Shown piece by piece: positions 1-64,000 of a stretch of 64,000 nt of DNA (its first letter is position 1; each line of letters opens with the position of its first letter). Both the position numbers and the translations under genes were made by a program. The DNA is from Geobacter sp. SVR (GTDB lineage Bacteria; Desulfobacterota; Desulfuromonadia; Geobacterales; Pseudopelobacteraceae): the NCBI RefSeq assembly GCF_016865365.1, contig NZ_AP024469.1, positions 2,758,501-2,822,500 of the forward strand, in the 5' to 3' direction. Under the pieces are notes generated by a model. It was not told the origin of the DNA, ran no database searches, and was given only the letters and a program-made list of their open reading frames with translations.

Positions 1-115
1 AAAAAGCAATCGAATTTGCCGCATCGCAGACAGGTTCCTAATGCCGTGATATTTCCGCTCCCTCTCGGGCAGATCTCCCCGAGGCGTGCCGACACCGTTT
101 TCCGGGTTCCGAAAC

Positions 116-132
116 AAATGTTCAAAACATTT
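116..132. promoter_or_regulatory. Small inverted repeat upstream of rep
   Basis: AAATGTT (116-122) and AACATTT (126-132) form a perfect 7-bp inverted repeat with a CAA spacer, about 40 nt before the helicase start. It could be an operator or simply chance in an AT-rich patch. No function is assigned. Confidence 0.25.
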
Positions 133-171
133 TTGCACTCCCTGTCACCTCTGTGATAAAAACGACCCCCT

Positions 172-2178
<2,007 letters not shown>

Positions 2179-2397
2179 CCCGGTGCACCATGGAACAACC
2201 CCCGAAAACGGAGGGCATGAAAACGGAATGGTGTCCTGCCGGATTGAACCATCCGGGACAGCAGCTCCGGCTGAATGGAGACAGGGAGAGCTCGCAGCTG
2301 CGGTTTTTTTTCTGGCTTCCCCCTCCCGTTTCTGCAAAAATGCGCCTGCATCGTGCAGCGTCAATGCCGTAGCTGCACGCATGGCAGGAGACTGACA
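2179..2397 (+). promoter_or_regulatory. Structured leader or terminator region before the B12-radical SAM gene
   Basis: No coding sequence is supported here. A strong hairpin spans 2233-2261: CCGGAT (2240-2245) pairs with ATCCGG (2252-2257), extended by TGTC/GACA. Further down, GCAGCT (2262-2267) can pair with AGCTGC (2296-2301), directly followed by an eight-T run (2303-2310 and onward). This could be the Rho-independent terminator of rep, or a leader with an attenuator for the next gene. It does not match the GEMM, TPP or cobalamin riboswitch consensus as far as I can tell by eye. Confidence 0.4.
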
Positions 2398-3816
2398 GTG
2401 AAAATCCTCTTCCTACATCCCCATGGCAGCAACTGGCTCGGAACCCAGAAAGACATCAGCACGATCTTCAACCTGATGCCCCCCCTGGGCATGATGAGCA
2501 TTGCAGCAGTGCTGGAGCGGGAAGGATTCGCCGTCGAGCTGATCGACTGCTACGGCGCCCCTGCCGAAGCGCCGGCACTGGCTGGGGAAATACTGCGCCG
2601 CAATCCCGATCTGGTCGCCTTTTCATGCACGACATCCTCATTCCTGGAAGGCAACCGGATCGCCGAACTGATCAAGGAACGCCGCCCGCAGGTGGCTACC
2701 GTGGTGGGGGGCGCCCATGCCTGCACCATCGGGCCTTCCCTGCTGGACTCCTTCCCGGCCATCGATTACCTGGTCATCGGCGAAGGGGAACGGACCATGC
2801 TGGAGCTGGTACGCTCCGGCCTCAGGAACCCGGAAGCCATCCCCGGAATCGCCTGCCGGATCGACGGCAAGGGCACCCTGACGTCACCACGGGAACTGAT
2901 CGGGAACCTGGATGAGCTCCCTTTTCCGGCCTACCACCTGCTGCCGCGTTTTCCCGGGCGCTACAACCTGCCGCTGTTCAGCTATCCCAAGGCTCCCAAT
3001 ACCAGCATCATTTCCAGCCGGGGCTGCCCCTACCGCTGCTCCTATTGCGACCGCTCGGTATTCTCCCAGGGCTTCCGCTTCAATTCCCCCGAATACATCG
3101 TGGAACATGTGGCCATGCTCAACCGCGACTACGGCATCCGGCACGTATTCTTCTACGACGACCTGTTCACCTTCGACCGCAGCCGGGTGGCCGAGTTCTG
3201 CGACCTGAAGGAACGCCGCGGCCTGAAGGTCGGCTACAACTGCATCGCCAGGCTGGAACATATCGATGCGGAACTGCTGGCACTCCTGAAGCGCTCCGGC
3301 TGCTGGCAGGTCAACTTCGGCATTGAATCGGGGGATCCGGAGGTGCTCAGAAAGCATCGCAAGTTCTTCGGTCTGGATGAAGTCGGCCGGAAGCTGCAGA
3401 TGGTCAGGGAGGCCGGCATGCGCGTCAAGGGGCTCTTCATGATCGGCTTGCCGGGCGAAGACGAGACCGCCATCCGCCGCACCATCGAATACGGACTTTC
3501 GCTGCCGCTGGACGAGATCAACATCACCAAGTTCACCCCCTTTCCCGGCGCCCCGATTTACCGGACCATCGGCGATTACGGCACCTTCCGGGAGGACTGG
3601 GACCTGATGAACTGCCTGAACTTCGTGTTCATTCCCACGGGCATGACGGAAGATCGGCTGCAGAGTCTCTACGACGAGTTCATCCGCCGCTTCTACCACC
3701 GCCGCCAGATCCAGCTCGGATACGCCTCCATGCTCTGGAAATCGCCCCATAGTTTCCTGATCTTCATGCGCAATCTTCCGGAAATCCTGACCTTCGCGCT
3801 CAGACAGGGATGGTAA
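2398..3816 (+). CDS. B12-binding domain / radical SAM protein (BchE-like family)
   Basis: A 472-residue protein. Residues 1 to about 150 form a cobalamin-binding fold (KILFLHP start, then VVGGAHA and VIGEGE, typical of the B12-binding class with radical SAM). Next comes the radical SAM core with GCPYRCSYC (CxxxCxxC, a 4Fe-4S/SAM site) and the downstream GIESGD and GLPGE motifs. Family members carry out methylations or cyclisations on unactivated carbons. The substrate is unknown. The GTG at 2398 is chosen because GGCAGGAG lies just upstream and the B12 domain begins immediately; an in-frame ATG at 2275 lies inside the structured leader. It resembles the radical SAM proteins of the lipid cluster further right but is not physically part of it. 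Confidence 0.85.
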
Positions 3817-3943
3817 TGCCCCTGGTCACTGTTTCTGGTATCATTTTTTCCATAGATTGAGTGGTTGCCCGATTTCGACGGGCAGACCAAATCACCACAG
3901 TACTGCTGTAATGCTGTGCAATCCAAACAAGAGGTGCGTCGTC

Positions 3944-5554
3944 ATGAAGATCAGAACCAAGCTGGTTATCGCCTTTCTGGTGGTAAACTTCCTCACTCTG
4001 CTGGTCGGTCTGTTTTCGATCCAGAAGATTTCCCAACTGCTGACAATCTCCACGGATATTGCATCCGCCCAGGTGCCGACCATCAGCGCCATCAAGGAGA
4101 TAGACTCGCTGGTTGGCGGCTATCGGCGGTCGGAACTGTTGATGGTTTTGGCAAAAGAGCAGCAGGATATCGACAAATACGTCAAACGGGCCGATGAAGC
4201 GGCCGGGAAGCTGAAGACCAAGATGGCCGGCTACGAAAAACTGATCGACAGCGAGGAGGAACGCACCGCATTCGAGGTGTTCAAGAAGGAACTGGCGGAG
4301 TGGCAGGCCGTGCACCCGAAGATAGTGGCATTGGCTCTCCAGGGCCAGGATGGTGAAGCAACGTCATTGATCCTGGGTGATTCCAGCCGCCACTTCAATG
4401 CCGCCATCAAAAGCCTCGACGACAGCCTCAACGCCAACATCAAGCAGATCGGCACGGAAAGCAGCGAGAGCCTCCGGATCAATTCATCCGCCCGCCTGTG
4501 GATCGTGATCGCCCTGATCGTGACGATCATCCTCGGACTGGTAATCGCCCTGTCGACGGCCCGCAAGATCAGCACGCCGATTGCGGATCTGGCCCACCAG
4601 GCACGGCAGGTGGCGGACGGCAATCTGGCGGTGACGATCGAACAGAGCTCCAACGACGAGGTCGGCAGCCTGGCTGCATCGTTCGGACAGATGATCGGCA
4701 ACCTGCGGGACATCATCGCCAATGTCGCCGCGACCTCCGGCCAGGTGGCCAGCGCTGCCAACCAGCTGAACAGCACTGCCGAACAGATCGCCACCGGGGC
4801 GGAACAGGTGGTGGGACAGACCAGCACCGTGGCAACTGCCACGGAAGAGATGGCCGCCACCTCGGGCGATATTGCCCGCAACTGTTCCATGGCCGCCCAC
4901 AGTGCCCAGCAGGCCAATGTCTCCGCACTGGCAGGCTCATCGGTAATCCGCGGCACCGTGGAAGGCATGAATCGCATCGCCACCCAGGTGAAGGGCACGG
5001 CTGCATCGGTCGAGGGACTGGGGGCCCGTTCGGACCAGATCGGCGCCATTGTCGGCACCATCGAGGATATTGCCGACCAGACCAACCTGCTGGCGCTGAA
5101 TGCGGCTATCGAGGCTGCCCGGGCAGGTGAACAGGGACGGGGCTTCGCCGTTGTGGCCGATGAGGTCCGGGCGCTGGCCGAGCGGACCACACGGGCCACG
5201 CGGGAAATCGGAGAAATGATCAAGGCCATTCAGCAGGAAACTAGAAGTGCGGTGGCCGCCATGAACGAGGGGGTCAGGGAGGTGGTGCGCGGCACCGAAG
5301 AAGCGTCCCAATCGGATGAAGCGCTGCAGTCGATCCTGGACCAGATCGCCACCGTGAACATGCAGGTGAATCAGATTGCCACAGCCGCCGAGGAACAGAC
5401 GGCAACGACAAACCAGATCAGCAGCAATGTCCTGCAGATCACGGAGGTTGTCACCCACACCGCCGCAGGCGCCCAGGAATCGGCGGCGGCATCGGCGCAG
5501 CTGGCATCGCTGGCCGGAAACCTCCAATCCCTGATCAGCAGATTCAGACTGTAA
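3944..5554 (+). CDS. Methyl-accepting chemotaxis protein
   Basis: A 536-residue chemoreceptor. A transmembrane helix lies at about residues 7-29. A four-helix-bundle periplasmic sensor (about 30-183) has no obvious ligand motif, and a second membrane helix covers about 184-206. A HAMP linker follows, then a long cytoplasmic signalling hairpin whose tip ([20 protein letters not shown]) contacts CheA and CheW. There is no CheR/CheB tether pentapeptide at the C terminus, which ends SRFRL. The start at 3944 is preceded by GAGGTG and begins just before the membrane helix. It is a single gene; a strong hairpin overlaps its stop codon. Confidence 0.95.
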
Positions 5555-5606
5555 ACCGGGTGGGGCAGCTATCGCCCGAACAGGGAATACGCTGCCCCGC
5601 CCGTTT
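5553..5606 (+). terminator. Terminator-like hairpin of the chemoreceptor gene
   Basis: The left arm at 5553-5569 and right arm at 5591-5606 are nearly perfect inverted repeats; the core is GGGGCAGC/GCTGCCCC. The hairpin overlaps the TAA stop of the chemoreceptor gene. Only a short GTTT follows, so it is either a weak intrinsic terminator or an mRNA 3' stabiliser. Confidence 0.6.
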
Positions 5607-5743
5607 GAGACAGCCTGGCTGCCTCGCACAGGACACTGCAAGAACTGCTGCTGCCAGGCGGCGCAACCAATTGCTTCCCGCAGTGCGCGTCGCGGATTCA
5701 GAAATATGCACCGGACCGGCTCTTTCTACCTGAGGAGGTGGAT

Positions 5744-7819
5744 ATGATGAAAACACAAGACAGTGGCGCCTATATCGCCAATCTGATGCGCATCGACAAG
5801 ACCACCCTGCCTGCCGACGGCGGCGAACGTTTCAACCGCCTGATCTTCGCCCGCAGTCCCTATCTGCTGCAGCATGCCGAAAATCCGGTGGACTGGTACG
5901 AATGGGGCCAGGAGGCATTCGACAAGGCCCGTACCGAAAACCTGCCGATCCTGCTGTCCATCGGCTATGCCACCTGCCACTGGTGCCATGTCATGGCCCA
6001 CGAATCCTTCGAGGATGCCGAGGTCGCCGCACTGCTCAACGGCCGCTATGTCTGCATCAAGGTCGACCGCGAGGAACGCCCCGATGTCGACGACTTCTAT
6101 ATGACCGTTTCGCAGGTGCTGACCGGCAGTGGCGGCTGGCCTCTCAACATCTTTCTGACACCGGACCGGCGCCCGTTCTTTGCCATGACCTATCTGCCCA
6201 AGCTTGGGCGCAGCGGCACCGGCGGACTGATGGAACTTCTGGCGAATATATCGATTCTCTGGGAACAACAGCCCGACAGAATCGAGAAAAACTGCCGCGG
6301 GATCATGGAAGCCCTGGGACAGCTTTCACAGCAACCGGCCCAGGAAACCATCGAAATAACGGAAACCGTGGAACTGGCCTTTGAACAGCTGTCGCGAAGC
6401 TACGACCGCGACTATGGCGGTTTCGGCACTGCTCCCAAATTCCCGATGGCCGTCAATCTCGACTGGCTCATCGCACAGGGCACCGAGGGGAACAAGGAAG
6501 CACTGAAAATGGCGCTGCATACGCTGCGCAGCATACGCCAGGGGGGCATCTGGGATCAGCTCGACGGCGGTCTGCACCGCTATTCCGTCGATCAGGAGTG
6601 GCTCGTGCCGCACTTCGAGAAGATGCTGTACGACCAGGCCCAGATTGCCATGTCAGCCATCAGTGCCTACCAGGCCAGCCGCGACCCGTTCTTCAGGGAG
6701 ATGGCGGACACGATCTTCGGATTTGTGGCCCGGGAGATGACATCCCCGGAAGGGGGCTTTTATTCGGCCCTGGACGCCGATAGCGAAGGAATGGAAGGGA
6801 AGTTCTACCTGTGGGACAAATCCGACGTGGACCGGATTCTGGGGGCTGACGCGGACCTGTTCTGTTCCTATTTCGACATCACCGCGGAGGGCAACTTCGA
6901 GGGGCGCTCCATACCGAACATTCCGGTCCCCCTGGAGGAATTCTGCCGCCAGGAAGACCGGAGCATGGCTGCAACGGAGCGCGCACTGGAGCGGTGCCGG
7001 ACGACCCTGCTGGAACAGCGGGAGGGTCGCATCCGGCCGTTGCGGGACGAAAAGATCATTACCGCCTGGAACGGCCTGATGATCGCGGCCCTGGCCAGGG
7101 GGGGCGTGGTCCTCGACACTCCCGCCTATACCGAGCGCGCCGCCCGCGCCGCGGACTTCATCCAGCAGCGCCTGCAACGGCCCGACGGCAGGCTGCTGCG
7201 CAGTTACCTGAACGGGCCCGCAGATATCCCCGCCTTTCTGGAAGACTATGCCTTCCTGTGCCACGGGCTGATCGAGCTATTCGAAGCGACGCTGGACAAT
7301 GCCTGGCTGGACCGTGCGCTGGGACTGGCCGACCAGATGGCGCGGCTGTTCTATGATCCTTCGGCACAAACATTCTCCAAGACCGGCCATGATGCAGAAC
7401 AGATGCCGGTGCGTGCCTCCCTGGAGCATGACGGCGTCATGCCGTCCGCCTATTCCCTGGCTGCCGGCTGCCTGGTACGCCTGGGGCACGCAGCCGAACG
7501 TCCCGACCTGCACGACCTGGCTCACGTGCTGCTGGCCGGCACCCTTTCCGAAGCCGGTCGGCAGCCTGCGGTACATCTGGGGACCCTGGCAGCCTACCTG
7601 AGGCTGGAAAGCGAGCCGGTCATCGTACGACTGCAGGGGCGCCGCGATTCTCCGCAGGTGCGGGAGCTGCTGCGCACGACCAAGAGCAGCAGCGTGCCCC
7701 ACCTGGTCATCCAGTTCTCCGAAGACGACCACCAGGGGCGAGCCTCTGTCTGCGCCCATGGCGCCTGCCATGCGCCTACCTCCGATTGCGGTACCCTTGA
7801 AAGACTGCTGGCGTCCTGA
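5744..7819 (+). CDS. DUF255 / thioredoxin-domain protein, YyaL/SPATA20 family
   Basis: A 691-residue protein. The N-terminal thioredoxin-like domain starts with the family signature [17 protein letters not shown] and carries a CxxC-type pair ([14 protein letters not shown], near residue 76). The remainder is an (alpha/alpha)6 barrel resembling N-acylglucosamine 2-epimerases and glycosidases, with [10 protein letters not shown] and [14 protein letters not shown] motifs. Length and order match YyaL and SPATA20. The biochemical role of the family is not settled. AGGAGG at 5733-5738 supports the ATG at 5744; the adjacent ATG at 5747 and GTG at 5738 are alternatives. It is probably cytoplasmic, as no signal peptide is seen. 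Confidence 0.9.
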
Positions 7820-7941
7820 ATGAATCGACCGTGCCGGAATCGGCTCCATCCTCGCCGATCCGTTCCGCTTGCGGGATTGCATTTGTGCGATAAACTATCG
7901 ACAGGCATGCAGTCTGATCACTTCTCCAAAGGAGCACACAT

Positions 7942-8136
7942 ATGGCAAGGGAACCGTGGGTCGATGAGGATATCTGCATCAGTTGCGGGCTCTGCATCAG
8001 CAATCTTCCGGACGTCTTCAGATTTGCCGACAACGGCAAGGCCGAGTGTTTTGATCCGGAAGGAGCCTCGGAAGACGAGATTCAGAGCGAAGCGATCGAC
8101 ATCTGCCCGGTTTCGTGCATTCAGTGGAAAGACTGA
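7942..8136 (+). CDS. Single-cluster ferredoxin, [4Fe-4S] type
   Basis: A 64-residue acidic protein with CISCGLC near the N terminus and CPVSC near the C terminus. This is the four-cysteine ligand set of one 4Fe-4S cluster, with an extra cysteine (CPVSC) that could allow a disulfide. It resembles Thermotoga- or Desulfovibrio-type ferredoxin I: small, soluble and a carrier of low-potential electrons. AAAGGAG lies about 9 nt before the ATG. It sits alone between a DUF255 gene and a secreted-protein gene, so no redox partner is suggested by context. Confidence 0.9.
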   Translation: MAREPWVDEDICISCGLCISNLPDVFRFADNGKAECFDPEGASEDEIQSEAIDICPVSCIQWKD

Positions 8137-8204
8137 AGGCTGGTTTTCCCCCTTTGCCCTTCCCATACCGCGCTACACCACCTTGAGATCAGGAGGTAAG
8201 GCAA

Positions 8205-8567
8205 ATGAAAAAACCGTTTATCGCCATTCTTGCAGTATGCACGTTGTTCGCAGCGGCTCCGCTCATGGCAGATGAGGTGCCGGCCTCGCAAATGGGAGGA
8301 GCGCCGGGTTCGCAGGTCCAGACACCCGAATCGCAACCGGAGGGAGCGCCGGGGTCCCAGGTACAGTCACCCGAGCAGAAGGATGAATGCCTGCTTTACT
8401 CCAAGAGATGCCTGCAGACCGCAGAATCGCTGCAGCAAAAGATGAGGAGGCTGGACACCGAGATCAAGAAGGGCACCAAAGTCTACACGCCCGAGGAACT
8501 CAAACGACTGCAGGATAAATTGAAAGATCTGAACGACCTCATGGACAGAATGCTCGACAATCCGTAA
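8205..8567 (+). CDS. Small secreted protein with a repeated Pro/Gln/Ser segment and a coiled coil
   Basis: 120 residues, no recognised family. Residues 1-22 form a signal peptide (KKPF, a hydrophobic core, then LMA before DE). Residues 23-57 contain a duplicated element, GAPGSQVQTPESQPE followed by GAPGSQVQSPEQK, likely disordered. The rest (about 60-118) has two cysteines and a charged heptad-like helix (EELKRLQDKLKDLNDLMDRM) that should form a coiled coil. AGGAGGTAAGG is a strong ribosome-binding site. Probably periplasmic. Function unknown. Confidence 0.75.
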   Translation: MKKPFIAILAVCTLFAAAPLMADEVPASQMGGAPGSQVQTPESQPEGAPGSQVQSPEQKDECLLYSKRCLQTAESLQQKMRRLDTEIKKGTKVYTPEELKRLQDKLKDLNDLMDRMLDNP

Positions 8568-8635
8568 CTCGCCTGCCTCGGTATTCTGCCTGACATACTC
8601 CCCGCATGGTCTGAGACAAAAGCTTCTCGCCTGCA

Positions 8636-8669
8636 AAAAAGGGTGATCCTCCGGGATCGCCTTTTTTTT
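8636..8669 (+). terminator. Rho-independent terminator
   Basis: GGTGATCC and GGATCGCC form an 8-bp stem with a TCCG loop, followed by eight T residues and preceded by a run of A residues. It lies about 70 nt after the small secreted protein gene, before the PagL-like gene. The A and T runs could allow it to work on both strands. Confidence 0.85.
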
Positions 8670-8848
8670 GCGCTCGCAGTACCGGTGATCGAAGATGATT
8701 GCAAATGTGGCTGCCAGTCATTAAGATACCTGCGCCTTGTGCCTACTCTGCTGCACGGATGTGCGGCGCAGGGCTCTCGCACGTACGCCATGGCAGCCCG
8801 GGCTGCGGCTGCCTCCCGGATCCAACGACAACCGTTAGAGGAAAAAAC

Positions 8849-9436
8849 ATGAAAACGATAGCAACGCTTGCAACTGTTGTCATGCTGCTGATCGCCATCC
8901 CGCAGGACTCGTCGGCCGGCAACCCGGTTTCCCTCGCCGACGGGGAATATGGATTTCTCACGGGCTACGGCATCTCGCACATCGGATTCGGCGCCACACA
9001 GCACCAGGTGCAGACCTGGGATGCGATCGCGCGGGCAGGTTTTTTCATGTCCGGGGAACTGGGGCAGGGGCACTGGTATCAGGGGCGGCACGAGACGGTT
9101 TTCGAACTGCCGTACCACATGGCAGTCGATCATGGGGGACGATCGATGGTAGGGTTCTACGTGTTGGGGCACTGGCGGTTCACCGGCCTGGAAAGCATGG
9201 CACCCTATGTGTTCGCCGGAGGAGGGCCGGTGTATGTCGACCTGGGGCTGCCGACCATGGGGACAAAGCTCTGTTTCAGCTATCAGGGGGGCACCGGGCT
9301 GCAGTATTTCCTCGATAGTTCAAAGGCACTGGACCTGCAGTACCGTTACCACCATATCTCCAACGCCGGCACCGCCGAACCGAACGAGCCGCTCAACTCC
9401 AGCAAAATCCTGATGGGAATTTCGGTGTTCTACTGA
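8849..9436 (+). CDS. pagL: Acyloxyacyl hydrolase, PagL-like lipid A 3-O-deacylase
   Basis: 195 residues with a signal peptide (cleavage after SSA at about residue 22) and a C-terminal outer-membrane barrel ending in an aromatic residue (SVFY). The motif YHHISNAGTAEPNEPLN carries the His-x-Ser pair (H169 and S171) of the PagL active site. Known family role: removal of the 3-O-linked acyl chain of lipid A in the outer membrane, altering membrane properties and immune recognition. The ATG at 8849 is chosen because the signal peptide starts there and AGAGGA precedes it. The downstream neighbour is convergent and only about 28 nt away. It stands next to a lipid cluster, but on the opposite strand. 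Confidence 0.85.
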   Translation: MKTIATLATVVMLLIAIPQDSSAGNPVSLADGEYGFLTGYGISHIGFGATQHQVQTWDAIARAGFFMSGELGQGHWYQGRHETVFELPYHMAVDHGGRSMVGFYVLGHWRFTGLESMAPYVFAGGGPVYVDLGLPTMGTKLCFSYQGGTGLQYFLDSSKALDLQYRYHHISNAGTAEPNEPLNSSKILMGISVFY

Positions 9437-9464
9437 AATCCGCTCCCCGTTTTTCAACAACCTT

Positions 9465-10160
9465 CTAGGGAACTTTGATTTCGGACAGGGGCACTACCTT
9501 CATGCCCTCCAGCCGCGGCAGGAGCACCGAATCTTCGAGGGGCATATTGACCTCGGGCTCGTCGAGCACCAGCCGGAAGCGATCTTCGCGGGTGTTGCGC
9601 ATCTCAACGACGGTGGCCACCGGCACACCGTTGAAAACCTTGTATTTTTCGTAATATACCTGGTCTCCGTCAGGCGAGACCTTGGAGGTCACCAGGCCGT
9701 TCTCGAAGGTGACCTTTTCCACAAAACCGAGCTTTCCGACCCGTTCCACCGTGCCGTTCAACTGCCGGTCAACAGGCGCATCCACCTCCATCACCCAGCG
9801 CATCAGGCGCCACCCCTGCAGCCCCCCCTGAGCGGGCAATTCGTCAAAATTTCCCACATAAGCCGTCATCTGGGAAGGATAGACCAACGTAATTTTGTTT
9901 CCCAGGCTGAAGGCCTCCATCAGGGTCGTGCCAAAGGGGGACAGCACCACCAGGTGGAGCTGGTCGGGCTTGCGGAAAACAAGGTACCCATGGCCGGACA
10001 TGCCGCGCTCGGAGGACTGGATCGACAGGGACACCGATGATGAGAGCGTGTCCACCGTCGCGCCCGGCTGAAAATCGAGCAGCACCAGCGGCGTCGTGGC
10101 GCAGGCGGCGGTCAGAAGCACCGTTGTCAGCAACAGGAGTTTAAGTATGAGAGTTTTCAT
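9465..10160 (-). CDS. LolB-like outer-membrane lipoprotein of the lipid cluster
   Basis: 231 residues. Signal peptide II with lipobox LTAAC; C20 would be lipidated. The mature part has the half-barrel pattern of LolA/LolB proteins (GHGYLVFRKPDQLHLVVLSP, then later short beta strands). LolB inserts lipoproteins into the outer membrane. Variants next to LolA-like proteins in aryl-polyene-type clusters are thought to receive a lipid product instead. This is the last gene of the long minus-strand cluster, 92 nt after the LolA-like gene. The role in product insertion is inferred from the neighbours. Confidence 0.7.
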   Translation of the reverse strand: MKTLILKLLLLTTVLLTAACATTPLVLLDFQPGATVDTLSSSVSLSIQSSERGMSGHGYLVFRKPDQLHLVVLSPFGTTLMEAFSLGNKITLVYPSQMTAYVGNFDELPAQGGLQGWRLMRWVMEVDAPVDRQLNGTVERVGKLGFVEKVTFENGLVTSKVSPDGDQVYYEKYKVFNGVPVATVVEMRNTREDRFRLVLDEPEVNMPLEDSVLLPRLEGMKVVPLSEIKVP

Positions 10161-10252
10161 GGGAGTATGATGTTCTCCTGAGTCCTGAGATCACAACTAC
10201 CGGAGCTCCTGAAAGGCGCCGGCTCCAGTGGTGGCGATCCGGAGGTCGGACT

Positions 10253-10855
10253 CTAATCCAGCTTGAAGTCTTTTTCGGTCAGGCCGGTGTTCCGGCGCAT
10301 ATTGCGAAAGGTCATCACCGCCCGGTCGCCGTTCTGTTCGACAATCACGAGCCGCTTCACCGTGCCGTCCTCCTGAAAGGATATCACCAATTCCCTGACT
10401 TGCCCCTTGCCCTGGGGCAGAATCGTGACGGTATAGGTCTGTCCGGTCCGGTCGGCCTGCACCGCTATCCCCTCCGGCACCGTAGTGACCGGAGTGGCGA
10501 TTTTATCGAACCAGCGCTTGAGTCCCTGTTCCGGCGGCAGGACGATCCGGTTCCGGTCACCGTCGTTGCCCATGACCTGTTCTATCACGGTATCACGCAG
10601 CACAATGCGGCTGGCATAGGGGGCCGCGATCTGAAGATAGAACAGATCCGGCTTGCGGAAACGCACGCTGCCGGTCATGGTGATGGTGCGCTTCATCATC
10701 GACAGCCGTTTTTCCTGGGTCATCTCGGCGGAAAAATCGTTGGTGCCGGCAAAGGCCTTGCGCAGAGCCTCCAGCCCTTCAACCGGAGTGATCTGGCGGG
10801 CGTGGCCCGTCAATGGACACAACAGCATGATAATGATCAGAATCAGACGACGCAT
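10253..10855 (-). CDS. LolA-like periplasmic lipid carrier
   Basis: 200 residues with a signal peptide (MRRLILI through GHA). The body has the LolA pattern: an alpha helix near FSAEMTQEKRL, then beta strands GSVRFRKPDLFYLQI, IVLRDTVIEQVMGND and a C-terminal LTEKDFKLD. LolA-type proteins ferry acylated cargo across the periplasm in a hydrophobic half-barrel. The start at 10855 is one base after the stop of the dehydratase gene, so translation is coupled. Together with the LolB-like gene it forms an export pair for the cluster product (inference). It may not be the housekeeping LolA. Confidence 0.75.
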   Translation of the reverse strand: MRRLILIIIMLLCPLTGHARQITPVEGLEALRKAFAGTNDFSAEMTQEKRLSMMKRTITMTGSVRFRKPDLFYLQIAAPYASRIVLRDTVIEQVMGNDGDRNRIVLPPEQGLKRWFDKIATPVTTVPEGIAVQADRTGQTYTVTILPQGKGQVRELVISFQEDGTVKRLVIVEQNGDRAVMTFRNMRRNTGLTEKDFKLD

Positions 10856-10856
10856 G

Positions 10857-11264
10857 TTACAGCCTCCCGATACCAAGTGTCATTCGGGCCTGAGCGAGGA
10901 TGTTCCCCCCACAGGTGACCTCCCCTTCGATCAGGGCCAGCCTTCCGAACGATTTGACGACGCGGGCCGCAATCGTCAGTGTATCCCCTGCCAGAACCTG
11001 CCCACCGAACTCGGCATGGTCAACGGTCGCCAGGAATCCCCCCTCCCCCTGCTCTTGGGCCGCCAGGATGCCCCCCAGTTGCGCGATCGACTCGATCAGG
11101 TAGACCTGCGGAAATGCTTCGGGTGCATCGGTAACGCGGCGTTCGGCCCGGGCACTGACTCCCGGCTCAAGGGCCAGCAGCCGGTCAAGCATCAGGAAGG
11201 GATAGCGATGCGGCAGATATGCGGCAGGATCGGGGTTAAACAGGGCTGCCTCCCAGAATATCAA
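10857..11264 (-). CDS. 3-hydroxyacyl-ACP dehydratase, FabZ-like hotdog protein
   Basis: 135 residues. The FabZ signature LPHRYPFLMLDR holds the catalytic His (H19), and IESIAQLGG holds the catalytic acid (E58), as in FabZ. The reaction is removal of water from a 3-hydroxyacyl carrier-protein chain to give a trans-2-enoyl chain. It overlaps the preceding ketosynthase-like gene by 29 nt. It works with the cluster FabG and ketosynthase to build a chain that may stay unsaturated, because no enoyl reductase is present nearby. Confidence 0.85.
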   Translation of the reverse strand: MIFWEAALFNPDPAAYLPHRYPFLMLDRLLALEPGVSARAERRVTDAPEAFPQVYLIESIAQLGGILAAQEQGEGGFLATVDHAEFGGQVLAGDTLTIAARVVKSFGRLALIEGEVTCGGNILAQARMTLGIGRL

Positions 11265-12279
11265 TGGAGAAGCAGGGGCCTTCCGGTGAAGTAGCCATGT
11301 GCAGACCGCGGGCGCCTGCCGGCAGAGAAGCGATCAGCGTTGCCAGGGCCGTGCCCCCCATGGCCAGCGACCTGCCGATGGCGCGCCCCACATCCATGGT
11401 CGGGATACCGCCGACGGCGGCCATGACGCCCGGCATATCCGCGGCATTGCCGGAAAGCGAAACCAGCGAGCAATTCCTTTCAGGCCCGCACAGCAGCTCA
11501 AGCCCTTCCTGCTCATGCCCCGGTATCAGCATTCCGATGGTCCGCAGGTGGTCCACTGCTGCGCGTATGACCGCACCGCGCCGCCGGGCATGGTCGGCGC
11601 TTTCCAGCACGATCATTCCGCAGCCCTCGCCGAACGGCGCCGATGTTCCTCTTACTTGCCCCAGGGCGGCAAATCCTCTGACCAGAATCGGAATCAGCTC
11701 ATCGGCCCCTCCGGTCAGCATGACATCGGCCCGCCCCTCCTCGATGTGACGGCAGGCCAGGAGAAAGGCAGATTCAGCCGAGCAGAAGCGCTGCACAACC
11801 GTGACGTTGGGACCGGTGAAGCCGTGTTCGATGGAAGCATTGCTGGCCGGGGCGTTGGGAACGGTATTGGGGAACAGCATCGGCATCAGCCCTTCCACCC
11901 CTCCGGTAAAATAACCGCTCAGGAATTCAGCCGAATTGGCCAAGCCGCAGAAACCGCTTCCCAGGGCAATTCCGACCCGTTCCGGAGCGGTTGCCTTCAG
12001 GTCGATGCCCGCCTCCTTGAGAGCCATCCCGGCCGCGGCAACGGCAAACTGGCTGCAGCGGTCCATTTTGCGCGCCTTGAGGGGGGGCATGAAATCGGAA
12101 ACCTTGAAGGTGGTGGTCTTGCCCCAGGCAAGCCCCTTCCTGCCCAGCACTTCCGCCGGCATGGGGGTCAGGGCGTTCCCGCCGGTGCGGACCAGCTCCT
12201 GTATGGCGGCCGTACCGATGCCGGCCGCCGAAATGACCGCGGACCCGGTGATAACGATGTCTGAAATCGGAATGTTCAT
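11236..12279 (-). CDS. Ketosynthase-like protein lacking the catalytic histidines (possible chain-length factor)
   Basis: 347 residues, about 60 shorter than a normal KAS II. The thiolase fold is recognisable (DIVITGSAVISAAGIG start, ALGSGF, GEGCGMIVLE). C166 (RFCSAESAF) occupies the nucleophile position. The HGTGT and K...GH segments that carry the two active-site histidines in FabF are not seen. It overlaps the complete ketosynthase gene by 4 nt (ATGA). Such pairs are typical of ketosynthase/chain-length-factor heterodimers in aryl-polyene and type II polyketide systems. Here the cysteine is kept and the histidines lost, unlike classical chain-length factors, so partner status is an inference. 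Confidence 0.7.
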   Translation of the reverse strand: MNIPISDIVITGSAVISAAGIGTAAIQELVRTGGNALTPMPAEVLGRKGLAWGKTTTFKVSDFMPPLKARKMDRCSQFAVAAAGMALKEAGIDLKATAPERVGIALGSGFCGLANSAEFLSGYFTGGVEGLMPMLFPNTVPNAPASNASIEHGFTGPNVTVVQRFCSAESAFLLACRHIEEGRADVMLTGGADELIPILVRGFAALGQVRGTSAPFGEGCGMIVLESADHARRRGAVIRAAVDHLRTIGMLIPGHEQEGLELLCGPERNCSLVSLSGNAADMPGVMAAVGGIPTMDVGRAIGRSLAMGGTALATLIASLPAGARGLHMATSPEGPCFSIDILGGSPV

Positions 12280-13481
12280 AGGGACAGGACCAGTGAGGTG
12301 ATGTTGCCGCCGAAAGCGAAGGAATTGGACATGGCGATGCGGCAATCGCTGATTTTGCTGCCGGCATGGCAGTATTCCAGGTCACATTCGGGATCGAAGC
12401 CGCGAAAATTGAGGGTCTGGGGTATCAGCCCCTTATTGAGGGAGATCACCGTAGCCACCGCCTCGATGGCACCGGCCGCACCCAGGCAGTGTCCGGTCAC
12501 CGATTTGGTGGAAACCAGCGGGACCTGGGGAGCGCGCTGGCCGAAAACCAGCTTCATGGCATTGGACTCCACCACATCGTTGAGCGGCGTGCCGGTGCCA
12601 TGGGCATTGACCCAGCCGACCAACAGCGGGTCAACCGCAGCGAGTTCCAGCGCCCGGCGCATCACCCTGGCCGCCATGGCGCCGGTCGGCTCGGGAGCGG
12701 TCATGTGGTGCGCCTCGCCGGCCAGGGCATAGCCGAGGACAGCACCATAGATACGGGCACCGCGGGCCAGGGCATCGGCCTCATCCTCCAGCACCATGAA
12801 GGCAGCCCCCTCCCCCAATGAAATGCCCTGGCGGCCGAGGCTGAAAGGTGCGCACGGCTCCGGATCGACCACCTTGAGGGAATTGAAGCCGGCAAAGGTC
12901 AGCAGCGAAAGCGTATCGACACCGCCGGCCACCACCACTTTCTGGCGGCCGCAGGCGATCAGGTCGGCTCCCCAGCCGATGGCAGTGGCAGAGGACGAGC
13001 AGGCGGTGGTAATGGTGCCCTGGTAGCCCCCAAGGCGATAAATACGGGCAATATCGGTGGTGGTCTGGTCCGGCAGGATGCCGCGCAGCAGCGAAGGGCG
13101 TTCCTCTCTGCCTTCCAGCGCGGCCTTGAGCCAGGCTTCACCCTGGAACATGCCGGCAGCGCCGCCGCCGATGGAAACTCCCATATCGTAGGGAGAGTAC
13201 AGCCCCAGCACGCCGCTGTCGCGCAATGCCTCTCCGGCGGCGATCACACCGAACTGGTCGGAACGGGACAGACGGCGTGACTCGCGCCGGCTGAAATGGT
13301 CGAGCGGATCATACCTCTTGACCTGCGAGCCGATCCGGGCCGGAAAGGGGGAGACATCGAACAGGTCCAGGGACCCGATACCGCTTCGTCCGCTGCTCAG
13401 CACCTCGCCGAATTCGGCGGCACTTTTGGCGGCTCCGCAGAAGACACCCAGACCGGTAATGACTACCCGCCGGGCGCTCAC
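12276..13481 (-). CDS. Beta-ketoacyl-ACP synthase, KAS II (FabF)-like
   Basis: 401 residues. The complete triad is present: C161 in TTACSSSATA, H294 in NAHGTGT, and K326 and H331 in STKSVTGHCLGAAG. It carries out Claisen condensation of an acyl chain with malonyl-ACP. The GTG start at 13481 overlaps the end of the FabG gene (stop 13478-13480) and begins the usual RRVVITGLG motif; no ATG fits as well. It is followed by the ketosynthase-like partner in an ATGA overlap. It is probably dedicated to the cluster rather than to housekeeping fatty-acid synthesis. Confidence 0.9.
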   Translation of the reverse strand: MSARRVVITGLGVFCGAAKSAAEFGEVLSSGRSGIGSLDLFDVSPFPARIGSQVKRYDPLDHFSRRESRRLSRSDQFGVIAAGEALRDSGVLGLYSPYDMGVSIGGGAAGMFQGEAWLKAALEGREERPSLLRGILPDQTTTDIARIYRLGGYQGTITTACSSSATAIGWGADLIACGRQKVVVAGGVDTLSLLTFAGFNSLKVVDPEPCAPFSLGRQGISLGEGAAFMVLEDEADALARGARIYGAVLGYALAGEAHHMTAPEPTGAMAARVMRRALELAAVDPLLVGWVNAHGTGTPLNDVVESNAMKLVFGQRAPQVPLVSTKSVTGHCLGAAGAIEAVATVISLNKGLIPQTLNFRGFDPECDLEYCHAGSKISDCRIAMSNSFAFGGNITSLVLSL

Positions 13482-14215
13482 AGGATTCCTCCATCCACGA
13501 CCAGCGACTGTCCCGTGACATAGGAGGCACGCTGCGAAGCCAGGAACAGCACTGCCGAGGCGACCTCCTCCGGTTTTCCGATCCTGCCCAGGGCGGCCCC
13601 TTTGACCACCCGGTCGACCACCTCCTGCTTGAGGCCGGCGGTCATGTCGGTATCGATCATCCCGGCCGCGACTGCATTGACCCGGATGCCCATGGGTCCG
13701 GCTTCGCGGGCCAGCGACCTGGTGAAACTGATGGCTGCCCCCTTGGAGGCGGCGTAGTTGGCCTGGCCCGAGGTGCCGAGCAGGGCGGAAACGGACGAGA
13801 TATTGATTATGCAGCCTGAACGGCGGCCCATCATCTTGCGCAGCCCCCACTTGCAGCAGTGAAAGAGCGGGTTGACATTGGAGCGGATGACTGCATCCCA
13901 GTCCTCATCGGACATCATCGCCAGGTAGCAGTCGCGGATAATGCCGGCGTTGTTGACCAGCACGTCGATATGACCGGTGCCTGCAGCGGCATTGATCACC
14001 TCCTGGGCCCCGGCCGAGGTGGCGACATCGGCCCTGATCACCTCGACCGTCCCGGGAAGCTCGCCGGCATCCCGTACCAGCGCCCCGGCAGCTTCGTCAT
14101 TGCTGAGATACGCCGCAACCACCCGGGCTCCTTCACGTGCGAACGCCAGCGTGATCGCACGGCCGATGCCGCGTGTACCGCCGGTTACAACCACCACTGA
14201 ATCCTTGAACTCCAT
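13478..14215 (-). CDS. 3-oxoacyl-ACP reductase, FabG-like SDR
   Basis: 245 residues of classical short-chain dehydrogenase. It has TGGTRGIG for NADP(H) binding, NNAG, a serine in INISSVSA, YAASKG with the catalytic Tyr and Lys, and a C-terminal YVTGQSLVVDGG. It reduces the 3-keto group of the growing acyl-ACP. It is the first gene of the downstream half of the cluster; a 224-nt gap separates it from the upstream radical SAM gene, so it may have its own promoter there. It overlaps the next ketosynthase gene. Confidence 0.9.
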   Translation of the reverse strand: MEFKDSVVVVTGGTRGIGRAITLAFAREGARVVAAYLSNDEAAGALVRDAGELPGTVEVIRADVATSAGAQEVINAAAGTGHIDVLVNNAGIIRDCYLAMMSDEDWDAVIRSNVNPLFHCCKWGLRKMMGRRSGCIINISSVSALLGTSGQANYAASKGAAISFTRSLAREAGPMGIRVNAVAAGMIDTDMTAGLKQEVVDRVVKGAALGRIGKPEEVASAVLFLASQRASYVTGQSLVVDGGIL

Positions 14216-14439
14216 GAAAACCCCGGAAATAAAATAACACGCAGTATAACCGTGGCCCGCTGAAATGTCCAGAATTGGCGAGGCTTCGAATCCGGGGCTC
14301 CGGCCAGACCGGGTGACGAAAGAGCCGGGGGCTTCTCGTAATCGTCATATTGGCCGGCCCTTCCATAAACATTGGCACGGCCAGAAGGCCTTTCAGTCGC
14401 TCTGAAGGAAGCTCCAGGGATTCGGGATATGAGGCGGCA

Positions 14440-15855
14440 TCAAGGTACGGATGGATCTGCAGGACCGTCAGGAAGATTGAGCGGCCGGTGGTGGCTGCGC
14501 CCCAGCTTCTTGATCAGTTTCCACAGGGGACCCTTGACCTGGAACAACCGAATGGCATCCAGCATGGCGGAACTGGTATTGACCTCCAGGCCGGGCACGA
14601 CCCAGTTCCTGCGCTGCATGGCCTCGGTTGTGATCAGCTCGGAGAAGAAGCCGCGCACCTGCGGTGCAATGTAGAAGACCGGCTCCAGCATATCGGTCGC
14701 AGGCGTGACCACCCCTTCGGCCAGGGCGGTTTCATACAGGCGGGTATTGGGATAGATGCGGATGCCGGTCATGGCGATCACGGCGGTCGGCTCAAGTTCA
14801 TCCATCAGGTGAAAGCTCTCCATGATCGTTTCGCGGGTTTCGCCGGGGCCGCCGAACAGGAGATAATGGGCGAAGTCGAGCTCCCTTTCGCTGCAAAGCT
14901 GCGAAGCACGCCGCAGGTCGTCGGCGGTGAAGGACTTGTGCAGATTGCGGAGCATGGCCGGTGAGCCGGAATCGCTGCCGAATTCGATCGCGTCGCATCC
15001 TGCTGCCAGCATGTGGTCCAGCAGTTCCGGCGTGATGAAGTCGGGATTGATGAAGGCCGACCAGTTGACCGGCAGGTGCGCCGCGGTCATGGCGCGGCAG
15101 AGCTGGGCGGCAAAATCGGGAGGGTAGTTGAAGATGTCGTCCACGAAGTACAGGTAGGAAACGCCGCAGTCATCCACCAGGGCGCGGATTTCGGCCACGA
15201 TCTCGCCCACTGGGCGCAGCCGTACACGATGTCCCTCCAGCAGCGGATAGGTACAGTAGGTGCAGGAAAAGGGGCAGCCCCGCTTTGTCTGCACATTGGC
15301 CATCCCTCCGATACGATGGTAGTGGCCGACATTGAACAGCGTGCGCAGCGGCGTGCCGATCCGCTCGACCGGGCGGGGGGGAACGAACGAGCCGCTCCTC
15401 GGCAGGACTAAACCCGGTATCCCGGCGGGATCCCTCCCCTGCTCCAGACGCTCCAGCAACAGCGGCAAAGCCTCCTCACCCTCCCCTACCAGCCCGTAAT
15501 CTGCGCCTGCCGCTTCCAAAACCTCCTGCGGCATCAGCGAGAATCCCGAGCCACCGACGATCACGGTGCTGTGCGGGCGGCAGATCGCCACGAGGTCGGC
15601 CAAGTCCGGCAGATAGCTGCGGCTGGCGGGCCAGGTGACGTTATCCAGGTTGCGCAGGGAAATCAGAACCGCCTGCGGACGATGCTCGGTCAGAGCCGCG
15701 GCCACGGCGGCCTTCGGTTCCTGCTCCAGGCAGAGGTCGATCGCAGCCAGGTTGTGGCCTGCCCGGATCAGGGGACTGGCCAGGAAAGCCAGCCCGATCG
15801 GAAAGACCGGATAGGGGTCGCGCTCGCGATTGGCCGAGATCAGCAGGATCTTCAC
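14440..15855 (-). CDS. B12-binding / radical SAM protein of the lipid cluster (1)
   Basis: 471 residues. The B12-binding domain at about 1-150 shows PIGLAFLASPLIRAGH, VIVGGSGFS and GLVGEGEEA. The radical SAM core has TKRGCPFSCTYC (CxxxCxxC) at about 195-210 and GGPGETRET further on. It starts 4 nt inside the thioesterase gene (ATGA-type overlap), so the two are co-translated. Enzymes of this type methylate, cyclise or otherwise remodel unreactive carbon centres; with acyl-carrier and ketosynthase neighbours, the likely substrate is an acyl chain or lipid (inference). The C-terminal tail of about 80 residues is less conserved. Confidence 0.85.
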   Translation of the reverse strand: MKILLISANRERDPYPVFPIGLAFLASPLIRAGHNLAAIDLCLEQEPKAAVAAALTEHRPQAVLISLRNLDNVTWPASRSYLPDLADLVAICRPHSTVIVGGSGFSLMPQEVLEAAGADYGLVGEGEEALPLLLERLEQGRDPAGIPGLVLPRSGSFVPPRPVERIGTPLRTLFNVGHYHRIGGMANVQTKRGCPFSCTYCTYPLLEGHRVRLRPVGEIVAEIRALVDDCGVSYLYFVDDIFNYPPDFAAQLCRAMTAAHLPVNWSAFINPDFITPELLDHMLAAGCDAIEFGSDSGSPAMLRNLHKSFTADDLRRASQLCSERELDFAHYLLFGGPGETRETIMESFHLMDELEPTAVIAMTGIRIYPNTRLYETALAEGVVTPATDMLEPVFYIAPQVRGFFSELITTEAMQRRNWVVPGLEVNTSSAMLDAIRLFQVKGPLWKLIKKLGRSHHRPLNLPDGPADPSVP

Positions 15856-16280
15856 GACACTTCGGCCTCCAGCCAGTCGGTCATGGCCCTGACGCGTTCT
15901 TCGACCTCCGGCGGCATCCGGAACTGCAGCACGCCGTTCAGGTCGGTCAGGACATGGGTGGTTACGCCACTGGCCAGTCTGCGGCCGGTGCCGGTAACGA
16001 TCTCGTTGACGAAGATCAGTGTGGCGGTGTCACTGGGACGCAGACTGGTGCGCACGATGATCTCGTCCTTGAAGCGGGCCGGGCTGTGATATTTCACCTC
16101 CAGGCCGACGACCGGGCCAAGATACCCTGCCTCCGACAGTTGGGCTGCGTCAAGCCCGAAACGCCCCGCCAGATCGTTGCGCCCCACCTCCATCCAGGCC
16201 ACATAGTGCCCGTGCCAGGCGACCTGATAAGCGTCGACTTCGTTGAAACGCACGGTGAGAAGGGTCTCGTGATATCTCAT
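15852..16280 (-). CDS. Acyl thioesterase, 4HBT/YbgC family
   Basis: 142 residues of hotdog fold. The family signature VRFNEVDAYQVAWHGHYVAW has the catalytic Asp and the conserved HxxY, followed by MEVGR. It probably releases or transfers the acyl chain from the carrier protein, as seen for thioesterases in aryl-polyene clusters. The ATG at 16280 gives a 4-nt overlap with the FabD-like gene; an ATG 18 nt upstream is possible but would overlap more. Confidence 0.85.
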   Translation of the reverse strand: MRYHETLLTVRFNEVDAYQVAWHGHYVAWMEVGRNDLAGRFGLDAAQLSEAGYLGPVVGLEVKYHSPARFKDEIIVRTSLRPSDTATLIFVNEIVTGTGRRLASGVTTHVLTDLNGVLQFRMPPEVEERVRAMTDWLEAEVS

Positions 16281-17113
16281 GATTGACTGTCGATCCATCG
16301 GTTGAATTTGCTGAGGGCGGCTCCCTGCCCGACCTCATGAAAATCGGTGGCGCCGAGGCGGCGCAGGGAGCGGTAGCTGCGTTCCCAGAAAACCGGGCGG
16401 CAGAGTTCTTCCAGCAGGAACTGCGGGATCTCTTCCGCCGAGAGCAGACGCTGCCGCAGGTGGTCCACCAGCGGGATCACCGGTTCGCTGAAGCCATAGT
16501 CGCCGATGATGACGCGCAGGTCCCCGGCGATCTGTTCGATCAGCGGGGTATGCAGCGGGGCATCGCAGGGGAAGACACCAACCGAGAAGGCCCCGGCTTC
16601 CCCGGCCTCGGCCGTTGCCGCCTCGATCCTGCGGCGTTCGCCCGCCAGCAGAAAATGGCGGGAGGTGTTATGGTTGGCGACATGCACGCCGTTGCGGCCG
16701 GCAATGTCTTCCAACGGATCCAGGGGCAGGCCGATCACGCTTCCCAAGGCATAGTCGCAGTGCGTTCCCATGCCTGCCAGGCAGCGGCCGATCCTGCCGG
16801 TCAGCTCCAGGGCATCGCCGCTGTCGATCGATCCGCAGGCAGCCAGGGCGGGATAGATGCCGAGGCTGTGCTCGGCCACGATATCCGGAAGTCTTCCCTG
16901 GCTCAGCAGGTGCTTGAAGCGATACAGGCTGACCGTAACGCCGAACAGCTGCAGCCGGACACTTTCCTTCAGCGCCGGATCGGCAAGGCTGTCATGGCGA
17001 GGATCGAAACCGGTACGGGTATGGCAGCACGCTGCCAGCTCGTCGAACAACAGGGAGTCCAGGGGCAGATCGGTGCGCGCCATGGGCTGCCCGGGAAACA
17101 TGAAGCAGGTCAT
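16277..17113 (-). CDS. FabD-like acyl-carrier-protein transacylase with an altered active-site motif
   Basis: 278 residues. It begins FMFPGQ, as malonyl-CoA:ACP transacylases do. The nucleophile elbow reads EHSLGIYPA in place of GHSLGE: the serine and histidine remain, but the first glycine is glutamate and the final glutamate is isoleucine. PLHTPLI supplies the second catalytic His as in the FHSPLM motif. It is likely to load an acyl unit onto the cluster ACP, perhaps not malonyl. ATGA overlaps occur on both sides, with the radical SAM gene upstream and the thioesterase downstream. Confidence 0.75.
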   Translation of the reverse strand: MTCFMFPGQPMARTDLPLDSLLFDELAACCHTRTGFDPRHDSLADPALKESVRLQLFGVTVSLYRFKHLLSQGRLPDIVAEHSLGIYPALAACGSIDSGDALELTGRIGRCLAGMGTHCDYALGSVIGLPLDPLEDIAGRNGVHVANHNTSRHFLLAGERRRIEAATAEAGEAGAFSVGVFPCDAPLHTPLIEQIAGDLRVIIGDYGFSEPVIPLVDHLRQRLLSAEEIPQFLLEELCRPVFWERSYRSLRRLGATDFHEVGQGAALSKFNRWIDSQS

Positions 17114-18396
17114 GCGCCCGGCACCTTGCGGCGGAGCGCACCACGGAACCCGAAATTCATCGGGCCAAAGACCTGTACCGAACGGTGCAGCTTGAAAATA
17201 CGGCGGTACATGGAAGGGAAGGAGTAAAAGTCGCGGCAGAGCTGCTCGTAGCCCTGCTGCAACTGTTCCACGGTCATGCCGGACGGCCGGAAGGTGACAT
17301 GCTCCATGTCGTAATCGCGCCAGTCGTTGGATAAAATGCGCCCCTCCTGTTCCAGGCGGCGCCGCACACTGGTGCCGGGATACGGGGTGAGAATCGGGAA
17401 GATGGCCGACTCCAAACGAGCCTGTTCGCAGAAGCGCAGGGTCTTCTCGAACACCTCCGGGGTATCGCCGTCGTAACCCAACACGAACGAGCCAAGGATA
17501 CCGATGCCATGGTCGCGGAAGGCCCGGGCGTCCTCCAGGTATGATTGGGCGCTGTTGGTGGTCTTGCCCATGGCCGAGAGTCGGTCCTGGTCAAGGGATT
17601 CGAAACCGATGAACATGCCCAGGCAGCCCGATTCCCCGGCCGCCTTCATCAGTTCCGGATCGCGGGCAAAATCGATGGGAGAATGGGACAGCCATTTCAG
17701 GCCCATCCCTTTCATGCCCTGGAACAGCGCCAGCGAATAGCGGCGGTCGGCCACGATGTTGTCGTCCACGAAAAAGGCAAAGGAATTGCGGGCGCGCATC
17801 TGCTCCAGTTCGCTCAGAACCAGCTCGATCGGGCGTTTGCGGTATTTGCGGCCGTAGAAGGCGGTCACCGAGCAGAACTCGCAGTCGTGCGGACAGCCGC
17901 GGGTGGTCTGGAGGGTATTGGTCAGCAGATATTTCTTGTGGGTATAGATCTCGCGCCGGGCTGCCGGGACCTGGACCATGTCCATCAGTTGGCCTGCCTG
18001 ATACCGCGGCTTGAGCCGACCCGCCGCCCAATCGGACAGCAGTTGGGGCCAGACCAGCTCCCCCTCACCGACCACCACCGCATCGGCATGCTCCAGGGCC
18101 TCGTCCGGCATGGTGCTGACATGGTACCCCCCCATCACCACGGTAGTACCCCGAGCGCGGAAGGCATCGGCGATCTCGTAGGCGCGATTGATCTGGGCGG
18201 TCATGGCGGTCAAGGCCACGATATCGGCACCGCAGGAATAATCGAGTTTCTCGAAGCTGTCGTCGCAGAAGTCGAGCTGCCACTCGGGCGGAGTTACGGC
18301 GGCGATGGCGGCCAGGGAAAGGGAGGGGAACTTGAAGGAAAGCTCACCCCACAGCCTGCCCTTGGGCCATCCGGGGGAGACGAACAACAGTTTCAT
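17110..18396 (-). CDS. B12-binding / radical SAM protein of the lipid cluster (2)
   Basis: 428 residues. The B12-binding domain (KLLFVSPGWP start, VVMGGYHVS, AVVVGEGE) is followed by a radical SAM core with TTRGCPHDCEFC (CxxxCxxC) and the downstream FIGFESLD and SFVLGYDGDT. It is a P-methylase/BchE-type architecture. The start at 18396 overlaps the previous gene's stop by 4 nt; a longer frame upstream lies inside that gene. It likely acts on the acyl or lipid intermediate of the cluster. The two adjacent, similar proteins suggest successive or paired radical steps. Confidence 0.85.
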   Translation of the reverse strand: MKLLFVSPGWPKGRLWGELSFKFPSLSLAAIAAVTPPEWQLDFCDDSFEKLDYSCGADIVALTAMTAQINRAYEIADAFRARGTTVVMGGYHVSTMPDEALEHADAVVVGEGELVWPQLLSDWAAGRLKPRYQAGQLMDMVQVPAARREIYTHKKYLLTNTLQTTRGCPHDCEFCSVTAFYGRKYRKRPIELVLSELEQMRARNSFAFFVDDNIVADRRYSLALFQGMKGMGLKWLSHSPIDFARDPELMKAAGESGCLGMFIGFESLDQDRLSAMGKTTNSAQSYLEDARAFRDHGIGILGSFVLGYDGDTPEVFEKTLRFCEQARLESAIFPILTPYPGTSVRRRLEQEGRILSNDWRDYDMEHVTFRPSGMTVEQLQQGYEQLCRDFYSFPSMYRRIFKLHRSVQVFGPMNFGFRGALRRKVPGA

Positions 18397-19829
18397 AACG
18401 CGGAAGACTCCTTGGCAGTGGCGATGGGACGGGTGGAGCAATGCTCGCGCAGGTACTCGGCGGGCTTCATCATGCGCTGGGTCCGCCACAGCACCCGGAT
18501 GATGTAGGGGATCTGGGCCGGCCGCACCTGGCGGATCCAGTCCATGATGCCCTTATCACCGGCGGTGTTGAGGATCGAGCGGCGCCAGGTTTCGGCGTAC
18601 AGGTCGAAGAAGCGCTCCGCCCCCAGACGGGGCTCCCACAGCAGATGGTGCATATCGAAATTCGACCATTGCTGACCGGCGGTGCGGCTGCGAACCTGGT
18701 CAAAGTATTCCGTGCCCGGCAGCGGGGTCAGGATGGTGAAACCGGCCCGCTGCAGGCTGTACTGTTCTACAAATTGCCATAGCTGCTGAAAATCGGTCTC
18801 GTCCCAATCGGGGTCCACCAGAAAATTGCCGTTGATCCCGTATTTGAGGGAGCGCGCAATGCGGACCGCCTCGATGCTGTCCTCAAGACCGGCTTCCTTG
18901 TCGAGGTTGTTCAAGCCCTTGTCGCTGGCTGCCTCCAGCCCCAGGAAAATGTCGAAATCCTTGGCCAGCGGGCGCCAGGCCTCCATCAGGTCGGCGCTCT
19001 TGCGGATCAGGTCGGTACGGGTCTGCACCAGAATCCAGCGTTTGTAGATGCCGCGCCGTTTCAGGGCCCGGGCCAGCTCCAGGCTGCGGGGGGCGTTGTA
19101 CCAGAACAGGTCGTCAGCCACGAACACGGCGTCACCGCTAGCGGCAAAATCATCAACCACCGCATCCAGGCTGCGTTCACGGCAGGAACGCCCGTACAAC
19201 TGCCAGACCGAGCAGAAGGAACAGTGATGGGGACAGCCGCGGGCGGTTTCAATCAGCCAGACCGGCTTGAAGAGCAGGCAATGGTAGCCGGAGCGGTGCC
19301 GCTCCACCAGATCGCGGGCCGGCAGCGGTACCAGATCCAGGCTGGTGCGCTGCAGAAGGGGGGGAGTACTGATCCAGCCCTCTGCGGTTCTCAGCCGCAG
19401 GGCCGGCACCTGGTCGAGCCGCTGCCCCTTGTCGACCGCGACGGCAAGGGCCGGCACGACCTCTTCGCCGTCATCAACAACAATGGCGTCGATGGCGTCG
19501 CATTCCAGAGCAGCAGGATAGGCGGCAGCCGCATGCCCCCCTACCACGATGAATACCTCGGGGCTGGCACGCCGGACCTCGCGGGCGGTTTCGATCACCC
19601 GGTCAAACTCCAGGGCGTGCAGACAGCCGATGCCGACCATCCGGGGGCGGGTGCGCCGGACCCAGGTGGCGACTCCGGGGCGGAAGCGCAGATCGGCAAG
19701 CGTGACGGTGTGCCCCCCCGAGCGGAGTGCGCTGCCGAGATATTCCATTCCCAGCGGCTCCACGCAAAAGAACGGCCCCAGACCGAAGCGGTCGTTGCCG
19801 GGATGGGGACGCAGGAGCAGAATGTTCAT
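18393..19829 (-). CDS. B12-binding / radical SAM protein of the lipid cluster (3)
   Basis: 478 residues. The B12-binding N terminus has GMEYLGSALRSGGHTV and VVGGHAAAA. The radical SAM site is ETARGCPHHCSFC (CxxxCxxC), with a FLGLEAASD strand downstream. The ATG at 19829 begins the NILLLRPHPG strand; the reading frame stays open further but lacks family sequence. It lies 34 nt after the acyl carrier protein gene and overlaps gene (2). Related to (1) and (2) but clearly diverged, so it is not a recent duplication. Confidence 0.85.
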   Translation of the reverse strand: MNILLLRPHPGNDRFGLGPFFCVEPLGMEYLGSALRSGGHTVTLADLRFRPGVATWVRRTRPRMVGIGCLHALEFDRVIETAREVRRASPEVFIVVGGHAAAAYPAALECDAIDAIVVDDGEEVVPALAVAVDKGQRLDQVPALRLRTAEGWISTPPLLQRTSLDLVPLPARDLVERHRSGYHCLLFKPVWLIETARGCPHHCSFCSVWQLYGRSCRERSLDAVVDDFAASGDAVFVADDLFWYNAPRSLELARALKRRGIYKRWILVQTRTDLIRKSADLMEAWRPLAKDFDIFLGLEAASDKGLNNLDKEAGLEDSIEAVRIARSLKYGINGNFLVDPDWDETDFQQLWQFVEQYSLQRAGFTILTPLPGTEYFDQVRSRTAGQQWSNFDMHHLLWEPRLGAERFFDLYAETWRRSILNTAGDKGIMDWIRQVRPAQIPYIIRVLWRTQRMMKPAEYLREHCSTRPIATAKESSAL

Positions 19830-19863
19830 GCGCGACACCCGTTCGCGTGGCCGCCCGAAAAAC

Positions 19864-20121
19864 TCACGCCTGCTTTTCCCGGATGTAGGCCGCCATGCTA
19901 CGGACCGAGGCAAAGACCTTGCTGCCGGTGGCAGCATCCGGCACAACAGTGCCGAACTCCTTTTCCATGGCTACCACCAGCTGAAGCGCGTCGATCGAGT
20001 CGAGTCCAAGCCCTTCCCCGAACAGCGGCGCGTCGCTGTCGATCTCTTCGGGAGCCATGCCCTCGATCCGCAGGCTGTCGATAATCATCTGCTTTACTTT
20101 CGGAATCAGCTCGTCTGACAT
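19864..20121 (-). CDS. Acyl carrier protein
   Basis: 85 residues. The phosphopantetheine attachment serine is S42 in GLGLDSIDALQL. Four helices with an acidic helix II are evident. It is a dedicated carrier for the cluster's acyl chain, not placed with the usual fabD-fabG-acpP-fabF housekeeping set. It lies between two radical SAM genes, which suggests those enzymes may act on ACP-bound chains (inference). Confidence 0.93.
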   Translation of the reverse strand: MSDELIPKVKQMIIDSLRIEGMAPEEIDSDAPLFGEGLGLDSIDALQLVVAMEKEFGTVVPDAATGSKVFASVRSMAAYIREKQA

Positions 20122-20179
20122 TACGACCTCTCAGTGTGAAGATAGTGAATCGGCCCATCCGGATCCTGCGAAAAATGCA

Positions 20180-21559
20180 TCATCCCCGGGTGCCGCGTTT
20201 TTTGGACTGGGCCGGGTGGTCCTTGAATTCGTTCTCCCAGGCTGCATCGGCGATCTCGGCATAGGCCCCGGCATAGGCATCCATTGTGTCGGACAGACCG
20301 GAAAAGATCTCCTCCGCCCCGTCATGGGTGGCATAGGCGCCTTCGCTGGCAAACAGCTCCCGTCCGGTTTCGGGATGGTCGATCAGCATGCAGGGGCGCA
20401 GTAGATTGTCATGCTCCCCCTGCTTCTGCCGGATCTTCCTGAAGAGCGGCGAACCGAGGGCCTCACGAATGGTGGTACGGCGGATGTTGTCCACAGCAAA
20501 GTGACAGAAGACGCACGGCTCGATGTCGCCGTTGGCGTTGACATGGAAGTACTTCCGTCCCCCGGCCAGACAGCCCGACACCATGGGGCCGTCGTTCCAG
20601 AAGTCGATGAACAGCATCGGCTTCTGGTCGCGGAAAGCGGCCACGCTCCGGCGCAGATGATCGCGCTGTTCAGGGGTCGGCATCAGTTCCGGGTCGGGTT
20701 TTCTGCCCACCGGTACGTAGGAAAACAGCCACAGGGCGAATACCCCTTTGGAAACCAGCATATCAATGTAGGCGGGATCGGTGATCAGGGCGCTGTTTTT
20801 GCGCGAATGGGTAAAGGAGCCGCAGAAGGAGAGCCCTGCTTCCCGCAGCAGATCCATGGCGTGCATGACCTTGTCGAAATGCCCTGCTCCGCGCCGTTCG
20901 TCGGTCTCCTGCTGGTACCCCTCCAGCGAGAAGGCCGGCATGACGTTGCCCACCTCGATCAGCTGGCGCACCATCTGTTCGTCGATCAGGCCGCCGTGGG
21001 TAAAGACCAGAAAAGCCATGTCGCTGTGCTTCCTGAAGATCTCGAAGATGCCCTCCATGTAGAAGGGTTCTCCGCCGGAAATGACGGCGAAGTAGATCCC
21101 CATCTCCTTGATCTGCATCAGGATCGAGTCCAGTTCGTCCAGGGACAGTTCCAGGGATTTGTTGTAATCGCCGGCATAGCAGCCGTAACAGGCCAGGTTG
21201 CAGCGCATGGTGGGACTGATCACCACCGTCGAAGGGGGGTAGAAGCCGTTCTGATCGCCCCACTCCTTGCGGCGGTTGGTGCCGTTCAGCAGATGGTTGA
21301 CTGCCAGGTTGCTGATCCACTTGTCACGTTGGCCCGGATGCAACTCTCGCAGGATGCGGCGTGGAAACTCGATGGCGGGATGTTTGTCACGAATCAGCCC
21401 CCTGATCCAGCGGATGCGTTCCTTGTAGTAATCCTTCTTGGGGATCATCTCCATCAGATGCGTCATCCTGATCAGGGTTTCATCGGACGAACCGGTGGCC
21501 ATCTCCAGGAGGTAGCTCAGGATTTTTTCCTTGGTATAGTTCTTCAACGACTGGATCAT
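20180..21559 (-). CDS. Radical SAM protein with a C-terminal SPASM-like region
   Basis: 459 residues, lacking the B12-binding domain of its neighbours. The radical SAM motif is TMRCNLACYGCYAGDYN (CxxxCxxC), preceded by a roughly 130-residue helical N-terminal region. The C-terminal cysteines in VSGCLAGGRKYF and GDIEPCVFCHF look like auxiliary-cluster ligands. SPASM-type enzymes modify peptides or small molecules; the substrate here is unknown but is likely in the lipid/head-group pathway. The ATG at 21559 is preceded by GGGAG; the open frame extends upstream without homology. 58 nt separates it from the ACP gene. Confidence 0.8.
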   Translation of the reverse strand: MIQSLKNYTKEKILSYLLEMATGSSDETLIRMTHLMEMIPKKDYYKERIRWIRGLIRDKHPAIEFPRRILRELHPGQRDKWISNLAVNHLLNGTNRRKEWGDQNGFYPPSTVVISPTMRCNLACYGCYAGDYNKSLELSLDELDSILMQIKEMGIYFAVISGGEPFYMEGIFEIFRKHSDMAFLVFTHGGLIDEQMVRQLIEVGNVMPAFSLEGYQQETDERRGAGHFDKVMHAMDLLREAGLSFCGSFTHSRKNSALITDPAYIDMLVSKGVFALWLFSYVPVGRKPDPELMPTPEQRDHLRRSVAAFRDQKPMLFIDFWNDGPMVSGCLAGGRKYFHVNANGDIEPCVFCHFAVDNIRRTTIREALGSPLFRKIRQKQGEHDNLLRPCMLIDHPETGRELFASEGAYATHDGAEEIFSGLSDTMDAYAGAYAEIADAAWENEFKDHPAQSKKRGTRG

Positions 21560-21628
21560 CGTGACTCCCTGTTTTCTGTTCCCACCCTGCCCCGCTCTCC
21601 GCAATTCCGGAACGTGGCGCGCCACATT

Positions 21629-22291
21629 CTACATGTGACGCAGAAATACCTTGCAAATACTCCAGGTGTCGCGAACCGGACGAAAATGGCTGGTGGCGCG
21701 GCCGTCTGCCACGCGGGCGGCCACCGGAAGCGAGGCGACCGTGAAACCGCTGCGCCAGGCTTTCATCAGCAGCTCCATTTCGAGATCATACCCCTCGGCC
21801 GACAGACTGACCGATCTGAGCAGCCGGCTGGAATAACACCGAAAGCCGGACTGGCTGTCGGTGATCTCGAATCCCGTCCGTTTGCGCATGCACCAGACCC
21901 CGAAACGGTTCCAGACCTTTCTCAACCCGGCCATCTCCTCGAACTGGCGGAAGCGCGATGCGATCAATACATCGGTGCCTGACTCCCTGGCAGCCAGGGC
22001 AAGCCGCGGGATGGCCGAGACATCGTGCTGTCCGTCGGCATCCACGGTAACGACCGCTTCGTACCCTTTTTCCAGGGCCCAGGTGAAACCGGTCATGAGA
22101 GCCCGCCCCTTGCCGCGGTTGCGATCATGTGACAACAGGGTGACCGGCAAGCCGGCGACGATACGGGCAGTGGCATCGGTGGAACCGTCGTCCACCACCA
22201 CGACCGGCAATCCGAGCTCCTGGCACTCCCGTGTCACCTCAGCCACGCTCTTTTCGGCATTGAAAGCCGGAATCAGGATACAGGTTGCCAC
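21629..22291 (-). CDS. Family 2 glycosyltransferase (dolichyl-phosphate-mannose-synthase-like)
   Basis: 220 residues, a single GT-A domain. It starts ILIPAFNAE, has VVVDDGSTDAT and the metal-binding VDADGQHD, and a GFRCYSS acceptor region. No C-terminal membrane helices are present, so it is a soluble or peripheral enzyme using a nucleotide- or lipid-linked sugar. It overlaps the deacetylase gene by 19 nt, so the two are coupled. In this cluster it would add a sugar to the lipid product (inference). Confidence 0.85.
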   Translation of the reverse strand: MATCILIPAFNAEKSVAEVTRECQELGLPVVVVDDGSTDATARIVAGLPVTLLSHDRNRGKGRALMTGFTWALEKGYEAVVTVDADGQHDVSAIPRLALAARESGTDVLIASRFRQFEEMAGLRKVWNRFGVWCMRKRTGFEITDSQSGFRCYSSRLLRSVSLSAEGYDLEMELLMKAWRSGFTVASLPVAARVADGRATSHFRPVRDTWSICKVFLRHM

Positions 22292-23106
22292 GATTCGACC
22301 AGGTCCAGCAGGGTTGTGAAGCGGAAACGCTCCAGCAGGGCCGCGATCCGTCCGGCAGCGTCGCTGCGGGGACCGTAGGTGGCAAAACTCCTCAGGGGAT
22401 GCAGTTTGACCCGCGGACTTTCCGGATCAACCTCCCGCGGATGCAGATACAGAACCGCCGGCTGCTTCACGTCGTGGTAGCGCGCCACCGTTGCTGCGAT
22501 CATCCGGAAGGGAAACAGGCGAAATCCCCAGCCTCCGCCGGTCGGGAGGTTGAAAAGGGGCATCGGCGTCACCATTGGTGGCACTTCCCACAGTTCCCCT
22601 GCTCCGGCCCGCACGCGTGAGGGATGAAGGGCCGAACCGCTGCCCGCCAGAAAGGGGAGCGGATTGCGGCTTGAATCATACAGATAGCCCCTCCGGACAA
22701 GAACGGCATCCACCCAGGGTGTCCGCATCGACACCGACCAGCGCGGCGCACGGAATCCGAAGGGTCGTTTTCCGGTCTGGTCCAGCAGTATCGCTTCGGT
22801 CCGCTCCAACTCGCATTCGAATTCTTCAACGGTCAGGTCATGCAGCAGGCGATGGGACCAGCCATGGGAAGCCACCTCGTGCCCCTGCCGTTCGATCATC
22901 GGCGCCAGCTCCGGTTCTGCCTCAGCCACGCATCCGAGCATGAAAAAAGTGGCTTTTGCACCGTGGCTGTCAAGCAGCGTCAGGATACGCTCGGTGGCCT
23001 GCCGCACCCGCCAGGCCGAGCGCGGAATTTCCGGCTGCTGCCCGGCGCACACATGAAACCAGTCCTCCACATCTACCGTCAGTGCATGTATCTGATTATC
23101 GGGCAC
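22273..23106 (-). CDS. Polysaccharide deacetylase family protein (NodB fold, DUF3473 type)
   Basis: 277 residues. The NodB-homology domain has TVDVEDWFHV with the catalytic and metal-binding Asp pair, SHGWSHRLLH with the zinc histidines, FRAPRWS and a late LYLHPREVDP. The C-terminal extension is like that of the deacetylase associated with PEP-CTERM/exopolysaccharide loci. It removes N- or O-acetyl groups from a saccharide. It is the first gene of the lipid cluster on this strand and overlaps the glycosyltransferase, so a sugar head group is plausible. No signal peptide, so cytoplasmic action is likely. Confidence 0.85.
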   Translation of the reverse strand: MPDNQIHALTVDVEDWFHVCAGQQPEIPRSAWRVRQATERILTLLDSHGAKATFFMLGCVAEAEPELAPMIERQGHEVASHGWSHRLLHDLTVEEFECELERTEAILLDQTGKRPFGFRAPRWSVSMRTPWVDAVLVRRGYLYDSSRNPLPFLAGSGSALHPSRVRAGAGELWEVPPMVTPMPLFNLPTGGGWGFRLFPFRMIAATVARYHDVKQPAVLYLHPREVDPESPRVKLHPLRSFATYGPRSDAAGRIAALLERFRFTTLLDLVESWQPVS

Positions 23107-23212
23107 TCACCCCTGCCTCAAAATAATTTAAAATAACAGCTCGCCGGTCTTTCCGTCAATAGCTGTTGTACCCCTTCTGCCGCACCAGGCGGGCTCAGAG
23201 GGGCTGTTCCTG

Positions 23213-24112
23213 CTATGCCAGGGTAAAGTTGCCCAGGCCGAAGGCAGCGGTCTTTCCGGCATTCAGGTAGGTGCCGAGCGCCAGAAAGGGCAGCAGTCCA
23301 CTGAAGTCGCCGCTGAAACAGCCGTGGCCCGCGATGCCCGACAGGCGCCTTCCCCCGCCAGGCAGGCATGCGGTGACGAAATGATCCTCGCAGAGCGCGA
23401 TCGCATCGGCCTGGCGGGACAGGTCCCGGAAATCGCAATCCGCCTGACAACCTCCGTAATAGTAGGCCAGGGATGAAATCCTCCGCAGCAGTGAACGGGC
23501 GAACAAAGCAAAACTGAAATGTGTCAGCTGCCGCCCCTCAGACAGGAGCTTGAGCGGGGTCAGCAGGCGGATTTCCTGCCACTCCAGGTTCCAGGCGCGG
23601 CTTTCCAGGATACCGACCGATGACAACACCACCAGGTTCTCCGGCCGGCTCAAACGGCTCCCATGCCCCAGCTGCAGTCGCGTCCCCTGGTAATCGCACG
23701 ATTCGATCGACAGGATCTGGCACCGTCGCTGCTCCTCATCACCGGAGAGCAGGCTTGAAAAGCCCTCCAGCAACATGTCGAGACAGGCAATTGCCGATCC
23801 GGCCACCACCAGCCGGCACTCGATGGTGCCGGCCTGCCCCCCTGATACCGGAAATGAGAAGGCAAAAGGGAGTGGCGGCTTCTGATGACGTTTGAGCGCA
23901 TCCGGATCCGGCGCAAGCTCCTGCCCGAATACCATATGCCAAGCGCATGCGCCCCTGCCGGAACAGCTCTGACAGCTCCGCGACGGCAATCGGCAGCCTG
24001 CCGGGCGGCAGACCGCCGCAAAGTCCGCACCCCTGCCGGTCAGCCAAAGGACAAATGCTGCCGGATTGCCGGCCCGGATAGTTATGCGAATGTCGATGAG
24101 ATTGAATTCCAT
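23213..24112 (-). CDS. Orphan Cas6-like RAMP protein (CRISPR precursor-RNA endonuclease family, C-terminal domain)
   Basis: 299 residues. The C-terminal half has the Cas6 pattern: LLTPLKLL, then HFSFALFARSLLRRISSLAYYYG, then the glycine-rich GLLPFLALGTYLNAGKTAAF and GLGNF typical of the RNA-binding loop. The N-terminal half is cysteine-rich (PSRSCQSCSGRGACAW). No CRISPR repeat array and no other cas gene occurs in the window. Canonical Cas6 cleaves repeat RNA; what an orphan copy does is unknown. It stands 106 nt before the lipid cluster on the same strand, so it may be cotranscribed. Confidence 0.7.
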   Translation of the reverse strand: MEFNLIDIRITIRAGNPAAFVLWLTGRGADFAAVCRPAGCRLPSRSCQSCSGRGACAWHMVFGQELAPDPDALKRHQKPPLPFAFSFPVSGGQAGTIECRLVVAGSAIACLDMLLEGFSSLLSGDEEQRRCQILSIESCDYQGTRLQLGHGSRLSRPENLVVLSSVGILESRAWNLEWQEIRLLTPLKLLSEGRQLTHFSFALFARSLLRRISSLAYYYGGCQADCDFRDLSRQADAIALCEDHFVTACLPGGGRRLSGIAGHGCFSGDFSGLLPFLALGTYLNAGKTAAFGLGNFTLA

Positions 24113-24200
24113 GATCTGCCGTAAACGCTTTACGATGAGACGCAGAGCCCGAAACGGGAGCCCTCAAAACCTGGACAGCTTCACCCATACGACAAAAAAA

Positions 24201-24220
24201 GGGCAGCCGGAGGGCTGCCC
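24201..24220 (-). terminator. Rho-independent terminator of the sdh operon
   Basis: GGGCAGCC and GGCTGCCC form a perfect 8-bp stem. On the minus strand it is followed by seven T residues (A run at 24194-24200). It lies about 37 nt after the stop of sdhB. Confidence 0.9.
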
Positions 24221-24256
24221 TGATTCTACCGCATTATAATCGAAAAACAATAGCCG

Positions 24257-25015
24257 TTAGCCGAATTGTGCCTTGAGGAATTCGCGGTTCATCCGGGCGA
24301 TGAACTTGACGTTGATTCCCTTGGGACAGGAGGCCTGGCACTCGTAGTGGTTGGTGCAGTTGCCGAACCCGCAGTCGGCCATGGCCTGGGTCATGCTCCT
24401 GACACGCTGCTTGGCCTCGACCTTGCCTTGCGGCAACAGTGCCAGCTGTGAGACCTTGGCGCCGGTGAACAGCATTGCGGCGCCGTTGGGGCAGCCGGCA
24501 ACGCAGGCACCGCACTGGATGCATTCGGCTGCGTCCATGGCCTCATCGGCAATGGGCTTGGGAATCAGGATGGCATTCCCGTCGGCAATACCACCGGTAT
24601 GGCAGGAGGTGTAGCCGCCGGCCTGCTGGATCTTGTCCAAAGCGCTGCGGTCGACGATCAGGTCCTTGATGATCGGGAAGGCGCGCGCCCTCCAGGGCTC
24701 GATGTAGATGGTGTCGCCATCCTTGAACTTACGCATGTGCAGCTGGCAGACGGTGGTGCGCTCCTGGCCGCCGTGGGGGGCGCCGTTGATAACCTGGGAG
24801 CACATGCCGCAGATCCCCTCGCGGCAATCGTGGTCGAACACGATCGGTTCCTTGCCGGCCAGGATCAGGTCCTCGTTGACGCAGTCGAGCATTTCCAGGA
24901 AGGAGTGGTGCTCGGTGATGTTTTTGGCGGCATAGGTCTCGAACTTGCCCGGATCGTTGGCATTCTTTTGGCGCCACACGATCAGCGTCAGTGTCATGGT
25001 CTTGTGATCGCTCAT
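24257..25015 (-). CDS. sdhB: Succinate dehydrogenase / fumarate reductase iron-sulfur subunit
   Basis: 252 residues. The N-terminal 2Fe-2S ligands lie in CREGICGMC and later CQLH. The C-terminal [13 protein letters not shown] and [14 protein letters not shown] supply the 4Fe-4S and 3Fe-4S clusters. It passes electrons between the flavin and the membrane cytochrome. The TAA stop of sdhA and this ATG overlap at 25015. Together with sdhA and sdhC it matches the Geobacter FrdCAB complex, known to run as both succinate dehydrogenase and fumarate reductase. Confidence 0.96.
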
Positions 25016-26928
25016 TATTTGTAGCTCCTTACGGCGAGATGTACGTTATCGAACTTCAACGGCTCCTTGTGCAGCTCGGGCTCCTTGTCGACCCCCTTGA
25101 ATTCCCAGGCGCCTACGTAGCAGTAGTTGGCGTCGTCGCGCTGAGCTTCGCCCTCGTCCTGGTATTCCACACGGAAGTGGCCGCCGCAGGACTCGTTGCG
25201 GTGATGGGCGTCGCGGCACATGAGTTCGGCGAACTCGAGGAAGTCGGCAGTGCGGCCGGCGTTTTCCAGCTGCTGGTTCAGTTCGGCGCCGGAACCGGAC
25301 ACTTTGACGTTCTTCCAGAATTCCTCGCGCAGGGCCGGGATCTTCTTGAGGTTGGTCTCCAGGGACTCCTTGGAACGGGCCATGCCGCAGTTTTCCCACA
25401 TCAGGCCACCCAGCTCGCGCATGAAGTCGGAGACGGTGCGTTTGCCGTTGATGGAGAGGAACTTCTCGGTCGATTTGTTGACATCTTCTTCGCACTTCTT
25501 GAACTCGGCGTGATCGGTGTTGACCTGACCCGGCTTGACGGTGGCCAGGTAGCCGCCGATGGTGTAGGGAATGACGAAATAGCCGTCGGCCAGACCCTGC
25601 ATGAGGGCCGAAGCGCCGAGACGGTTGGCGCCGTGGACCGAGAAGTTGGCCTCACCCAGTACGAAAAGGCCGGGGATATTGCTCATCAGGTTGTAGTCGA
25701 CCCACAGGCCGCCCATGGAGTAGTGCGGGGCAGGATACATGCGCATCGGACGCTTGTAGGCGTCTTCGTCGGTGATCTTCTCGTACATCTCGAACAGGTT
25801 GCCGTAGCGCTCCTTGATGGTATCGGCACCAACGCGCTTGATGGAGGTGGAGAAATCCAGGTACACGCCGCGGCCGCCGGGGCCGACGCCACGGCCGTCG
25901 TCGCACTGTTCCTTGGCGGCGCGGGAGGCGATATCGCGCGGAGCCAGGTTGCCGAAGCTCGGGTACTTGCGCTCCAGATAGTAGTCGCGGGCCTCTTCCG
26001 GGATCTCGTTGGGGTGTTTGCCCAGGTCGGCCTTGTTCTTGGGAACCCAGCAGCGGCCGTCGTTGCGCAGCGACTCGGACATCAGGGTCAGCTTGGACTG
26101 GTAGTCGCCTGCCTGCGGAATACAGGTCGGGTGGATCTGGGTGTAGCAGGGGTTGGCGAAGTAGGCGCCCTTCTTGTGCGCTTTCCAGTTGGCGGTAACC
26201 GAGCAGCCCATGGCGTTGGTGGAAAGGTAGAACACGTTGACGTAGCCGCCTGTGGCCAGGCAGACCGCATCGGCCGCATAGGATTCGATCTGGCCGGTGA
26301 CCAGGTTGCGAACCGTGATGCCGCGCGCTACGCCGTCAACGACAACCAGATCGAGCATTTCGCGGCGGTCGTACATCTTGACCGTGCCGGCCTTGATCTG
26401 ACGGGACAGGGCCGAATAGGCACCCAGGAGCAGCTGCTGACCGGTCTGGCCGCGGGCATAGAAGGTACGGGAAACCTGGGCGCCGCCGAAGGAGCGGTTG
26501 TCCAGGTAGCCGGCGTAGTCGCGGGCAAAGGGGACGCCCTGGGCCACGCACTGGTCGATGATGTTATTGGATACCTGGGCCAGACGCCACACATCCGCCT
26601 CACGGGCACGGAAGTCGCCCCCCTTGATGGTGTCGTAGAACAGACGGTAGATCGAGTCGCCGTCGTTAGGGTAATTCTTGGCGGCGTTGATGCCCCCCTG
26701 GGCGGCGATGGAGTGGGCGCGGCGGGCGGAATCCTGATAGCAGAAGGCCTGTACGTTGTATCCCAGCTCACCCAGCGAAGCGGCGGCAGCGCCACCGGCC
26801 AGGCCGGTTCCGACCACAATGATGTTGTATTTACGCTTGTTGGCAGGGTTAACCAGCTTCAGGTCGAAGCGGTGTTTGTCCCAGGTCTGCTGAATTGGTC
26901 CGGTAGGACATTTTCCGTCTAGTATCAC
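25015..26928 (-). CDS. sdhA: Succinate dehydrogenase / fumarate reductase flavoprotein subunit
   Basis: 637 residues. The FAD-binding [15 protein letters not shown] and the covalent-flavin segment [15 protein letters not shown] are present, followed by the active-site region with SMGGLWVDY and a C-terminal [12 protein letters not shown]. It interconverts succinate and fumarate on the cytoplasmic face of the inner membrane. It lies 10 nt downstream of sdhC and overlaps sdhB by one base. The opposite strand shows a nearly full-length open frame, which is a codon-usage shadow. Confidence 0.97.
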
Positions 26929-26938
26929 AATAACCCCC

Positions 26939-27616
26939 TTATTTCAGTATGTGGACGAGAATGGTGAATGGCACGGCAACATAGCCGAAGAACATGATCA
27001 GGGCGAGCAGCGTGCTCCCCTTGGTCAGGCACGGCTGGGTGCGATCATTGTTCCAGCCCATGGTCTGGAACGAGCTCTGGATGCCATGGGAGAGGTGCAG
27101 AAACAGTACGATCATCGCAACGGCATACAGGAGGGCAATGCCGACGTTCTGGAAGCCGGCCACAACCATGCCGAGAACATTGGGGTTGCCCAGGGCATCC
27201 GGATGGGCAAGGGCGGCGGTCGAAGGGTCGATCACCTGGAAGGTGAAGTGCAGCAAGTGATAGATGATGAAAGCGAGGATCAGCAGACCGGTCCAGATCA
27301 TGGTCTCGCTGGCAAAGGTCGTTTTCTGGGTCGACTTGACCGCATAGGCCTTGGAACGGCCGCTGCGGTTCTCGATGGTCACCTGGATGCCGTACCAGAT
27401 ATGGAGGCAGGCGAATATCAGCAGGCCGAACCGGAATCCCATGATGATGGGAAGCGGCATGCTGTGGAGGTGATGGGCATAGGCGTTGAGGCCGCCTGTC
27501 AGCCATCCGAAGATGGTGGAGTTCCCGAGCAGATGAATGATGGCGAACAGGATCATGCACTGTCCTGTTATGGCCATCACGATCTTTCTGCCAATAGATG
27601 AGCTAAACAGTTGCAT
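26939..27616 (-). CDS. sdhC: Succinate dehydrogenase / fumarate reductase cytochrome b subunit
   Basis: 225 residues with five hydrophobic helices and several histidines positioned as haem ligands ([39 protein letters not shown]). This is the di-haem, single-subunit anchor type of Bacillus, Wolinella and Geobacter rather than the SdhC-SdhD pair of E. coli. It passes electrons to or from menaquinone in the inner membrane. The ATG at 27616 follows AAGGAAGGAAA on the minus strand; an open frame upstream does not look like protein. It is the first gene of the sdhCAB operon. Confidence 0.94.
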
Positions 27617-28058
27617 AGATTTCCTTCCTTTTCTGAAATTTTGTACTGGCATGGAATTGAAGTGCCGTTGGAGCCGGGGAAACAACCGTTGAAACCGAAG
27701 GGGGACCACGCCAGCGCATTCTGATAACAATCTGCATATCATCCTCCTCAAGTTTTATTGAGATGCGGCAGCCGTAAAAAACCGGCCATAAATTGCATGT
27801 GAAGCGCCTAAATTACTGGACACGAGATATTAAACGCCGTTGTATAAAAATGCAACTATTTTGTATACAGGATACAAAATGAGAGCCCTCCAAAAGCGTT
27901 CTACAGCGGGATTGCAATCAGGAAGGCAATCATGGTATTGATTGACGGGGAGTTCGATTCCGTTCCCCCGGCAAGGGTCCGGGCGAACGGTTTTTGTATT
28001 TCTCCCCTGACTGCCCCGGACACATCCGAATCCGCCCGATACTGAAAGGCATCGCAGT
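27617..28058. promoter_or_regulatory. Divergent intergenic region between sdhC and tgt with two palindromes
   Basis: 442 nt without a supported gene. ATTTTGTAT (27858-27866) and ATACAAAAT (27872-27880) form a perfect 9-bp inverted repeat around ACAGG. Just upstream, GTTGTAT...ATGCAAC (27838-27855) is an imperfect palindrome with the same centre-to-arm style. Both look like repressor or activator sites; the TTGTATAC core resembles GntR-family operators. The position, about 225-260 nt before sdhC, would suit a long leader or control of both genes. Confidence 0.5.
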
Positions 28059-29180
28059 ATGGAATTTACTCTGCTTAAAAAAGACCGCAATTGCTCCGCC
28101 CGCCTCGGCATCCTCAGCACGTCGCGCGGAGAGATCCAGACTCCGATCTTCATGCCGGTGGCGACCCATGGCGCCATGAAGCCGCTGACACCCGCCCAGA
28201 TCGAGGAAACCGGCGCACAGATCATCCTCAGCAACACCTATCATCTGCACCTCCAGCCGGGCGAAGGGCTGGTGAAAAAAGCTGGGGGGCTGCATACGTT
28301 CATGGCATGGAACAAGCCGATTCTGACCGATTCCGGCGGATTCCAGGTCTTTTCACTGCCCAACAAGCGCATCACCGAGAATGGTGTTTTCTTCAGGCAC
28401 GAGATCACCGGGGAGGAAATCTACCTCGACCCGGCCACGGCCACCCGCATCCAGCAGGATCTGGGGGCGGACATCATCATGGCCTTCGACGAATGCATCC
28501 CCTACCCCTGCGAGCGCAGCTATGCCGAACAATCCACCCGGAAAACCATCCGCTGGCTCAAGGAGTGCCAAAAGGCCATGGTCGACAACGGCCAGGCGCT
28601 GTTCGGCATTGTGCAGGGCAGCGTCTATGAGGATCTGCGGGCCATGTGCGCCAAAGAGATGCGTAAACTGGACCTGCCCGGGTACGCCATCGGCGGGGTT
28701 AGCGTCGGGGAAGGGCTGGAGCTGCTCAAAAAGGTGGTGGCCTGGACCGCGCCCCACCTGCCCGAGAACAAGCCGCGCTACCTGATGGGGGTCGGCCTGC
28801 CGGAGGACATTCTGGAGAGCGTCGAGCGCGGCATCGACATGTTCGACTGCGTGATCCCGACCCGCTATGCCCGCAGCGCCACGCTCTTTACCCGGAGAGG
28901 CAAGATCCGATTGACCAACAAGAACTACAAGCGCGACTTCTACCCGGTTGATCCCAGCTGCAGCTGCTACACCTGCCGAAACTTCAGCCGGGCCTACCTG
29001 CACCACCTGTTCGTGGCCAACGAGGTGGTATCGGCGGTACTGTCCGCCATTCACAACGTCCATTTTTACCTGACCATGATGGCCGAGATCAGGGAGGCCA
29101 TTGCCGAAGGGCGCTTCATGGAATACAAAGGGAAATTCCTGGAGGGATACCGCCAGGGAGAACGGCGGAAGGAGCGCTGA
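28059..29180 (+). CDS. tgt: Queuine tRNA-ribosyltransferase (tRNA-guanine transglycosylase)
   Basis: 373 residues, normal length. TDSGGFQVFSL holds the catalytic Asp, QGS is present, and MGVGLPEDILESVERGIDMFDCVIPTR has the second Asp. The zinc ligands are CSCYTCRNFSRAYLHHL. It exchanges guanine-34 for preQ1 in tRNAs with a GUN anticodon, the first tRNA step of queuosine formation. A single gene with no other queuosine genes nearby. Confidence 0.97.
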   Translation: MEFTLLKKDRNCSARLGILSTSRGEIQTPIFMPVATHGAMKPLTPAQIEETGAQIILSNTYHLHLQPGEGLVKKAGGLHTFMAWNKPILTDSGGFQVFSLPNKRITENGVFFRHEITGEEIYLDPATATRIQQDLGADIIMAFDECIPYPCERSYAEQSTRKTIRWLKECQKAMVDNGQALFGIVQGSVYEDLRAMCAKEMRKLDLPGYAIGGVSVGEGLELLKKVVAWTAPHLPENKPRYLMGVGLPEDILESVERGIDMFDCVIPTRYARSATLFTRRGKIRLTNKNYKRDFYPVDPSCSCYTCRNFSRAYLHHLFVANEVVSAVLSAIHNVHFYLTMMAEIREAIAEGRFMEYKGKFLEGYRQGERRKER

Positions 29181-29196
29181 TTGCCTGCCCGGTGAC

Positions 29197-29709
29197 TCAG
29201 CGCCTGATTTTCTGTTCCAGTTCGAGATCGAGGCTTTTCAGACGCTCCAGGGTCTGGCGCAGTTCCCGGTTGTCGCGGGTCAGGGAGAGATTCTGGTCCC
29301 GCAGGGACTTCAGTTCGCGTTGATAGCTCCGCGCACTCCTGCTGCCGGCCAGATAAGAGACCAGCGGTGCAGCCTGATACGTCCACATGCTGCGGGGAAA
29401 CTCGTTCCGCAGCTGATCCAGCAGTGCCTGCGTTCTGCCCACCCCCTTGTTCCCATCTTCCCTCAGACTGAGCAGTGCCAGGCGGAACAGGGCCTCATCG
29501 GTCACCCCCTTCAGCGGCGGAGCTCCCACGACCCGCTCCAGCAGGAGGCGCGCCTCCTTTTCGCGTCCGTTCCCCAGTTGCTCCAGCGCCGCGCGAAAAT
29601 TGCGTTCCTGCTCGCCCGCGCTGCTCGACATGGTCGTGATGCCGGAGAACGTGCTGCAACCCGTCAGAAGCATCGCGAAAAGCATGACAATCCCCAGCTC
29701 ATGTCTCAC
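29197..29709 (-). CDS. Lipoprotein with a TPR-like helical region and C-terminal coiled coil
   Basis: 170 residues, no firm family. Lipobox LLTGC puts the lipidated cysteine at C18. Residues 35-110 are helical with TPR-like spacing (ALEQLGNGREKEARLLLERV). The C-terminal 45 residues form a coiled coil (LKSLRDQNLSLTRDNRELRQ). It overlaps the end of the GGDEF gene by 11 nt, so the two are one operon and possibly one pathway; lipoproteins often act as periplasmic partners of membrane cyclases. The function is unproven. Confidence 0.7.
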   Translation of the reverse strand: MRHELGIVMLFAMLLTGCSTFSGITTMSSSAGEQERNFRAALEQLGNGREKEARLLLERVVGAPPLKGVTDEALFRLALLSLREDGNKGVGRTQALLDQLRNEFPRSMWTYQAAPLVSYLAGSRSARSYQRELKSLRDQNLSLTRDNRELRQTLERLKSLDLELEQKIRR

Positions 29710-31018
29710 CGGAATGCTCCTCCCGCACGATGATGTAATTGCTCCCCGACGTTTCCTTGACGCGATCCTTGACCTTGGCCGCTGCCGTGGCTATTTCCGC
29801 TGCCGTGGCATACCTGCCGGGCTGGCAGGTGAGCACGGCAATCGATATCGTGAGCAGCGGAAACACCCGCTTCACGCCGTAGCGGTCCAAACCTTCGATG
29901 GCCCCTGCGGCACGGTCTTCTTCGGAATAATATGAGGGGATCATGCCGTCGAAATCGCGGATGATCTCCTGACAGGCGGCCTTGGCGTGCCGGGCATCGA
30001 TGATTACCACGAAATCGTCCCCTCCGATGTGGCCGACAAAGGCATCCGGGTCGTTCTGCCGCTTGACCGCTTCGTGAATCACTTCTCCGGTTTTCTTCAG
30101 GATATCGCTGGCCCGGATGTAACCGTAACGGTCGTTGTAGGATTTGAAGTTGTCCAGATCGATGTAGCACATGGCAAAGGAACTCTGTTCGCGCAGCCGC
30201 CTGTTGATGGAGCGCTCGATGGCGATGTTCCCCGGCAGGCGCGTCAGGGGGCTGGCATCCAGGCTCAATTGTTCCAGTTCCTTGAGCCGCACCGCCATTC
30301 TTATGAAATCCTGGGAAAGAGCGCCGACCTCATCCCCCGGCGGAATGAGGGGGTCGTGATCGAAATCGCCGGCCGCGATGCGATGGGTTGCCCTCTGCAG
30401 CTTGCCGATGGAGGTTGAAAAGGAATAGATCAGCAGCGCCGCCACCAGCAGCGACAGGGCGATACCGACCAGCGCCAGCCCCACCGCCCAGGCAGCGGTA
30501 CGGGCTTCACGCTCTTCGGCCGCCGCCAGCTTCGACTCCAGCAGTTTCTGCTGTTCCGCCCGCACCTTCTCAAGGGCAATTTCGACCCGCTCCACGGCAC
30601 GCCTGACCAGGGCGTCCTCCACTGTCCCACCTGCGAACATGCGATCGCACAGCTTCGTATAGGAGGCATAGGCGCCCTGCACCTCTGCCAGGCCGACTCC
30701 ACCCGGTTGCCGCTGCAGCATGGACAGCGTCTGCCGGAACGAGGCCGCCTGCCGCAGATACAATTCCTTGAACTCCGGCTGCCTGAAGATGCGATACCGC
30801 CCTTCGGCCCGGTGCTGGGCCAGTATCGAATCCCTCAGGGCAATCGTCGCGGTGGCGGCGGTAAGATCATGGCGGGCGATATCGGCTGCCATGCGGTGCA
30901 TGCTGTTCAATCCGACCACCGCATACACCAGGGCAGATATCAGGCAGACCCCGATAATGGAAAAGGTGACGATCAGTCTCTGGATCAGTGTCAGCCGGAG
31001 AGGTCCGGGGAAAGCCAT
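29699..31018 (-). CDS. GGDEF-domain cyclic-dinucleotide synthase with Hypr-type serine (candidate cGAMP synthase)
   Basis: 439 residues. The first membrane helix spans about residues 12-36. The periplasmic region runs to about 175, the second helix to about 202, then HAMP to about 255 and GGDEF to the end. The catalytic core has YIDLDNFKSYND (D287 metal, N295), then GYIRASD, then GGDDF (332-336). In canonical cyclases the residue nine after the Asn is Asp (PleD D344); here it is Ser (S304). That swap marks the Hypr GGDEF class, whose founder GSU1658 of Geobacter makes 3',3'-cGAMP. No I-site RxxD is evident just before GGDDF. The ATG at 31018 is chosen because the hydrophobic helix follows. 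Confidence 0.85.
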   Translation of the reverse strand: MAFPGPLRLTLIQRLIVTFSIIGVCLISALVYAVVGLNSMHRMAADIARHDLTAATATIALRDSILAQHRAEGRYRIFRQPEFKELYLRQAASFRQTLSMLQRQPGGVGLAEVQGAYASYTKLCDRMFAGGTVEDALVRRAVERVEIALEKVRAEQQKLLESKLAAAEEREARTAAWAVGLALVGIALSLLVAALLIYSFSTSIGKLQRATHRIAAGDFDHDPLIPPGDEVGALSQDFIRMAVRLKELEQLSLDASPLTRLPGNIAIERSINRRLREQSSFAMCYIDLDNFKSYNDRYGYIRASDILKKTGEVIHEAVKRQNDPDAFVGHIGGDDFVVIIDARHAKAACQEIIRDFDGMIPSYYSEEDRAAGAIEGLDRYGVKRVFPLLTISIAVLTCQPGRYATAAEIATAAAKVKDRVKETSGSNYIIVREEHSGET

Positions 31019-31220
31019 AGTTTCATTCCAGGTGGCGGTTATCCGCGGTTGCAATAGGTTCGGGAACGATTCTCCATTGCATGGTAAAACAGGAAGACGA
31101 GGATTGCAAACTATCAGGGCCGGCCTCCGGGCACGGCACCGAAAAGCGTTGCATTTGTGCCGACGGCAGCGTTATATCAAAAGGCGTACATCACATCCCT
31201 ACGCCAGAAGGTGCGTTCAC

Positions 31221-32129
31221 ATGACTCTTTCACATATCGCCATCACATCTGCAACGGCAATACTCGCCGCCTCCGTCCTTCTGGCGGTCTCAGCCGGACC
31301 GGGGCATGCCGAAGACGCCTGCAGCCCTGCAACGGCAGCCGCGGAACAGGTCGTGAAGCTGCGGCAGGAAAATGAAATACTGAACCTGAGAATCAGGCAG
31401 TCCGAAGCGAATGTGTTTCCCGAAGAACGTCTCCGCCGGAGAAAGGCCCTGCGGCTCAAGGAGATGGCTGCCGACGTCAGGACCCAGCGACAGATCACCG
31501 CTGATTTCGAGAAATTCGCTGCCTGGATGTGCACCAACCTGGCCGGCTACAACCGCTATATCCAGGCCGGCTCCCACGCCGCGGTCCTGGCGCGGTTCCT
31601 GCCGATTCCCTATGCCGGACAGGCCTCGGTTTTCACCAAATTTGTCTCGCAGTTCACGGTGGCGCTCAACTCGGCCTCGCTCTCGGTCAACGCCTACATG
31701 GCCTCATCGCAGAAACTGATTGCCATGAGCGACGCAATCGATCCGGCAGCGCCCAATGAGAAAAGTATAGCAGATACGGCCCAATTCGCTGACCGGCAGT
31801 TTCTGAAGGACATGCATGAAGCCCAGTCCAGGCTGGCGGCTGTGTCCGATCTTTCCTCCGGCGCCCTCTCCTTCCTGGTGGCGCTGAACAACTACGTCAG
31901 CGGCACGGACGAATACCTGAACAAGCTGAAGGGGATCATCAAGAAGGACGTTGACCCCAAGGAGAAGAGCTTCCTGAGCGAAAACATCGGCAGCCTCAAA
32001 GGCCAGGCCGACCGCTTCAACGGCAGGCTGCGCACTTTTGAGGAGCTGAACAACAAGGAGACAGCCGCTGTCAGGTCGCTGGCAGTGTACGACGAACTGC
32101 TGGTCGAACTCAAAAACACCAGCCTGTAA
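31221..32129 (+). CDS. Exported hypothetical protein with long helical repeats
   Basis: 302 residues, not recognised. Signal peptide up to about residue 30 (SAGPGHA, then ED). The mature protein is almost entirely alpha-helical: charged coiled-coil stretches (EQVVKLRQENEILNLRIRQS near 45-65 and EKSFLSENIGSLKGQADRF near 255) around a more hydrophobic middle (YAGQASVFTKFVSQF). One cysteine lies in each of the segments EDACSP and AAWMCTN. Probably periplasmic and possibly a filament or adaptor. AGAAGGTG precedes the ATG at 31221. It faces away from the GGDEF gene (divergent). Confidence 0.7.
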   Translation: MTLSHIAITSATAILAASVLLAVSAGPGHAEDACSPATAAAEQVVKLRQENEILNLRIRQSEANVFPEERLRRRKALRLKEMAADVRTQRQITADFEKFAAWMCTNLAGYNRYIQAGSHAAVLARFLPIPYAGQASVFTKFVSQFTVALNSASLSVNAYMASSQKLIAMSDAIDPAAPNEKSIADTAQFADRQFLKDMHEAQSRLAAVSDLSSGALSFLVALNNYVSGTDEYLNKLKGIIKKDVDPKEKSFLSENIGSLKGQADRFNGRLRTFEELNNKETAAVRSLAVYDELLVELKNTSL

Positions 32130-32155
32130 CTCCTCAGCTTCCTTCGTAACTCCCT

Positions 32156-32198
32156 GTTCCCTTTAGGCCCTCTAGGGCCTCTTATCCCAAGAGGGAAC
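32156..32198 (+). terminator. Nested inverted repeat after the exported helical protein gene
   Basis: Outer arms GTTCCCT (32156-32162) and AGGGAAC (32192-32198) enclose AGGCCCT-CT-AGGGCCT (32165-32180), itself a perfect hairpin. It may act as a terminator or mRNA stabiliser. No U run follows, so an intrinsic terminator is uncertain. Confidence 0.45.
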
Positions 32199-32251
32199 GC
32201 ATGATCGGATTTTTTCGATTACCTTATCCATTACAGAGAGGAACCTAATAC

Positions 32252-33043
32252 ATGAAAAACGCTGCTGCAGGCTTTGAAAAACTGCTGAACATCATGCACA
32301 CGCTGAGGGCTCCGGGAGGCTGCCCCTGGGATGCGGAACAGACCCATGAAAGCCTTACGCGTTACCTGCTGGAAGAGACCTACGAGGTGATCGAGGCCAT
32401 CGACAGCGGTTCCACGGAGCTGCTCCGGGAGGAGTTGGGGGACCTGCTGCTGCAGCCGGTGTTCCATGCCGCCATTGCCGAGGAGCAGGGACGCTTCGAC
32501 ATGGCGGATGTCATCCAGACCCTGTGCGAAAAGCTGATCCGCCGCCATCCGCACGTATTCGGCGATGCGGTGGTCCGCGACAGCTCCGCCCAGATAGAAA
32601 ACTGGGAAAAAATCAAAAAGCTGGAGAAAGGGGAGGAGCGGCGCTCAGCCCTGTCCGGTGTGCCCGCGCATCTGCCGGCCCTGCTCAGGGCGCACAAAAT
32701 CACCGAAAAAGCGGCGCGGGTGGGCTTCGACTGGGAACATACGGATCAGGTTGTTGCCAAGGTGCTGGAGGAGCTGCACGAATTCCAGGAGGCCATGGCC
32801 GAGGGGAAGAGCGAACGGATGGAAGCGGAACTCGGCGACCTGCTCTTCGCTATCGTCAATCTGGGCCGATTCCTGTCCATCGACCCGGAGGATGCGCTCC
32901 GGAAAACCATTGGCCGGTTCCAGTACCGTTTCCAGTACGTGGAGGACCAACTCCATGCCCAGGGCAAAAACTTGAGCAACACTTCATTAAACGAAATGGA
33001 CCTTTTGTGGGAAGAAGCGAAAAAGCGGGAGGTTGCCGAATGA
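32252..33043 (+). CDS. mazG: Nucleoside triphosphate pyrophosphohydrolase, MazG
   Basis: 263 residues with the two MazG repeats. The first carries CPWDAEQTHESLTRYLLEE and the EELGDLLLQ metal motif; the second carries EELHEFQEAMAEG and EAELGDLLFAIVN. It hydrolyses (d)NTPs to monophosphates and clears aberrant nucleotides, and in some bacteria lowers (p)ppGpp. Length and order match E. coli MazG. AGAGGAAC lies 10 nt before the ATG. A single gene, followed by a long AT-rich intergenic region. Confidence 0.96.
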   Translation: MKNAAAGFEKLLNIMHTLRAPGGCPWDAEQTHESLTRYLLEETYEVIEAIDSGSTELLREELGDLLLQPVFHAAIAEEQGRFDMADVIQTLCEKLIRRHPHVFGDAVVRDSSAQIENWEKIKKLEKGEERRSALSGVPAHLPALLRAHKITEKAARVGFDWEHTDQVVAKVLEELHEFQEAMAEGKSERMEAELGDLLFAIVNLGRFLSIDPEDALRKTIGRFQYRFQYVEDQLHAQGKNLSNTSLNEMDLLWEEAKKREVAE

Positions 33044-33561
33044 TTACAGGCACATGTCGAGGAGGTTACATATTTATCAACAAAAGCTGTGGAAAAACTG
33101 TGCACAACCATGTTGATGAAAATCAAAAGTAATATTTTTACAAGAGATTTTTACATTTTGCCTGATTTTTATACACCAAGTTTTCATTGAAAAAACAACA
33201 ACTTACATAACAACACCGGTATACTGCATATTTAAGAGAGCTACTCAGCGCAAACGTGTTAAATATTTTTTCATGCCAAATCGGATGTGAAAAAAATCTT
33301 TTTCGGCCCGTACCGGGTTTCCAGCCAATTCAGCATCTTTGCCTGCCGCATTAACGCTTCATTCTTATAAAACAGCGTTTAAACCACATTAAATTACACA
33401 TACATTATTATTTTCAAAATGGGCGGCCGGACCACAGGTACTGCATATGGGCGGCAGCCGCCGCCAGGAATGTGGGTCGCGGGCATGGCGACCCTGCCGG
33501 GATATGCACAGAAAGACGAGAAAAGGGATACGAGCTGGCCGCTGATTCCTTAGGGGAAACT
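33044..33561. promoter_or_regulatory. AT-rich intergenic region with clustered DnaA-box-like 9-mers
   Basis: 518 nt with no supported gene, between convergent mazG and murJ. Four sequences close to TTATCCACA lie within 46 nt: TTATCAACA (33075-33083, +), TTTTCCACA (33089-33097, -), TTGTGCACA (33100-33108, -) and TCATCAACA (33112-33120, -). TTTTCCACA fits the relaxed consensus TTWTNCACA; the rest carry one or two mismatches. A very AT-rich run follows (about 33121-33420), as seen in origins or DnaA-titration loci. Convergent transcription ends here, so promoters are not expected. Confidence 0.35.
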
Positions 33562-35127
33562 CTAGAACCGCAGCTTTTTTCTGACCATCCTGATCGCTTC
33601 AGCGGCCTCTTCGGAACCCAACAGGCCGACGAACAGCAGGTATACCGCAATTCCCGCCACGATCGTCCCCCCCAGAACGGCTCCCTTGATGAATTTATGC
33701 CCAACCAGGGACCAGTCGGCAAACCCGCTCAAAAACCACACGGCGGCCGCCATGGGCACTGAGGCTGCCAGAGACTTCAAGCCGGAGGAGACGATGCCCC
33801 TGCCGCCGAAGGGGCCGATCTTGCGGCGCAGGAACCAGAGCAGCAGCAGCATGTTTCCCAGGGCCGAAATGGTAGTGGCCAGGGCCAGGCCGCCGTGCTT
33901 GAGCGGCCCCATCAGGGCCAGGCTGAAGCCGAGATTGATCAGAAAGGCGCACAGGGCTGTCCAGACCGGTGTGACGGTGTCCTTGAGCGAATAAAAAGCG
34001 GGCGCCAGAACACGTGTCATGGCAACGAACGACAACCCCAGCGAGTAATACAGCAGCGCCTGGGCGGAGTTGACCGCCTTGGCATAGTCAAAGGCTCCCC
34101 CCATGAAGATCAGGCTGAAGATGGGGGTCGCACAGACCATCAGCCCCACCATGGCCGGTATGGTGATGAACAGCGTCAGACGCAGCCCGAATGCCAGCGA
34201 TTCCTTCATGCCAGCCATATCCCCCTCGGCTGCCTGCTTGCTCATGGAAGGCAGTACGGCCTGGGCGACCGATACGGTGAAGATCCCCTGGGGAAACTCG
34301 AACAGCCTTTGGGCATAGTAGAGATACGAGACGCTTCCCTGCGGCAGCAACGAGGCCAGAATTGCGCCGACAGTGATGTTGAGGTAGTAGACCCCCACCC
34401 CGAAGACTGCCGGGACCATCAGCATGGCTATGCGCCGTACCTCCGGGTCATTGAAGGCGAAGCGGGGACGAACGGGAAAACCCATGCGCCACAGCACCGG
34501 CAATTGCAGCACAAGCTGTAAAATCCCGCCGATCAGCACGCCGGCCGCCAGGGCCGTAATGGGCACTTCGAAATAGTTTCTCAACAGGAGAGCAGCCAGG
34601 ATCATGGCGATGTTCAGAAACACGGTTGAGATGGCCGGGGTGAAAAAATGGCGCAGCGTATTGAGAATGCCCATGCAGAGCGCCACCAGGCTGATGAAGA
34701 AGATGTAGGGGAACATCATGCGGTTGAGCAGTACGGTCAGCTCGAACTTGCCCGGCACGGCGCGGAATCCGGGAAACATCAGACCGACGATCCAGGGAGA
34801 AAAGAGGATACCGGCCAAGGTAACGGCGGCCATGACGATGGTCAGCAGCGTAAAGCAGGCGTTGGCAAGCTGTCGGGCTTCATCCTTGCCTCTCGTGGTC
34901 AGGGTTCCGGAAAAGATCGGCACGAACGCGGAGGTCAAGGCCCCTTCCGCAAAGAAGCGGCGCAGCATGTTGGGGACCTGGAAGGCCGCAAAGAAGGCAT
35001 CGGTGGCGAATCCGGCGCCGAACAGCCGAGAAACCACCATGTCCCGCACCATGCCCATGATGCGGGAGAGTATCGTGGCACTGCCCAAAACGCCGGCTGC
35101 CCGGGCTATGTTACGTTTTTCAGACAT
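33562..35127 (-). CDS. murJ: Lipid II flippase MurJ (MviN)
   Basis: 521 residues, about 14 membrane helices, of the MOP/MATE-like fold. The N-terminal GSATILSRIMGMVRDMVVSR and ALTSAFVPIF are the family signatures. It flips lipid II, the undecaprenyl-linked peptidoglycan precursor, across the inner membrane. Length matches E. coli MurJ (511). Transcribed alone; the following gene is convergent (mazG). Confidence 0.95.
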   Translation of the reverse strand: MSEKRNIARAAGVLGSATILSRIMGMVRDMVVSRLFGAGFATDAFFAAFQVPNMLRRFFAEGALTSAFVPIFSGTLTTRGKDEARQLANACFTLLTIVMAAVTLAGILFSPWIVGLMFPGFRAVPGKFELTVLLNRMMFPYIFFISLVALCMGILNTLRHFFTPAISTVFLNIAMILAALLLRNYFEVPITALAAGVLIGGILQLVLQLPVLWRMGFPVRPRFAFNDPEVRRIAMLMVPAVFGVGVYYLNITVGAILASLLPQGSVSYLYYAQRLFEFPQGIFTVSVAQAVLPSMSKQAAEGDMAGMKESLAFGLRLTLFITIPAMVGLMVCATPIFSLIFMGGAFDYAKAVNSAQALLYYSLGLSFVAMTRVLAPAFYSLKDTVTPVWTALCAFLINLGFSLALMGPLKHGGLALATTISALGNMLLLLWFLRRKIGPFGGRGIVSSGLKSLAASVPMAAAVWFLSGFADWSLVGHKFIKGAVLGGTIVAGIAVYLLFVGLLGSEEAAEAIRMVRKKLRF

Positions 35128-35354
35128 CAGGTACGCATCCTCCGTCGGTGCAGAACTTATGCTCAGGATTCGAGAACAAAGTTTTTCAGTTTGTCAAGCT
35201 GCGACAACAAAATAAACCGGAACAGCCCAGGAGCAGCGGCTGGACAGTACATTCGATCCCGGTCACTCTCGTCAAAACCAATACTGTTTCAAGATCGGCA
35301 GTCGAGGCGATGAAGGCCACCACAGGGCTGCACTAGAAAGAACATTCATCGGCA

Positions 35355-35371
35355 GAACTAGTTGCTAGTTC
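35355..35371. promoter_or_regulatory. Perfect inverted repeat in the murJ-mucR intergenic region
   Basis: GAACTAG (35355-35361) and CTAGTTC (35365-35371) form a 7-bp perfect inverted repeat with a TTG spacer. The divergent intergenic region of 425 nt (35128-35552) otherwise shows only an AT-rich promoter-like stretch just before mucR (35490-35540). It is a possible operator for either gene. Confidence 0.35.
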
Positions 35372-35552
35372 CCTGGTATTACAGCTACAGCCGGACCGTA
35401 AATTATATCGTCAGACACAAGAAGAAAGCGCGATCAGTACTGAATCGGCTGATAAATATTCAGCCTGGAACAGTAAGGAAACCGATTATTCCCTTGATTT
35501 ATAGATTAAAATGAGGTTTAATTCTATAAATTTAAATTCACAAGGAGGGTTT

Positions 35553-36056
35553 ATGACCGCAACACTCGTAGAACTGACGGCAAGCATCGTTTCTGCCCAT
35601 GCTGCAGGCAATGAACTGTCTAGCGACGATCTGATCCTGGAGATCAACAAGGTCTATACCACCCTGAAGAAGCTGGAAACCGAGGGTGTTGTCGAAGAGG
35701 CCGGCGCTGCCCCTGCGGTACCTGCCATCACACTGAAAAAAGCCTTTCAGAATGACCAGGTCACCTGCATGATCTGCGGCAAGAGCGGCTTCAAAACGCT
35801 GACCAGACACCTTAAGCAGGCCCATGACCTGAAACCGGGCCAGTATCGCAAGCAGTTCAACATCCCTGCCAGCCAGTCGCTGACCGCCAAGAACTACTCC
35901 GAGGCACGCCGCCAGGCAGCCAACGAAAACAATCTGGCCGCCAATCTGGAAAAGGCCCGGGCAGCCAGGGCCGCCAAAAAAAGCGCGCCTGCCAAAGCTG
36001 CCAAGCCGGCCAAACCGGCCGTGAAAGCCGCCAGAGGCGCGAAGGCCAGGGCATAA
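35553..36056 (+). CDS. MucR/Ros-family zinc-finger transcriptional regulator with a basic Ala-Lys tail
   Basis: 167 residues. A helical N-terminal dimerisation or oligomerisation region lies at 1-65. The single prokaryotic zinc finger has ligands C72, C75, H86 and H91 in CMICGKSGFKTLTRHLKQAH, followed by LKPGQYRKQFN. Residues 130-167 are an Ala/Lys/Pro-rich tail resembling histone H1, absent from rhizobial MucR. MucR proteins are nucleoid-associated silencers of AT-rich DNA, and this tail could add non-specific binding. AAGGAGG precedes the ATG at 35553. Ends with a terminator. Confidence 0.85.
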   Translation: MTATLVELTASIVSAHAAGNELSSDDLILEINKVYTTLKKLETEGVVEEAGAAPAVPAITLKKAFQNDQVTCMICGKSGFKTLTRHLKQAHDLKPGQYRKQFNIPASQSLTAKNYSEARRQAANENNLAANLEKARAARAAKKSAPAKAAKPAKPAVKAARGAKARA

Positions 36057-36080
36057 GCTTCGCATCACCACAGTAAAAAA

Positions 36081-36104
36081 AACCGCCAACGGCGGTTTTT
36101 TTTT
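36081..36104 (+). terminator. Rho-independent terminator of mucR
   Basis: CCGCC and GGCGG (loop AAC) at 36083-36095, followed by nine T residues and preceded by a run of eight A residues. The symmetric A and T runs allow use by the convergent rsmA transcript too. Confidence 0.9.
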
Positions 36105-36108
36105 GTGC

Positions 36109-36915
36109 CTACACCCCTGACAGTTGTCGTGAGAGACGGGCAAATTCGTCCAGCGACAGGGTCTCTCCCCGGCGCCGGCCGTCGATGCCGCACTGTTCAA
36201 GCAGTCTGTCGATTCCTTCCGGTACGGGCAAGTCGGCGTGTTTCAGGCAGTTTGCCAGGGTCTTGCGACGCATGGCAAAAGCGGCCTTGACCACCCGCCT
36301 GAACAACGCCTCATCCCCCACCTCGACCCGTGCCTGCGGCAAAGGCACGAATCTCATCACCGCCGAATCGACCTTTGGCCGGGGATGGAAGCAGCCCGGG
36401 GGAACGATGAACTCCCGCCTGATATCGAACCAGAGACCGAGCAGGACCGTGGTGATGCCGTAATCGCCGCAGTCGGGGGGAGCCACCAGCCGGTCCCCCA
36501 CCTCTTTCTGCAGCATCAACACCATCTGCGACAGGCGCTCACGCACCTCCAGCAGCCGGAACAACACCTGGGTCGAGATGTTGTACGGCAGATTGGCGAT
36601 GACCTTCCATCCCGACTGCCCTGCCAGAAGAGCGGACAGATCGACTGCCAGGATATCGCCATCCACTACCGTTACCGCCGGATTTTCCCGATACAGTTCG
36701 CTGTGCGCGGCAGCCAGGGCATGATCGTATTCGATCAGCAGCAGCCGTCCGGCCTGGCGGATCAACTGCTCGGTCAGGGCTCCCCGGCCGGGGCCGATCT
36801 CGAGTACGGCATCGCCCGGCACCAGGGCCGCGCTGCGCACGATCCTGTCCACGATGTTCTGGTCGACCAGGAAGTTCTGGCCCAGGGACTTGAGCGGTCC
36901 GCGCATGGTCTTCAC
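36109..36915 (-). CDS. rsmA: 16S rRNA (A1518/A1519-N6) dimethyltransferase RsmA/KsgA
   Basis: 268 residues. KSLGQNFLVD near the start, EIGPGRGALTEQL as the SAM-binding loop, NLPYNIS as the adenine-binding catalytic motif and PPGCFHPRPKVDS after it all match KsgA. It dimethylates two adjacent adenines in helix 45 of 16S rRNA during 30S maturation. The GTG start at 36915 overlaps the TsaD stop and has GGGGAGG 7 nt upstream; an ATG three codons later is the alternative. In an operon with tsaD. Confidence 0.95.
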   Translation of the reverse strand: MKTMRGPLKSLGQNFLVDQNIVDRIVRSAALVPGDAVLEIGPGRGALTEQLIRQAGRLLLIEYDHALAAAHSELYRENPAVTVVDGDILAVDLSALLAGQSGWKVIANLPYNISTQVLFRLLEVRERLSQMVLMLQKEVGDRLVAPPDCGDYGITTVLLGLWFDIRREFIVPPGCFHPRPKVDSAVMRFVPLPQARVEVGDEALFRRVVKAAFAMRRKTLANCLKHADLPVPEGIDRLLEQCGIDGRRRGETLSLDEFARLSRQLSGV

Positions 36916-37934
36916 GGTGCGGCCTCCCCGATGGAATCCATATCCCAGGTAGCGGTCACGTCGAGCGTCATGGGCGAGGCGGCCCCCTTTTCCAGGTAAT
37001 AATTGCCTGCCACGGCCAGCATGGCGGCATTGTCGCCGCACAGCGACCGGTCCGGGATGTGCAGCTCCAGCCCCAGCGACTGGGCCAGATCGCGCATGCG
37101 CGCCCTCAGGCCGCTGTTGCAAGCCACCCCCCCTGCCACCACCAGCCGTCGGGCTCCTGTTTCGCGAAGCGCCGCCTCGGTTTTGGCTGCCAGCACATCA
37201 CAGACCGCCCGCTGGAATGAGGCGCACAGGTCGTCGGCCGCTGCGCTGGGGATGCTGACCGGATGCTGGGCAACATGCTGCAGCACGGCGGTCTTGAGTC
37301 CGCTGAAGCTGAAATTGAGACTGCCGTCCCTCATGAGCGGCCGCGGCAACTTGACGGCATCAGGATTGCCATCCTGGGCCATGCGGTCGATCCTGACACC
37401 GCCGGGATACTCGAACCCCATGATCTTGGCCGACTTGTCAAAGGCCTCGCCGGCGGCGTCGTCCAGGGTTCTCCCCAGGGTCCGGTAGCGGCCGAAGCCC
37501 TCCACGAGATAGAGGTGAGTATGGCCGCCGGAAACCACCAGGGCCAGGAAGGGAAACTCCACCGGCTGTTCCAGGAACGCGGCAAAGATATGCCCTTCGA
37601 TATGATGCACCCCTACAAAGGGGATCGCACGGGCGCAGGCAATGGCCTTGGCAGCGGACAGGCCGACCAGCAGCGCTCCTGAAAGTCCCGGCCCGCGGGT
37701 GACGGCAATACCCTCGATGGCGGACATGGCGACGCCGGCCTGTTGCAGGGCCTGGCCGATTACCGGCGAGATCATCTCCAGATGCTTGCGCGAGGCGATC
37801 TCTGGTACGACGCCGCCGTATTCGGCATGGACAGCCACCTGCGACGAGACCACCGAGGAGAGTATCCGGCGGCCGTCAGCCACCACCGCGGCAGCGGTTT
37901 CGTCACAGGATGTTTCGATAGCTAAAAGGAGCAT
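36912..37934 (-). CDS. tsaD: tRNA N6-adenosine threonylcarbamoyltransferase TsaD
   Basis: 340 residues. The ASKHA fold starts LLAIETSCDETAAAVV. Metal-binding GVHHIEGHIFA and the ATP-site VVSGGHTHLYLV are present, and GGVACNSGLR lies near the C terminus. With TsaB, TsaE and TsaC it makes t6A37 in ANN-decoding tRNAs. It overlaps rsmA by 4 nt. The gap to the PhoH-like gene upstream holds a large inverted repeat. Confidence 0.96.
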   Translation of the reverse strand: MLLLAIETSCDETAAAVVADGRRILSSVVSSQVAVHAEYGGVVPEIASRKHLEMISPVIGQALQQAGVAMSAIEGIAVTRGPGLSGALLVGLSAAKAIACARAIPFVGVHHIEGHIFAAFLEQPVEFPFLALVVSGGHTHLYLVEGFGRYRTLGRTLDDAAGEAFDKSAKIMGFEYPGGVRIDRMAQDGNPDAVKLPRPLMRDGSLNFSFSGLKTAVLQHVAQHPVSIPSAAADDLCASFQRAVCDVLAAKTEAALRETGARRLVVAGGVACNSGLRARMRDLAQSLGLELHIPDRSLCGDNAAMLAVAGNYYLEKGAASPMTLDVTATWDMDSIGEAAP

Positions 37935-37950
37935 AGTTTCTCACTCTAAA

Positions 37951-38022
37951 AAAGGACATAAGGGACTCAAACGACCCACAGGACAAAAGTCCTTGAAGTC
38001 CTTGACGTCCCTTATGTCCTTT
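37951..38022. repeat. 16-bp perfect inverted repeat between phoH-like and tsaD genes
   Basis: AAAGGACATAAGGGAC (37951-37966) pairs exactly with GTCCCTTATGTCCTTT (38007-38022), enclosing a 40-nt loop that itself contains GGAC-AAAA-GTCC and related GTCCTT steps. It is preceded by a run of A on one side and followed by TTTGC on the other. It may be an extended terminator for the PhoH-like gene (minus strand) or a copy of a dispersed palindromic element. No coding potential. Confidence 0.6.
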
Positions 38023-38037
38023 GCAATTCAAATAAAT

Positions 38038-39354
38038 CTACAGCAGGTTTGCAGCCAGCTCCGCCAGCTCCGACCGCTCCCCTTTGGTCAGGGTCACGTG
38101 GGCGGCGATCTTCTCCCCTTTGAACTTTTCCACCAGATAGGTCAGACCGTTGCTGGACGCGTCCACATAAGGGTTGTCGATCTGGTAGGGGTCGCCGGTC
38201 AGGATGATCTTGGTGCCGTCCCCCACCCTGGTCACGATGGTCTTGATCTCATGGGGCGAGAGGTTCTGGGCCTCGTCCACGATCAGGTACTGGTTGGGAA
38301 TCGAGCGGCCGCGGATGTAGGTCAAGGGCTCAATGTCCAACAGCCCCATGGCCATCAGCTCCTTGTAGCCCTTGCTGTGGCGTTTTTCCGATTCGTGCCC
38401 TGAGATCAGCAGCTCCACGTTGTCGAAGATCGGCTGCATCCAGGGGGTCAGTTTTTCCTCGATGTCACCCGGCAGAAAACCCAGGTCCTTGCCCATGGGG
38501 AAGACCGGCCGCGAAACCAGCAGGCGATTGTAGACGCTCTCCTCGGCCACCTTGTGCAGACCGGCGGCAATGGCCAGCAGCGTCTTACCGGTGCCGGCCT
38601 TGCCAACCAGGGTTACCAGCTTGATGGAATCGTCCATCAGCACGTCCAGGGCAAAGGACTGTTCGCGGTTGCGGGGATACAGGCTCCAGATGCCCTCCTT
38701 GGGCACCTTCCTGACCGGCACGATGCGGCCGCTGGCGACATCGTTGCGGCAGATGGCAGTATGGGAGGGATTGACGCTATCGGCGATGGTGATGAACTCG
38801 TTGGGGGAAAGATCGGCCGGAGCATCCAGCCAGCCCTGCCCGTAGAAGCGGTCGACCTCGTCGGCGGCCATGGCAACGGTGCGCGTACCGGAATAGAGGT
38901 CCTGGATATCGATCTTGTCGGACTCGTAGTCCTCGGCGGTCAGGCCGATGACGTCGGCCTTGATGCGCAGGTTGGTGTCCTTGGTGACGAACACCAGCGG
39001 AATGTCGGCCTGGCGCTCGCGCACCTCCAGCGCCACCGCCAGGATGCGGTTGTCGCCGCTGTCCACCCGCAGGTCCACCGGCAGGTGTTTGAGATGCTTC
39101 TCGGAGAACATCTCGACCTGCAGCAGCCCCTGACCCGGCAGGGGCACGCCGCCGGAAAGCGAGCCCTTTTCCCGCATCGTGTCGAGGATACGCGAAATCT
39201 GGCGGGCATTGCGGCCGGTTTCGTTCATATCCTTCTTGAAGCGGTCGATCTCTTCGATCACTGTGATCGGGATGATGATGTTGTTTTCGTGGAATTTGAA
39301 AATGGCCTGGGGATCGTGCAGCAGAACGTTGGTATCGAGGATGAAATTTTTCAC
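38038..39354 (-). CDS. PIN domain-PhoH-like ATPase fusion
   Basis: 438 residues. An N-terminal PIN nuclease domain (about 1-130) begins KNFILDTNVLLHDPQA and contains further conserved acidic residues. The C-terminal PhoH ATPase has Walker A VGKAGTGKTLLAI (about residue 247), Walker B LIVDEAQNLS and IILTGDPYQID. The layout is that of the PhoH2/YlaK proteins, which unwind and cut RNA. It is soluble, with a stand-alone start preceded by an intergenic gap of 141 nt. Not the short PhoH of the phosphate regulon. Confidence 0.9.
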   Translation of the reverse strand: MKNFILDTNVLLHDPQAIFKFHENNIIIPITVIEEIDRFKKDMNETGRNARQISRILDTMREKGSLSGGVPLPGQGLLQVEMFSEKHLKHLPVDLRVDSGDNRILAVALEVRERQADIPLVFVTKDTNLRIKADVIGLTAEDYESDKIDIQDLYSGTRTVAMAADEVDRFYGQGWLDAPADLSPNEFITIADSVNPSHTAICRNDVASGRIVPVRKVPKEGIWSLYPRNREQSFALDVLMDDSIKLVTLVGKAGTGKTLLAIAAGLHKVAEESVYNRLLVSRPVFPMGKDLGFLPGDIEEKLTPWMQPIFDNVELLISGHESEKRHSKGYKELMAMGLLDIEPLTYIRGRSIPNQYLIVDEAQNLSPHEIKTIVTRVGDGTKIILTGDPYQIDNPYVDASSNGLTYLVEKFKGEKIAAHVTLTKGERSELAELAANLL

Positions 39355-39495
39355 TGGAACCTTTCCGGTCTGGGAGATGGTCAGCCTGAGGCTGGTGGGG
39401 ACAGTCTTTCAGAATCCGTGACGCTGTGAGCCTCCGTACGCCGGAAGCGTGTGCGGATTTCAATTCGGTTTTCGATGTTCCTCACGGGGGGGTGT

Positions 39496-40647
39496 TTACT
39501 GTCCAGCCGTTCGGATGCATTCTACAACGGCATCGCAGAAAAATGCAATCTCCGCGGTGGTGGAGAACCAGCCGGGGCTGAGACGGACCGTGCCCCCGGG
39601 GAACGTGCCCAGGGCGCGGTGGGCCAGCGGCGCGCAGTGCAGTCCCGCCCGCACGGCAATATCGAAGCGCTGGTCCAGTGCAAAGGCCAGGGCTGCCGAA
39701 TCGAACCCTGCCACAGTGAAGGAGAGCACTCCCCCTCTCAGCAGGGGATCCGGGGGGCCGCAGATGGTCAGGCCGGGGATGTTGCCCAATCCCTGCCGGG
39801 CGGATTCGGCCAGGGACCGCTCCTTGCCCCCCACGACGCTCACCCCCTGATCGAGCACAAAGTCGATGCCCGCCGCGAGTCCGGCAATACCCGGCATATT
39901 ATGGGTGCCGACCTCGAATCCTTCGGGGATGGCTGCCGGTTGCTCCTCCAGGGTGGAATGTCCGCCGGTCCCGCCGGCCATGAACGGCCTGAGCGCCACC
40001 CTGGGGGCCACATACAGAAAGCCGGTCCCCTGCGGCCCCAACAGTCCCTTGTGTCCCGGGGCAGCGAGAAGATCGATCCCGCTGCCAGACACGTCGATCG
40101 GCAAGCTCCCTGCCGACTGGGCCGCGTCGAGCAAAAACAGGGCACCCGCCTTGCGGGCAACGGTAATCATCTCCTCCACCGGCTGGATCGTGCCGGAGAC
40201 ATTGGAGACATGCCCCACGGCAACCAGACGGGTGTTGGGCCGCACGGCGCGGCGAACATCGGCCGGGTCGACCAGGCCGTCGCTGCCGGCATTCACGATG
40301 GTCAGCTCCACCCCCTGCCCGCGCAGGAGATACAGCGGTCGCAACAGGGAGTTATGCTCCATAGCGGTGGTGACGACATGGTCGCCGGCGGCCAGGGTGC
40401 CGCGTAGCGCCAGGTTGAGCGCCTCGGTGGCGCTGTGGGTGAAGATCACCCGCGACGAGTCGCGCGCCGACAGAAGCCGCGCCACCGCTTCCCGGGCCCG
40501 GAACAGCAGGCGCCCCGCCTCCAGCGAACGGCGGTGTCCTCCGCGCCCGGCAGAGGCCCCCACCTCGCGCATGGTCTGCATCACCGCCTGATAGACCGAC
40601 TCGGGCTTAGGAAAGGAGGTTGCGGCATTGTCGAGATACAAGGACAT
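39496..40647 (-). CDS. Cysteine desulfurase-like PLP enzyme (class V aminotransferase, NifS/IscS relative)
   Basis: 383 residues. SLYLDNAATSFPKPES starts the fold. HSATEALNLALRG and LLAAPGHKGLLGPQGTG hold the PLP-binding His and Lys. GLHCAPLAH carries the possible sulfur-accepting cysteine, in the short active-site loop typical of group II/SufS-like enzymes. Members mobilise sulfur from cysteine as a persulfide. The ATG at 40647 is preferred over a GTG 9 nt upstream because of ribosome-binding spacing. It lies 20 nt after the beta-helix gene, so possibly cotranscribed. Confidence 0.85.
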   Translation of the reverse strand: MSLYLDNAATSFPKPESVYQAVMQTMREVGASAGRGGHRRSLEAGRLLFRAREAVARLLSARDSSRVIFTHSATEALNLALRGTLAAGDHVVTTAMEHNSLLRPLYLLRGQGVELTIVNAGSDGLVDPADVRRAVRPNTRLVAVGHVSNVSGTIQPVEEMITVARKAGALFLLDAAQSAGSLPIDVSGSGIDLLAAPGHKGLLGPQGTGFLYVAPRVALRPFMAGGTGGHSTLEEQPAAIPEGFEVGTHNMPGIAGLAAGIDFVLDQGVSVVGGKERSLAESARQGLGNIPGLTICGPPDPLLRGGVLSFTVAGFDSAALAFALDQRFDIAVRAGLHCAPLAHRALGTFPGGTVRLSPGWFSTTAEIAFFCDAVVECIRTAGQ

Positions 40648-40667
40648 GGATGGCACCTATAGCATGG

Positions 40668-41921
40668 TCAGGGGAGCGCCGCAGGGGTCTCACTCAGCCA
40701 GGGAAAATTCATCACCCTGCCCGAGCGCGGCTCAAGGGCTGCATCGAAAATCTTGGCGCTAATGGCTGCCTCGCGGAAACTGCCCCACCAGTTCAACACC
40801 GCGCTGACCTCTTCGCTGCCGGCATTGGCCAGGTGGTAGCCGGCGTTTCCGGTAAAAGCACTCTCCCAGACCGTCACGCGGCCGTCTCTCACCCGCAGGC
40901 CGTCCCCGGCGTTGTCGGCGATCAAACAGCGCTGCACCTTCAGCCGGGCATCAATGAGCCTCAGTCCCACTTCACGGTTGCGGACAAAGCGGGTCGTGGA
41001 CACCCGGCCCTCGCCTCCCTGCAGAGACGCCCCGATAGCATTGCCGGAGAAGTCGCAGGCAGTGAATTTGAGCCGGCAATCCTCGGTGGTGATCCCCTCC
41101 CGTTCGCTGCCGGTAACCGATACCGACGACAGGGCCAGGCCGGAACGGTATGCCGCCAGCCCCTGCCGGTTGTCGGCCAGGGTGCTTTCCCGCAGGTCGA
41201 GTTCGCTGTCGTGCACCTCCAGAGCTGTCCCGCAGCCGCTGACACGCATCCCGGAAAGGGTCACGGTGCTGTCCTGCAACAGCAGCCCGGTTCCGGCGCC
41301 GCTGATCGCGCCCCCTTTCATGGTCAGGTTGGAAAACCGGGCCTCGAGCCCGGTCCCGGCCCCTTCGATGCGCACATGCTCCAGGTGGTTGCGCTTTTCG
41401 CTGGACAGAAGCAGAATGCCCCCCCAGCCACCCTTTTCGGGGGCCTGTGCAGCAGGGGCAAACAGAATCGGACGCTCGGGGATGCCGTTAGCCTGAATCC
41501 GGCCCATGACCACCAGGCGCGGCACCTGGAGGCCGGCGGACGGTTTCAGGAAGCGCACCGTGGTGCCCGGCTCGATCCGAACGGTCGCCTGTGGGGCAAT
41601 CACCAGAAAGCCCCTGATCAGCACGGTTCCGCGCCAGGTGGTATCCTCGGTCAGGGTTGCGTTTTCATAGGCGGTTTCGCTGCGGAGGGTGTCCACTCCG
41701 GATTCATCGGAGCGGAAAGGCACGGCACCAGCCCCGGATGATGCTGATGGAACCACAGCCGGTGGCGGGCCTGCCTGCAGGGACAAGGGGCTGAACATGC
41801 TGCAGACCAGGATGGCAACGAGGGCGGCCTTGCGGATGGCTCCGCTTAAGGGAGTCGCCTGCCCGCACCTGCGTCTTGGATCGGAATACATGGTATAAAG
41901 GGCCTTGAAGATATCGGTCAT
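40668..41921 (-). CDS. Exported right-handed beta-helix repeat protein
   Basis: 417 residues, family unassigned. An N-terminal hydrophobic segment (about residues 31-49) probably serves as a signal peptide after a 30-residue cytoplasmic lead; an ATG at 41891 would shorten this. The body consists of about 12 coils of roughly 20-25 residues with Gly/Thr/Asn-rich turns (IEGAGTGLEARFSNLTMKGG; CLIADNAGDGLRVRDGRVTV), like the NosD/pectate-lyase type solenoid. It probably sits outside the cytoplasm and binds a saccharide or metal complex. Same strand as the desulfurase gene. Confidence 0.75.
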   Translation of the reverse strand: MTDIFKALYTMYSDPRRRCGQATPLSGAIRKAALVAILVCSMFSPLSLQAGPPPAVVPSASSGAGAVPFRSDESGVDTLRSETAYENATLTEDTTWRGTVLIRGFLVIAPQATVRIEPGTTVRFLKPSAGLQVPRLVVMGRIQANGIPERPILFAPAAQAPEKGGWGGILLLSSEKRNHLEHVRIEGAGTGLEARFSNLTMKGGAISGAGTGLLLQDSTVTLSGMRVSGCGTALEVHDSELDLRESTLADNRQGLAAYRSGLALSSVSVTGSEREGITTEDCRLKFTACDFSGNAIGASLQGGEGRVSTTRFVRNREVGLRLIDARLKVQRCLIADNAGDGLRVRDGRVTVWESAFTGNAGYHLANAGSEEVSAVLNWWGSFREAAISAKIFDAALEPRSGRVMNFPWLSETPAALP

Positions 41922-42072
41922 CGTGTCACACTCCCACCTGCGTCCTACTGATTAGCATACTTTTCCCAGCGCTGCAAATTCGATTGCTGCGCCCATTTTT
42001 CCTCCTGCACTGATGTTGTCGGACATCTTCCCAAGTTCTTTCAAGAAGTTAGACCTGTCTTAAATATTTTAT

Positions 42073-42126
42073 TGACACGGCATATATGTTGTGGTTAAGT
42101 CACGACCGCCACACAAAATGTAGTGG
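42073..42126 (+). promoter_or_regulatory. nrdJ promoter with two NrdR-box-like sequences
   Basis: ACACAAAATGTAGTGG (42111-42126) matches 13 of 16 positions of the NrdR consensus ACACWATATATWGTGT. ACGGCATATATGTTGT (42077-42092) matches about 11. TTGACA (42073-42078) could be the -35 element. NrdR is an ATP-cone repressor of ribonucleotide reductase genes that binds pairs of such boxes. The 34-bp start-to-start distance is slightly longer than the usual pair spacing. Confidence 0.55.
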
Positions 42127-42199
42127 TCGCCATTAAAAACTCCAATTCCTTCCAATATATCGATTTGTCGAGACATTTCAAAAGCCAGGGAGAAACATC

Positions 42200-44431
42200 A
42201 TGAAAAAAGACTCTGCCAACGACACCATTCCCGGTCTGTCCAAAAACGCCCTGACCGTGCTGGAAAAGCGCTATCTCCGGCGCGATACCCAGGGAAAGGC
42301 ACTGGAAACACCGGCCGACATGTTCCGCCGCGTGGCCGACACCATTGCCGCTCCGGACAAGATATACGACAAAAAAGCCGATCTCAAGGCGATATCCGAT
42401 AACTTCTACCGCATGCTGACCACCTTCGAGTTCCTGCCCAACTCCCCTACCCTGATGAACGCCGGCCGTGAATTGGGCCAGCTCTCGGCCTGCTTCGTGC
42501 TGCCGGTGGGGGATTCCATGGAAGATATCTTCGATGCGGTCAAGTTCACCGCCCTGATTCACAAATCCGGCGGCGGAACCGGCTTTTCCTTCTCGCGCCT
42601 GCGTCCGGCCAACGATGTGGTCAGCTCCACCACCGGCATATCCAGCGGTCCGCTCTCTTTCATGCGGGTATTCGACACCGCCACGGAAACCATCAAGCAG
42701 GGGGGCACGCGCCGCGGCGCCAACATGGGCATCCTGCGGGTGGACCACCCCAACATCATGGATTTCATCATGTGCAAGGCGGACCAGAAGCAGCTCAACA
42801 ACTTTAACATCTCCGTCGGCCTGACCGAAAAGTTCATGCAGGCCGTCGAGCGCGACGACGAGTACGAGCTGATCAACCCGCGCGACAAGAAGGTAGTCGG
42901 CACCCACAACGCCCGCAAAGTCTTCCAGCGCATCGTCAAACAGGCCTGGGAAAACGGCGAGCCGGGCATCATCTTCCTGGACCGCCTGAACCGCGACAAT
43001 CCCACTCCGCAGGTCGGCGAGATCGAATCCACCAACCCCTGCGGCGAGCAGCCGTTGCTGCCCTATGAGTCCTGCAACCTGGGCTCCATCAACCTGGGCA
43101 AGTTCGTCAAGGACGGCGTCATCGACTGGAACAAGCTTAAAAAAGTGGTGCACGACGCCGTGCACTTCCTGGACAACGTCATCGAGGCCAACAACTATCC
43201 CCTGCAGCAGATCCACGACATGACCCACGGCAACCGCAAGATCGGCCTGGGGGTCATGGGCTGGGCCGACATGCTGATTCTGCTGGGTGTGCCCTACAAT
43301 TCCGAAGAAGCGGTCAAGCTGGGCAAAAAGGTGATGAAGTTCATCAACGACGAGGGGCATCTCGCCTCCCAGGAACTGGGCACAAAGCGCGGCTCGTTCC
43401 CTAACTTCAAGGGTTCGATCTTCGACAAGAACAGCGACTCTTCACCCATGCGCAACGCCACGGTCACCACCATCGCTCCCACCGGCACGATCTCGATCAT
43501 CTCCAACGCCTCCTCAGGCGTTGAGCCGCTGTTCGCCGTGTCCTACATCCGCACGGTCATGGACAAGAACGTGCTGGTGGAGGTCAACCCGATGTTCGAG
43601 CAGATCGCCAAGGAGCGCGGCTTCTACTCGGAAGAGTTGATGAAGAAGATCGCTGAGCACGGCACGGTGCAGGATCTGCCCGAGGTGCCGGCCGATGTGC
43701 GCAAGGTATTCGTCACCGCCCACGACATCGAGCCCGAGGACCACATCCAGATGCAGGCGGCCTTCCAGCTCTACACCGACAACGCCGTCAGCAAGACGGT
43801 CAACTTCCCCAACACCGCCACCATCGACGATGTTGAGAAGGTCTACATGCTGGCCTACGAAACCGGCTGCAAAGGGGTCACCATTTACCGCGACGGTTCC
43901 CGCGACGAGCAGGTGCTTTCCACCGCCAAGAAGGAGGAAAAGGTCGAGGCGGTTGTGGTGGCCGAAGAAAAGACTATCAAGCGCGAGCGCCCCAAGGCAC
44001 TGAAGGGCTGTACCCACCAGATGCAGACCGGCTGCGGCCCGCTCTACGTCACCATCAACGAGGACAGCACCGGGCTGTTCGAACTGTTCACCACCATGGG
44101 CAAGGCTGGCGGTTGTGCCGCCTCCCAGGCCGAAGCCATCGGCCGCATGGTATCGCTGGCCTGGCGCAGCGGCATCCAGGCCCGTCAGGTGGTCAAGCAG
44201 TTGCTCGGCATTTCCTGCCACTGCCCATCAGGCTTTGGCGACAACCGGGTGCTCTCCTGCGCCGATGCGGTGGCCAAGGCGATTCAGGCCCACATGCTGG
44301 CCAACGGTTATGACATCAACGCCGAGGCCGCCCGCCAGGACCGCGGCGCCTGCCCGGAATGCGGGGGGATTGTGGAACATGAAGGGGGATGTTCGGTGTG
44401 CCATGTGTGCGGGTATAGTGAGTGCGCGTAA
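42200..44431 (+). CDS. nrdJ: Adenosylcobalamin-dependent ribonucleoside-diphosphate reductase
   Basis: 743 residues. NSPTLMNAGRELGQLSACF carries the active-site cysteines and GTRRGANMGIL follows. NPCGEQPLLPYESCNLGSIN is the class II signature, and TVTTIAPTGTISIIS follows. The C-terminal zinc-ribbon-like CPECGGIVEHEGGCSVCHVC holds the reducing cysteine pair. It makes dNDPs without oxygen via a B12 thiyl radical, fitting an anaerobe rich in B12-dependent radical enzymes. A very stable hairpin terminator follows. Confidence 0.97.
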   Translation: MKKDSANDTIPGLSKNALTVLEKRYLRRDTQGKALETPADMFRRVADTIAAPDKIYDKKADLKAISDNFYRMLTTFEFLPNSPTLMNAGRELGQLSACFVLPVGDSMEDIFDAVKFTALIHKSGGGTGFSFSRLRPANDVVSSTTGISSGPLSFMRVFDTATETIKQGGTRRGANMGILRVDHPNIMDFIMCKADQKQLNNFNISVGLTEKFMQAVERDDEYELINPRDKKVVGTHNARKVFQRIVKQAWENGEPGIIFLDRLNRDNPTPQVGEIESTNPCGEQPLLPYESCNLGSINLGKFVKDGVIDWNKLKKVVHDAVHFLDNVIEANNYPLQQIHDMTHGNRKIGLGVMGWADMLILLGVPYNSEEAVKLGKKVMKFINDEGHLASQELGTKRGSFPNFKGSIFDKNSDSSPMRNATVTTIAPTGTISIISNASSGVEPLFAVSYIRTVMDKNVLVEVNPMFEQIAKERGFYSEELMKKIAEHGTVQDLPEVPADVRKVFVTAHDIEPEDHIQMQAAFQLYTDNAVSKTVNFPNTATIDDVEKVYMLAYETGCKGVTIYRDGSRDEQVLSTAKKEEKVEAVVVAEEKTIKRERPKALKGCTHQMQTGCGPLYVTINEDSTGLFELFTTMGKAGGCAASQAEAIGRMVSLAWRSGIQARQVVKQLLGISCHCPSGFGDNRVLSCADAVAKAIQAHMLANGYDINAEAARQDRGACPECGGIVEHEGGCSVCHVCGYSECA

Positions 44432-44470
44432 GGGAATGTACCTTAATCGCATCGAATAGACGCTGAATGA

Positions 44471-44502
44471 ACCGGCGCCACGGAGATACTCCGGGCGCCG
44501 GT
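44471..44502 (+). terminator. Stable hairpin terminator after nrdJ
   Basis: ACCGGCGCC (44471-44479) pairs with GGCGCCGGT (44494-44502) and an inner CGGAG-ATA-CTCCG stem continues the helix, ending with TTGCGTTT. It marks the boundary between the core chromosome and the accessory region to the right. The rest of 44503-44751 shows no gene. Confidence 0.75.
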
Positions 44503-44751
44503 TTGCGTTTGAGCGGCCAGGAAACAAGCCTGTAGGGTCCACGCTCCGGCTCTTGGTTTAACAGCTTCAATCTTAAGTTTTCGGTGTACGCTTACTGCCC
44601 ATTCTCCTGAGTCGTCTGTACAACCCAAGAGTGTCTATAGAACTGAGGGCGATTTAGTAGTATGCCTGCAAAGTCGAGAACAAAAAATTCATTTGTCACT
44701 GTGGTCCATTGATGCTGACGAATGCTGAGAATATTCCTGAACTGGAAAGAT

Positions 44752-44814
44752 GGCTAACAACGTGGCGGAACACGGACTTCGCTTCGCTCAGCGGTGCGCC
44801 TTGTGACGTTGGAC
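44752..44814 (+). other. attC-like integron recombination site 1
   Basis: 63 bp. It starts GGCTAAC (R" consensus RYYYAAC) and ends GTTGGAC (R' consensus GTTRRRY). Between them GGCGGAACAC can pair with GTGCGCC (L"/L') with unpaired bases. It closely resembles site 49623-49685 in layout and length (both 63 bp with CACGG-CTTCGCT and CGGTGCGCC in the same places). It lies directly before the TIR operon. The palindromic folding has not been modelled. Confidence 0.7.
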
Positions 44815-44834
44815 TAAAATTAAGGAGACTCAAA

Positions 44835-45359
44835 ATGGCTGAAATAAAACGAAAGGTTTTTATCAGTTACTACCACCATGATGATGAAGAATATCGTGAC
44901 GAATTTGAGGAACTGTTTGGACACCTGTTCATCAACAAATCCGTCAATGACGGAGATATTGATTCCGATCTAGGTGCTAAATATATCAAGCGCTTGATTC
45001 AGGCTGGGTATCTTACTGACACCTCAGTGCAGGTCGTACTAATTGGGGAGAACACTTGGAAGCGTAAGTATGTTGACTGGGAAATATCCGCAGCTATTTC
45101 CACCAGGGTTGGCGGTGTTTCCGGCCTCTTGGGACTTTTACTCCCGACTTATCCTGGCTACAAAGAAAACAAGTATACAAGCAGCACCTTGCCACCTCGG
45201 TTCCATGACAATCTGGAGAGCGGCTATGCAAAACTTTACAAGTGGACTGAAAGTGAAACAAACATAACCAAATATATAAATGATGCTTTTGACCGGAAAA
45301 GCAAAAATTCTGATTTGATAAAAAACGGCCGGTTGCAGTTTGAAAGGAACCGTTCATGA
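44835..45359 (+). CDS. TIR-like (DUF1863/ThsB-type) protein 1
   Basis: 174 residues. It begins KRKVFISYYHHDD, the TIR beta-A/box 1 of the MTH538/ThsB-like family. The putative NAD-processing Glu is E83 in YVDWEISAAI. Family members (ThsB of Thoeris) convert NAD into cyclic ADP-ribose-type signals on phage infection. AAGGAG at 44822-44827 supports the ATG at 44835; the reading frame is open further upstream across the attC-like site but is not protein-like. First gene of a four-gene, AT-richer operon. NADase activity is inferred, not shown. Confidence 0.8.
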   Translation: MAEIKRKVFISYYHHDDEEYRDEFEELFGHLFINKSVNDGDIDSDLGAKYIKRLIQAGYLTDTSVQVVLIGENTWKRKYVDWEISAAISTRVGGVSGLLGLLLPTYPGYKENKYTSSTLPPRFHDNLESGYAKLYKWTESETNITKYINDAFDRKSKNSDLIKNGRLQFERNRS

Positions 45360-45449
45360 CGGATCTTGTACAGCGCACCCAGAATGCGGTGAAATTGCAC
45401 TACAAATAAGCGACGTAACAATGTCAACTCAATCAAAAGGACGGTAACC

Positions 45450-45965
45450 ATGCCAATCTTCATCTCGCATACTACTCAAGACGATGCACTGGCCAGGAGA
45501 GTTTACAGCCGCTTAAAAATCAACCACAACATTGACTGCTACATAGATGATATGGATAAAGAATTGGCAAGCAAACGAGGGACTTCACAGCTTACTCAAT
45601 TGCTCGTAGACCGTTTGCGGCGTTGCGATACGGTTCTGGCAGTGGTCTCAAGTAATACAAAGAACTCATGGTGGGTTCCATTTGAAATTGGAACTGCACG
45701 TGAAATGCCTAGAATTATTACGAGTTTCACATCACTTCCTGATCGACTATCTTATACAGCTCAAGAATGTTTGCCTGAATATTTGTTGGAGTGGCCTCGA
45801 TTTAGGTCAGATAGTGACATTGATTTGTTTGCCCGCCAGTACAAACAAAAATCGCTTATTCTCGAATCGGGACGTGTGAAAATTGCTGGCGCACATGCAG
45901 GCCTCCAGGATGTGAGAAATTTTGAGGCAAACGTTATGAAATCCCTTGGCCAACGGAATTTTTAA
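45450..45965 (+). CDS. TIR domain protein 2
   Basis: 171 residues. PIFISHTTQDDALARRVYSRL opens a canonical TIR_2 fold, CYIDDMD follows, and E79 in SWWVPFEIGTA sits where the catalytic Glu is expected. It is clearly of a different TIR subfamily from its two small neighbours. A C-terminal extension (about 110-171) has no recognised domain. It lies 90 nt after protein 1 and 39 nt before protein 3, same strand. Predicted cytoplasmic NADase or signal synthase (inference). Confidence 0.75.
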   Translation: MPIFISHTTQDDALARRVYSRLKINHNIDCYIDDMDKELASKRGTSQLTQLLVDRLRRCDTVLAVVSSNTKNSWWVPFEIGTAREMPRIITSFTSLPDRLSYTAQECLPEYLLEWPRFRSDSDIDLFARQYKQKSLILESGRVKIAGAHAGLQDVRNFEANVMKSLGQRNF

Positions 45966-46004
45966 TATTTATATGTTTCTATTCTGAGCAGGAGGAGATC
46001 GTCA

Positions 46005-46565
46005 ATGCTTAACGTTACCCGCCGGAAGGTATTCATTTCTCACTACAAAGGTGATCGCGACGAAGTCGATGAATTCATCGACCATTTCGCCAACAGGCAT
46101 CGAGTCTTTATCCCAAAAGTCTTAGGGGCGAATGATAACGACGACTTCATCAACAGCACCGATACAGATTACGTCATGCGCCGCATTCGCGAAAAGTATT
46201 TGGAAGACAGTACGGTAACTATTATACTCCTTGGTAGTTGTACACATAGTAGACGTTATATTGACTGGGAGATCAAAAGCTCTCTCCGACAAGGCCAATA
46301 CACGCCCAATGGGCTTCTGGGAATCGTCCTTCCAAGTAGAAACAATACTGCCTTTTTGCCTCCAAGACTTGAAGAAAACTGGAACGCTGAGCACCGCGAT
46401 TGTTATGCAAAATACTGGTCCTATCCCGGTTCGGCTAGCCAGCTTTCCGAGTGGATTGAAGATGCCTACTTGGCGCGAACAGCACGAGCGCATCTGATTT
46501 CTAATTCAAAAGAGATGGTGAAATACAACGCTCGCTGCAAAATGTGCGGAGTGACACACTTATGA
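46005..46565 (+). CDS. TIR-like (DUF1863/ThsB-type) protein 3
   Basis: 186 residues. RRKVFISHYKGDRDEVDEF is box 1 and RYIDWEIKSSL carries the putative Glu E89, the same DWEI motif as protein 1. The C terminus ends in RCKMCGVTHL, with a CxxC pair that could bind a metal. AGGAGG precedes the ATG. The stop overlaps the ATG of the large TIR-SLOG gene (ATGA at 46562-46565), indicating translational coupling. Duplicated ThsB-like proteins in one operon suggest either several triggers or several signals. Confidence 0.78.
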   Translation: MLNVTRRKVFISHYKGDRDEVDEFIDHFANRHRVFIPKVLGANDNDDFINSTDTDYVMRRIREKYLEDSTVTIILLGSCTHSRRYIDWEIKSSLRQGQYTPNGLLGIVLPSRNNTAFLPPRLEENWNAEHRDCYAKYWSYPGSASQLSEWIEDAYLARTARAHLISNSKEMVKYNARCKMCGVTHL

Positions 46566-48610
46566 GTGATCGATATCAGCCGCCATTAGCTGTCCATTTA
46601 GTATGGCATCCATCAGACAAGGATTCAGTCGATCCAATTCTAGAGACTATCTCAACCCATCTTACGAGAAATGTTGACCGGCCGTTTTCGCGGAATTTGA
46701 ATATCCCCCTTTTTCTGTACAGTTCCAACAGTCCCAATATTGTGCCAGGCGCCGTCTCTCAGGAACTTGCGGCACGAAATGTCCTATTCGTTTTCACAAG
46801 CATCAACACCAGAGGCCGCGCCTCGTGGAATGACTACATTCGATCTCTTCCGTGTACAGGCTCGATGAGAGTTATCCCAGTGGCTTTGAGTCGCGAAGGA
46901 CTTGGCCATGGTGAAGATGGTAGCCTCAAGAACCTCAACTTTCTCCGAGCATACCAATGGCCCAAAGGTGCTATACAGCAACATGCAATCCTTGCCATGG
47001 TTCATGAGATTTACCGCCATGGATTTGTTGAAATAATAGAGAGTGACAAAGGCAAGTCTTCGTCCATAAAAATGTTCCTAAGCCATGCGAAAAGTGGGGA
47101 TACTGGTCGACTTCATGCTGAATCCATAAAGCGTTTTATTGAAAACACAAATATGTCGCACTTTTTCGACGCTACGGAAATTTCTCCGGGATTCAAATTT
47201 GACGATGAAATAATTACAAACATCAGAGAGTCAACAATGGTCGCAATTGTTAGCGACGCTTACTCTTCTCGCTATTGGTGCCAGCGGGAAATTTTGTGTT
47301 CCAAAGAACATAACAGACCAATGATTGCTGTTGATTGCTTGGATGATTATGAAGACCGAATTTTCCCTGCCGGATCCAATGTACCATGTGTTCACGTTTC
47401 GCCTAAGTCACCGCTGAGTGAGGCAGACATTCTAAGGATACTTATTGCCGCAATATTAGAAACAGTACGTTACCATCATGCATTAAAGTCGCTTGAGTAC
47501 TACCAATCACAGGGGTGGGTAGACGCAGATTGCGTTTTATCACCTCGGCCACCTGAGATACGTCAGATGCTCACATTTAAGGATCTGGGCAAAACTAAGA
47601 TTTGCTACCCTGAACCCCCGATTTACTCTGAGGAGGCGTGTTGGCATAGCCAAATTGGAATGGATTCTTTCACTCCTCTTTGGAGTTTAACGGAATCTTC
47701 CTTGCTTGATGGCCTGCGGATTGGTATTTCCATCTCAGATGTTCCTAGTAGTGGATTCAGTGAAAACCATATTCCAGAAAGCCAATCTGCAAGATTCGCT
47801 CAGGATCTAGCTCGTCATCTTCTTGCCAGATCAGCCACGCTTGTCTATGGGGGAGACTTGCGCAAGGATGGGTTTACTGAATTTATTCTTGATGAAGCAG
47901 TTGCACTGAAAAGTCGTTTAAACGCTGATCAAATTCATGTGGAAAACCACCTAGCTTGGCCAATTCATAAGACCAATATGGAAATCGTGGTATGGCGCGC
48001 CAGTTACAGTGGGGTCATGAAAACTATCGAACATAGCATTCCAGATGATATTGCGTGTGCGGTAGACAGAGACAATTTCCTCCCTCCATCAACGCCCCAG
48101 AACAAGTACTTTTGGTCACGCTGCTTAACAGAAATGAGGTTAAAATCTATAGATTCTTCACATGCACGCATTTGTGTTGGGGGAAAGCTTTTCGGATACA
48201 ATGGCAAAATGCCAGGTGTCTTAGAAGAAATTCTCATTGCAATTGACAAGAACAAGCCTATCTACTTGATGGGAGCGTTTGGTGGTGTTGTTGGCGATAT
48301 TTGTAAGGCGCTTCGTGGTAAGGCCTATCCCGACGCTCTCACTGAAACCTGGCAATTAACGCACAATGATGGATATGTTGATCTGCAAGAAATCGCACGT
48401 ACGCATGATATGCATGCAGATTATGACGCAGTCAAAACAACCCTTGTAAACATCAATGTCCCAATACTAGCTGCAACTGCTGGTCTAGAAGAAGAATCCT
48501 ATATACGGCTGATGGAAACCCCTTTTGTTGATGAATGTATTCACCTTATAATCCAGGGATTGAAGAATCTTTCGTCCAAAATGGTCAAAAAAGAGAGAGC
48601 GGGGTCTTAA
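46562..48610 (+). CDS. TIR-TIR-SLOG protein, candidate effector of a Thoeris-like system
   Basis: 682 residues. Residues about 8-158 are a degenerate TIR-like fold (LAVHLVWHPSDKDS, LFVFTSINTRG). About 168-315 is a canonical TIR with IKMFLSHAKSGD, DATEISPG and SRYWCQREI, whose E243 matches the SARM1-type catalytic Glu. About 380-670 is Rossmann-like and resembles a SLOG domain: LRIGISISD, LVYGGDLRKDGFTEFIL, ARICVGGKLFG and YLMGAFGGVVGDI. SLOG in ThsA binds the cyclic ADPR signal. A TIR effector with its own SLOG sensor would therefore fire NAD depletion on signal binding. This is inferred from domains; no nucleotide-binding residue is proven. Confidence 0.78.
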   Translation: MSDRYQPPLAVHLVWHPSDKDSVDPILETISTHLTRNVDRPFSRNLNIPLFLYSSNSPNIVPGAVSQELAARNVLFVFTSINTRGRASWNDYIRSLPCTGSMRVIPVALSREGLGHGEDGSLKNLNFLRAYQWPKGAIQQHAILAMVHEIYRHGFVEIIESDKGKSSSIKMFLSHAKSGDTGRLHAESIKRFIENTNMSHFFDATEISPGFKFDDEIITNIRESTMVAIVSDAYSSRYWCQREILCSKEHNRPMIAVDCLDDYEDRIFPAGSNVPCVHVSPKSPLSEADILRILIAAILETVRYHHALKSLEYYQSQGWVDADCVLSPRPPEIRQMLTFKDLGKTKICYPEPPIYSEEACWHSQIGMDSFTPLWSLTESSLLDGLRIGISISDVPSSGFSENHIPESQSARFAQDLARHLLARSATLVYGGDLRKDGFTEFILDEAVALKSRLNADQIHVENHLAWPIHKTNMEIVVWRASYSGVMKTIEHSIPDDIACAVDRDNFLPPSTPQNKYFWSRCLTEMRLKSIDSSHARICVGGKLFGYNGKMPGVLEEILIAIDKNKPIYLMGAFGGVVGDICKALRGKAYPDALTETWQLTHNDGYVDLQEIARTHDMHADYDAVKTTLVNINVPILAATAGLEEESYIRLMETPFVDECIHLIIQGLKNLSSKMVKKERAGS

Positions 48611-48631
48611 TTCTAAGGAGACCTATGGGGC

Positions 48632-49094
48632 CAGGCTTTGCATTTGGTGATTTAAGGTAAATAGTCACCGCCATGGCGCGCAAACCACGCATACATGCTC
48701 CCCGCCGACATTCCGCTTTCCCGAATCGTGCAAAACATCTCCTTCCGGTACACCCGCTGGGTCAACTGGCGACACAACCGGACCGGCCACATCTTCCAGG
48801 GAGGGTAGGAATCAATGAACTACTGGCGGCGATACTTAAGGAATATGGAATTTCTGCTGAAGACCTCACCAGACCCGGAAAAGACAATCACCGGGGAGAA
48901 GCGCGAGCAATGGCAGCATAGGTTATTCAGGATCTGCCGACGATCACGCTGACACAGCTTGGTAGGATCGCCGGTCGCGATATTTCCTCCCTGAGTGCAG
49001 CAGCCCGGCGTATGCAAAAGCGGGCGGGCTCGGAGCCTGAATTATCCAAAAGAAAAGCAGCATTGGCCTCAGAAATCACCAAATACAAAGCCTG
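48632..49094 (+). mobile_element. RAYT-derived element with 22-bp inverted ends
   Basis: The left end CAGGCTTTGCATTTGGTGAT (48632 onward, to 48653) and the reverse complement of 49073-49094 agree at 21 of 22 positions, defining a 463-bp element. Inside lies a decayed REP-associated tyrosine transposase gene. The right end abuts the half attC-like site at 49136. It probably moved by the RAYT/REP mechanism and separates the TIR operon from the GNAT cassette. Confidence 0.7.
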
Positions 49095-49095
49095 A
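48674..49095 (+). pseudogene. REP-associated tyrosine transposase (RAYT) remnant
   Basis: The start MARKPRIHA is the typical RAYT N terminus. In a second frame the text continues DIPLSRIVQNISFRYTRWVN and then RHNRTGHIFQGG, followed by a stop. After another shift, the C-terminal HTH extension LLAAILKEYGISAEDL and TITLTQLGRIAGRDISSLSA is readable. The central catalytic part with the tyrosine is missing. It carries a large internal deletion, frameshifts and stops, so it cannot be functional. Confidence 0.75.
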
Positions 49096-49135
49096 CCCCG
49101 TACTTGTACAAAAGACGGCGGGTCCACGCCGACCC

Positions 49136-49142
49136 GTTAGGC
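49136..49142 (+). other. attC-like R' half site
   Basis: GTTAGGC fits the R' consensus GTTRRRY and pairs with GCCTGAC at 49090-49096 apart from one position. That left partner coincides with the end of the RAYT element, so the original attC was probably disrupted, leaving only GGCGGGTCCACGCC and the R' core. It marks the left border of the GNAT cassette. Confidence 0.45.
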
Positions 49143-49160
49143 TCAATAGGAAATTTAATT

Positions 49161-49628
49161 ATGATAGTCGAAATAGTTGATAAAGAATCGGCTGATGAAA
49201 TCGCAAAATTGGCAGTGTGCCTTACTAATGAAATAATAGAGCGCACTGGTATTAAACATTTTGACGTTGATGTGCCACTGGCAATTAAGCTCTGTGAAGA
49301 ATATATGAAGAGTGGTCAATATTGCGTCGTGGCGGCAACTGATGAAGGCAGGATCATTGGTTTCGGCGCGTTATGTGAAAGCCATTCATTATATGCAGAA
49401 GGTACTTTCGGCATAATTCAGGAGTTTTATGTCATGCCGGAATATCGGTCGCACAAGGTAGGTCAGCAGTTGATTGACAAGATTGTAGATGTAGCAAAGA
49501 ACAAAAGATGGAAACGATTGGAACTTTGCACTCCACCTATACCTGAATTCAATCGAACTGTTTCGTTTTATCAGGCAAACGGCTTTGAAATTACCGGCGG
49601 CTATAAAATGAAAAGGGTATTAGCCTAA
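49161..49628 (+). CDS. GNAT family N-acetyltransferase (integron-type cassette gene)
   Basis: 155 residues, a standard GNAT fold. The acetyl-CoA site reads MPEYRSHKVGQQLI (Q/RxxGxG/A-like), with IIQEFYVMPEY before it and VSFYQANGFE near the end. The substrate cannot be predicted; cassette acetyltransferases range from antibiotic resistance to toxins. The stop TAA lies inside the R" core of the following attC-like site, a hallmark of integron cassettes. The ATG at 49161 is preceded by an AT-rich stretch but only a weak Shine-Dalgarno. Confidence 0.85.
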   Translation: MIVEIVDKESADEIAKLAVCLTNEIIERTGIKHFDVDVPLAIKLCEEYMKSGQYCVVAATDEGRIIGFGALCESHSLYAEGTFGIIQEFYVMPEYRSHKVGQQLIDKIVDVAKNKRWKRLELCTPPIPEFNRTVSFYQANGFEITGGYKMKRVLA

Positions 49629-49685
49629 CACTCGGCGGCACACGGGCTTCGCTGGCACTCCGCCGGTGCGCCTCGGCCGTTGGGC
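49623..49685 (+). other. attC-like integron recombination site 2
   Basis: 63 bp from GCCTAAC (R") to GTTGGGC (R'). GGCGGCAC can pair with GTGCGCC leaving one extrahelical G, as in true attC hairpins. The GNAT stop codon is embedded in R". Same length and inner motifs as site 44752-44814. Confidence 0.8.
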
Positions 49686-49773
49686 AAAAGAAGAACAACT
49701 TGGAATGAACACCAATTTACAGCCTGCCTCGCACGCACGGATACCCAGACTTACCGGGAGAAATGGAGATATT

Positions 49774-50376
49774 ATGAGATTGCTCAGAAAGCCGATTCTG
49801 CTCGTTTTTATCCTGCTCTTGACCGGATGCGCATCCCGTTTCACCAGGATTGAGCAGCCGAATACCGCCTTCGAGCGTCCGGGGTATACCGTCCACTCTC
49901 CGAAGCAAGATGGGTGGGTGTACGCGAAGTACGAAAACCCGGGTGAGCATGTCATCCTGTTCGGCAAGCCACAAAAAGAGGTCGACCATACCCTCTACGC
50001 CAGTGTCAAAGAGATTCCCTCGTTCGCGAAGTTCGAAAAACCGGAAGATTTTCTCGACTTTCAGAAGAAAGCATCCAAGATTGGGAATGACCCTCGGCGC
50101 TACAATTACCTAGATGAACAACTTACCCTCGAGCACACCTTCGGAGACTATACCGTTGCGTACTACGTGAAAGCGGAGGACCATGGGGCCGTCCAGAGTA
50201 GCGGCGCACCCTTCCTGGTCATGGAAACCTACGCTTACTATTTCATCCATCCGAGCATTCCGAATCTCATGGTCAATATTATTTACAGTGAAAGAGCAAA
50301 AAACGGCGAGTTACCCGACAATTTCAAAAGCACTGCACTGGAGTTTGTCAATGGCATCACGCTCAAGAACAAATAA
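49774..50376 (+). CDS. Cassette lipoprotein A
   Basis: 200 residues, not recognised. Signal peptide II with lipobox LLTGC. The mature part has a PxxGWVYAKYENPGEHVILF strand and alternating beta segments with few cysteines. It overlaps the next lipoprotein gene by 26 nt, suggesting two outer-membrane partners. AATGGAGAT lies just before the ATG at 49774. It follows an attC-like site, so it is likely a mobile-cassette gene. Confidence 0.7.
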   Translation: MRLLRKPILLVFILLLTGCASRFTRIEQPNTAFERPGYTVHSPKQDGWVYAKYENPGEHVILFGKPQKEVDHTLYASVKEIPSFAKFEKPEDFLDFQKKASKIGNDPRRYNYLDEQLTLEHTFGDYTVAYYVKAEDHGAVQSSGAPFLVMETYAYYFIHPSIPNLMVNIIYSERAKNGELPDNFKSTALEFVNGITLKNK

Positions 50377-50818
50377 ATTCAGGAGATTCTTTTGGTACGG
50401 AATCTTAGTGGCGTCCCTGTGCAGTTGCACATTCCGCCACACCGATGTGTTCGACCCCGGCGTCTTGAAACGGAAGAAAGCCGTCTTCATTTATGGCATA
50501 GAAGATGATCTCAAGATTAAGGAGACCGTGCGGAAGGGAATGATACGCCGGGGATACACCGTGACAGAGGACAAGTCAAAGGCAGAGCTGACAGTAGACT
50601 TCAATTACCAGTGCCGTTGGGATGTCTTCCACTATACCTGTAGAAGGTTCAACTTTTACATTACCGATGCCATTTCCGAGAAAGTTCTTGTCCATTCGCG
50701 GTTTTGGGCTGACACGCCATTCGGAGTGGAAGAACAGGTTAATAACTTGCTCGAAAATGTCGATGGTGAATTGGACAAAACACAGGACAGTGGCAGCAGC
50801 CCGATCCGCCCAGATTAA
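50351..50818 (+). CDS. Cassette lipoprotein B
   Basis: 155 residues, not recognised. A basic N terminus, then a membrane segment and a lipobox-like VASLCSC, so probably a lipoprotein. Mature KRKKAVFIYGIEDDLKIKETV and ELTVDFNYQCRW suggest a small alpha/beta domain. The start at 50351 is inside the previous gene; the frame is open further upstream but lacks a plausible signal. Function unknown. Paired with lipoprotein A. Confidence 0.65.
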   Translation: MASRSRTNKFRRFFWYGILVASLCSCTFRHTDVFDPGVLKRKKAVFIYGIEDDLKIKETVRKGMIRRGYTVTEDKSKAELTVDFNYQCRWDVFHYTCRRFNFYITDAISEKVLVHSRFWADTPFGVEEQVNNLLENVDGELDKTQDSGSSPIRPD

Positions 50819-50905
50819 CCAGAAAGTAACGTCAAGCTTGAAGCGCCTTTCTGGGGCTTCATTTTCCATGTATGTGAGGAGAATTACGAGATGTCCCAGC
50901 CAGAA

Positions 50906-50965
50906 AGTTAGACACCGCCCGCCCGAAAAGACTGGGCTGGCGGGTCAACTGCCGAATCGTTATGC
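50906..50965 (+). other. Degenerate attC-like site 3
   Basis: GTTAGAC (50906-50912) and GTTATGC (50959-50965) flank a hairpin with CCCGCC/GGCGGG arms around the core GCCCGAAAAGACTGGGC, a core shared with 52014-52054. R" is not recognisable, so this may be a decayed attC or only a related palindrome. Confidence 0.35.
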
Positions 50966-51016
50966 GCAAATGGATATGAAAACAGTGGATTCGAATTATG
51001 TAGAAAGGAGATTGCG

Positions 51017-51967
51017 ATGATTATCAGGGAGCGCCCTTCAGGGTTGCGCCTTTTTTTCATAATCAAGGGATCGATATTGCCGAGGATTATCCGGCCGCTT
51101 GGGGCCACCGTGCTGCTTGCGATTATTGTAACGCTGACTCGCGGGATATTCTTCGGGCTGAAGATAACCATGACACCCACTCCGTTCAGCCTGATCGGGC
51201 TTGCGTTGGCCATCTTCATCGGGTTTCGCAACAGTGCGAGCTACGACCGCTACTGGGAAGGAAGGAAGCTTTGGGGGGAACTCATAATCATATGCCGGAA
51301 TCTGACGCGGCAACTTTTTACCTTTGTTTCGCATGAGCAGAGATCGCCGTTAGCTCGCCCGCCGTTCGAGCGTCCCGCCCCCAGGTTCCGCATAGTCTAT
51401 CTGCTCATAGCGTTTGCCCACGCCCTGCGCCATCATCTGCGGGATTCCGACTCATGGGAAGATGTGCGGGAGTATCTCCCTGATAGTGCTGAAGCTCCGT
51501 TCAAAACGGCTCACAGCAAGCCGAACTTCCTTCTTCTGATGCTGGCGCAGGAGCTGCGGTCCTGCCTGGAGAATGATCAGGTCGGTGAATACGTTGCCGT
51601 CAACCTTGATAGGAATCTCACGGCTCTTACCACCGTTCTTACCGGCTGTGAACGGATCAAAAATACCCCCATACCGTTTAGCTACAACCTGCTCCTCCAC
51701 CGTACGGCTTATCTCTATTGCTTTCTCCTGCCATTCGGCTTGATCGATTCGATCGGGTTCATGACCCCCTTTGTCGTCGGTATCGTCTCGTACACCTTTT
51801 TCGGGCTCGACGCATTGGGAGACGAGATCGAAGAGCCGTTTGGCGTGCTTCAAAACGACCTTGCCCTGTCATCGATGTGCCGAACAATCGAACTGGATCT
51901 TCGTGCAGCGCTGGGAGAAAAGAATCTTCCGGAACCGTTGCGACCGGAGAATTATTGTATTCTGTGA
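51017..51967 (+). CDS. Bestrophin-like membrane protein (UPF0187/YneE family)
   Basis: 316 residues with four main hydrophobic regions: two near the N terminus (LGATVLLAIIVTLTRGIFF and FSLIGLALAIFIGFRNSASY) and two after residue 230. YDRYWEGRKLWGELI is the bestrophin signature, the hinge after helix 2. Family members are anion or sodium channels of the inner membrane. AAAGGAGATTGCG precedes the ATG. It is bounded on both sides by attC-like sequences, so it looks like another cassette. Confidence 0.85.
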   Translation: MIIRERPSGLRLFFIIKGSILPRIIRPLGATVLLAIIVTLTRGIFFGLKITMTPTPFSLIGLALAIFIGFRNSASYDRYWEGRKLWGELIIICRNLTRQLFTFVSHEQRSPLARPPFERPAPRFRIVYLLIAFAHALRHHLRDSDSWEDVREYLPDSAEAPFKTAHSKPNFLLLMLAQELRSCLENDQVGEYVAVNLDRNLTALTTVLTGCERIKNTPIPFSYNLLLHRTAYLYCFLLPFGLIDSIGFMTPFVVGIVSYTFFGLDALGDEIEEPFGVLQNDLALSSMCRTIELDLRAALGEKNLPEPLRPENYCIL

Positions 51968-51998
51968 TGTCCACACAAAGAGCCGAGCAAATGACTGA

Positions 51999-52054
51999 CG
52001 CCAACTTGCGGCACGACCAGCCGCCCGAAAAAAGATTGGGCTGGCCCGTTGGGC
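51999..52054 (+). other. attC-like integron recombination site 4 (right end of array)
   Basis: CGCCAAC at the left approximates R", and GTTGGGC (52048-52054) is a perfect R'. GACCAGCC/GGCTGG form the inner stem around GCCCGAAAAAAGATTGGGC. It is the last such site; immediately right of it begins a truncated copy of the zupT upstream region. Confidence 0.55.
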
Positions 52055-52074
52055 ATCCCCCTGGAAGCCTCGCC

Positions 52075-52231
52075 TCGGACAGTTTACTGCGTACCATGTT
52101 CCCAACACCCCATTACCTTGACTAACGCATGACTTTACCCTACCCTCCTCTCATGCCAATGACACCCCACCAGCTCAAGTCCTGACCATTAAAAACGTGT
52201 GGATCACACTCGGAAGGACGCTGTTTGCCGG
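52075..52231 (+). repeat. Truncated duplicate of the zupT 5' region (copy A)
   Basis: This stretch and 57855-58009 are clearly homologous over their full length: CATGTTCCC, CCATTACCTTGACTA, CGCATGACTTTACCCTACCC and AAAAACGTRTGGAT occur in the same order. In this copy the zupT start ATG has become ATT and coding homology ends after about 50 nt, so it is a dead fragment. It is a direct repeat with copy B. Confidence 0.85.
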
Positions 52232-52295
52232 GTCCTGGGAGATCACCTCGGGCGGCTTAATGCGTATTCTGCCCGCATGTCTGTTATCATAACTC

Positions 52296-52919
52296 ATGAA
52301 CAAAGAGTATCGACCAATGCACATTGCCATTCTTACATTCCAAGGCTTCAATGAACTCGACTCGCTTATTGCTCTCGGCGTCCTGAACCGCATCAAGAAA
52401 CCGGACTGGCGGGTGACGATCTGTTGCCCTGAGCCAGAGGTTACGTCCATGAACGGTGTAACCATACGCGCTCAGTCAACGCTTGAGGATGCCGCTTCAG
52501 CTGACGCCGTGATTATTGGGAGCGGGAGGCAGACACGACAGATTGTCAGCAGTCCCGAGTTGATGAGCCGACTCTCCCTCCAGCCCGAACGTCAACTTAT
52601 TGCCGCGCAATGCTCAGGCACGCTGATTTTAGCCAAGCTTGGATTGTTAGGTGCCGTGGCGTGTACGGATCTGACAACAAAGCCGTGGGTAGAAGAAGCA
52701 GGCGTGGAGGTTCTGAACCAACCGTTCTTTGCTCAGGGCAACGTTGCGACCGCAGGCGGATGCCTCGCTTCATCGTACGTTGCTGGCTGGCTCATTGCGA
52801 GAACCGAGGGACTGGAAGCGGCTTCCAAGGCGCTTCATTACGTCGCCCCGATTGGAGAGAAAGAAGCTTTTGTTGCCAATGCACTCAAGCACATTGAGCC
52901 TTACTTACCCCACAGGTAG
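52296..52919 (+). CDS. DJ-1/PfpI family protein
   Basis: 207 residues of flavodoxin-like DJ-1/PfpI fold. IAILTFQGFNELDSL starts the fold, and the nucleophile elbow AAQCSGTLILAKLGLLG carries the reactive cysteine. Members include amidases, glyoxalases and chaperones; some are N-terminal parts of AraC regulators, but no HTH is present here. A second in-frame ATG at 52317 is possible. It begins the segment between the two zupT 5' copies. Confidence 0.85.
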   Translation: MNKEYRPMHIAILTFQGFNELDSLIALGVLNRIKKPDWRVTICCPEPEVTSMNGVTIRAQSTLEDAASADAVIIGSGRQTRQIVSSPELMSRLSLQPERQLIAAQCSGTLILAKLGLLGAVACTDLTTKPWVEEAGVEVLNQPFFAQGNVATAGGCLASSYVAGWLIARTEGLEAASKALHYVAPIGEKEAFVANALKHIEPYLPHR

Positions 52920-52935
52920 AATTCGGGAAGGTGAG

Positions 52936-53613
52936 TTGCCGGACAAAAGAAAAAATCAAACTGCCGAAGAGCAAGAAAGATTGGTAGGGCTTGTGGGAAA
53001 TTTTACTGCCGTAGTCATTGACTTTGAAACAACAGGACTCTCTCCGGGATATGGAGACAGGACCATCGAAGTCGGTGCCGTCCTGGTTTCGGGCAACCGG
53101 ATCGTCGACAGGTTTCAAAGTCTTATGAATCCGGGAATGCGGGTATCCGGTTTCATCGAAGAATACACCGGTATCACCAACACGATGCTCTCCACGGCCC
53201 CTGCCATCAAGGAAGTCATGGCTCAGCTCAAATCATTCATCGGGCAACACCACCTGGTTGCCCACAATGCATCCTTTGACTCACGCTTCCTGGATGCGGA
53301 GTTCAAGCGCATCGACCATCGGAGAACCAACGAGTTTGCCTGCTCCATGCTGGCATCCCGGAGATTGTACCCCGAAGCCCCCAATCACCGACTTGAGACC
53401 CTGGTTCACTACAAGAAGCTGAAGACTGATGGCGTTCATCATAGAGCCTTGGCAGATGCCGAAATGACCGCTCATCTGTGGCTGAATATGATAGCGGATA
53501 TAAAAGCCACATATGGGGTACGGGATGTACCCTTCAAGCTGATGCAGCAGGTGACAAAGGTTCCCAAGAAAGGACTGCATGATTTTCTGTTGAAAAAGGC
53601 CACCCAATATTAG
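52936..53613 (+). CDS. DEDD 3'-5' exonuclease (PolC/DnaQ-type)
   Basis: 225 residues. Exo I VVIDFETTGLSPGYGDRTIE, Exo II AHNASFDSRFL and Exo III HHRALADAEMTAHL are all present, giving the DEDDh acidic set. The family degrades ssDNA or RNA and proofreads polymerase errors; stand-alone copies often act in repair. The TTG start at 52936, preceded by GGGAAGGTG, is chosen; an open frame upstream overlaps the DJ-1 gene without relevant sequence. It starts 16 nt after that gene. Confidence 0.8.
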   Translation: MPDKRKNQTAEEQERLVGLVGNFTAVVIDFETTGLSPGYGDRTIEVGAVLVSGNRIVDRFQSLMNPGMRVSGFIEEYTGITNTMLSTAPAIKEVMAQLKSFIGQHHLVAHNASFDSRFLDAEFKRIDHRRTNEFACSMLASRRLYPEAPNHRLETLVHYKKLKTDGVHHRALADAEMTAHLWLNMIADIKATYGVRDVPFKLMQQVTKVPKKGLHDFLLKKATQY

Positions 53614-53776
53614 ATGAATAATCAGCCCTCCAGAGACAGTGCCCTTCCAGCAAAAAGCAGCCTATCCCCTTATTCCCATACGTATTATGTTCCCCGAACA
53701 ATCTTGTTGATGTAGTTAATAATCTCACCGGAATATATAGGTTTAAAATTGGTACTGACAATGGCATGCCGTGAAT

Positions 53777-54550
53777 TCATGGGAAGGAAGTCATGTCTCC
53801 GCTTTTACCTGGAGAACTGAACCGTATTGAACTATTACCCATATAATCATTGCTCCCTACATGGATGAGCTGACTTTTGAGATCAAGCCAGATCTCGCCT
53901 CCGAGCCTTCTCCACCGCGTACAAAATGCGTAGTCTTCACTGATGTATTCACCGGTTCTCTCATCAATGAATGGGTCAAACAGAGCAAACAGATGCCGTT
54001 CGCTTGGAGCATCTTTTGTATTCGAGTGGATTCTCTGATATTTCAAGTGCGGATAGGCGAACATCAGCGTTTCAATTACACTGCGCTTGATCAATTGGAA
54101 ACCACCACCTGCATATCGCGCCGTAGCAAAGCTGTCTTCAACTTTCAATTCACTGCCTTCGCACAATGTCCCTACATAATTCAACCCCGCGCTGACAATA
54201 GATTCTCCACGTGAATGACGCTCCGTAAACTGGTGCCAATCGAACTCCTTTATCGGATACATTGCAGCCACAAAATCCCTGTTTGCACAGAATAGCCGTG
54301 CAAATTGCGCAGGATTGAATCCGATATCACTATCGATAAACAGCAAATGAGTGGCTGACTCGTCATCCATAAATTTACCTATAAGCGTAGAACGAGCCCT
54401 GGTAATCAGCGCATCATTGCCAAGTAAGGCCAGAGATAAATCTACCTGTGTGCCATAGCTCGTCATCATGCTGATGATGGACTGCATATACGATTGGGTG
54501 AGTTGGCCACCAAAGCATGGTGTTGCAATAAATATTTTGGCTTTATTCAT
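53777..54550 (-). CDS. Glycosyltransferase-like protein (GT-A fold, family 2-like)
   Basis: 257 residues. It starts KIFIATPCFGGQLT and has LLFIDSDIGFNP with a DxD-like metal site and GGGFQLIKR. It lacks membrane helices and the usual family 2 length. It resembles phage- or island-encoded galactosyltransferases more than chromosomal enzymes. Base composition is lower in GC than the flanks, and it is on the opposite strand to all its neighbours. The acceptor is unknown; a regulator or acyl-group role cannot be excluded. Confidence 0.6.
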   Translation of the reverse strand: MNKAKIFIATPCFGGQLTQSYMQSIISMMTSYGTQVDLSLALLGNDALITRARSTLIGKFMDDESATHLLFIDSDIGFNPAQFARLFCANRDFVAAMYPIKEFDWHQFTERHSRGESIVSAGLNYVGTLCEGSELKVEDSFATARYAGGGFQLIKRSVIETLMFAYPHLKYQRIHSNTKDAPSERHLFALFDPFIDERTGEYISEDYAFCTRWRRLGGEIWLDLKSQLIHVGSNDYMGNSSIRFSSPGKSGDMTSFP

Positions 54551-55012
54551 GGCAGGTGCCTTTCAGGTTATTGGTCCGGTAGTCAAAACATATGCATCAG
54601 CGACCGTAGATCTTGAAGTATCCACGTATGTAATAGCGTCGCATTTGCATGTTATGCGTTTTCTTGATGAGGTCTTCTCTTGACCCCGCCGGAATTTCGG
54701 AACTCCAGCCAAGCTATGACATCCTTGCCAGATGCACTGTGGTTATCCGGTATCAGAAAGGCCTTTGCTGCCGGCATTCTTTGCACTCAACGTGATGAAC
54801 GCCTCTGAAGCCATGGTTTCTGAATATTCAGTTTATCGAGCAAAATTAAGGAAGAAATGTGGAAGAAATAAGAAAATGAAGCCATCCGGTATGATAGATG
54901 TTATTTTGCCATGCAAACCTGAACGTGGGCGGTCGCCCGGATGGACTCGCCTTTGTGGAAGTGCCCGAAAGGTAATATGACTCTCCAACCGTGGGAACAG
55001 GGGACAAGCGCT
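54551..55012. other. Intergenic region without recognisable content
   Basis: 462 nt between the divergent glycosyltransferase-like and SDR genes. A reading frame at about 54732-54980 has no family features, no ribosome-binding site and biased composition, so it is not called. No repeat or terminator of note was found. Confidence 0.5.
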
Positions 55013-55759
55013 ATGAAAAAAGTAATCCTCATAACCGGTGGCAGCAGGGGAATTGGCGCGGCAACCGCCCGCATGGCGGCAGCGAATGGCTATGCCGTCT
55101 GCATTGGCTATCACGCCAACAGAGAGGCGGCTGAAGGCGTTCTGGAAGACATTGTTGCCGCCGGTGGCGAGGCCATTGCAGTACAGGTCGATGTGGGCTG
55201 CGAACAGGAGGTCGTCCGTCTGTTCGACCGGCTGGACAATGAACTGGGACGCGTTTCCGCGCTGGTCAACAATGCCGGCATCCTGGAGGTCCAGGCACGG
55301 GTCGAGGACATGGATGCAGCCAGAATCCAGCGGATTTTCACCACCAATGTCAGCGGCAGCTTTCTCTGTGCCCGGGAAGCGGTGCGGCGCATGTCCACGA
55401 AGCACGGCGGCCGGGGTGGAGCAATCGTCAATGTTTCGTCAGGGGCCGCCCGCCTGGGTGCTCCGGGAGAATACGTCGATTATGCCGCCTCGAAAGGGGC
55501 CATAGACACGTTCACCGTCGGCCTGGCAAAGGAAGTGGCTGCCGAAGGAATTCGCGTCAATGCAGTTCGCCCCGGCATCATCTACACCGACATTCACGGC
55601 AGCGGCGGCGAACCCAACCGGGTGGAGCGTCTGAAGGATTCGGTTCCGCTGAAGCGGGGAGGCCACCCCGAAGAGGTTGCCAAGGCAATCCTCTGGCTGC
55701 TGTCCGACGACGCATCGTATTCGACCGGAAGCTTCATCGATGTAACAGGAGGACGATAA
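55013..55759 (+). CDS. Short-chain dehydrogenase/reductase (YgfF/glucose dehydrogenase-like)
   Basis: 248 residues. TGGSRGIGAATARM is the NAD(P) site, NNAGI and VSSGAARLG supply the support residues and Ser, YAASKGA the Tyr-Lys pair and YSTGSFIDVTGGR the C terminus. The substrate is unknown; sugar alcohols or 3-keto compounds are usual for this subgroup. The ATG at 55013 starts the KKVILITGG strand; the frame is open upstream without conservation. Higher GC than the gene to its left. Confidence 0.88.
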   Translation: MKKVILITGGSRGIGAATARMAAANGYAVCIGYHANREAAEGVLEDIVAAGGEAIAVQVDVGCEQEVVRLFDRLDNELGRVSALVNNAGILEVQARVEDMDAARIQRIFTTNVSGSFLCAREAVRRMSTKHGGRGGAIVNVSSGAARLGAPGEYVDYAASKGAIDTFTVGLAKEVAAEGIRVNAVRPGIIYTDIHGSGGEPNRVERLKDSVPLKRGGHPEEVAKAILWLLSDDASYSTGSFIDVTGGR

Positions 55760-55973
55760 AACTTCAGCAGACTGCCGCAGGCCCACACCGGGAATCACTG
55801 ATAATGAATTGCTCCTTGACTTGTGGGTGAAGCTTCAATTAATTTCCGCACATGGCCAAAATGATCGTGTATCGTGTATGGCCTCCGGTATTCCGGAATC
55901 TCGAAGTGAAGACAAAACAGCCGACATTCAATGATTTGTGGCACCACTACCGCGGTATTGAAGGAGGAAAACC

Positions 55974-56780
55974 ATGAAGCTGCTGCTGACGTTGCTGACC
56001 ATGATCCTGTTCCTGACGAGTGGTGCCGCTGCCGAATCGGGTAGTGACACGCTGGCATCCATCACCCGCAAGGGAGTGCTGGTCGCAGGGGTGAGGGAGT
56101 CGCTGCCCCCCTTCGGAAGCATTGACAAGAAGACCGGAACGTACAGCGGGTACGACATCGATTATGTCAACGCCCTTGCCCAGAAACTCGCGGTAAAGGT
56201 GAAATTCGTGCCGACAACGCCGGAAACCCGTATTACCATGCTGCAGAACGGCACGATCGACCTGATTGCGGCATGCATGACCCAGACCCGGGAGCGGGCA
56301 AAACAGGTGGATTTCAGCCATGTCTATTTCATAACCGGGCAACGGTTCATCGCACGGAAAGGGCAGTTCAAAAATCCCCGTGACTTCGCCGGCACGACCG
56401 TGGGGGTCGTCCAGGGCACTACTGCCGGAGAGACGCTGAAAAAGGAGCTGCCCACCACCGTTGCCAGGAACTACGGGAACTATCGGCAGGCGCTCGATGC
56501 GCTGCGCAAGGGTGAGGTCCAGGCCGTTTCGACCGATGAAGTCCTGCTGCTGGGGCTCTACCTGGACATGCCGGACAAGGAACAGTACGAGATCCCGCGG
56601 GCGCAGATATCCGGCGATGCCTTGGGGATTGCCGTCCGCAAGGGGGACCGCCGCCTGCACGCCTTCATAAACACGACCCTGCTGGAGATGGAAAAGAGCG
56701 GCCAGGCAGATGAAATTTTCAATAGATGGTTCGGCCCCGGCACCCCGTTCGAACGTCCCAAGAATTTCAATCGCCGGTAA
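55974..56780 (+). CDS. Extracellular solute-binding protein, family 3 (amino-acid type)
   Basis: 268 residues. Signal peptide to about residue 22 (TSGAAAE), then GVLVAGVRESLPPFGSID, GYDIDYVNALAQKLAVKVKF and RERAKQVDFSHVYF, which are the SBP_bac_3 motifs. It binds polar amino acids or related ligands in the periplasm. No permease or ATPase gene is adjacent, so it may be an orphan sensor or share transporters elsewhere. AAGGAGG lies just before the ATG. A 10-bp-arm hairpin (56796-56832) follows the stop. Confidence 0.9.
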   Translation: MKLLLTLLTMILFLTSGAAAESGSDTLASITRKGVLVAGVRESLPPFGSIDKKTGTYSGYDIDYVNALAQKLAVKVKFVPTTPETRITMLQNGTIDLIAACMTQTRERAKQVDFSHVYFITGQRFIARKGQFKNPRDFAGTTVGVVQGTTAGETLKKELPTTVARNYGNYRQALDALRKGEVQAVSTDEVLLLGLYLDMPDKEQYEIPRAQISGDALGIAVRKGDRRLHAFINTTLLEMEKSGQADEIFNRWFGPGTPFERPKNFNRR

Positions 56781-56795
56781 GGTTTGAGCCAATCA

Positions 56796-56832
56796 CGTGG
56801 GTGCCTTCGGAATTCCAGGGGAGGCACCCACG
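56796..56832 (+). terminator. Hairpin after the solute-binding protein gene
   Basis: CGTGGGTGCC (56796-56805) and GGCACCCACG (56823-56832) form a perfect 10-bp stem. The U tract is weak (CTTTGATG). Probable terminator or processing hairpin. Confidence 0.6.
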
Positions 56833-56931
56833 GGCGACTTTGATGCGTATTATGTGACTTCCTCGGCGGCTGAAATCCCACCAACGGAACACATCTGATT
56901 CTCCATCGCACATTGACTCAAAGGGGTAGTG

Positions 56932-57810
56932 ATGCGTTTAGCTCACATTGCATTGGCGATGATGGTGGTTGCCATTTGGGGTTTCAACTTTGTTGTCATC
57001 AAGGTTGGCCTTAAAGAGGTCCCACCGATTTTCCTCTGCGCACTCCGCTTCTTTTTCGCCGCGTTTCCAGCGATCTTTTTCATCAAGCGCCCCGCTGTTC
57101 CCTTGCGCATGGTGATCGGCTTCGGGCTGGTGATGTTCGCACTTCAATTCACCCTGCTGTTTTCGGGCATGCACGCCGGTACGACGGCGGGGCTGGCATC
57201 TCTGATACTGCAGGTTCACGTGTTCTTCACCGTCTTGCTGGCTGTAGTGTTTCTGGCTGAAAAGCCGTCGATCTGGCAAATCGCGGGTGCCCTGGTTTCA
57301 TTTTCGGGATTGGGCCTTGTTGCAGCACATCTTGGCGGCGAAATCTCGGCTCACGGCCTGATGTTGATCGTCGCTGCCGCTGCCTCGTGGGGGCTCGGCA
57401 ATCTGATTGCAAAAAAACTCGGCACAATCGACATGCTTGCTCTTGTCGTGTGGGGAAGCCTCGTTGCCTGGCCGCCGCTTCTGGTTCTGTCGTATATTCT
57501 GGAGCAAAGCCGCTGGAGCGCTGGGGTCGTTTCGCATATTTCGTGGATCACGATAGGTGCCATCGGCTATATCGTGTATCCGGTCACCCTGCTTGGATTT
57601 GCCGTATGGAGTTGGTTATTGAGCCGCTATCCCGCTGCGACAGTGGCTCCGTTCACATTGCTCGTGCCGGTCTTCGGATTTACGGCGTCGGCATTGACCT
57701 TGGGGGAGCCTCTCTCGCACTGGAAGGTAAATGCCGCTGGCCTGATCGTTTCAGGATTATGCATCAATCTATTCGGTCCCCGCATTGGTGCCCGCATTCG
57801 TCCGACCTAG
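56932..57810 (+). CDS. EamA (RhaT/YdcZ) family drug/metabolite exporter
   Basis: 292 residues with about ten membrane helices in two EamA repeats. VVAIWGFNFVVIKVGLKEVP and RFFFAAFPAIFF are close to the sequence of E. coli EamA, an O-acetylserine/cysteine exporter of the inner membrane. The ATG at 56932 has AAGGGG 5 nt upstream; the GTG just before is too close. It is the last gene before copy B of the zupT 5' repeat. Substrate unproven. Confidence 0.88.
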   Translation: MRLAHIALAMMVVAIWGFNFVVIKVGLKEVPPIFLCALRFFFAAFPAIFFIKRPAVPLRMVIGFGLVMFALQFTLLFSGMHAGTTAGLASLILQVHVFFTVLLAVVFLAEKPSIWQIAGALVSFSGLGLVAAHLGGEISAHGLMLIVAAAASWGLGNLIAKKLGTIDMLALVVWGSLVAWPPLLVLSYILEQSRWSAGVVSHISWITIGAIGYIVYPVTLLGFAVWSWLLSRYPAATVAPFTLLVPVFGFTASALTLGEPLSHWKVNAAGLIVSGLCINLFGPRIGARIRPT

Positions 57811-57854
57811 TCACACATCTGTGCCTTTCAGGGGCTCTCCCTTGGGAGGCAACT

Positions 57855-58009
57855 GCGGACGGCTTACTGTGTGTCATGTTCCCCTGCCCCCATTACCTTG
57901 ACTATCGCATGACTTTACCCTACCCTCCTCTCATGCTTACGACACCCCGGACCAACTGCTGATCATGAAAAACGTATGGATTGCACTCGGGCTGACGCTG
58001 TTCGCCGGC
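57855..58009 (+). repeat. Intact zupT 5' region (copy B of the direct repeat)
   Basis: It includes the upstream sequence and first codons of zupT (ATG at 57965). Homologous to 52075-52231 over about 155 bp with interspersed mismatches; see copy A. TTGACT at about 57897 could be a -35 element. Confidence 0.85.
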
Positions 58010-58861
58010 ATGGCCACTGCGATCGGCAGCGTCATCGCCTTTACCGCCAAGAGGACCAACTATCGCTTCCTCTCGGTAGCAACCGGTTTTTCCGCCGGGG
58101 TGATGCTCTATGTCTCGTTTGTCGAGATTTTCTTCAAGGGACTCCATGCCCTTACCCAACGTTACGGCGACTATTGGGGCAACTGGATCAACGTGGCCTC
58201 CTTCTTCGGCGGCATGCTGGTGATCGGCCTGATCGACAACCTTGTGCCGGCCGCCGAAAATCCTCACGAGACGCATTCGGAGGCGGAAACGATGCCGCTG
58301 CATAACCCGGCGGCCCCTCTCCCCGATTTCCGCGCCGTTCATAATGGCAGGGCAGCCACTGAAGGTCGCCACGATCACGGCCTCCACGACCGCAAGCTGA
58401 TGCGAATGGGGCTGTTCACCGCCCTGGCCATCGGCATCCACAACTTTCCCGAGGGATTGGCCACCTTCCTGGCCGCCCTTCAGGACCCCAGCCTGGGGGT
58501 GGCCATTGCCCTGGCGATCGCCCTGCACAATATCCCCGAGGGGATCAGCGTGTCGGTGCCGATCTTCTATGCCACCGGCGACCGCAAAAAGGCCTTTGCC
58601 TATTCGGTGCTCAGTGGACTCGCCGAACCGGTAGGGGCCGGCATTGCCTACCTGGGCATGCGGCTGGTGTTGGGTGAGCACGGGGTGGTCCCTCCCCAGG
58701 TGATGGGCTTTCTCTTCAGCGGAGTGGCCGGCATCATGGTATACATCAGTCTGGATGAACTGCTGCCGACCAGCAGGGCCTATGGCAAGGGGCACGACAG
58801 CCTGTTCGGCCTTGTGGCCGGCATGGTGGTGATGGCGTTGAGCCTGCTGCTGATGAAGTAG
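57965..58861 (+). CDS. zupT: ZIP family metal transporter ZupT
   Basis: 298 residues, eight membrane helices and a histidine-rich cytoplasmic loop ([11 protein letters not shown]). The metal path motifs [10 protein letters not shown] and [11 protein letters not shown] are intact, as in other ZIP zinc/iron importers. It imports Zn(II), perhaps Fe(II). Its upstream region and first codons are duplicated 5.8 kb to the left. The Shine-Dalgarno is weak, but the start aligns with the family. Confidence 0.92.
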
Positions 58862-58919
58862 CTCGCCCCTTGCTCACTACAAAAAGAGCACACTAAGACC
58901 ATTCAGGAATAAACTACCG

Positions 58920-59825
58920 ATGGAAAACTTCGTCATTATTGGGGTGTTCGTACTGCTGGGAATCCTTTTCCGCCACCTTGAGGCCTTTCCGAAAGACTCG
59001 GCCCAGGTCCTCAACATGTTCGCCCTGTACGTCTCGCTGCCGGCGCTGATACTTCTCAAGGCGCCACAGATCGCCTTTTCCCGCGAAATCGCCATTGCCG
59101 CCATCATTCCCTGGGGAATGCTGCTGCTTTCGGCATTGCTGGTGCTGGCCGGGGCGCGGCTGTGGCACTGGCAGCGGTCAACCGTCGGCGTGCTGCTGCT
59201 TGTCGTACCTCTGGGAAATACGTCATTCCTGGGGATACCGATGATCCAGGCCTTTTTCGGGGCAGCCGGGCTTTCCTACCTCATTATCTACGACCAGATC
59301 GGTACCATGATGATCATGGTAACCTACGGTTCCTTCATTCTCGCGACCTATGGCAAGAACGGCTCCACAAGACTGGCCCAGATCGTCAGGCGGGTACTCC
59401 TGTTTCCGCCGACGATTGCCTTGCTGATAGGCCTTGCCGTCCGTGCCTGGCCGTATCCGGAAAAACTGGCGCAGGCGCTGCAGAATGTTTCCCTCACCCT
59501 TGTCCCTGTCGTAATGACGGCAATAGGCATGCAGATGCGGTTTCGTCTGCCTTACAGGGTGCTGCCCCCCCTTGGGTTCGGCTTGGGAATCAAGTTGCTG
59601 GTTGCCCCTCTGCTGGCGCTGCTGGTGTGCAGGGTGGCGGGCCAGACCGGCATGGTGGCCGATGTTTCCATTCTCGAAGCGGCCATGCCCCCCATGGTCA
59701 CCGCCGGTGCGCTGGCTGTCGTCGCCGGCATGGATGCCGATCTCGCCGTAGCAATGATCGGCATCGGGATTATCCTGGCCTTCGGCACTCTGCCGGCGAT
59801 ATTCTGGCTGACGAAGCTCGTATGA
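58920..59825 (+). CDS. AEC (auxin efflux carrier) family permease
   Basis: 301 residues, ten hydrophobic helices in the typical 5+5 arrangement. FVIIGVFVLLGILFRHLEAFP starts the first half, LGNTSFLGIPMIQAFFG is the conserved signature of helix 4, and EAAMPPMVTAGALAVV lies in the second half. Members export or exchange small organic acids such as malonate or malate. It lies 58 nt after zupT on the same strand. Ligand unknown. Confidence 0.88.
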   Translation: MENFVIIGVFVLLGILFRHLEAFPKDSAQVLNMFALYVSLPALILLKAPQIAFSREIAIAAIIPWGMLLLSALLVLAGARLWHWQRSTVGVLLLVVPLGNTSFLGIPMIQAFFGAAGLSYLIIYDQIGTMMIMVTYGSFILATYGKNGSTRLAQIVRRVLLFPPTIALLIGLAVRAWPYPEKLAQALQNVSLTLVPVVMTAIGMQMRFRLPYRVLPPLGFGLGIKLLVAPLLALLVCRVAGQTGMVADVSILEAAMPPMVTAGALAVVAGMDADLAVAMIGIGIILAFGTLPAIFWLTKLV

Positions 59826-59921
59826 TCCCTCTTGAAGATGACCGCAGACCTGAGCAGGAATGAGAGTGAGAGGAAGAAGGAGCTGTAGATCATTATTGCC
59901 TACGGGTAATCGGGAGGGTTC

Positions 59922-60236
59922 ATGCACTATCTCATGTTTTACGACTTTGCAGCGGACTACCTTGAACGCAGAGGCCAGTTCCGGGCCGACCATCTCAGGC
60001 TTGCCTGGCAGGCACAGGAACGTGGCGAACTCGTTCTTGGCGGCGCATTGGCCGATCCGGCCGACCGTGGCATATTGCTGTTCCAGTGCGATTCGCCCGA
60101 GATTCCCGCACGGTTCGCAGAAACCGATCCGTATGTGATGAACGGTCTCGTGACACACTACGAGATTCGCCCCTGGAATACGGTAGTGGGAAATGACGCA
60201 TTCTCGCCGATCAGACCCGATGCCATTTCCGGCTGA
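59922..60236 (+). CDS. YciI-like protein
   Basis: 104 residues, a ferredoxin-like dimeric barrel. MHYLMFYDFAADYLERR, then RADHLRLAWQAQERGELVL with the conserved His, AETDPYVMNGLV, and a C-terminal EIRPWNTVVG. Family function is poorly known (possible chlorohydrolase-like or binding roles). AATCGGGAGGGTTC lies upstream of the ATG. It stands between the permease gene and the methyltransferase gene. Confidence 0.88.
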   Translation: MHYLMFYDFAADYLERRGQFRADHLRLAWQAQERGELVLGGALADPADRGILLFQCDSPEIPARFAETDPYVMNGLVTHYEIRPWNTVVGNDAFSPIRPDAISG

Positions 60237-60290
60237 GCGGGAGACAATTATCGCGCTACCGGGCAATCAACGCTTCTCAAGATACCTGAC

Positions 60291-60884
60291 ATGAACCCTG
60301 AAGAACTCGGTAAAAAATACGACAAGATCGCCCAGTGGTGGCACGAGCGGCATCACGATTCCCGATATGGGATGAACCAGCTCGGCATGGCGCTCAAATT
60401 TGTGCCGAACGGAGAATCGGCACTCGATGTCGGCTGCGGCGCAGGTGGGAGAATCATTCGCGCATTGGAAGATCGGGGATTTGCCGTAACCGGCATCGAC
60501 GTTTCCGAAGAGATGATAAAGCTGGCGCTTCGCAATCACCCGAAGGCATCTTTTCTCGTGCAGGATATCTGCACCTGGGAAACCGACCGGAAATTCGACC
60601 TTATCGTCGCCTGGGACAGCGTCTTTCATCTGCCACTGCAGATGCAGCGGCCGGTCATAGACAAGCTGTGCGGGTTGCTGAAAAAGAACGGTGTCCTCAT
60701 GTACACCTTCGGCAATGCGACCGGTGAACACACCGACCGGTGGCATGAGGACGAGTTCTACTACAGTTCGATCGGCATCAACGGCAACCTGGCTGCGCTG
60801 ATAGACAACGGCCTGACCGTAGTGCACCTGGAATTGGACCAGTTCCCGGAAAAGCATGTATATGTCATTGCCCAAAAGCCGTGA
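60291..60884 (+). CDS. Class I SAM-dependent methyltransferase
   Basis: 197 residues. The SAM site is ALDVGCGAGGRIIRALEDRG with TGIDVSEEM next; ICTWETDRKFDLIVAWDSVF is the acidic loop and post-motif. Short length and lack of extra domains suit a small-molecule methylase, possibly of the UbiE/thiopurine group. Substrate unknown. 54 nt after the YciI gene. Confidence 0.88.
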   Translation: MNPEELGKKYDKIAQWWHERHHDSRYGMNQLGMALKFVPNGESALDVGCGAGGRIIRALEDRGFAVTGIDVSEEMIKLALRNHPKASFLVQDICTWETDRKFDLIVAWDSVFHLPLQMQRPVIDKLCGLLKKNGVLMYTFGNATGEHTDRWHEDEFYYSSIGINGNLAALIDNGLTVVHLELDQFPEKHVYVIAQKP

Positions 60885-60939
60885 AAACAGGTTAGTGTAA
60901 CTCAGGCCATTGCCGATAATGCCGATTCGCAGCAGCCGG

Positions 60940-61866
60940 TCAGTGTATGCCGACAAAGGTCAAGGCAACAAGGGTGAGCCCGCTCACCATCAGCCACAGC
61001 GTGATCCCTTGCAACAAAGGTCGTACTCCAACCCTTCCCAACACGTCCCTGTTCAATCCCGCGCCAACCAGAAAGAGCGTCACGACCAGGCACTCTTTTG
61101 CCAGAGCCGATAATTCACCCCAGTAACGTCCGTACTGCGGCAGGCATGTTCTTGCGGTGGCGGCCAGGACAAACCCGATGATGAACAGGGGAATCCCGGC
61201 TTTCTGCCCCGTTTTCCTGAGCACTGCCGTTCCCATGACCACAGGTGTTATCCAGATGGCCCGCGTAAGTTTCACGGTTGTCCCGATGGCCAATGCCCGT
61301 GCTCCGTAGAGGGACGTGGCGCCCACAACGCTGCTCGTATCATGGATGGCAAGTCCGGCCCAGGTTCCGAAAACAGCCTGATCGAGCCGCAACAGGTGTC
61401 CTATGACCGGGAACAGCAGCAAGGCCACTGAATTCAGGGTAAAAACGGTCGCCAGGGCAACGGCCGTCTCATCGTCCTGTGCATTCAGAACCGGTGCCAT
61501 GGCGGCAATGGCGCTGCCGCCGCAGATGGCGGTTCCGAAGGTGATAAGCAGGGACGTATTCCTGTCGGTCTTGAACACTCTGCCGAGAAAATGCCCCAGC
61601 ATCAGGGTGGAGCCTATGCCGACAACCGTGTACACGACAGAATCTCGGCCGGTGCGGATCACCTCATCAAGTCCGAGACCGAATCCAAGCCCGACAACGG
61701 AGAGTTGCAGGATGATTTTACTGAAACGCGCGGTCTTCCGCGGCCAGGGGTTACCGATGAGGAGGCTGAAGAACACCCCCATGACCAACGCTGTCGCAGT
61801 GCCAATCCAGGGTATGGCGCACAGGCATGCTGCGAACGCAATCCTCTGCCACCTCTTGCTGTTCAT
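60940..61866 (-). CDS. YeiH/UPF0324 family inner-membrane protein (putative sulfate exporter)
   Basis: 308 residues, about ten membrane helices. WIGTATALVMGVFFSLLIGN, VVGLGFGLGLDEVI, FGTAICGGSAIAAMAP and LAIHDTSSVVGATS are the conserved family motifs. Family members are predicted exporters, sometimes linked to sulfite, sulfate or taurine. It is divergent from a LysR-family gene, a typical YeiH-YeiE arrangement. Confidence 0.88.
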   Translation of the reverse strand: MNSKRWQRIAFAACLCAIPWIGTATALVMGVFFSLLIGNPWPRKTARFSKIILQLSVVGLGFGLGLDEVIRTGRDSVVYTVVGIGSTLMLGHFLGRVFKTDRNTSLLITFGTAICGGSAIAAMAPVLNAQDDETAVALATVFTLNSVALLLFPVIGHLLRLDQAVFGTWAGLAIHDTSSVVGATSLYGARALAIGTTVKLTRAIWITPVVMGTAVLRKTGQKAGIPLFIIGFVLAATARTCLPQYGRYWGELSALAKECLVVTLFLVGAGLNRDVLGRVGVRPLLQGITLWLMVSGLTLVALTFVGIH

Positions 61867-61929
61867 TGCAACCCCCTTTACCGATATTTGGGTTGCATGA
61901 TACGGATTTCAGGGTATAAATAAAATTGA

Positions 61930-61947
61930 GTAATATTTATAAATTAC
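61930..61947. promoter_or_regulatory. Palindrome in the divergent yeiH-lysR region
   Basis: GTAATATTTATAAATTAC is nearly self-complementary around TTTATAAA and sits in a 108-bp intergenic region (61867-61974) that must hold both promoters. It is a likely LysR-type binding site. The exact operator was not determined. Confidence 0.45.
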
Positions 61948-61974
61948 ACCAATACTACTTATGAAAGAGTCGCT

Positions 61975-62856
61975 ATGACCATTACCCTGAGACAACTGGA
62001 AATTTTCGCGAATGTAGCGGAAGGTGGGCATGTAACACAGGCGAGCACCCGGTTGCTGCTGACGCAATCTGCGGTCAGCATGGCCATTGCCGAACTGGAA
62101 CGACTGGCAGGCGCACCGCTTTTTGAACGGCAGGGCAGGCGTCTGTTTCTGAATGACCGGGGGCGACACATTCTCCCGGACGTTCAGGACGTGCTCACGA
62201 AAGTCCGGACCATAGAACGGTTCCTGGAGGAATCTGTCGGAGAGCCGAGCGGAGTTCTGCATGTGGGGGCCAGCACCACTATCGGCAACTATATGCTTCC
62301 TGCCATTATCGGAGAATTCTCGCGGCTCTATCCCCGGGCACAAGCGCTGCTTCATATCGGCAATGCCCAGCAGATGGAAAAAGCGGTGGAAAGTGGAGAA
62401 TTGGACCTTGGACTTATCGAAGGGCTCCCCCACATCGGTTCGCTCAGCGTGACACCCTGGAAGCCCGATGAACTTGTCATCGTTGTCGGGAAAGAGCATG
62501 AATGGGCAGCGGGGAAACAGGCGTCTCCCGAGATGCTGGAAAATGGGCTCTGGATAATGCGGGAAAAAGGTTCCGGCACACGGGAGATATTCGAGGCAGC
62601 CATGGGCAGACAGGGGATCACCTTCTCTGTTGCCCTGGAGCTGGGGCATACCGAGGCAATCAAGAAGGCGGTGGAGGCTGGCCTGGGTAGTGGGTGCCTG
62701 TCGAGAATGGCTGTTCAGAGAGAGTTGGATAATGGCTGGCTCGTTGAAATCGCAAGCCCGCTCGACCTGCAGAGAACCCTCATAATCCTGACAAGAAAGA
62801 GTGAACACCAGACAACACTGTTGAAGGCATTTCTCGCGCTGTTGCTCCCCCGGTAA
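61975..62856 (+). CDS. LysR-family transcriptional regulator (YeiE/CysB-like)
   Basis: 293 residues. N-terminal winged HTH (TLRQLEIFANVAEGGHVTQA, then TQSAVSMAIAELERLAGAPLF) followed by a two-lobe effector domain (LHVGASTTIGNYMLPAIIGEF). It binds DNA as a tetramer; the effector is unknown, sulfite being one option known for YeiE. Divergent from the YeiH-like gene, which it most likely controls. A clear terminator follows. Confidence 0.9.
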   Translation: MTITLRQLEIFANVAEGGHVTQASTRLLLTQSAVSMAIAELERLAGAPLFERQGRRLFLNDRGRHILPDVQDVLTKVRTIERFLEESVGEPSGVLHVGASTTIGNYMLPAIIGEFSRLYPRAQALLHIGNAQQMEKAVESGELDLGLIEGLPHIGSLSVTPWKPDELVIVVGKEHEWAAGKQASPEMLENGLWIMREKGSGTREIFEAAMGRQGITFSVALELGHTEAIKKAVEAGLGSGCLSRMAVQRELDNGWLVEIASPLDLQRTLIILTRKSEHQTTLLKAFLALLLPR

Positions 62857-62867
62857 CCGGTGAGGAG

Positions 62868-62895
62868 TTCCGGGGACTCCATCCTGTCCCCGGAA
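62868..62895 (+). terminator. Terminator hairpin after the LysR gene
   Basis: TTCCGGGGAC (62868-62877) and GTCCCCGGAA (62886-62895) form a perfect 10-bp stem with an 8-nt loop. A second hairpin, AACCTGAATC (62907-62916) and GATTCAGGTT (62939-62948), serves the convergent minus-strand gene. Confidence 0.75.
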
Positions 62896-62947
62896 TCTTA
62901 AGGTTGAACCTGAATCGGTAAGGCCTTCCTGGCTCACGGATTCAGGT

Positions 62948-64000
62948 TTAAATGAACAGGTTCGTATTCCCTTCCTCGGCAGCCGCGAGATAAGAGGCCA
63001 CGCCGCCGCTCTCCACCCCTTCCACCAGTTCCTCCTGCTTGATCCCCATCAGGTCCATGGACATCTGGCAGGCCACCAGCTCGATCCCCATCGTCCGGGC
63101 CTGGGCGATCATGCTCTCCAGGGAAGCGACGTTCTTCTGTCCCATGATCATGCGGATCATTCGGGGGCCGATACCTGCCATATTCATCCGTGACAGGCCG
63201 AGCTTCGCCGCACCGCGCGGCATCATCATGCCGAACATTCTATCCATCAGTCCTTTACTGACCGTCACCCGCTCGGGCCGGCGCAGCACGTTCAATCCCC
63301 AGAAGGTGAAGAACATGGTGACCTTCCGTCCCATGGCAGCGGCCCCGGTGGCAATGATGAACGAGGCGATGGCTTTGTCGAGATCTCCGCTGAAGACCAC
63401 GATCGTCTTGGAAGTCCCGGCCCGATGGGGGCCCCTTTCTACCGGCACCGCGGTGGCGGGCACCCCACACCGTATCCGGGCCATGATCCTGCCCGGTTCG
63501 CGCTCAAGGGCGAGCAGCGTATTGCCAGTCTTGGAGCACCACGCCTGCACATCGTTGGCAAAGCCGGGGTCGGAGGCGGTAATCTCCAGCACCTCCCCAT
63601 CGTTCAACTGCTGCATGCTGTTATGCAGTTGCAGAATCGGCCCCGGACACTGGAGTCCGCAGGCATTGACCTTCACCATCTCCGCCGTCGGTATCCCCTC
63701 CCCCGCTTCGTTTTTCGGCGCGGCAGCGACTACACCCTTGTCCGCCGGAGCCTGCGACCGCAGTTCCTGCTCCTTGAGCACCGTTTGAAAGACCCGATAC
63801 CCGCCGCTCAGGTTCTTTACGGATCGGAATCCGTTCTGCAGTAAAATCCGGGATGCAAGGTACGCCCGCAACCCGACTTGGCAATAGACGACGATTTGCC
63901 TGTCCCGCGGCAGTTCCTGCAAGCGCCCCCGCAACTCATTGAGCGGAATGTTCACCGCACCGGGAATGGCGCCCAGTTGGAACTCGACCGGCTCGCGGAT
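62948..64000 (-). CDS. Rhodanese-TusA-DsrE fusion, 3' part of a CoA-disulfide-reductase-like protein (5' end beyond window)
   Basis: The frame is open to the window edge; before residue MNIPLNELR it continues with GAIPGAV, so translation starts outside the window. Domains in order: rhodanese (VVYCQVGLRAYLASRIL with the active cysteine; NLSGGYRV), TusA-like (NACGLQCPGPILQL), and DsrE-like (VFSGDLDKAIASFIIATGA to LVACQMSMDLMG). The same order follows a pyridine-nucleotide-disulfide oxidoreductase in CoA-disulfide-reductase homologues of sulfur-reducing bacteria. Expected role: persulfide transfer or reduction in the cytoplasm. Confidence 0.85.
   Translation of the reverse strand: MREPVEFQLGAIPGAVNIPLNELRGRLQELPRDRQIVVYCQVGLRAYLASRILLQNGFRSVKNLSGGYRVFQTVLKEQELRSQAPADKGVVAAAPKNEAGEGIPTAEMVKVNACGLQCPGPILQLHNSMQQLNDGEVLEITASDPGFANDVQAWCSKTGNTLLALEREPGRIMARIRCGVPATAVPVERGPHRAGTSKTIVVFSGDLDKAIASFIIATGAAAMGRKVTMFFTFWGLNVLRRPERVTVSKGLMDRMFGMMMPRGAAKLGLSRMNMAGIGPRMIRMIMGQKNVASLESMIAQARTMGIELVACQMSMDLMGIKQEELVEGVESGGVASYLAAAEEGNTNLFI

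Follow-up and report, generated by a model that had tools for sequence, protein, structure and literature searches.

A conserved Geobacter gene cluster with an aryl-polyene-like chassis and ladderane-type radical SAM enzymes, probably for an outer-membrane lipid

Organization of the cluster

In the window, by which we mean the whole analysed stretch of 64,000 nucleotides from Geobacter sp. SVR, fifteen co-directional genes occupy the minus strand from position 23106 to 9465 (Table 1). Read in this direction, Pfam assignments give a deacetylase, a family 2 glycosyltransferase (GT2), a SPASM protein, an acyl carrier protein (ACP), two B12-binding radical SAM proteins, an acyltransferase, a 4HBT thioesterase, a third B12-binding radical SAM protein, a FabG-type SDR, a ketosynthase (KS), a KS-like protein, a FabA/FabZ-like protein, LolA and LolB. 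Eight of the 14 junctions overlap (six by 4 bases, including that of the GTG start of KSa with KR, one by 19 and one by 29), and the others leave gaps of 1 base (one junction), 34–63 bases (three), 92 bases (one) and 224 bases (one, between rSAM3 and the FabG gene). The 63-base gap becomes 69 bases if the SPASM gene starts at ATG 21559, which is its likely start judged from the translation of a reading frame that is open from 21625. The preliminary description of fifteen mostly overlapping genes, forming a lipid or polyketide-like system with its own ACP, ketosynthase, ketoreductase and dehydratase, is thus borne out by the Pfam content, which together with conservation and linkage in relatives rules out chance or mis-annotation as the origin of the cluster.

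Table 1 Genes of the cluster and the adjacent PagL-like gene, with positions in the window
Gene	Assignment	Position	Strand	Basis
deac	NodB-type polysaccharide deacetylase with DUF3473	22273..23106	-	Pfam Polysacc_deac_1 and DUF3473
GT2	Family 2 glycosyltransferase, polyprenyl-phosphate sugar synthase-like	21629..22291	-	Pfam
SPASM	Radical SAM/SPASM enzyme	20180..21559	-	Pfam
ACP	Dedicated acyl carrier protein	19864..20121	-	Pfam PP-binding
rSAM1	B12-binding radical SAM protein, HpnR-like	18393..19829	-	Pfam
rSAM2	B12-binding radical SAM protein, partial DUF4070	17110..18396	-	Pfam
AT	FabD/MdcH-like acyltransferase	16277..17113	-	Pfam, 40.7 bits (gathering 32.7)
4HBT	Thioesterase, YbgC/FadM-like	15852..16298	-	Pfam
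rSAM3	B12-binding radical SAM protein, TIGR04072 (rSAM_ladder_B12)	14440..15855	-	Above cut-off
KR	FabG-type ketoreductase	13478..14215	-	Pfam
KSa	Ketosynthase, both halves	12276..13481	-	Pfam
KSb	Short KS-like partner, N-terminal half only	11236..12279	-	Pfam
FabZ	FabZ-like dehydratase	10857..11264	-	Pfam FabA/FabZ-like, weak, 31 bits
LolA	LolA-like periplasmic carrier	10253..10855	-	Pfam
LolB	LolB-like lipoprotein	9465..10160	-	Pfam; lipobox-like LTAAC near N terminus (translation)
PagL	PagL-like lipid A 3-O-deacylase, convergent neighbour, proposed member	8849..9436	+	Pfam

Several of the proteins score below the cut-offs of more specific models: deac (TIGR03006, 210 bits, cut-off 276), KR (TIGR01830, 262, cut-off 298), the FabZ-like dehydratase (NF000582, 72, cut-off 113), 4HBT (TIGR00051, 60, cut-off 68.7), the LolA-like carrier (best NCBIfam model flexirubin LolA2, 64, cut-off 125), AT (MdcH 108 and FabD 91 bits, both under cut-off) and GT2 (AglJ 90 and PpgS 89 bits, both far under cut-off). 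The GLGLDSIDALQL motif of the ACP is conserved in an alignment of 27 rows. Two sigma-70-like sites, at 23159 ahead of the first gene and at 14271 inside the 224-base gap, were seen in a promoter scan that returned 4 sites against 3.3 in shuffled DNA, which is no excess; a terminator scan did likewise no better, and an Rfam search gave nothing useful. The neighbourhood also holds a Cas6-like gene, on which PHROGs and NCBIfam searches were uninformative.

Conservation and further members in relatives

Among 97 genomes of the order, the own genome included, KSb occurs in 58 and an rSAM2 orthologue (at least 65% identity) in 55. The dissociation of radical SAM and ketosynthase genes in all relatives that the preliminary description had allowed for was not seen: of the 54 genomes with both rSAM2 and KSb, 41 have them within 18 kb and 13 on different contigs. 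For rSAM2, 20 relatives' loci (L017–L036) were picked from the 55 genomes, the outer genes being cut by locus edges, and 14 of these span SPASM to KSb. All 14 contain ACP, AT, 4HBT, KR, KSa, FabZ, rSAM3 and an LpxL-like gene, and LolA is found in 12, MMPL in 8, LolB in 6 and an rSAM1 orthologue in only 3. Over the full 20 loci, the SPASM gene is present in 18 and rSAM1 orthologues of 73–85% identity in 8, a count from which an opposite-strand match of 25% in L034 is left out. A wider set of 80 named loci comprises the best 80 of 531 candidates, with one contig represented twice (L137, L138).

The cluster is conserved in the order and is larger than fifteen genes. The preliminary list, though right in all its members, was incomplete, as three further genes belong to the clusters of relatives: one for an LpxL-like acyltransferase, one for an MMPL exporter, and rSAM4, the fourth to encode a B12-radical SAM enzyme. 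In Geobacter sp. SVR the homologues of these three lie beyond the window. The LpxL homologue, 65% identical to a relative's cluster copy, adjoins the rSAM4 homologue at 3296869–3298988 of the genome; a DUF4070 B12-radical SAM gene beside this displaced pair was rejected as a cluster gene, having matches only in L075 (72%) and L096 (36%) at 1e-60 among 120 loci. The MMPL homologue is found 24 kb left of the window (G000:C1:2731731-2734250). Absence of an MMPL exporter had been noted earlier and is true of the cluster within the window, but it does not hold for the whole genome or for the family, because of this homologue and of the MMPL genes in relatives' clusters, and was rejected as a trait of the system. 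MMPL is present in 57 of the 58 genomes with KSb as compared to 2 of the 39 without, and lies within 30 kb of KSb in 45 of the 57. The Geobacter sp. SVR copy may be a paralogue of the cluster MMPL, since two relatives (G002, G035) possess two copies and the unlinked copy of G035 is nearer to it.

Chain building, tailoring and export

The Cys-His-His residues of KSa are conserved in 24 rows. KSa scores 275 bits to the genome's own FabF, whereas both full ketosynthases of the aryl-polyene cluster of Escherichia coli CFT073 stay lower (165 and 157), and a profile of the 24 rows gives 346 against 217 and 198. KSa is also nearer to FabF than to two further ketosynthase chains in the PDB, 6kxd and 6qsp, which we take to be polyene-type enzymes. 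KSa is thus not of the aryl-polyene type, and a polyene chain, plausible as a product, is not implied by the sequence since KSa is nearer to FabF than to the polyene-type ketosynthases. KSb retains the active-site Cys in 12 of 13 rows, which differs from a textbook chain-length factor, and according to the alignment lacks the C-terminal half of a ketosynthase with its two His residues. Its predicted structure (mean pLDDT 82.9, with stretches 114–119 and 130–144 under 50) has the FabF fold, with Z about 35 over about 315 residues, and it gave no match to the chain-length factor of the CFT073 cluster. The best sequence match of KSb in the PDB is 9s5h, an entry with a generic molecule name only, which was absent among the matches listed (best 50 each) in two KSb comparisons.

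Elsewhere in the genome, the ketosynthase family gives one strong match, FabF, and three weak ones that were rejected as further ketosynthases and are thiolases, so that no Pfa-type synthase of polyunsaturated fatty acids is present. The KAS III family has four matches, three FabH-like by eye and one a type III PKS. A ligase or starter enzyme was looked for and not found, which we count against our explanation. The lack of an enoyl reductase that was reported earlier holds for the cluster and cannot be claimed beyond it, as a housekeeping enzyme could act.

The link to ladderane-type enzymes, also suggested in the preliminary description, is borne out by the score, the tree and the profile scores of rSAM3. 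This protein matches TIGR04072 with 391 bits, above the curated cut-off of 360, and the model finds nothing in 14 control genomes at E ≤ 1e-80; at 1e-40 there is one match, in Thermotoga maritima, under the curated cut-off. Identity to the anammox proteins is 43% (Jettenia) and 41% (Brocadia). In a tree built from 82 loci, a supported group of 45 rows includes both rSAM3 and the Jettenia protein (97/91, midpoint root); one locus gave no row and seven rows (L087, L020, L128, L131, L151, L071, L058) were dropped as their aligned stretch crossed a stop codon, which is why Brocadia (L131) is absent. The nearest solved protein is 6wte, a Trp C2-methyltransferase (217 bits), and several solved relatives are methyltransferases (6wte, TokK, CysS). 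AprD4 and OxsB, also solved B12-radical SAM relatives, are not known to methylate, and this too counts against our explanation.

On balance, as judged from gene content, conserved catalytic motifs, linkage, co-occurrence and homology, the cluster probably serves the biosynthesis and export of an outer-membrane lipid. In the path that we infer, order of steps and product included, the FabD/MdcH-like enzyme would put an extender unit on the dedicated ACP, after which KSa with its partner KSb would elongate the chain, KR reduce it and the FabZ-like enzyme dehydrate it; double bonds would be retained because there is no dedicated enoyl reductase. The ACP-bound chain would then be tailored at unactivated carbons by the SPASM enzyme together with three or four B12-dependent radical SAM enzymes; C-methylation is the most likely change, and ring closure a possible one. 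The LpxL-like acyltransferase would transfer the chain to a glycolipid anchor, the amino-sugar part of which would be made by GT2 and the deacetylase, and the 4HBT thioesterase would serve in proof-reading or release. Finally, the MMPL protein and LolA/LolB would transport the lipid to the outer membrane, and once there it may have its anchor trimmed by PagL.

A different destination for the chain would be lipid A: the cluster might make a special secondary acyl chain for lipid A or LPS, which the LpxL-like enzyme would attach, PagL making room by the removal of a 3-O acyl group. The HX4E motif of this LpxL-family acyltransferase is conserved in the alignment, and an amino-sugar decoration would fit GT2 and the deacetylase. 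A PagL-like gene is present in 42 of the 58 genomes with KSb and in 4 of the 39 without, is no more than 30 kb away from KSb in 26 of these 42, and was matched in 4 of another 66 loci (L057, L059, L060, L061), all four outside the order, to which at least four of the 66 belong. However, PagL was not found in 16 of the 58 KSb genomes at the threshold used, the LpxL-like protein fits LpxL (71 bits) less well than its best NCBIfam model, that of a phosphatidylinositol mannoside acyltransferase, with which it reaches 101 bits and stays under the cut-off, and lipid A is exported by the Lpt route, for which MMPL and LolA/LolB are not needed. We thus regard a role in lipid A acylation as unlikely and retain an outer-membrane lipid made and exported by the path above.

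No lipid or other product of such a cluster was found described in the consulted parts of the open-access literature searched, in line with the earlier view of an undescribed product. The cluster type itself is not wholly undescribed, because Rattray et al. (2009, PMC2649909) mention it and an NCBIfam model for the B12-radical SAM protein exists. The product may, as a tentative extension of the outer-membrane lipid reading, be an unseen lipid class in Geobacterales, with a polyene or branched acyl chain that is C-methylated or cyclised by the B12-radical SAM set, rSAM3 performing on the ACP-bound chain the same basic reaction as its anammox homologue in ladderane formation. How ladderanes are constructed is still to be explained, and no pure culture of anammox bacteria has been obtained (available text of PMC4790861 and PMC9821293). 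Close homologues of the anammox enzyme occur in the named strains Oryzomonas japonica (L087), Geobacter argillaceus (L088), Trichlorobacter thiogenes (L108) and Geomobilimonas luticola (L123). The rSAM3 group comes without the desaturase, ligase and methyltransferases and therefore offers a route to learn how the enzyme acts on an ACP-bound chain; if the basic reaction is the same, the ladderane step becomes approachable in culturable bacteria. The cluster also predicts an outer-membrane lipid in Geobacter-type bacteria, which are known to use extracellular solids for their respiration.

Comparison with ladderane-candidate and aryl-polyene clusters

The anammox ladderane-candidate cluster is represented by kuste3335-3352 of Kuenenia (Rattray et al. 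2009, PMC2649909, and Javidpour et al. 2016, as far as consulted), and we compared loci of Ca. Jettenia (L127) and Ca. Brocadia (L131). Shared with the window type are the TIGR04072 protein (profile scores 510 and 502 bits), the SPASM enzyme (50, 56), the DUF3473 deacetylase (266, 275), MMPL (272 in Jettenia, in pieces in Brocadia, and outside the window in Geobacter sp. SVR), GT2, a KS with a degenerate KS, ACP, FabZ and, in Brocadia, KR. The anammox cluster has an AMP-ligase, two methyltransferases and a phytoene-desaturase-like enzyme, whereas these gave no tblastn match at 1e-3 in the window and the 20 relatives' loci, and no phytoene-desaturase-like enzyme was found in the whole genome at E ≤ 1e-10. 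Conversely, the window type has rSAM1, rSAM2, AT, 4HBT and LolA as additions, joined in relatives by LpxL and rSAM4; the AT, 4HBT, LpxL and LolA profiles had no match in the anammox loci, and the LolB profile none in any of six compared loci.

According to the available text of Rattray et al. (2009, PMC2649909), members of Geobacter and Pelobacter carbinolicus have clusters resembling the anammox ones, so that the kind of cluster is known and the version in the window is a variant. The same text describes the cluster of Desulfotalea psychrophila as strikingly syntenic with that of anammox bacteria, reports C31:8 and C31:9 hydrocarbons and no detected ladderanes in this organism, and proposes that the Desulfotalea and anammox clusters make polyunsaturated fatty acids or hydrocarbons. 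Such a product is improbable here, even though the cluster has the same kinds of KS, KR, dehydratase and radical SAM genes without an enoyl reductase, in a genome without a Pfa-type synthase: the desaturase-like and AMP-ligase genes are unmatched in the window and the 20 relatives' loci, and an LpxL-like acyltransferase with an export set favours an envelope lipid over a free hydrocarbon. Desulfotalea-like clusters that do have desaturase-like and AMP-ligase genes occur in three Geobacterales genomes lacking the window type (G005, G012, G067). These share KS, LolA, MMPL and FabZ with it, and G005 and G012 also a TIGR04072-like gene (33–34% identity), ACP, 4HBT and GT2, with most matches at just 20–44% identity.

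That the cluster makes ladderanes or other cyclobutane lipids in Geobacterales is very improbable. The relationship of rSAM3 to the anammox proteins and the common deac, GT2, MMPL, ACP, FabZ and KS genes would fit, but both methyltransferases, the ligase and the desaturase are missing from the window and the 20 relatives' loci, AT, 4HBT, LpxL and LolA are unmatched in the anammox loci, and D. psychrophila, with its syntenic cluster, had no detected ladderanes. As for known methylases, rSAM1 resembles the hopanoid C-3 methylase HpnR over nearly the full model (245 bits), far under the curated cut-off of 650, and there are no hopanoid genes among the fifteen.

The aryl-polyene comparison concerns a single cluster, apeA-R of E. 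coli CFT073, to which no complete match was seen. Its chassis is nevertheless similar, as had been proposed before: by profile, KS, ACP, KR, dehydratase (FabZ, 24 bits), thioesterase, acyltransferase, GT2, LolA (20 bits) and the RND/MMPL protein are shared, FabZ and LolA being the weakest matches. GT2 and acyltransferase form one protein in CFT073 and separate genes in the window type. The LolB-like gene that CFT073 also has (PMC8253772, available text) gave no profile match to LolB of the window. The radical SAM genes, AT and deacetylase of the window type have no counterparts there, and the ligase, methyltransferase and aromatic lyase of the aryl-polyene kind are missing from it. The aromatic ammonia-lyase family PF00221 has no match in the whole genome (5 of 14 control genomes have the family), and neither ApeH, the acyl-ACP synthetase through which the E. 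coli pathway is predicted to start from 4-hydroxybenzoate (PMC8253772, available text), nor the methyltransferase ApeB has a match in the window and the 20 relatives' loci. An ordinary aryl-polyene cluster with its head-group genes elsewhere is therefore scarcely credible despite the similar chassis, given these absences, the FabF-like KSa and the B12-radical SAM, AT and deacetylase genes. The available text of the same paper (PMC8253772) proposes that the aryl-polyene lipid reaches the outer membrane via an RND protein and LolA/LolB homologues, and our best reading of the cluster is that an aryl-polyene-like chassis is combined with ladderane-type radical SAM tailoring to give an outer-membrane lipid.

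Gene content and conservation of the cluster

All fifteen genes that the preliminary description had assigned to the cluster are real and belong to the classes it proposed. In gene order, Pfam identifies them as a deacetylase with DUF3473, a GT2 glycosyltransferase, a radical SAM/SPASM protein, ACP, the B12-binding radical SAM enzymes rSAM1 and rSAM2, AT, 4HBT, a third B12-radical SAM enzyme (rSAM3), a FabG-type KR, KSa, its short KS-like partner KSb, a FabZ-like protein, LolA and LolB. Overlaps occur at 8 of the 14 gene junctions and the largest gap, of 224 bases, lies ahead of KR. This layout fits a single operon or a pair of operons, the second beginning at KR; neither is favoured by the promoter scan.

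Of the 97 genomes of the order, the source genome included, 55 have an rSAM2 orthologue with at least 65% identity and 58 a KSb orthologue with at least 51%; genus g17, represented by 12 genomes, lacks KSb throughout. Both genes are present in 54 genomes, being less than 18 kb apart on the same contig in 41 and on separate contigs in 13; G032 has rSAM2 without KSb, and G016, G028, G051 and G052 have KSb without rSAM2. The span from SPASM to KSb is complete in 14 of 20 relatives' loci that were fetched for having rSAM2. An LpxL-like acyltransferase, ACP, AT, 4HBT, KR, KSa, FabZ and rSAM3 occur in all 14 spanning loci, followed by the deacetylase and GT2 (13 each), LolA (12), MMPL and rSAM4 (8 each), LolB (6) and PagL (3), the counts of outer genes being bounded by the edges of the fetched stretches. 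True rSAM1 orthologues are present in three (L017, L019 and L024).

Immediately upstream of the cluster lies a lone Cas6-like gene (PF10040, 48 bits), which also adjoins the cluster in several relatives of the same family (30–56% identity); a search of window positions 22800-30000 found no CRISPR-typical direct-repeat array. Elsewhere in the window, a region of low G+C content (46–52% versus about 60%) that encodes a TIR+SLOG protein is possibly a defence island.

Positions of features in the source genome, a single contig of 4.72 Mb
Feature	Window position	Genome position	Remark
Window		2758501-2822500	
PagL-like gene	8849-9436		flanks cluster
Cas6-like gene	23213-24112 (-)		
Low-G+C region	44000-56000		
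TIR+SLOG protein	46544-48610		
Second TIGR04072-like gene beside type III polyketide synthase		2026711-2029241	L076 8012-10542, -
MMPL protein (PF03176)		2731731-2734250	38 kb from KSb
B12-radical SAM with DUF4070		3295085-3296560	ahead of LpxL/rSAM4 pair
LpxL homologue (PF03279)		3296869-3297732	
rSAM4		3297801-3298988	directly after LpxL homologue

Candidate partner genes outside the cluster

Three genes of the relatives' loci are missing from the cluster in the window: the LpxL-like acyltransferase, which sits between SPASM and ACP in 19 of the 20 loci, the MMPL exporter (9 of 20) and a fourth B12-radical SAM gene, rSAM4 (14 of 20). The source genome has homologues of all three elsewhere. 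Its LpxL homologue is 65% identical to that of a relative of the same genus, and its rSAM4 shares 64–79% identity with the rSAM4 genes of six relatives' loci. The DUF4070 protein ahead of this displaced pair has 72% identity to one in L075, and no close match to it was found in the relatives' clusters.

With relatedness ignored, an MMPL of the cluster kind occurs in 57 of the 58 genomes with KSb versus 2 of the 39 without it, and in 45 of the 57 it is less than 30 kb from KSb. The simple view that the exporter of the source genome has moved out of the cluster is counted against by the presence of two copies in both G002 and G035, since the unlinked copy of G035 is closer to the source-genome protein (66% identity) than its cluster-linked copy (54%). 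The PagL-like gene is found in 42 of the 58 genomes with KSb versus 4 of the 39 without (relatedness again ignored), less than 30 kb from KSb in 26 of the 42.

KSb and the proposed pathway

According to Pfam, KSb is short and without the C-terminal KS half; its predicted model is FabF-like in fold (mean pLDDT 82.9). Cys occupies the active-site place in 12 of 13 aligned rows and Ser in L024, whereas Phe is given there for a G. sulfurreducens homologue by Rattray et al. (2009; PMC2649909). Since the residue before the Cys is mostly Phe in the 13 rows, this discrepancy may stem from an alignment difference. With the two His residues missing, KSb should not condense, and we infer that it either acts much like a chain-length factor or holds acyl groups. 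No match was obtained between KSb and the chain-length factor of the E. coli aryl-polyene cluster.

Homology forms the basis for the proposed steps of loading, elongation, reduction, dehydration, acyl transfer and export. The proposals that the B12-radical SAM enzymes C-methylate or cyclise the chain, that an amino-sugar anchor is used and that PagL has a role are drawn solely from analogy.

Ladderane-candidate and aryl-polyene clusters compared

Similar Geobacter clusters are mentioned in a section of Rattray et al. (2009; PMC2649909), and part of a Cariaco Basin study reports ladderane-type clusters of unknown function in non-anammox phyla (PMC9902471). The present analysis adds the gene set over 97 genomes, with LpxL, MMPL and PagL counted in; its split in the source genome; the lack of genes specific to anammox; and a grouping in which rSAM3 falls with the anammox enzyme.

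Against the TIGR04072 model (rSAM_ladder_B12; cut-off 360) the rSAM3 protein reaches 391 bits. Matches at 1e-80 occur in 102 of 297 sampled genomes of the phylum, above the cut-off in 63, and in none of 14 control genomes; the control Thermotoga maritima has a match at 1e-40, under the cut-off. Among 20 loci of about 20 kb taken from the phylum's matches, one being the source genome's own second copy, 14 contain a KS match (only a short one in L065) and 16 a KS or ACP; neither was found in the stretches L062, L072, L075 and L076. A type III polyketide synthase directly adjoins the second copy (L076; 306 bits, below the cut-off), and a further B12-radical SAM lies close by.

The sole gene above the cut-off in two anammox genomes lies inside a KS-containing cluster with a deacetylase, KSs, a degenerate KS, two methyltransferases, an AMP-ligase, SPASM, ACP, FabZ, MMPL, a desaturase-like protein and GT2, resembling kuste3351-3335 in gene classes and order as far as set out in portions of two papers (PMC4790861, PMC2649909). 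In the midpoint-rooted tree, Geobacterales rSAM3 and three Acidobacteriota sequences form a 20-row group (100/99) adjoined by a 13-row Syntrophaceae-type group, and these 33 rows join a 12-row group with Ca. Jettenia in a group of 45 (97/91). Short Acidobacteriota contigs (L110, L111, L120) each carry both rSAM2 (64–69%) and rSAM3 (54–56%) of the Geobacterales type, which suggests transfer between phyla.

Neither the window nor the 20 relatives' loci gave a match to the desaturase, AMP-ligase or methyltransferases of the anammox clusters. A desaturase of the anammox family occurs in 3 of 29 relatives searched, within a Desulfotalea-like cluster, and KSb in none of the three. In these three Geobacterales genomes, G005 (L178), G067 (L179) and G012 (L180), the cluster present instead has both desaturase and AMP-ligase and is nearer in gene content to the Desulfotalea and anammox clusters. 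Desulfotalea-like and KSb-type clusters may replace each other, the cases being few (n=3).

The cluster is not an aryl-polyene cluster, since a search of the whole source genome gave no aromatic lyase, a search of the window and the 20 relatives' loci gave no starter ligase, and KSa is nearer FabF (275 bits) than the aryl-polyene KSs (165 and 157). Six loci were searched with profiles of the Geobacterales proteins: the aryl-polyene cluster of E. coli CFT073, two anammox loci and three further ones. The CFT073 cluster is matched by KSa (220 and 199 bits), KSb (84), KR (175), ACP (79), 4HBT (81), GT2 and LpxL (97 and 53, to one and the same protein), MMPL (50), FabZ (24) and LolA (20), and not by LolB, deacetylase, AT or any radical SAM profile. 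The anammox loci score higher for KSa (262–298), FabZ (65–71) and deacetylase (266–275), and the Jettenia locus also for MMPL (272) and GT2 (154), but they give no match at all for 4HBT, LpxL and LolA. By this pattern the cluster is intermediate: its export and attachment genes are aryl-polyene-like, and its radical SAM core is like that of the ladderane-candidate clusters.
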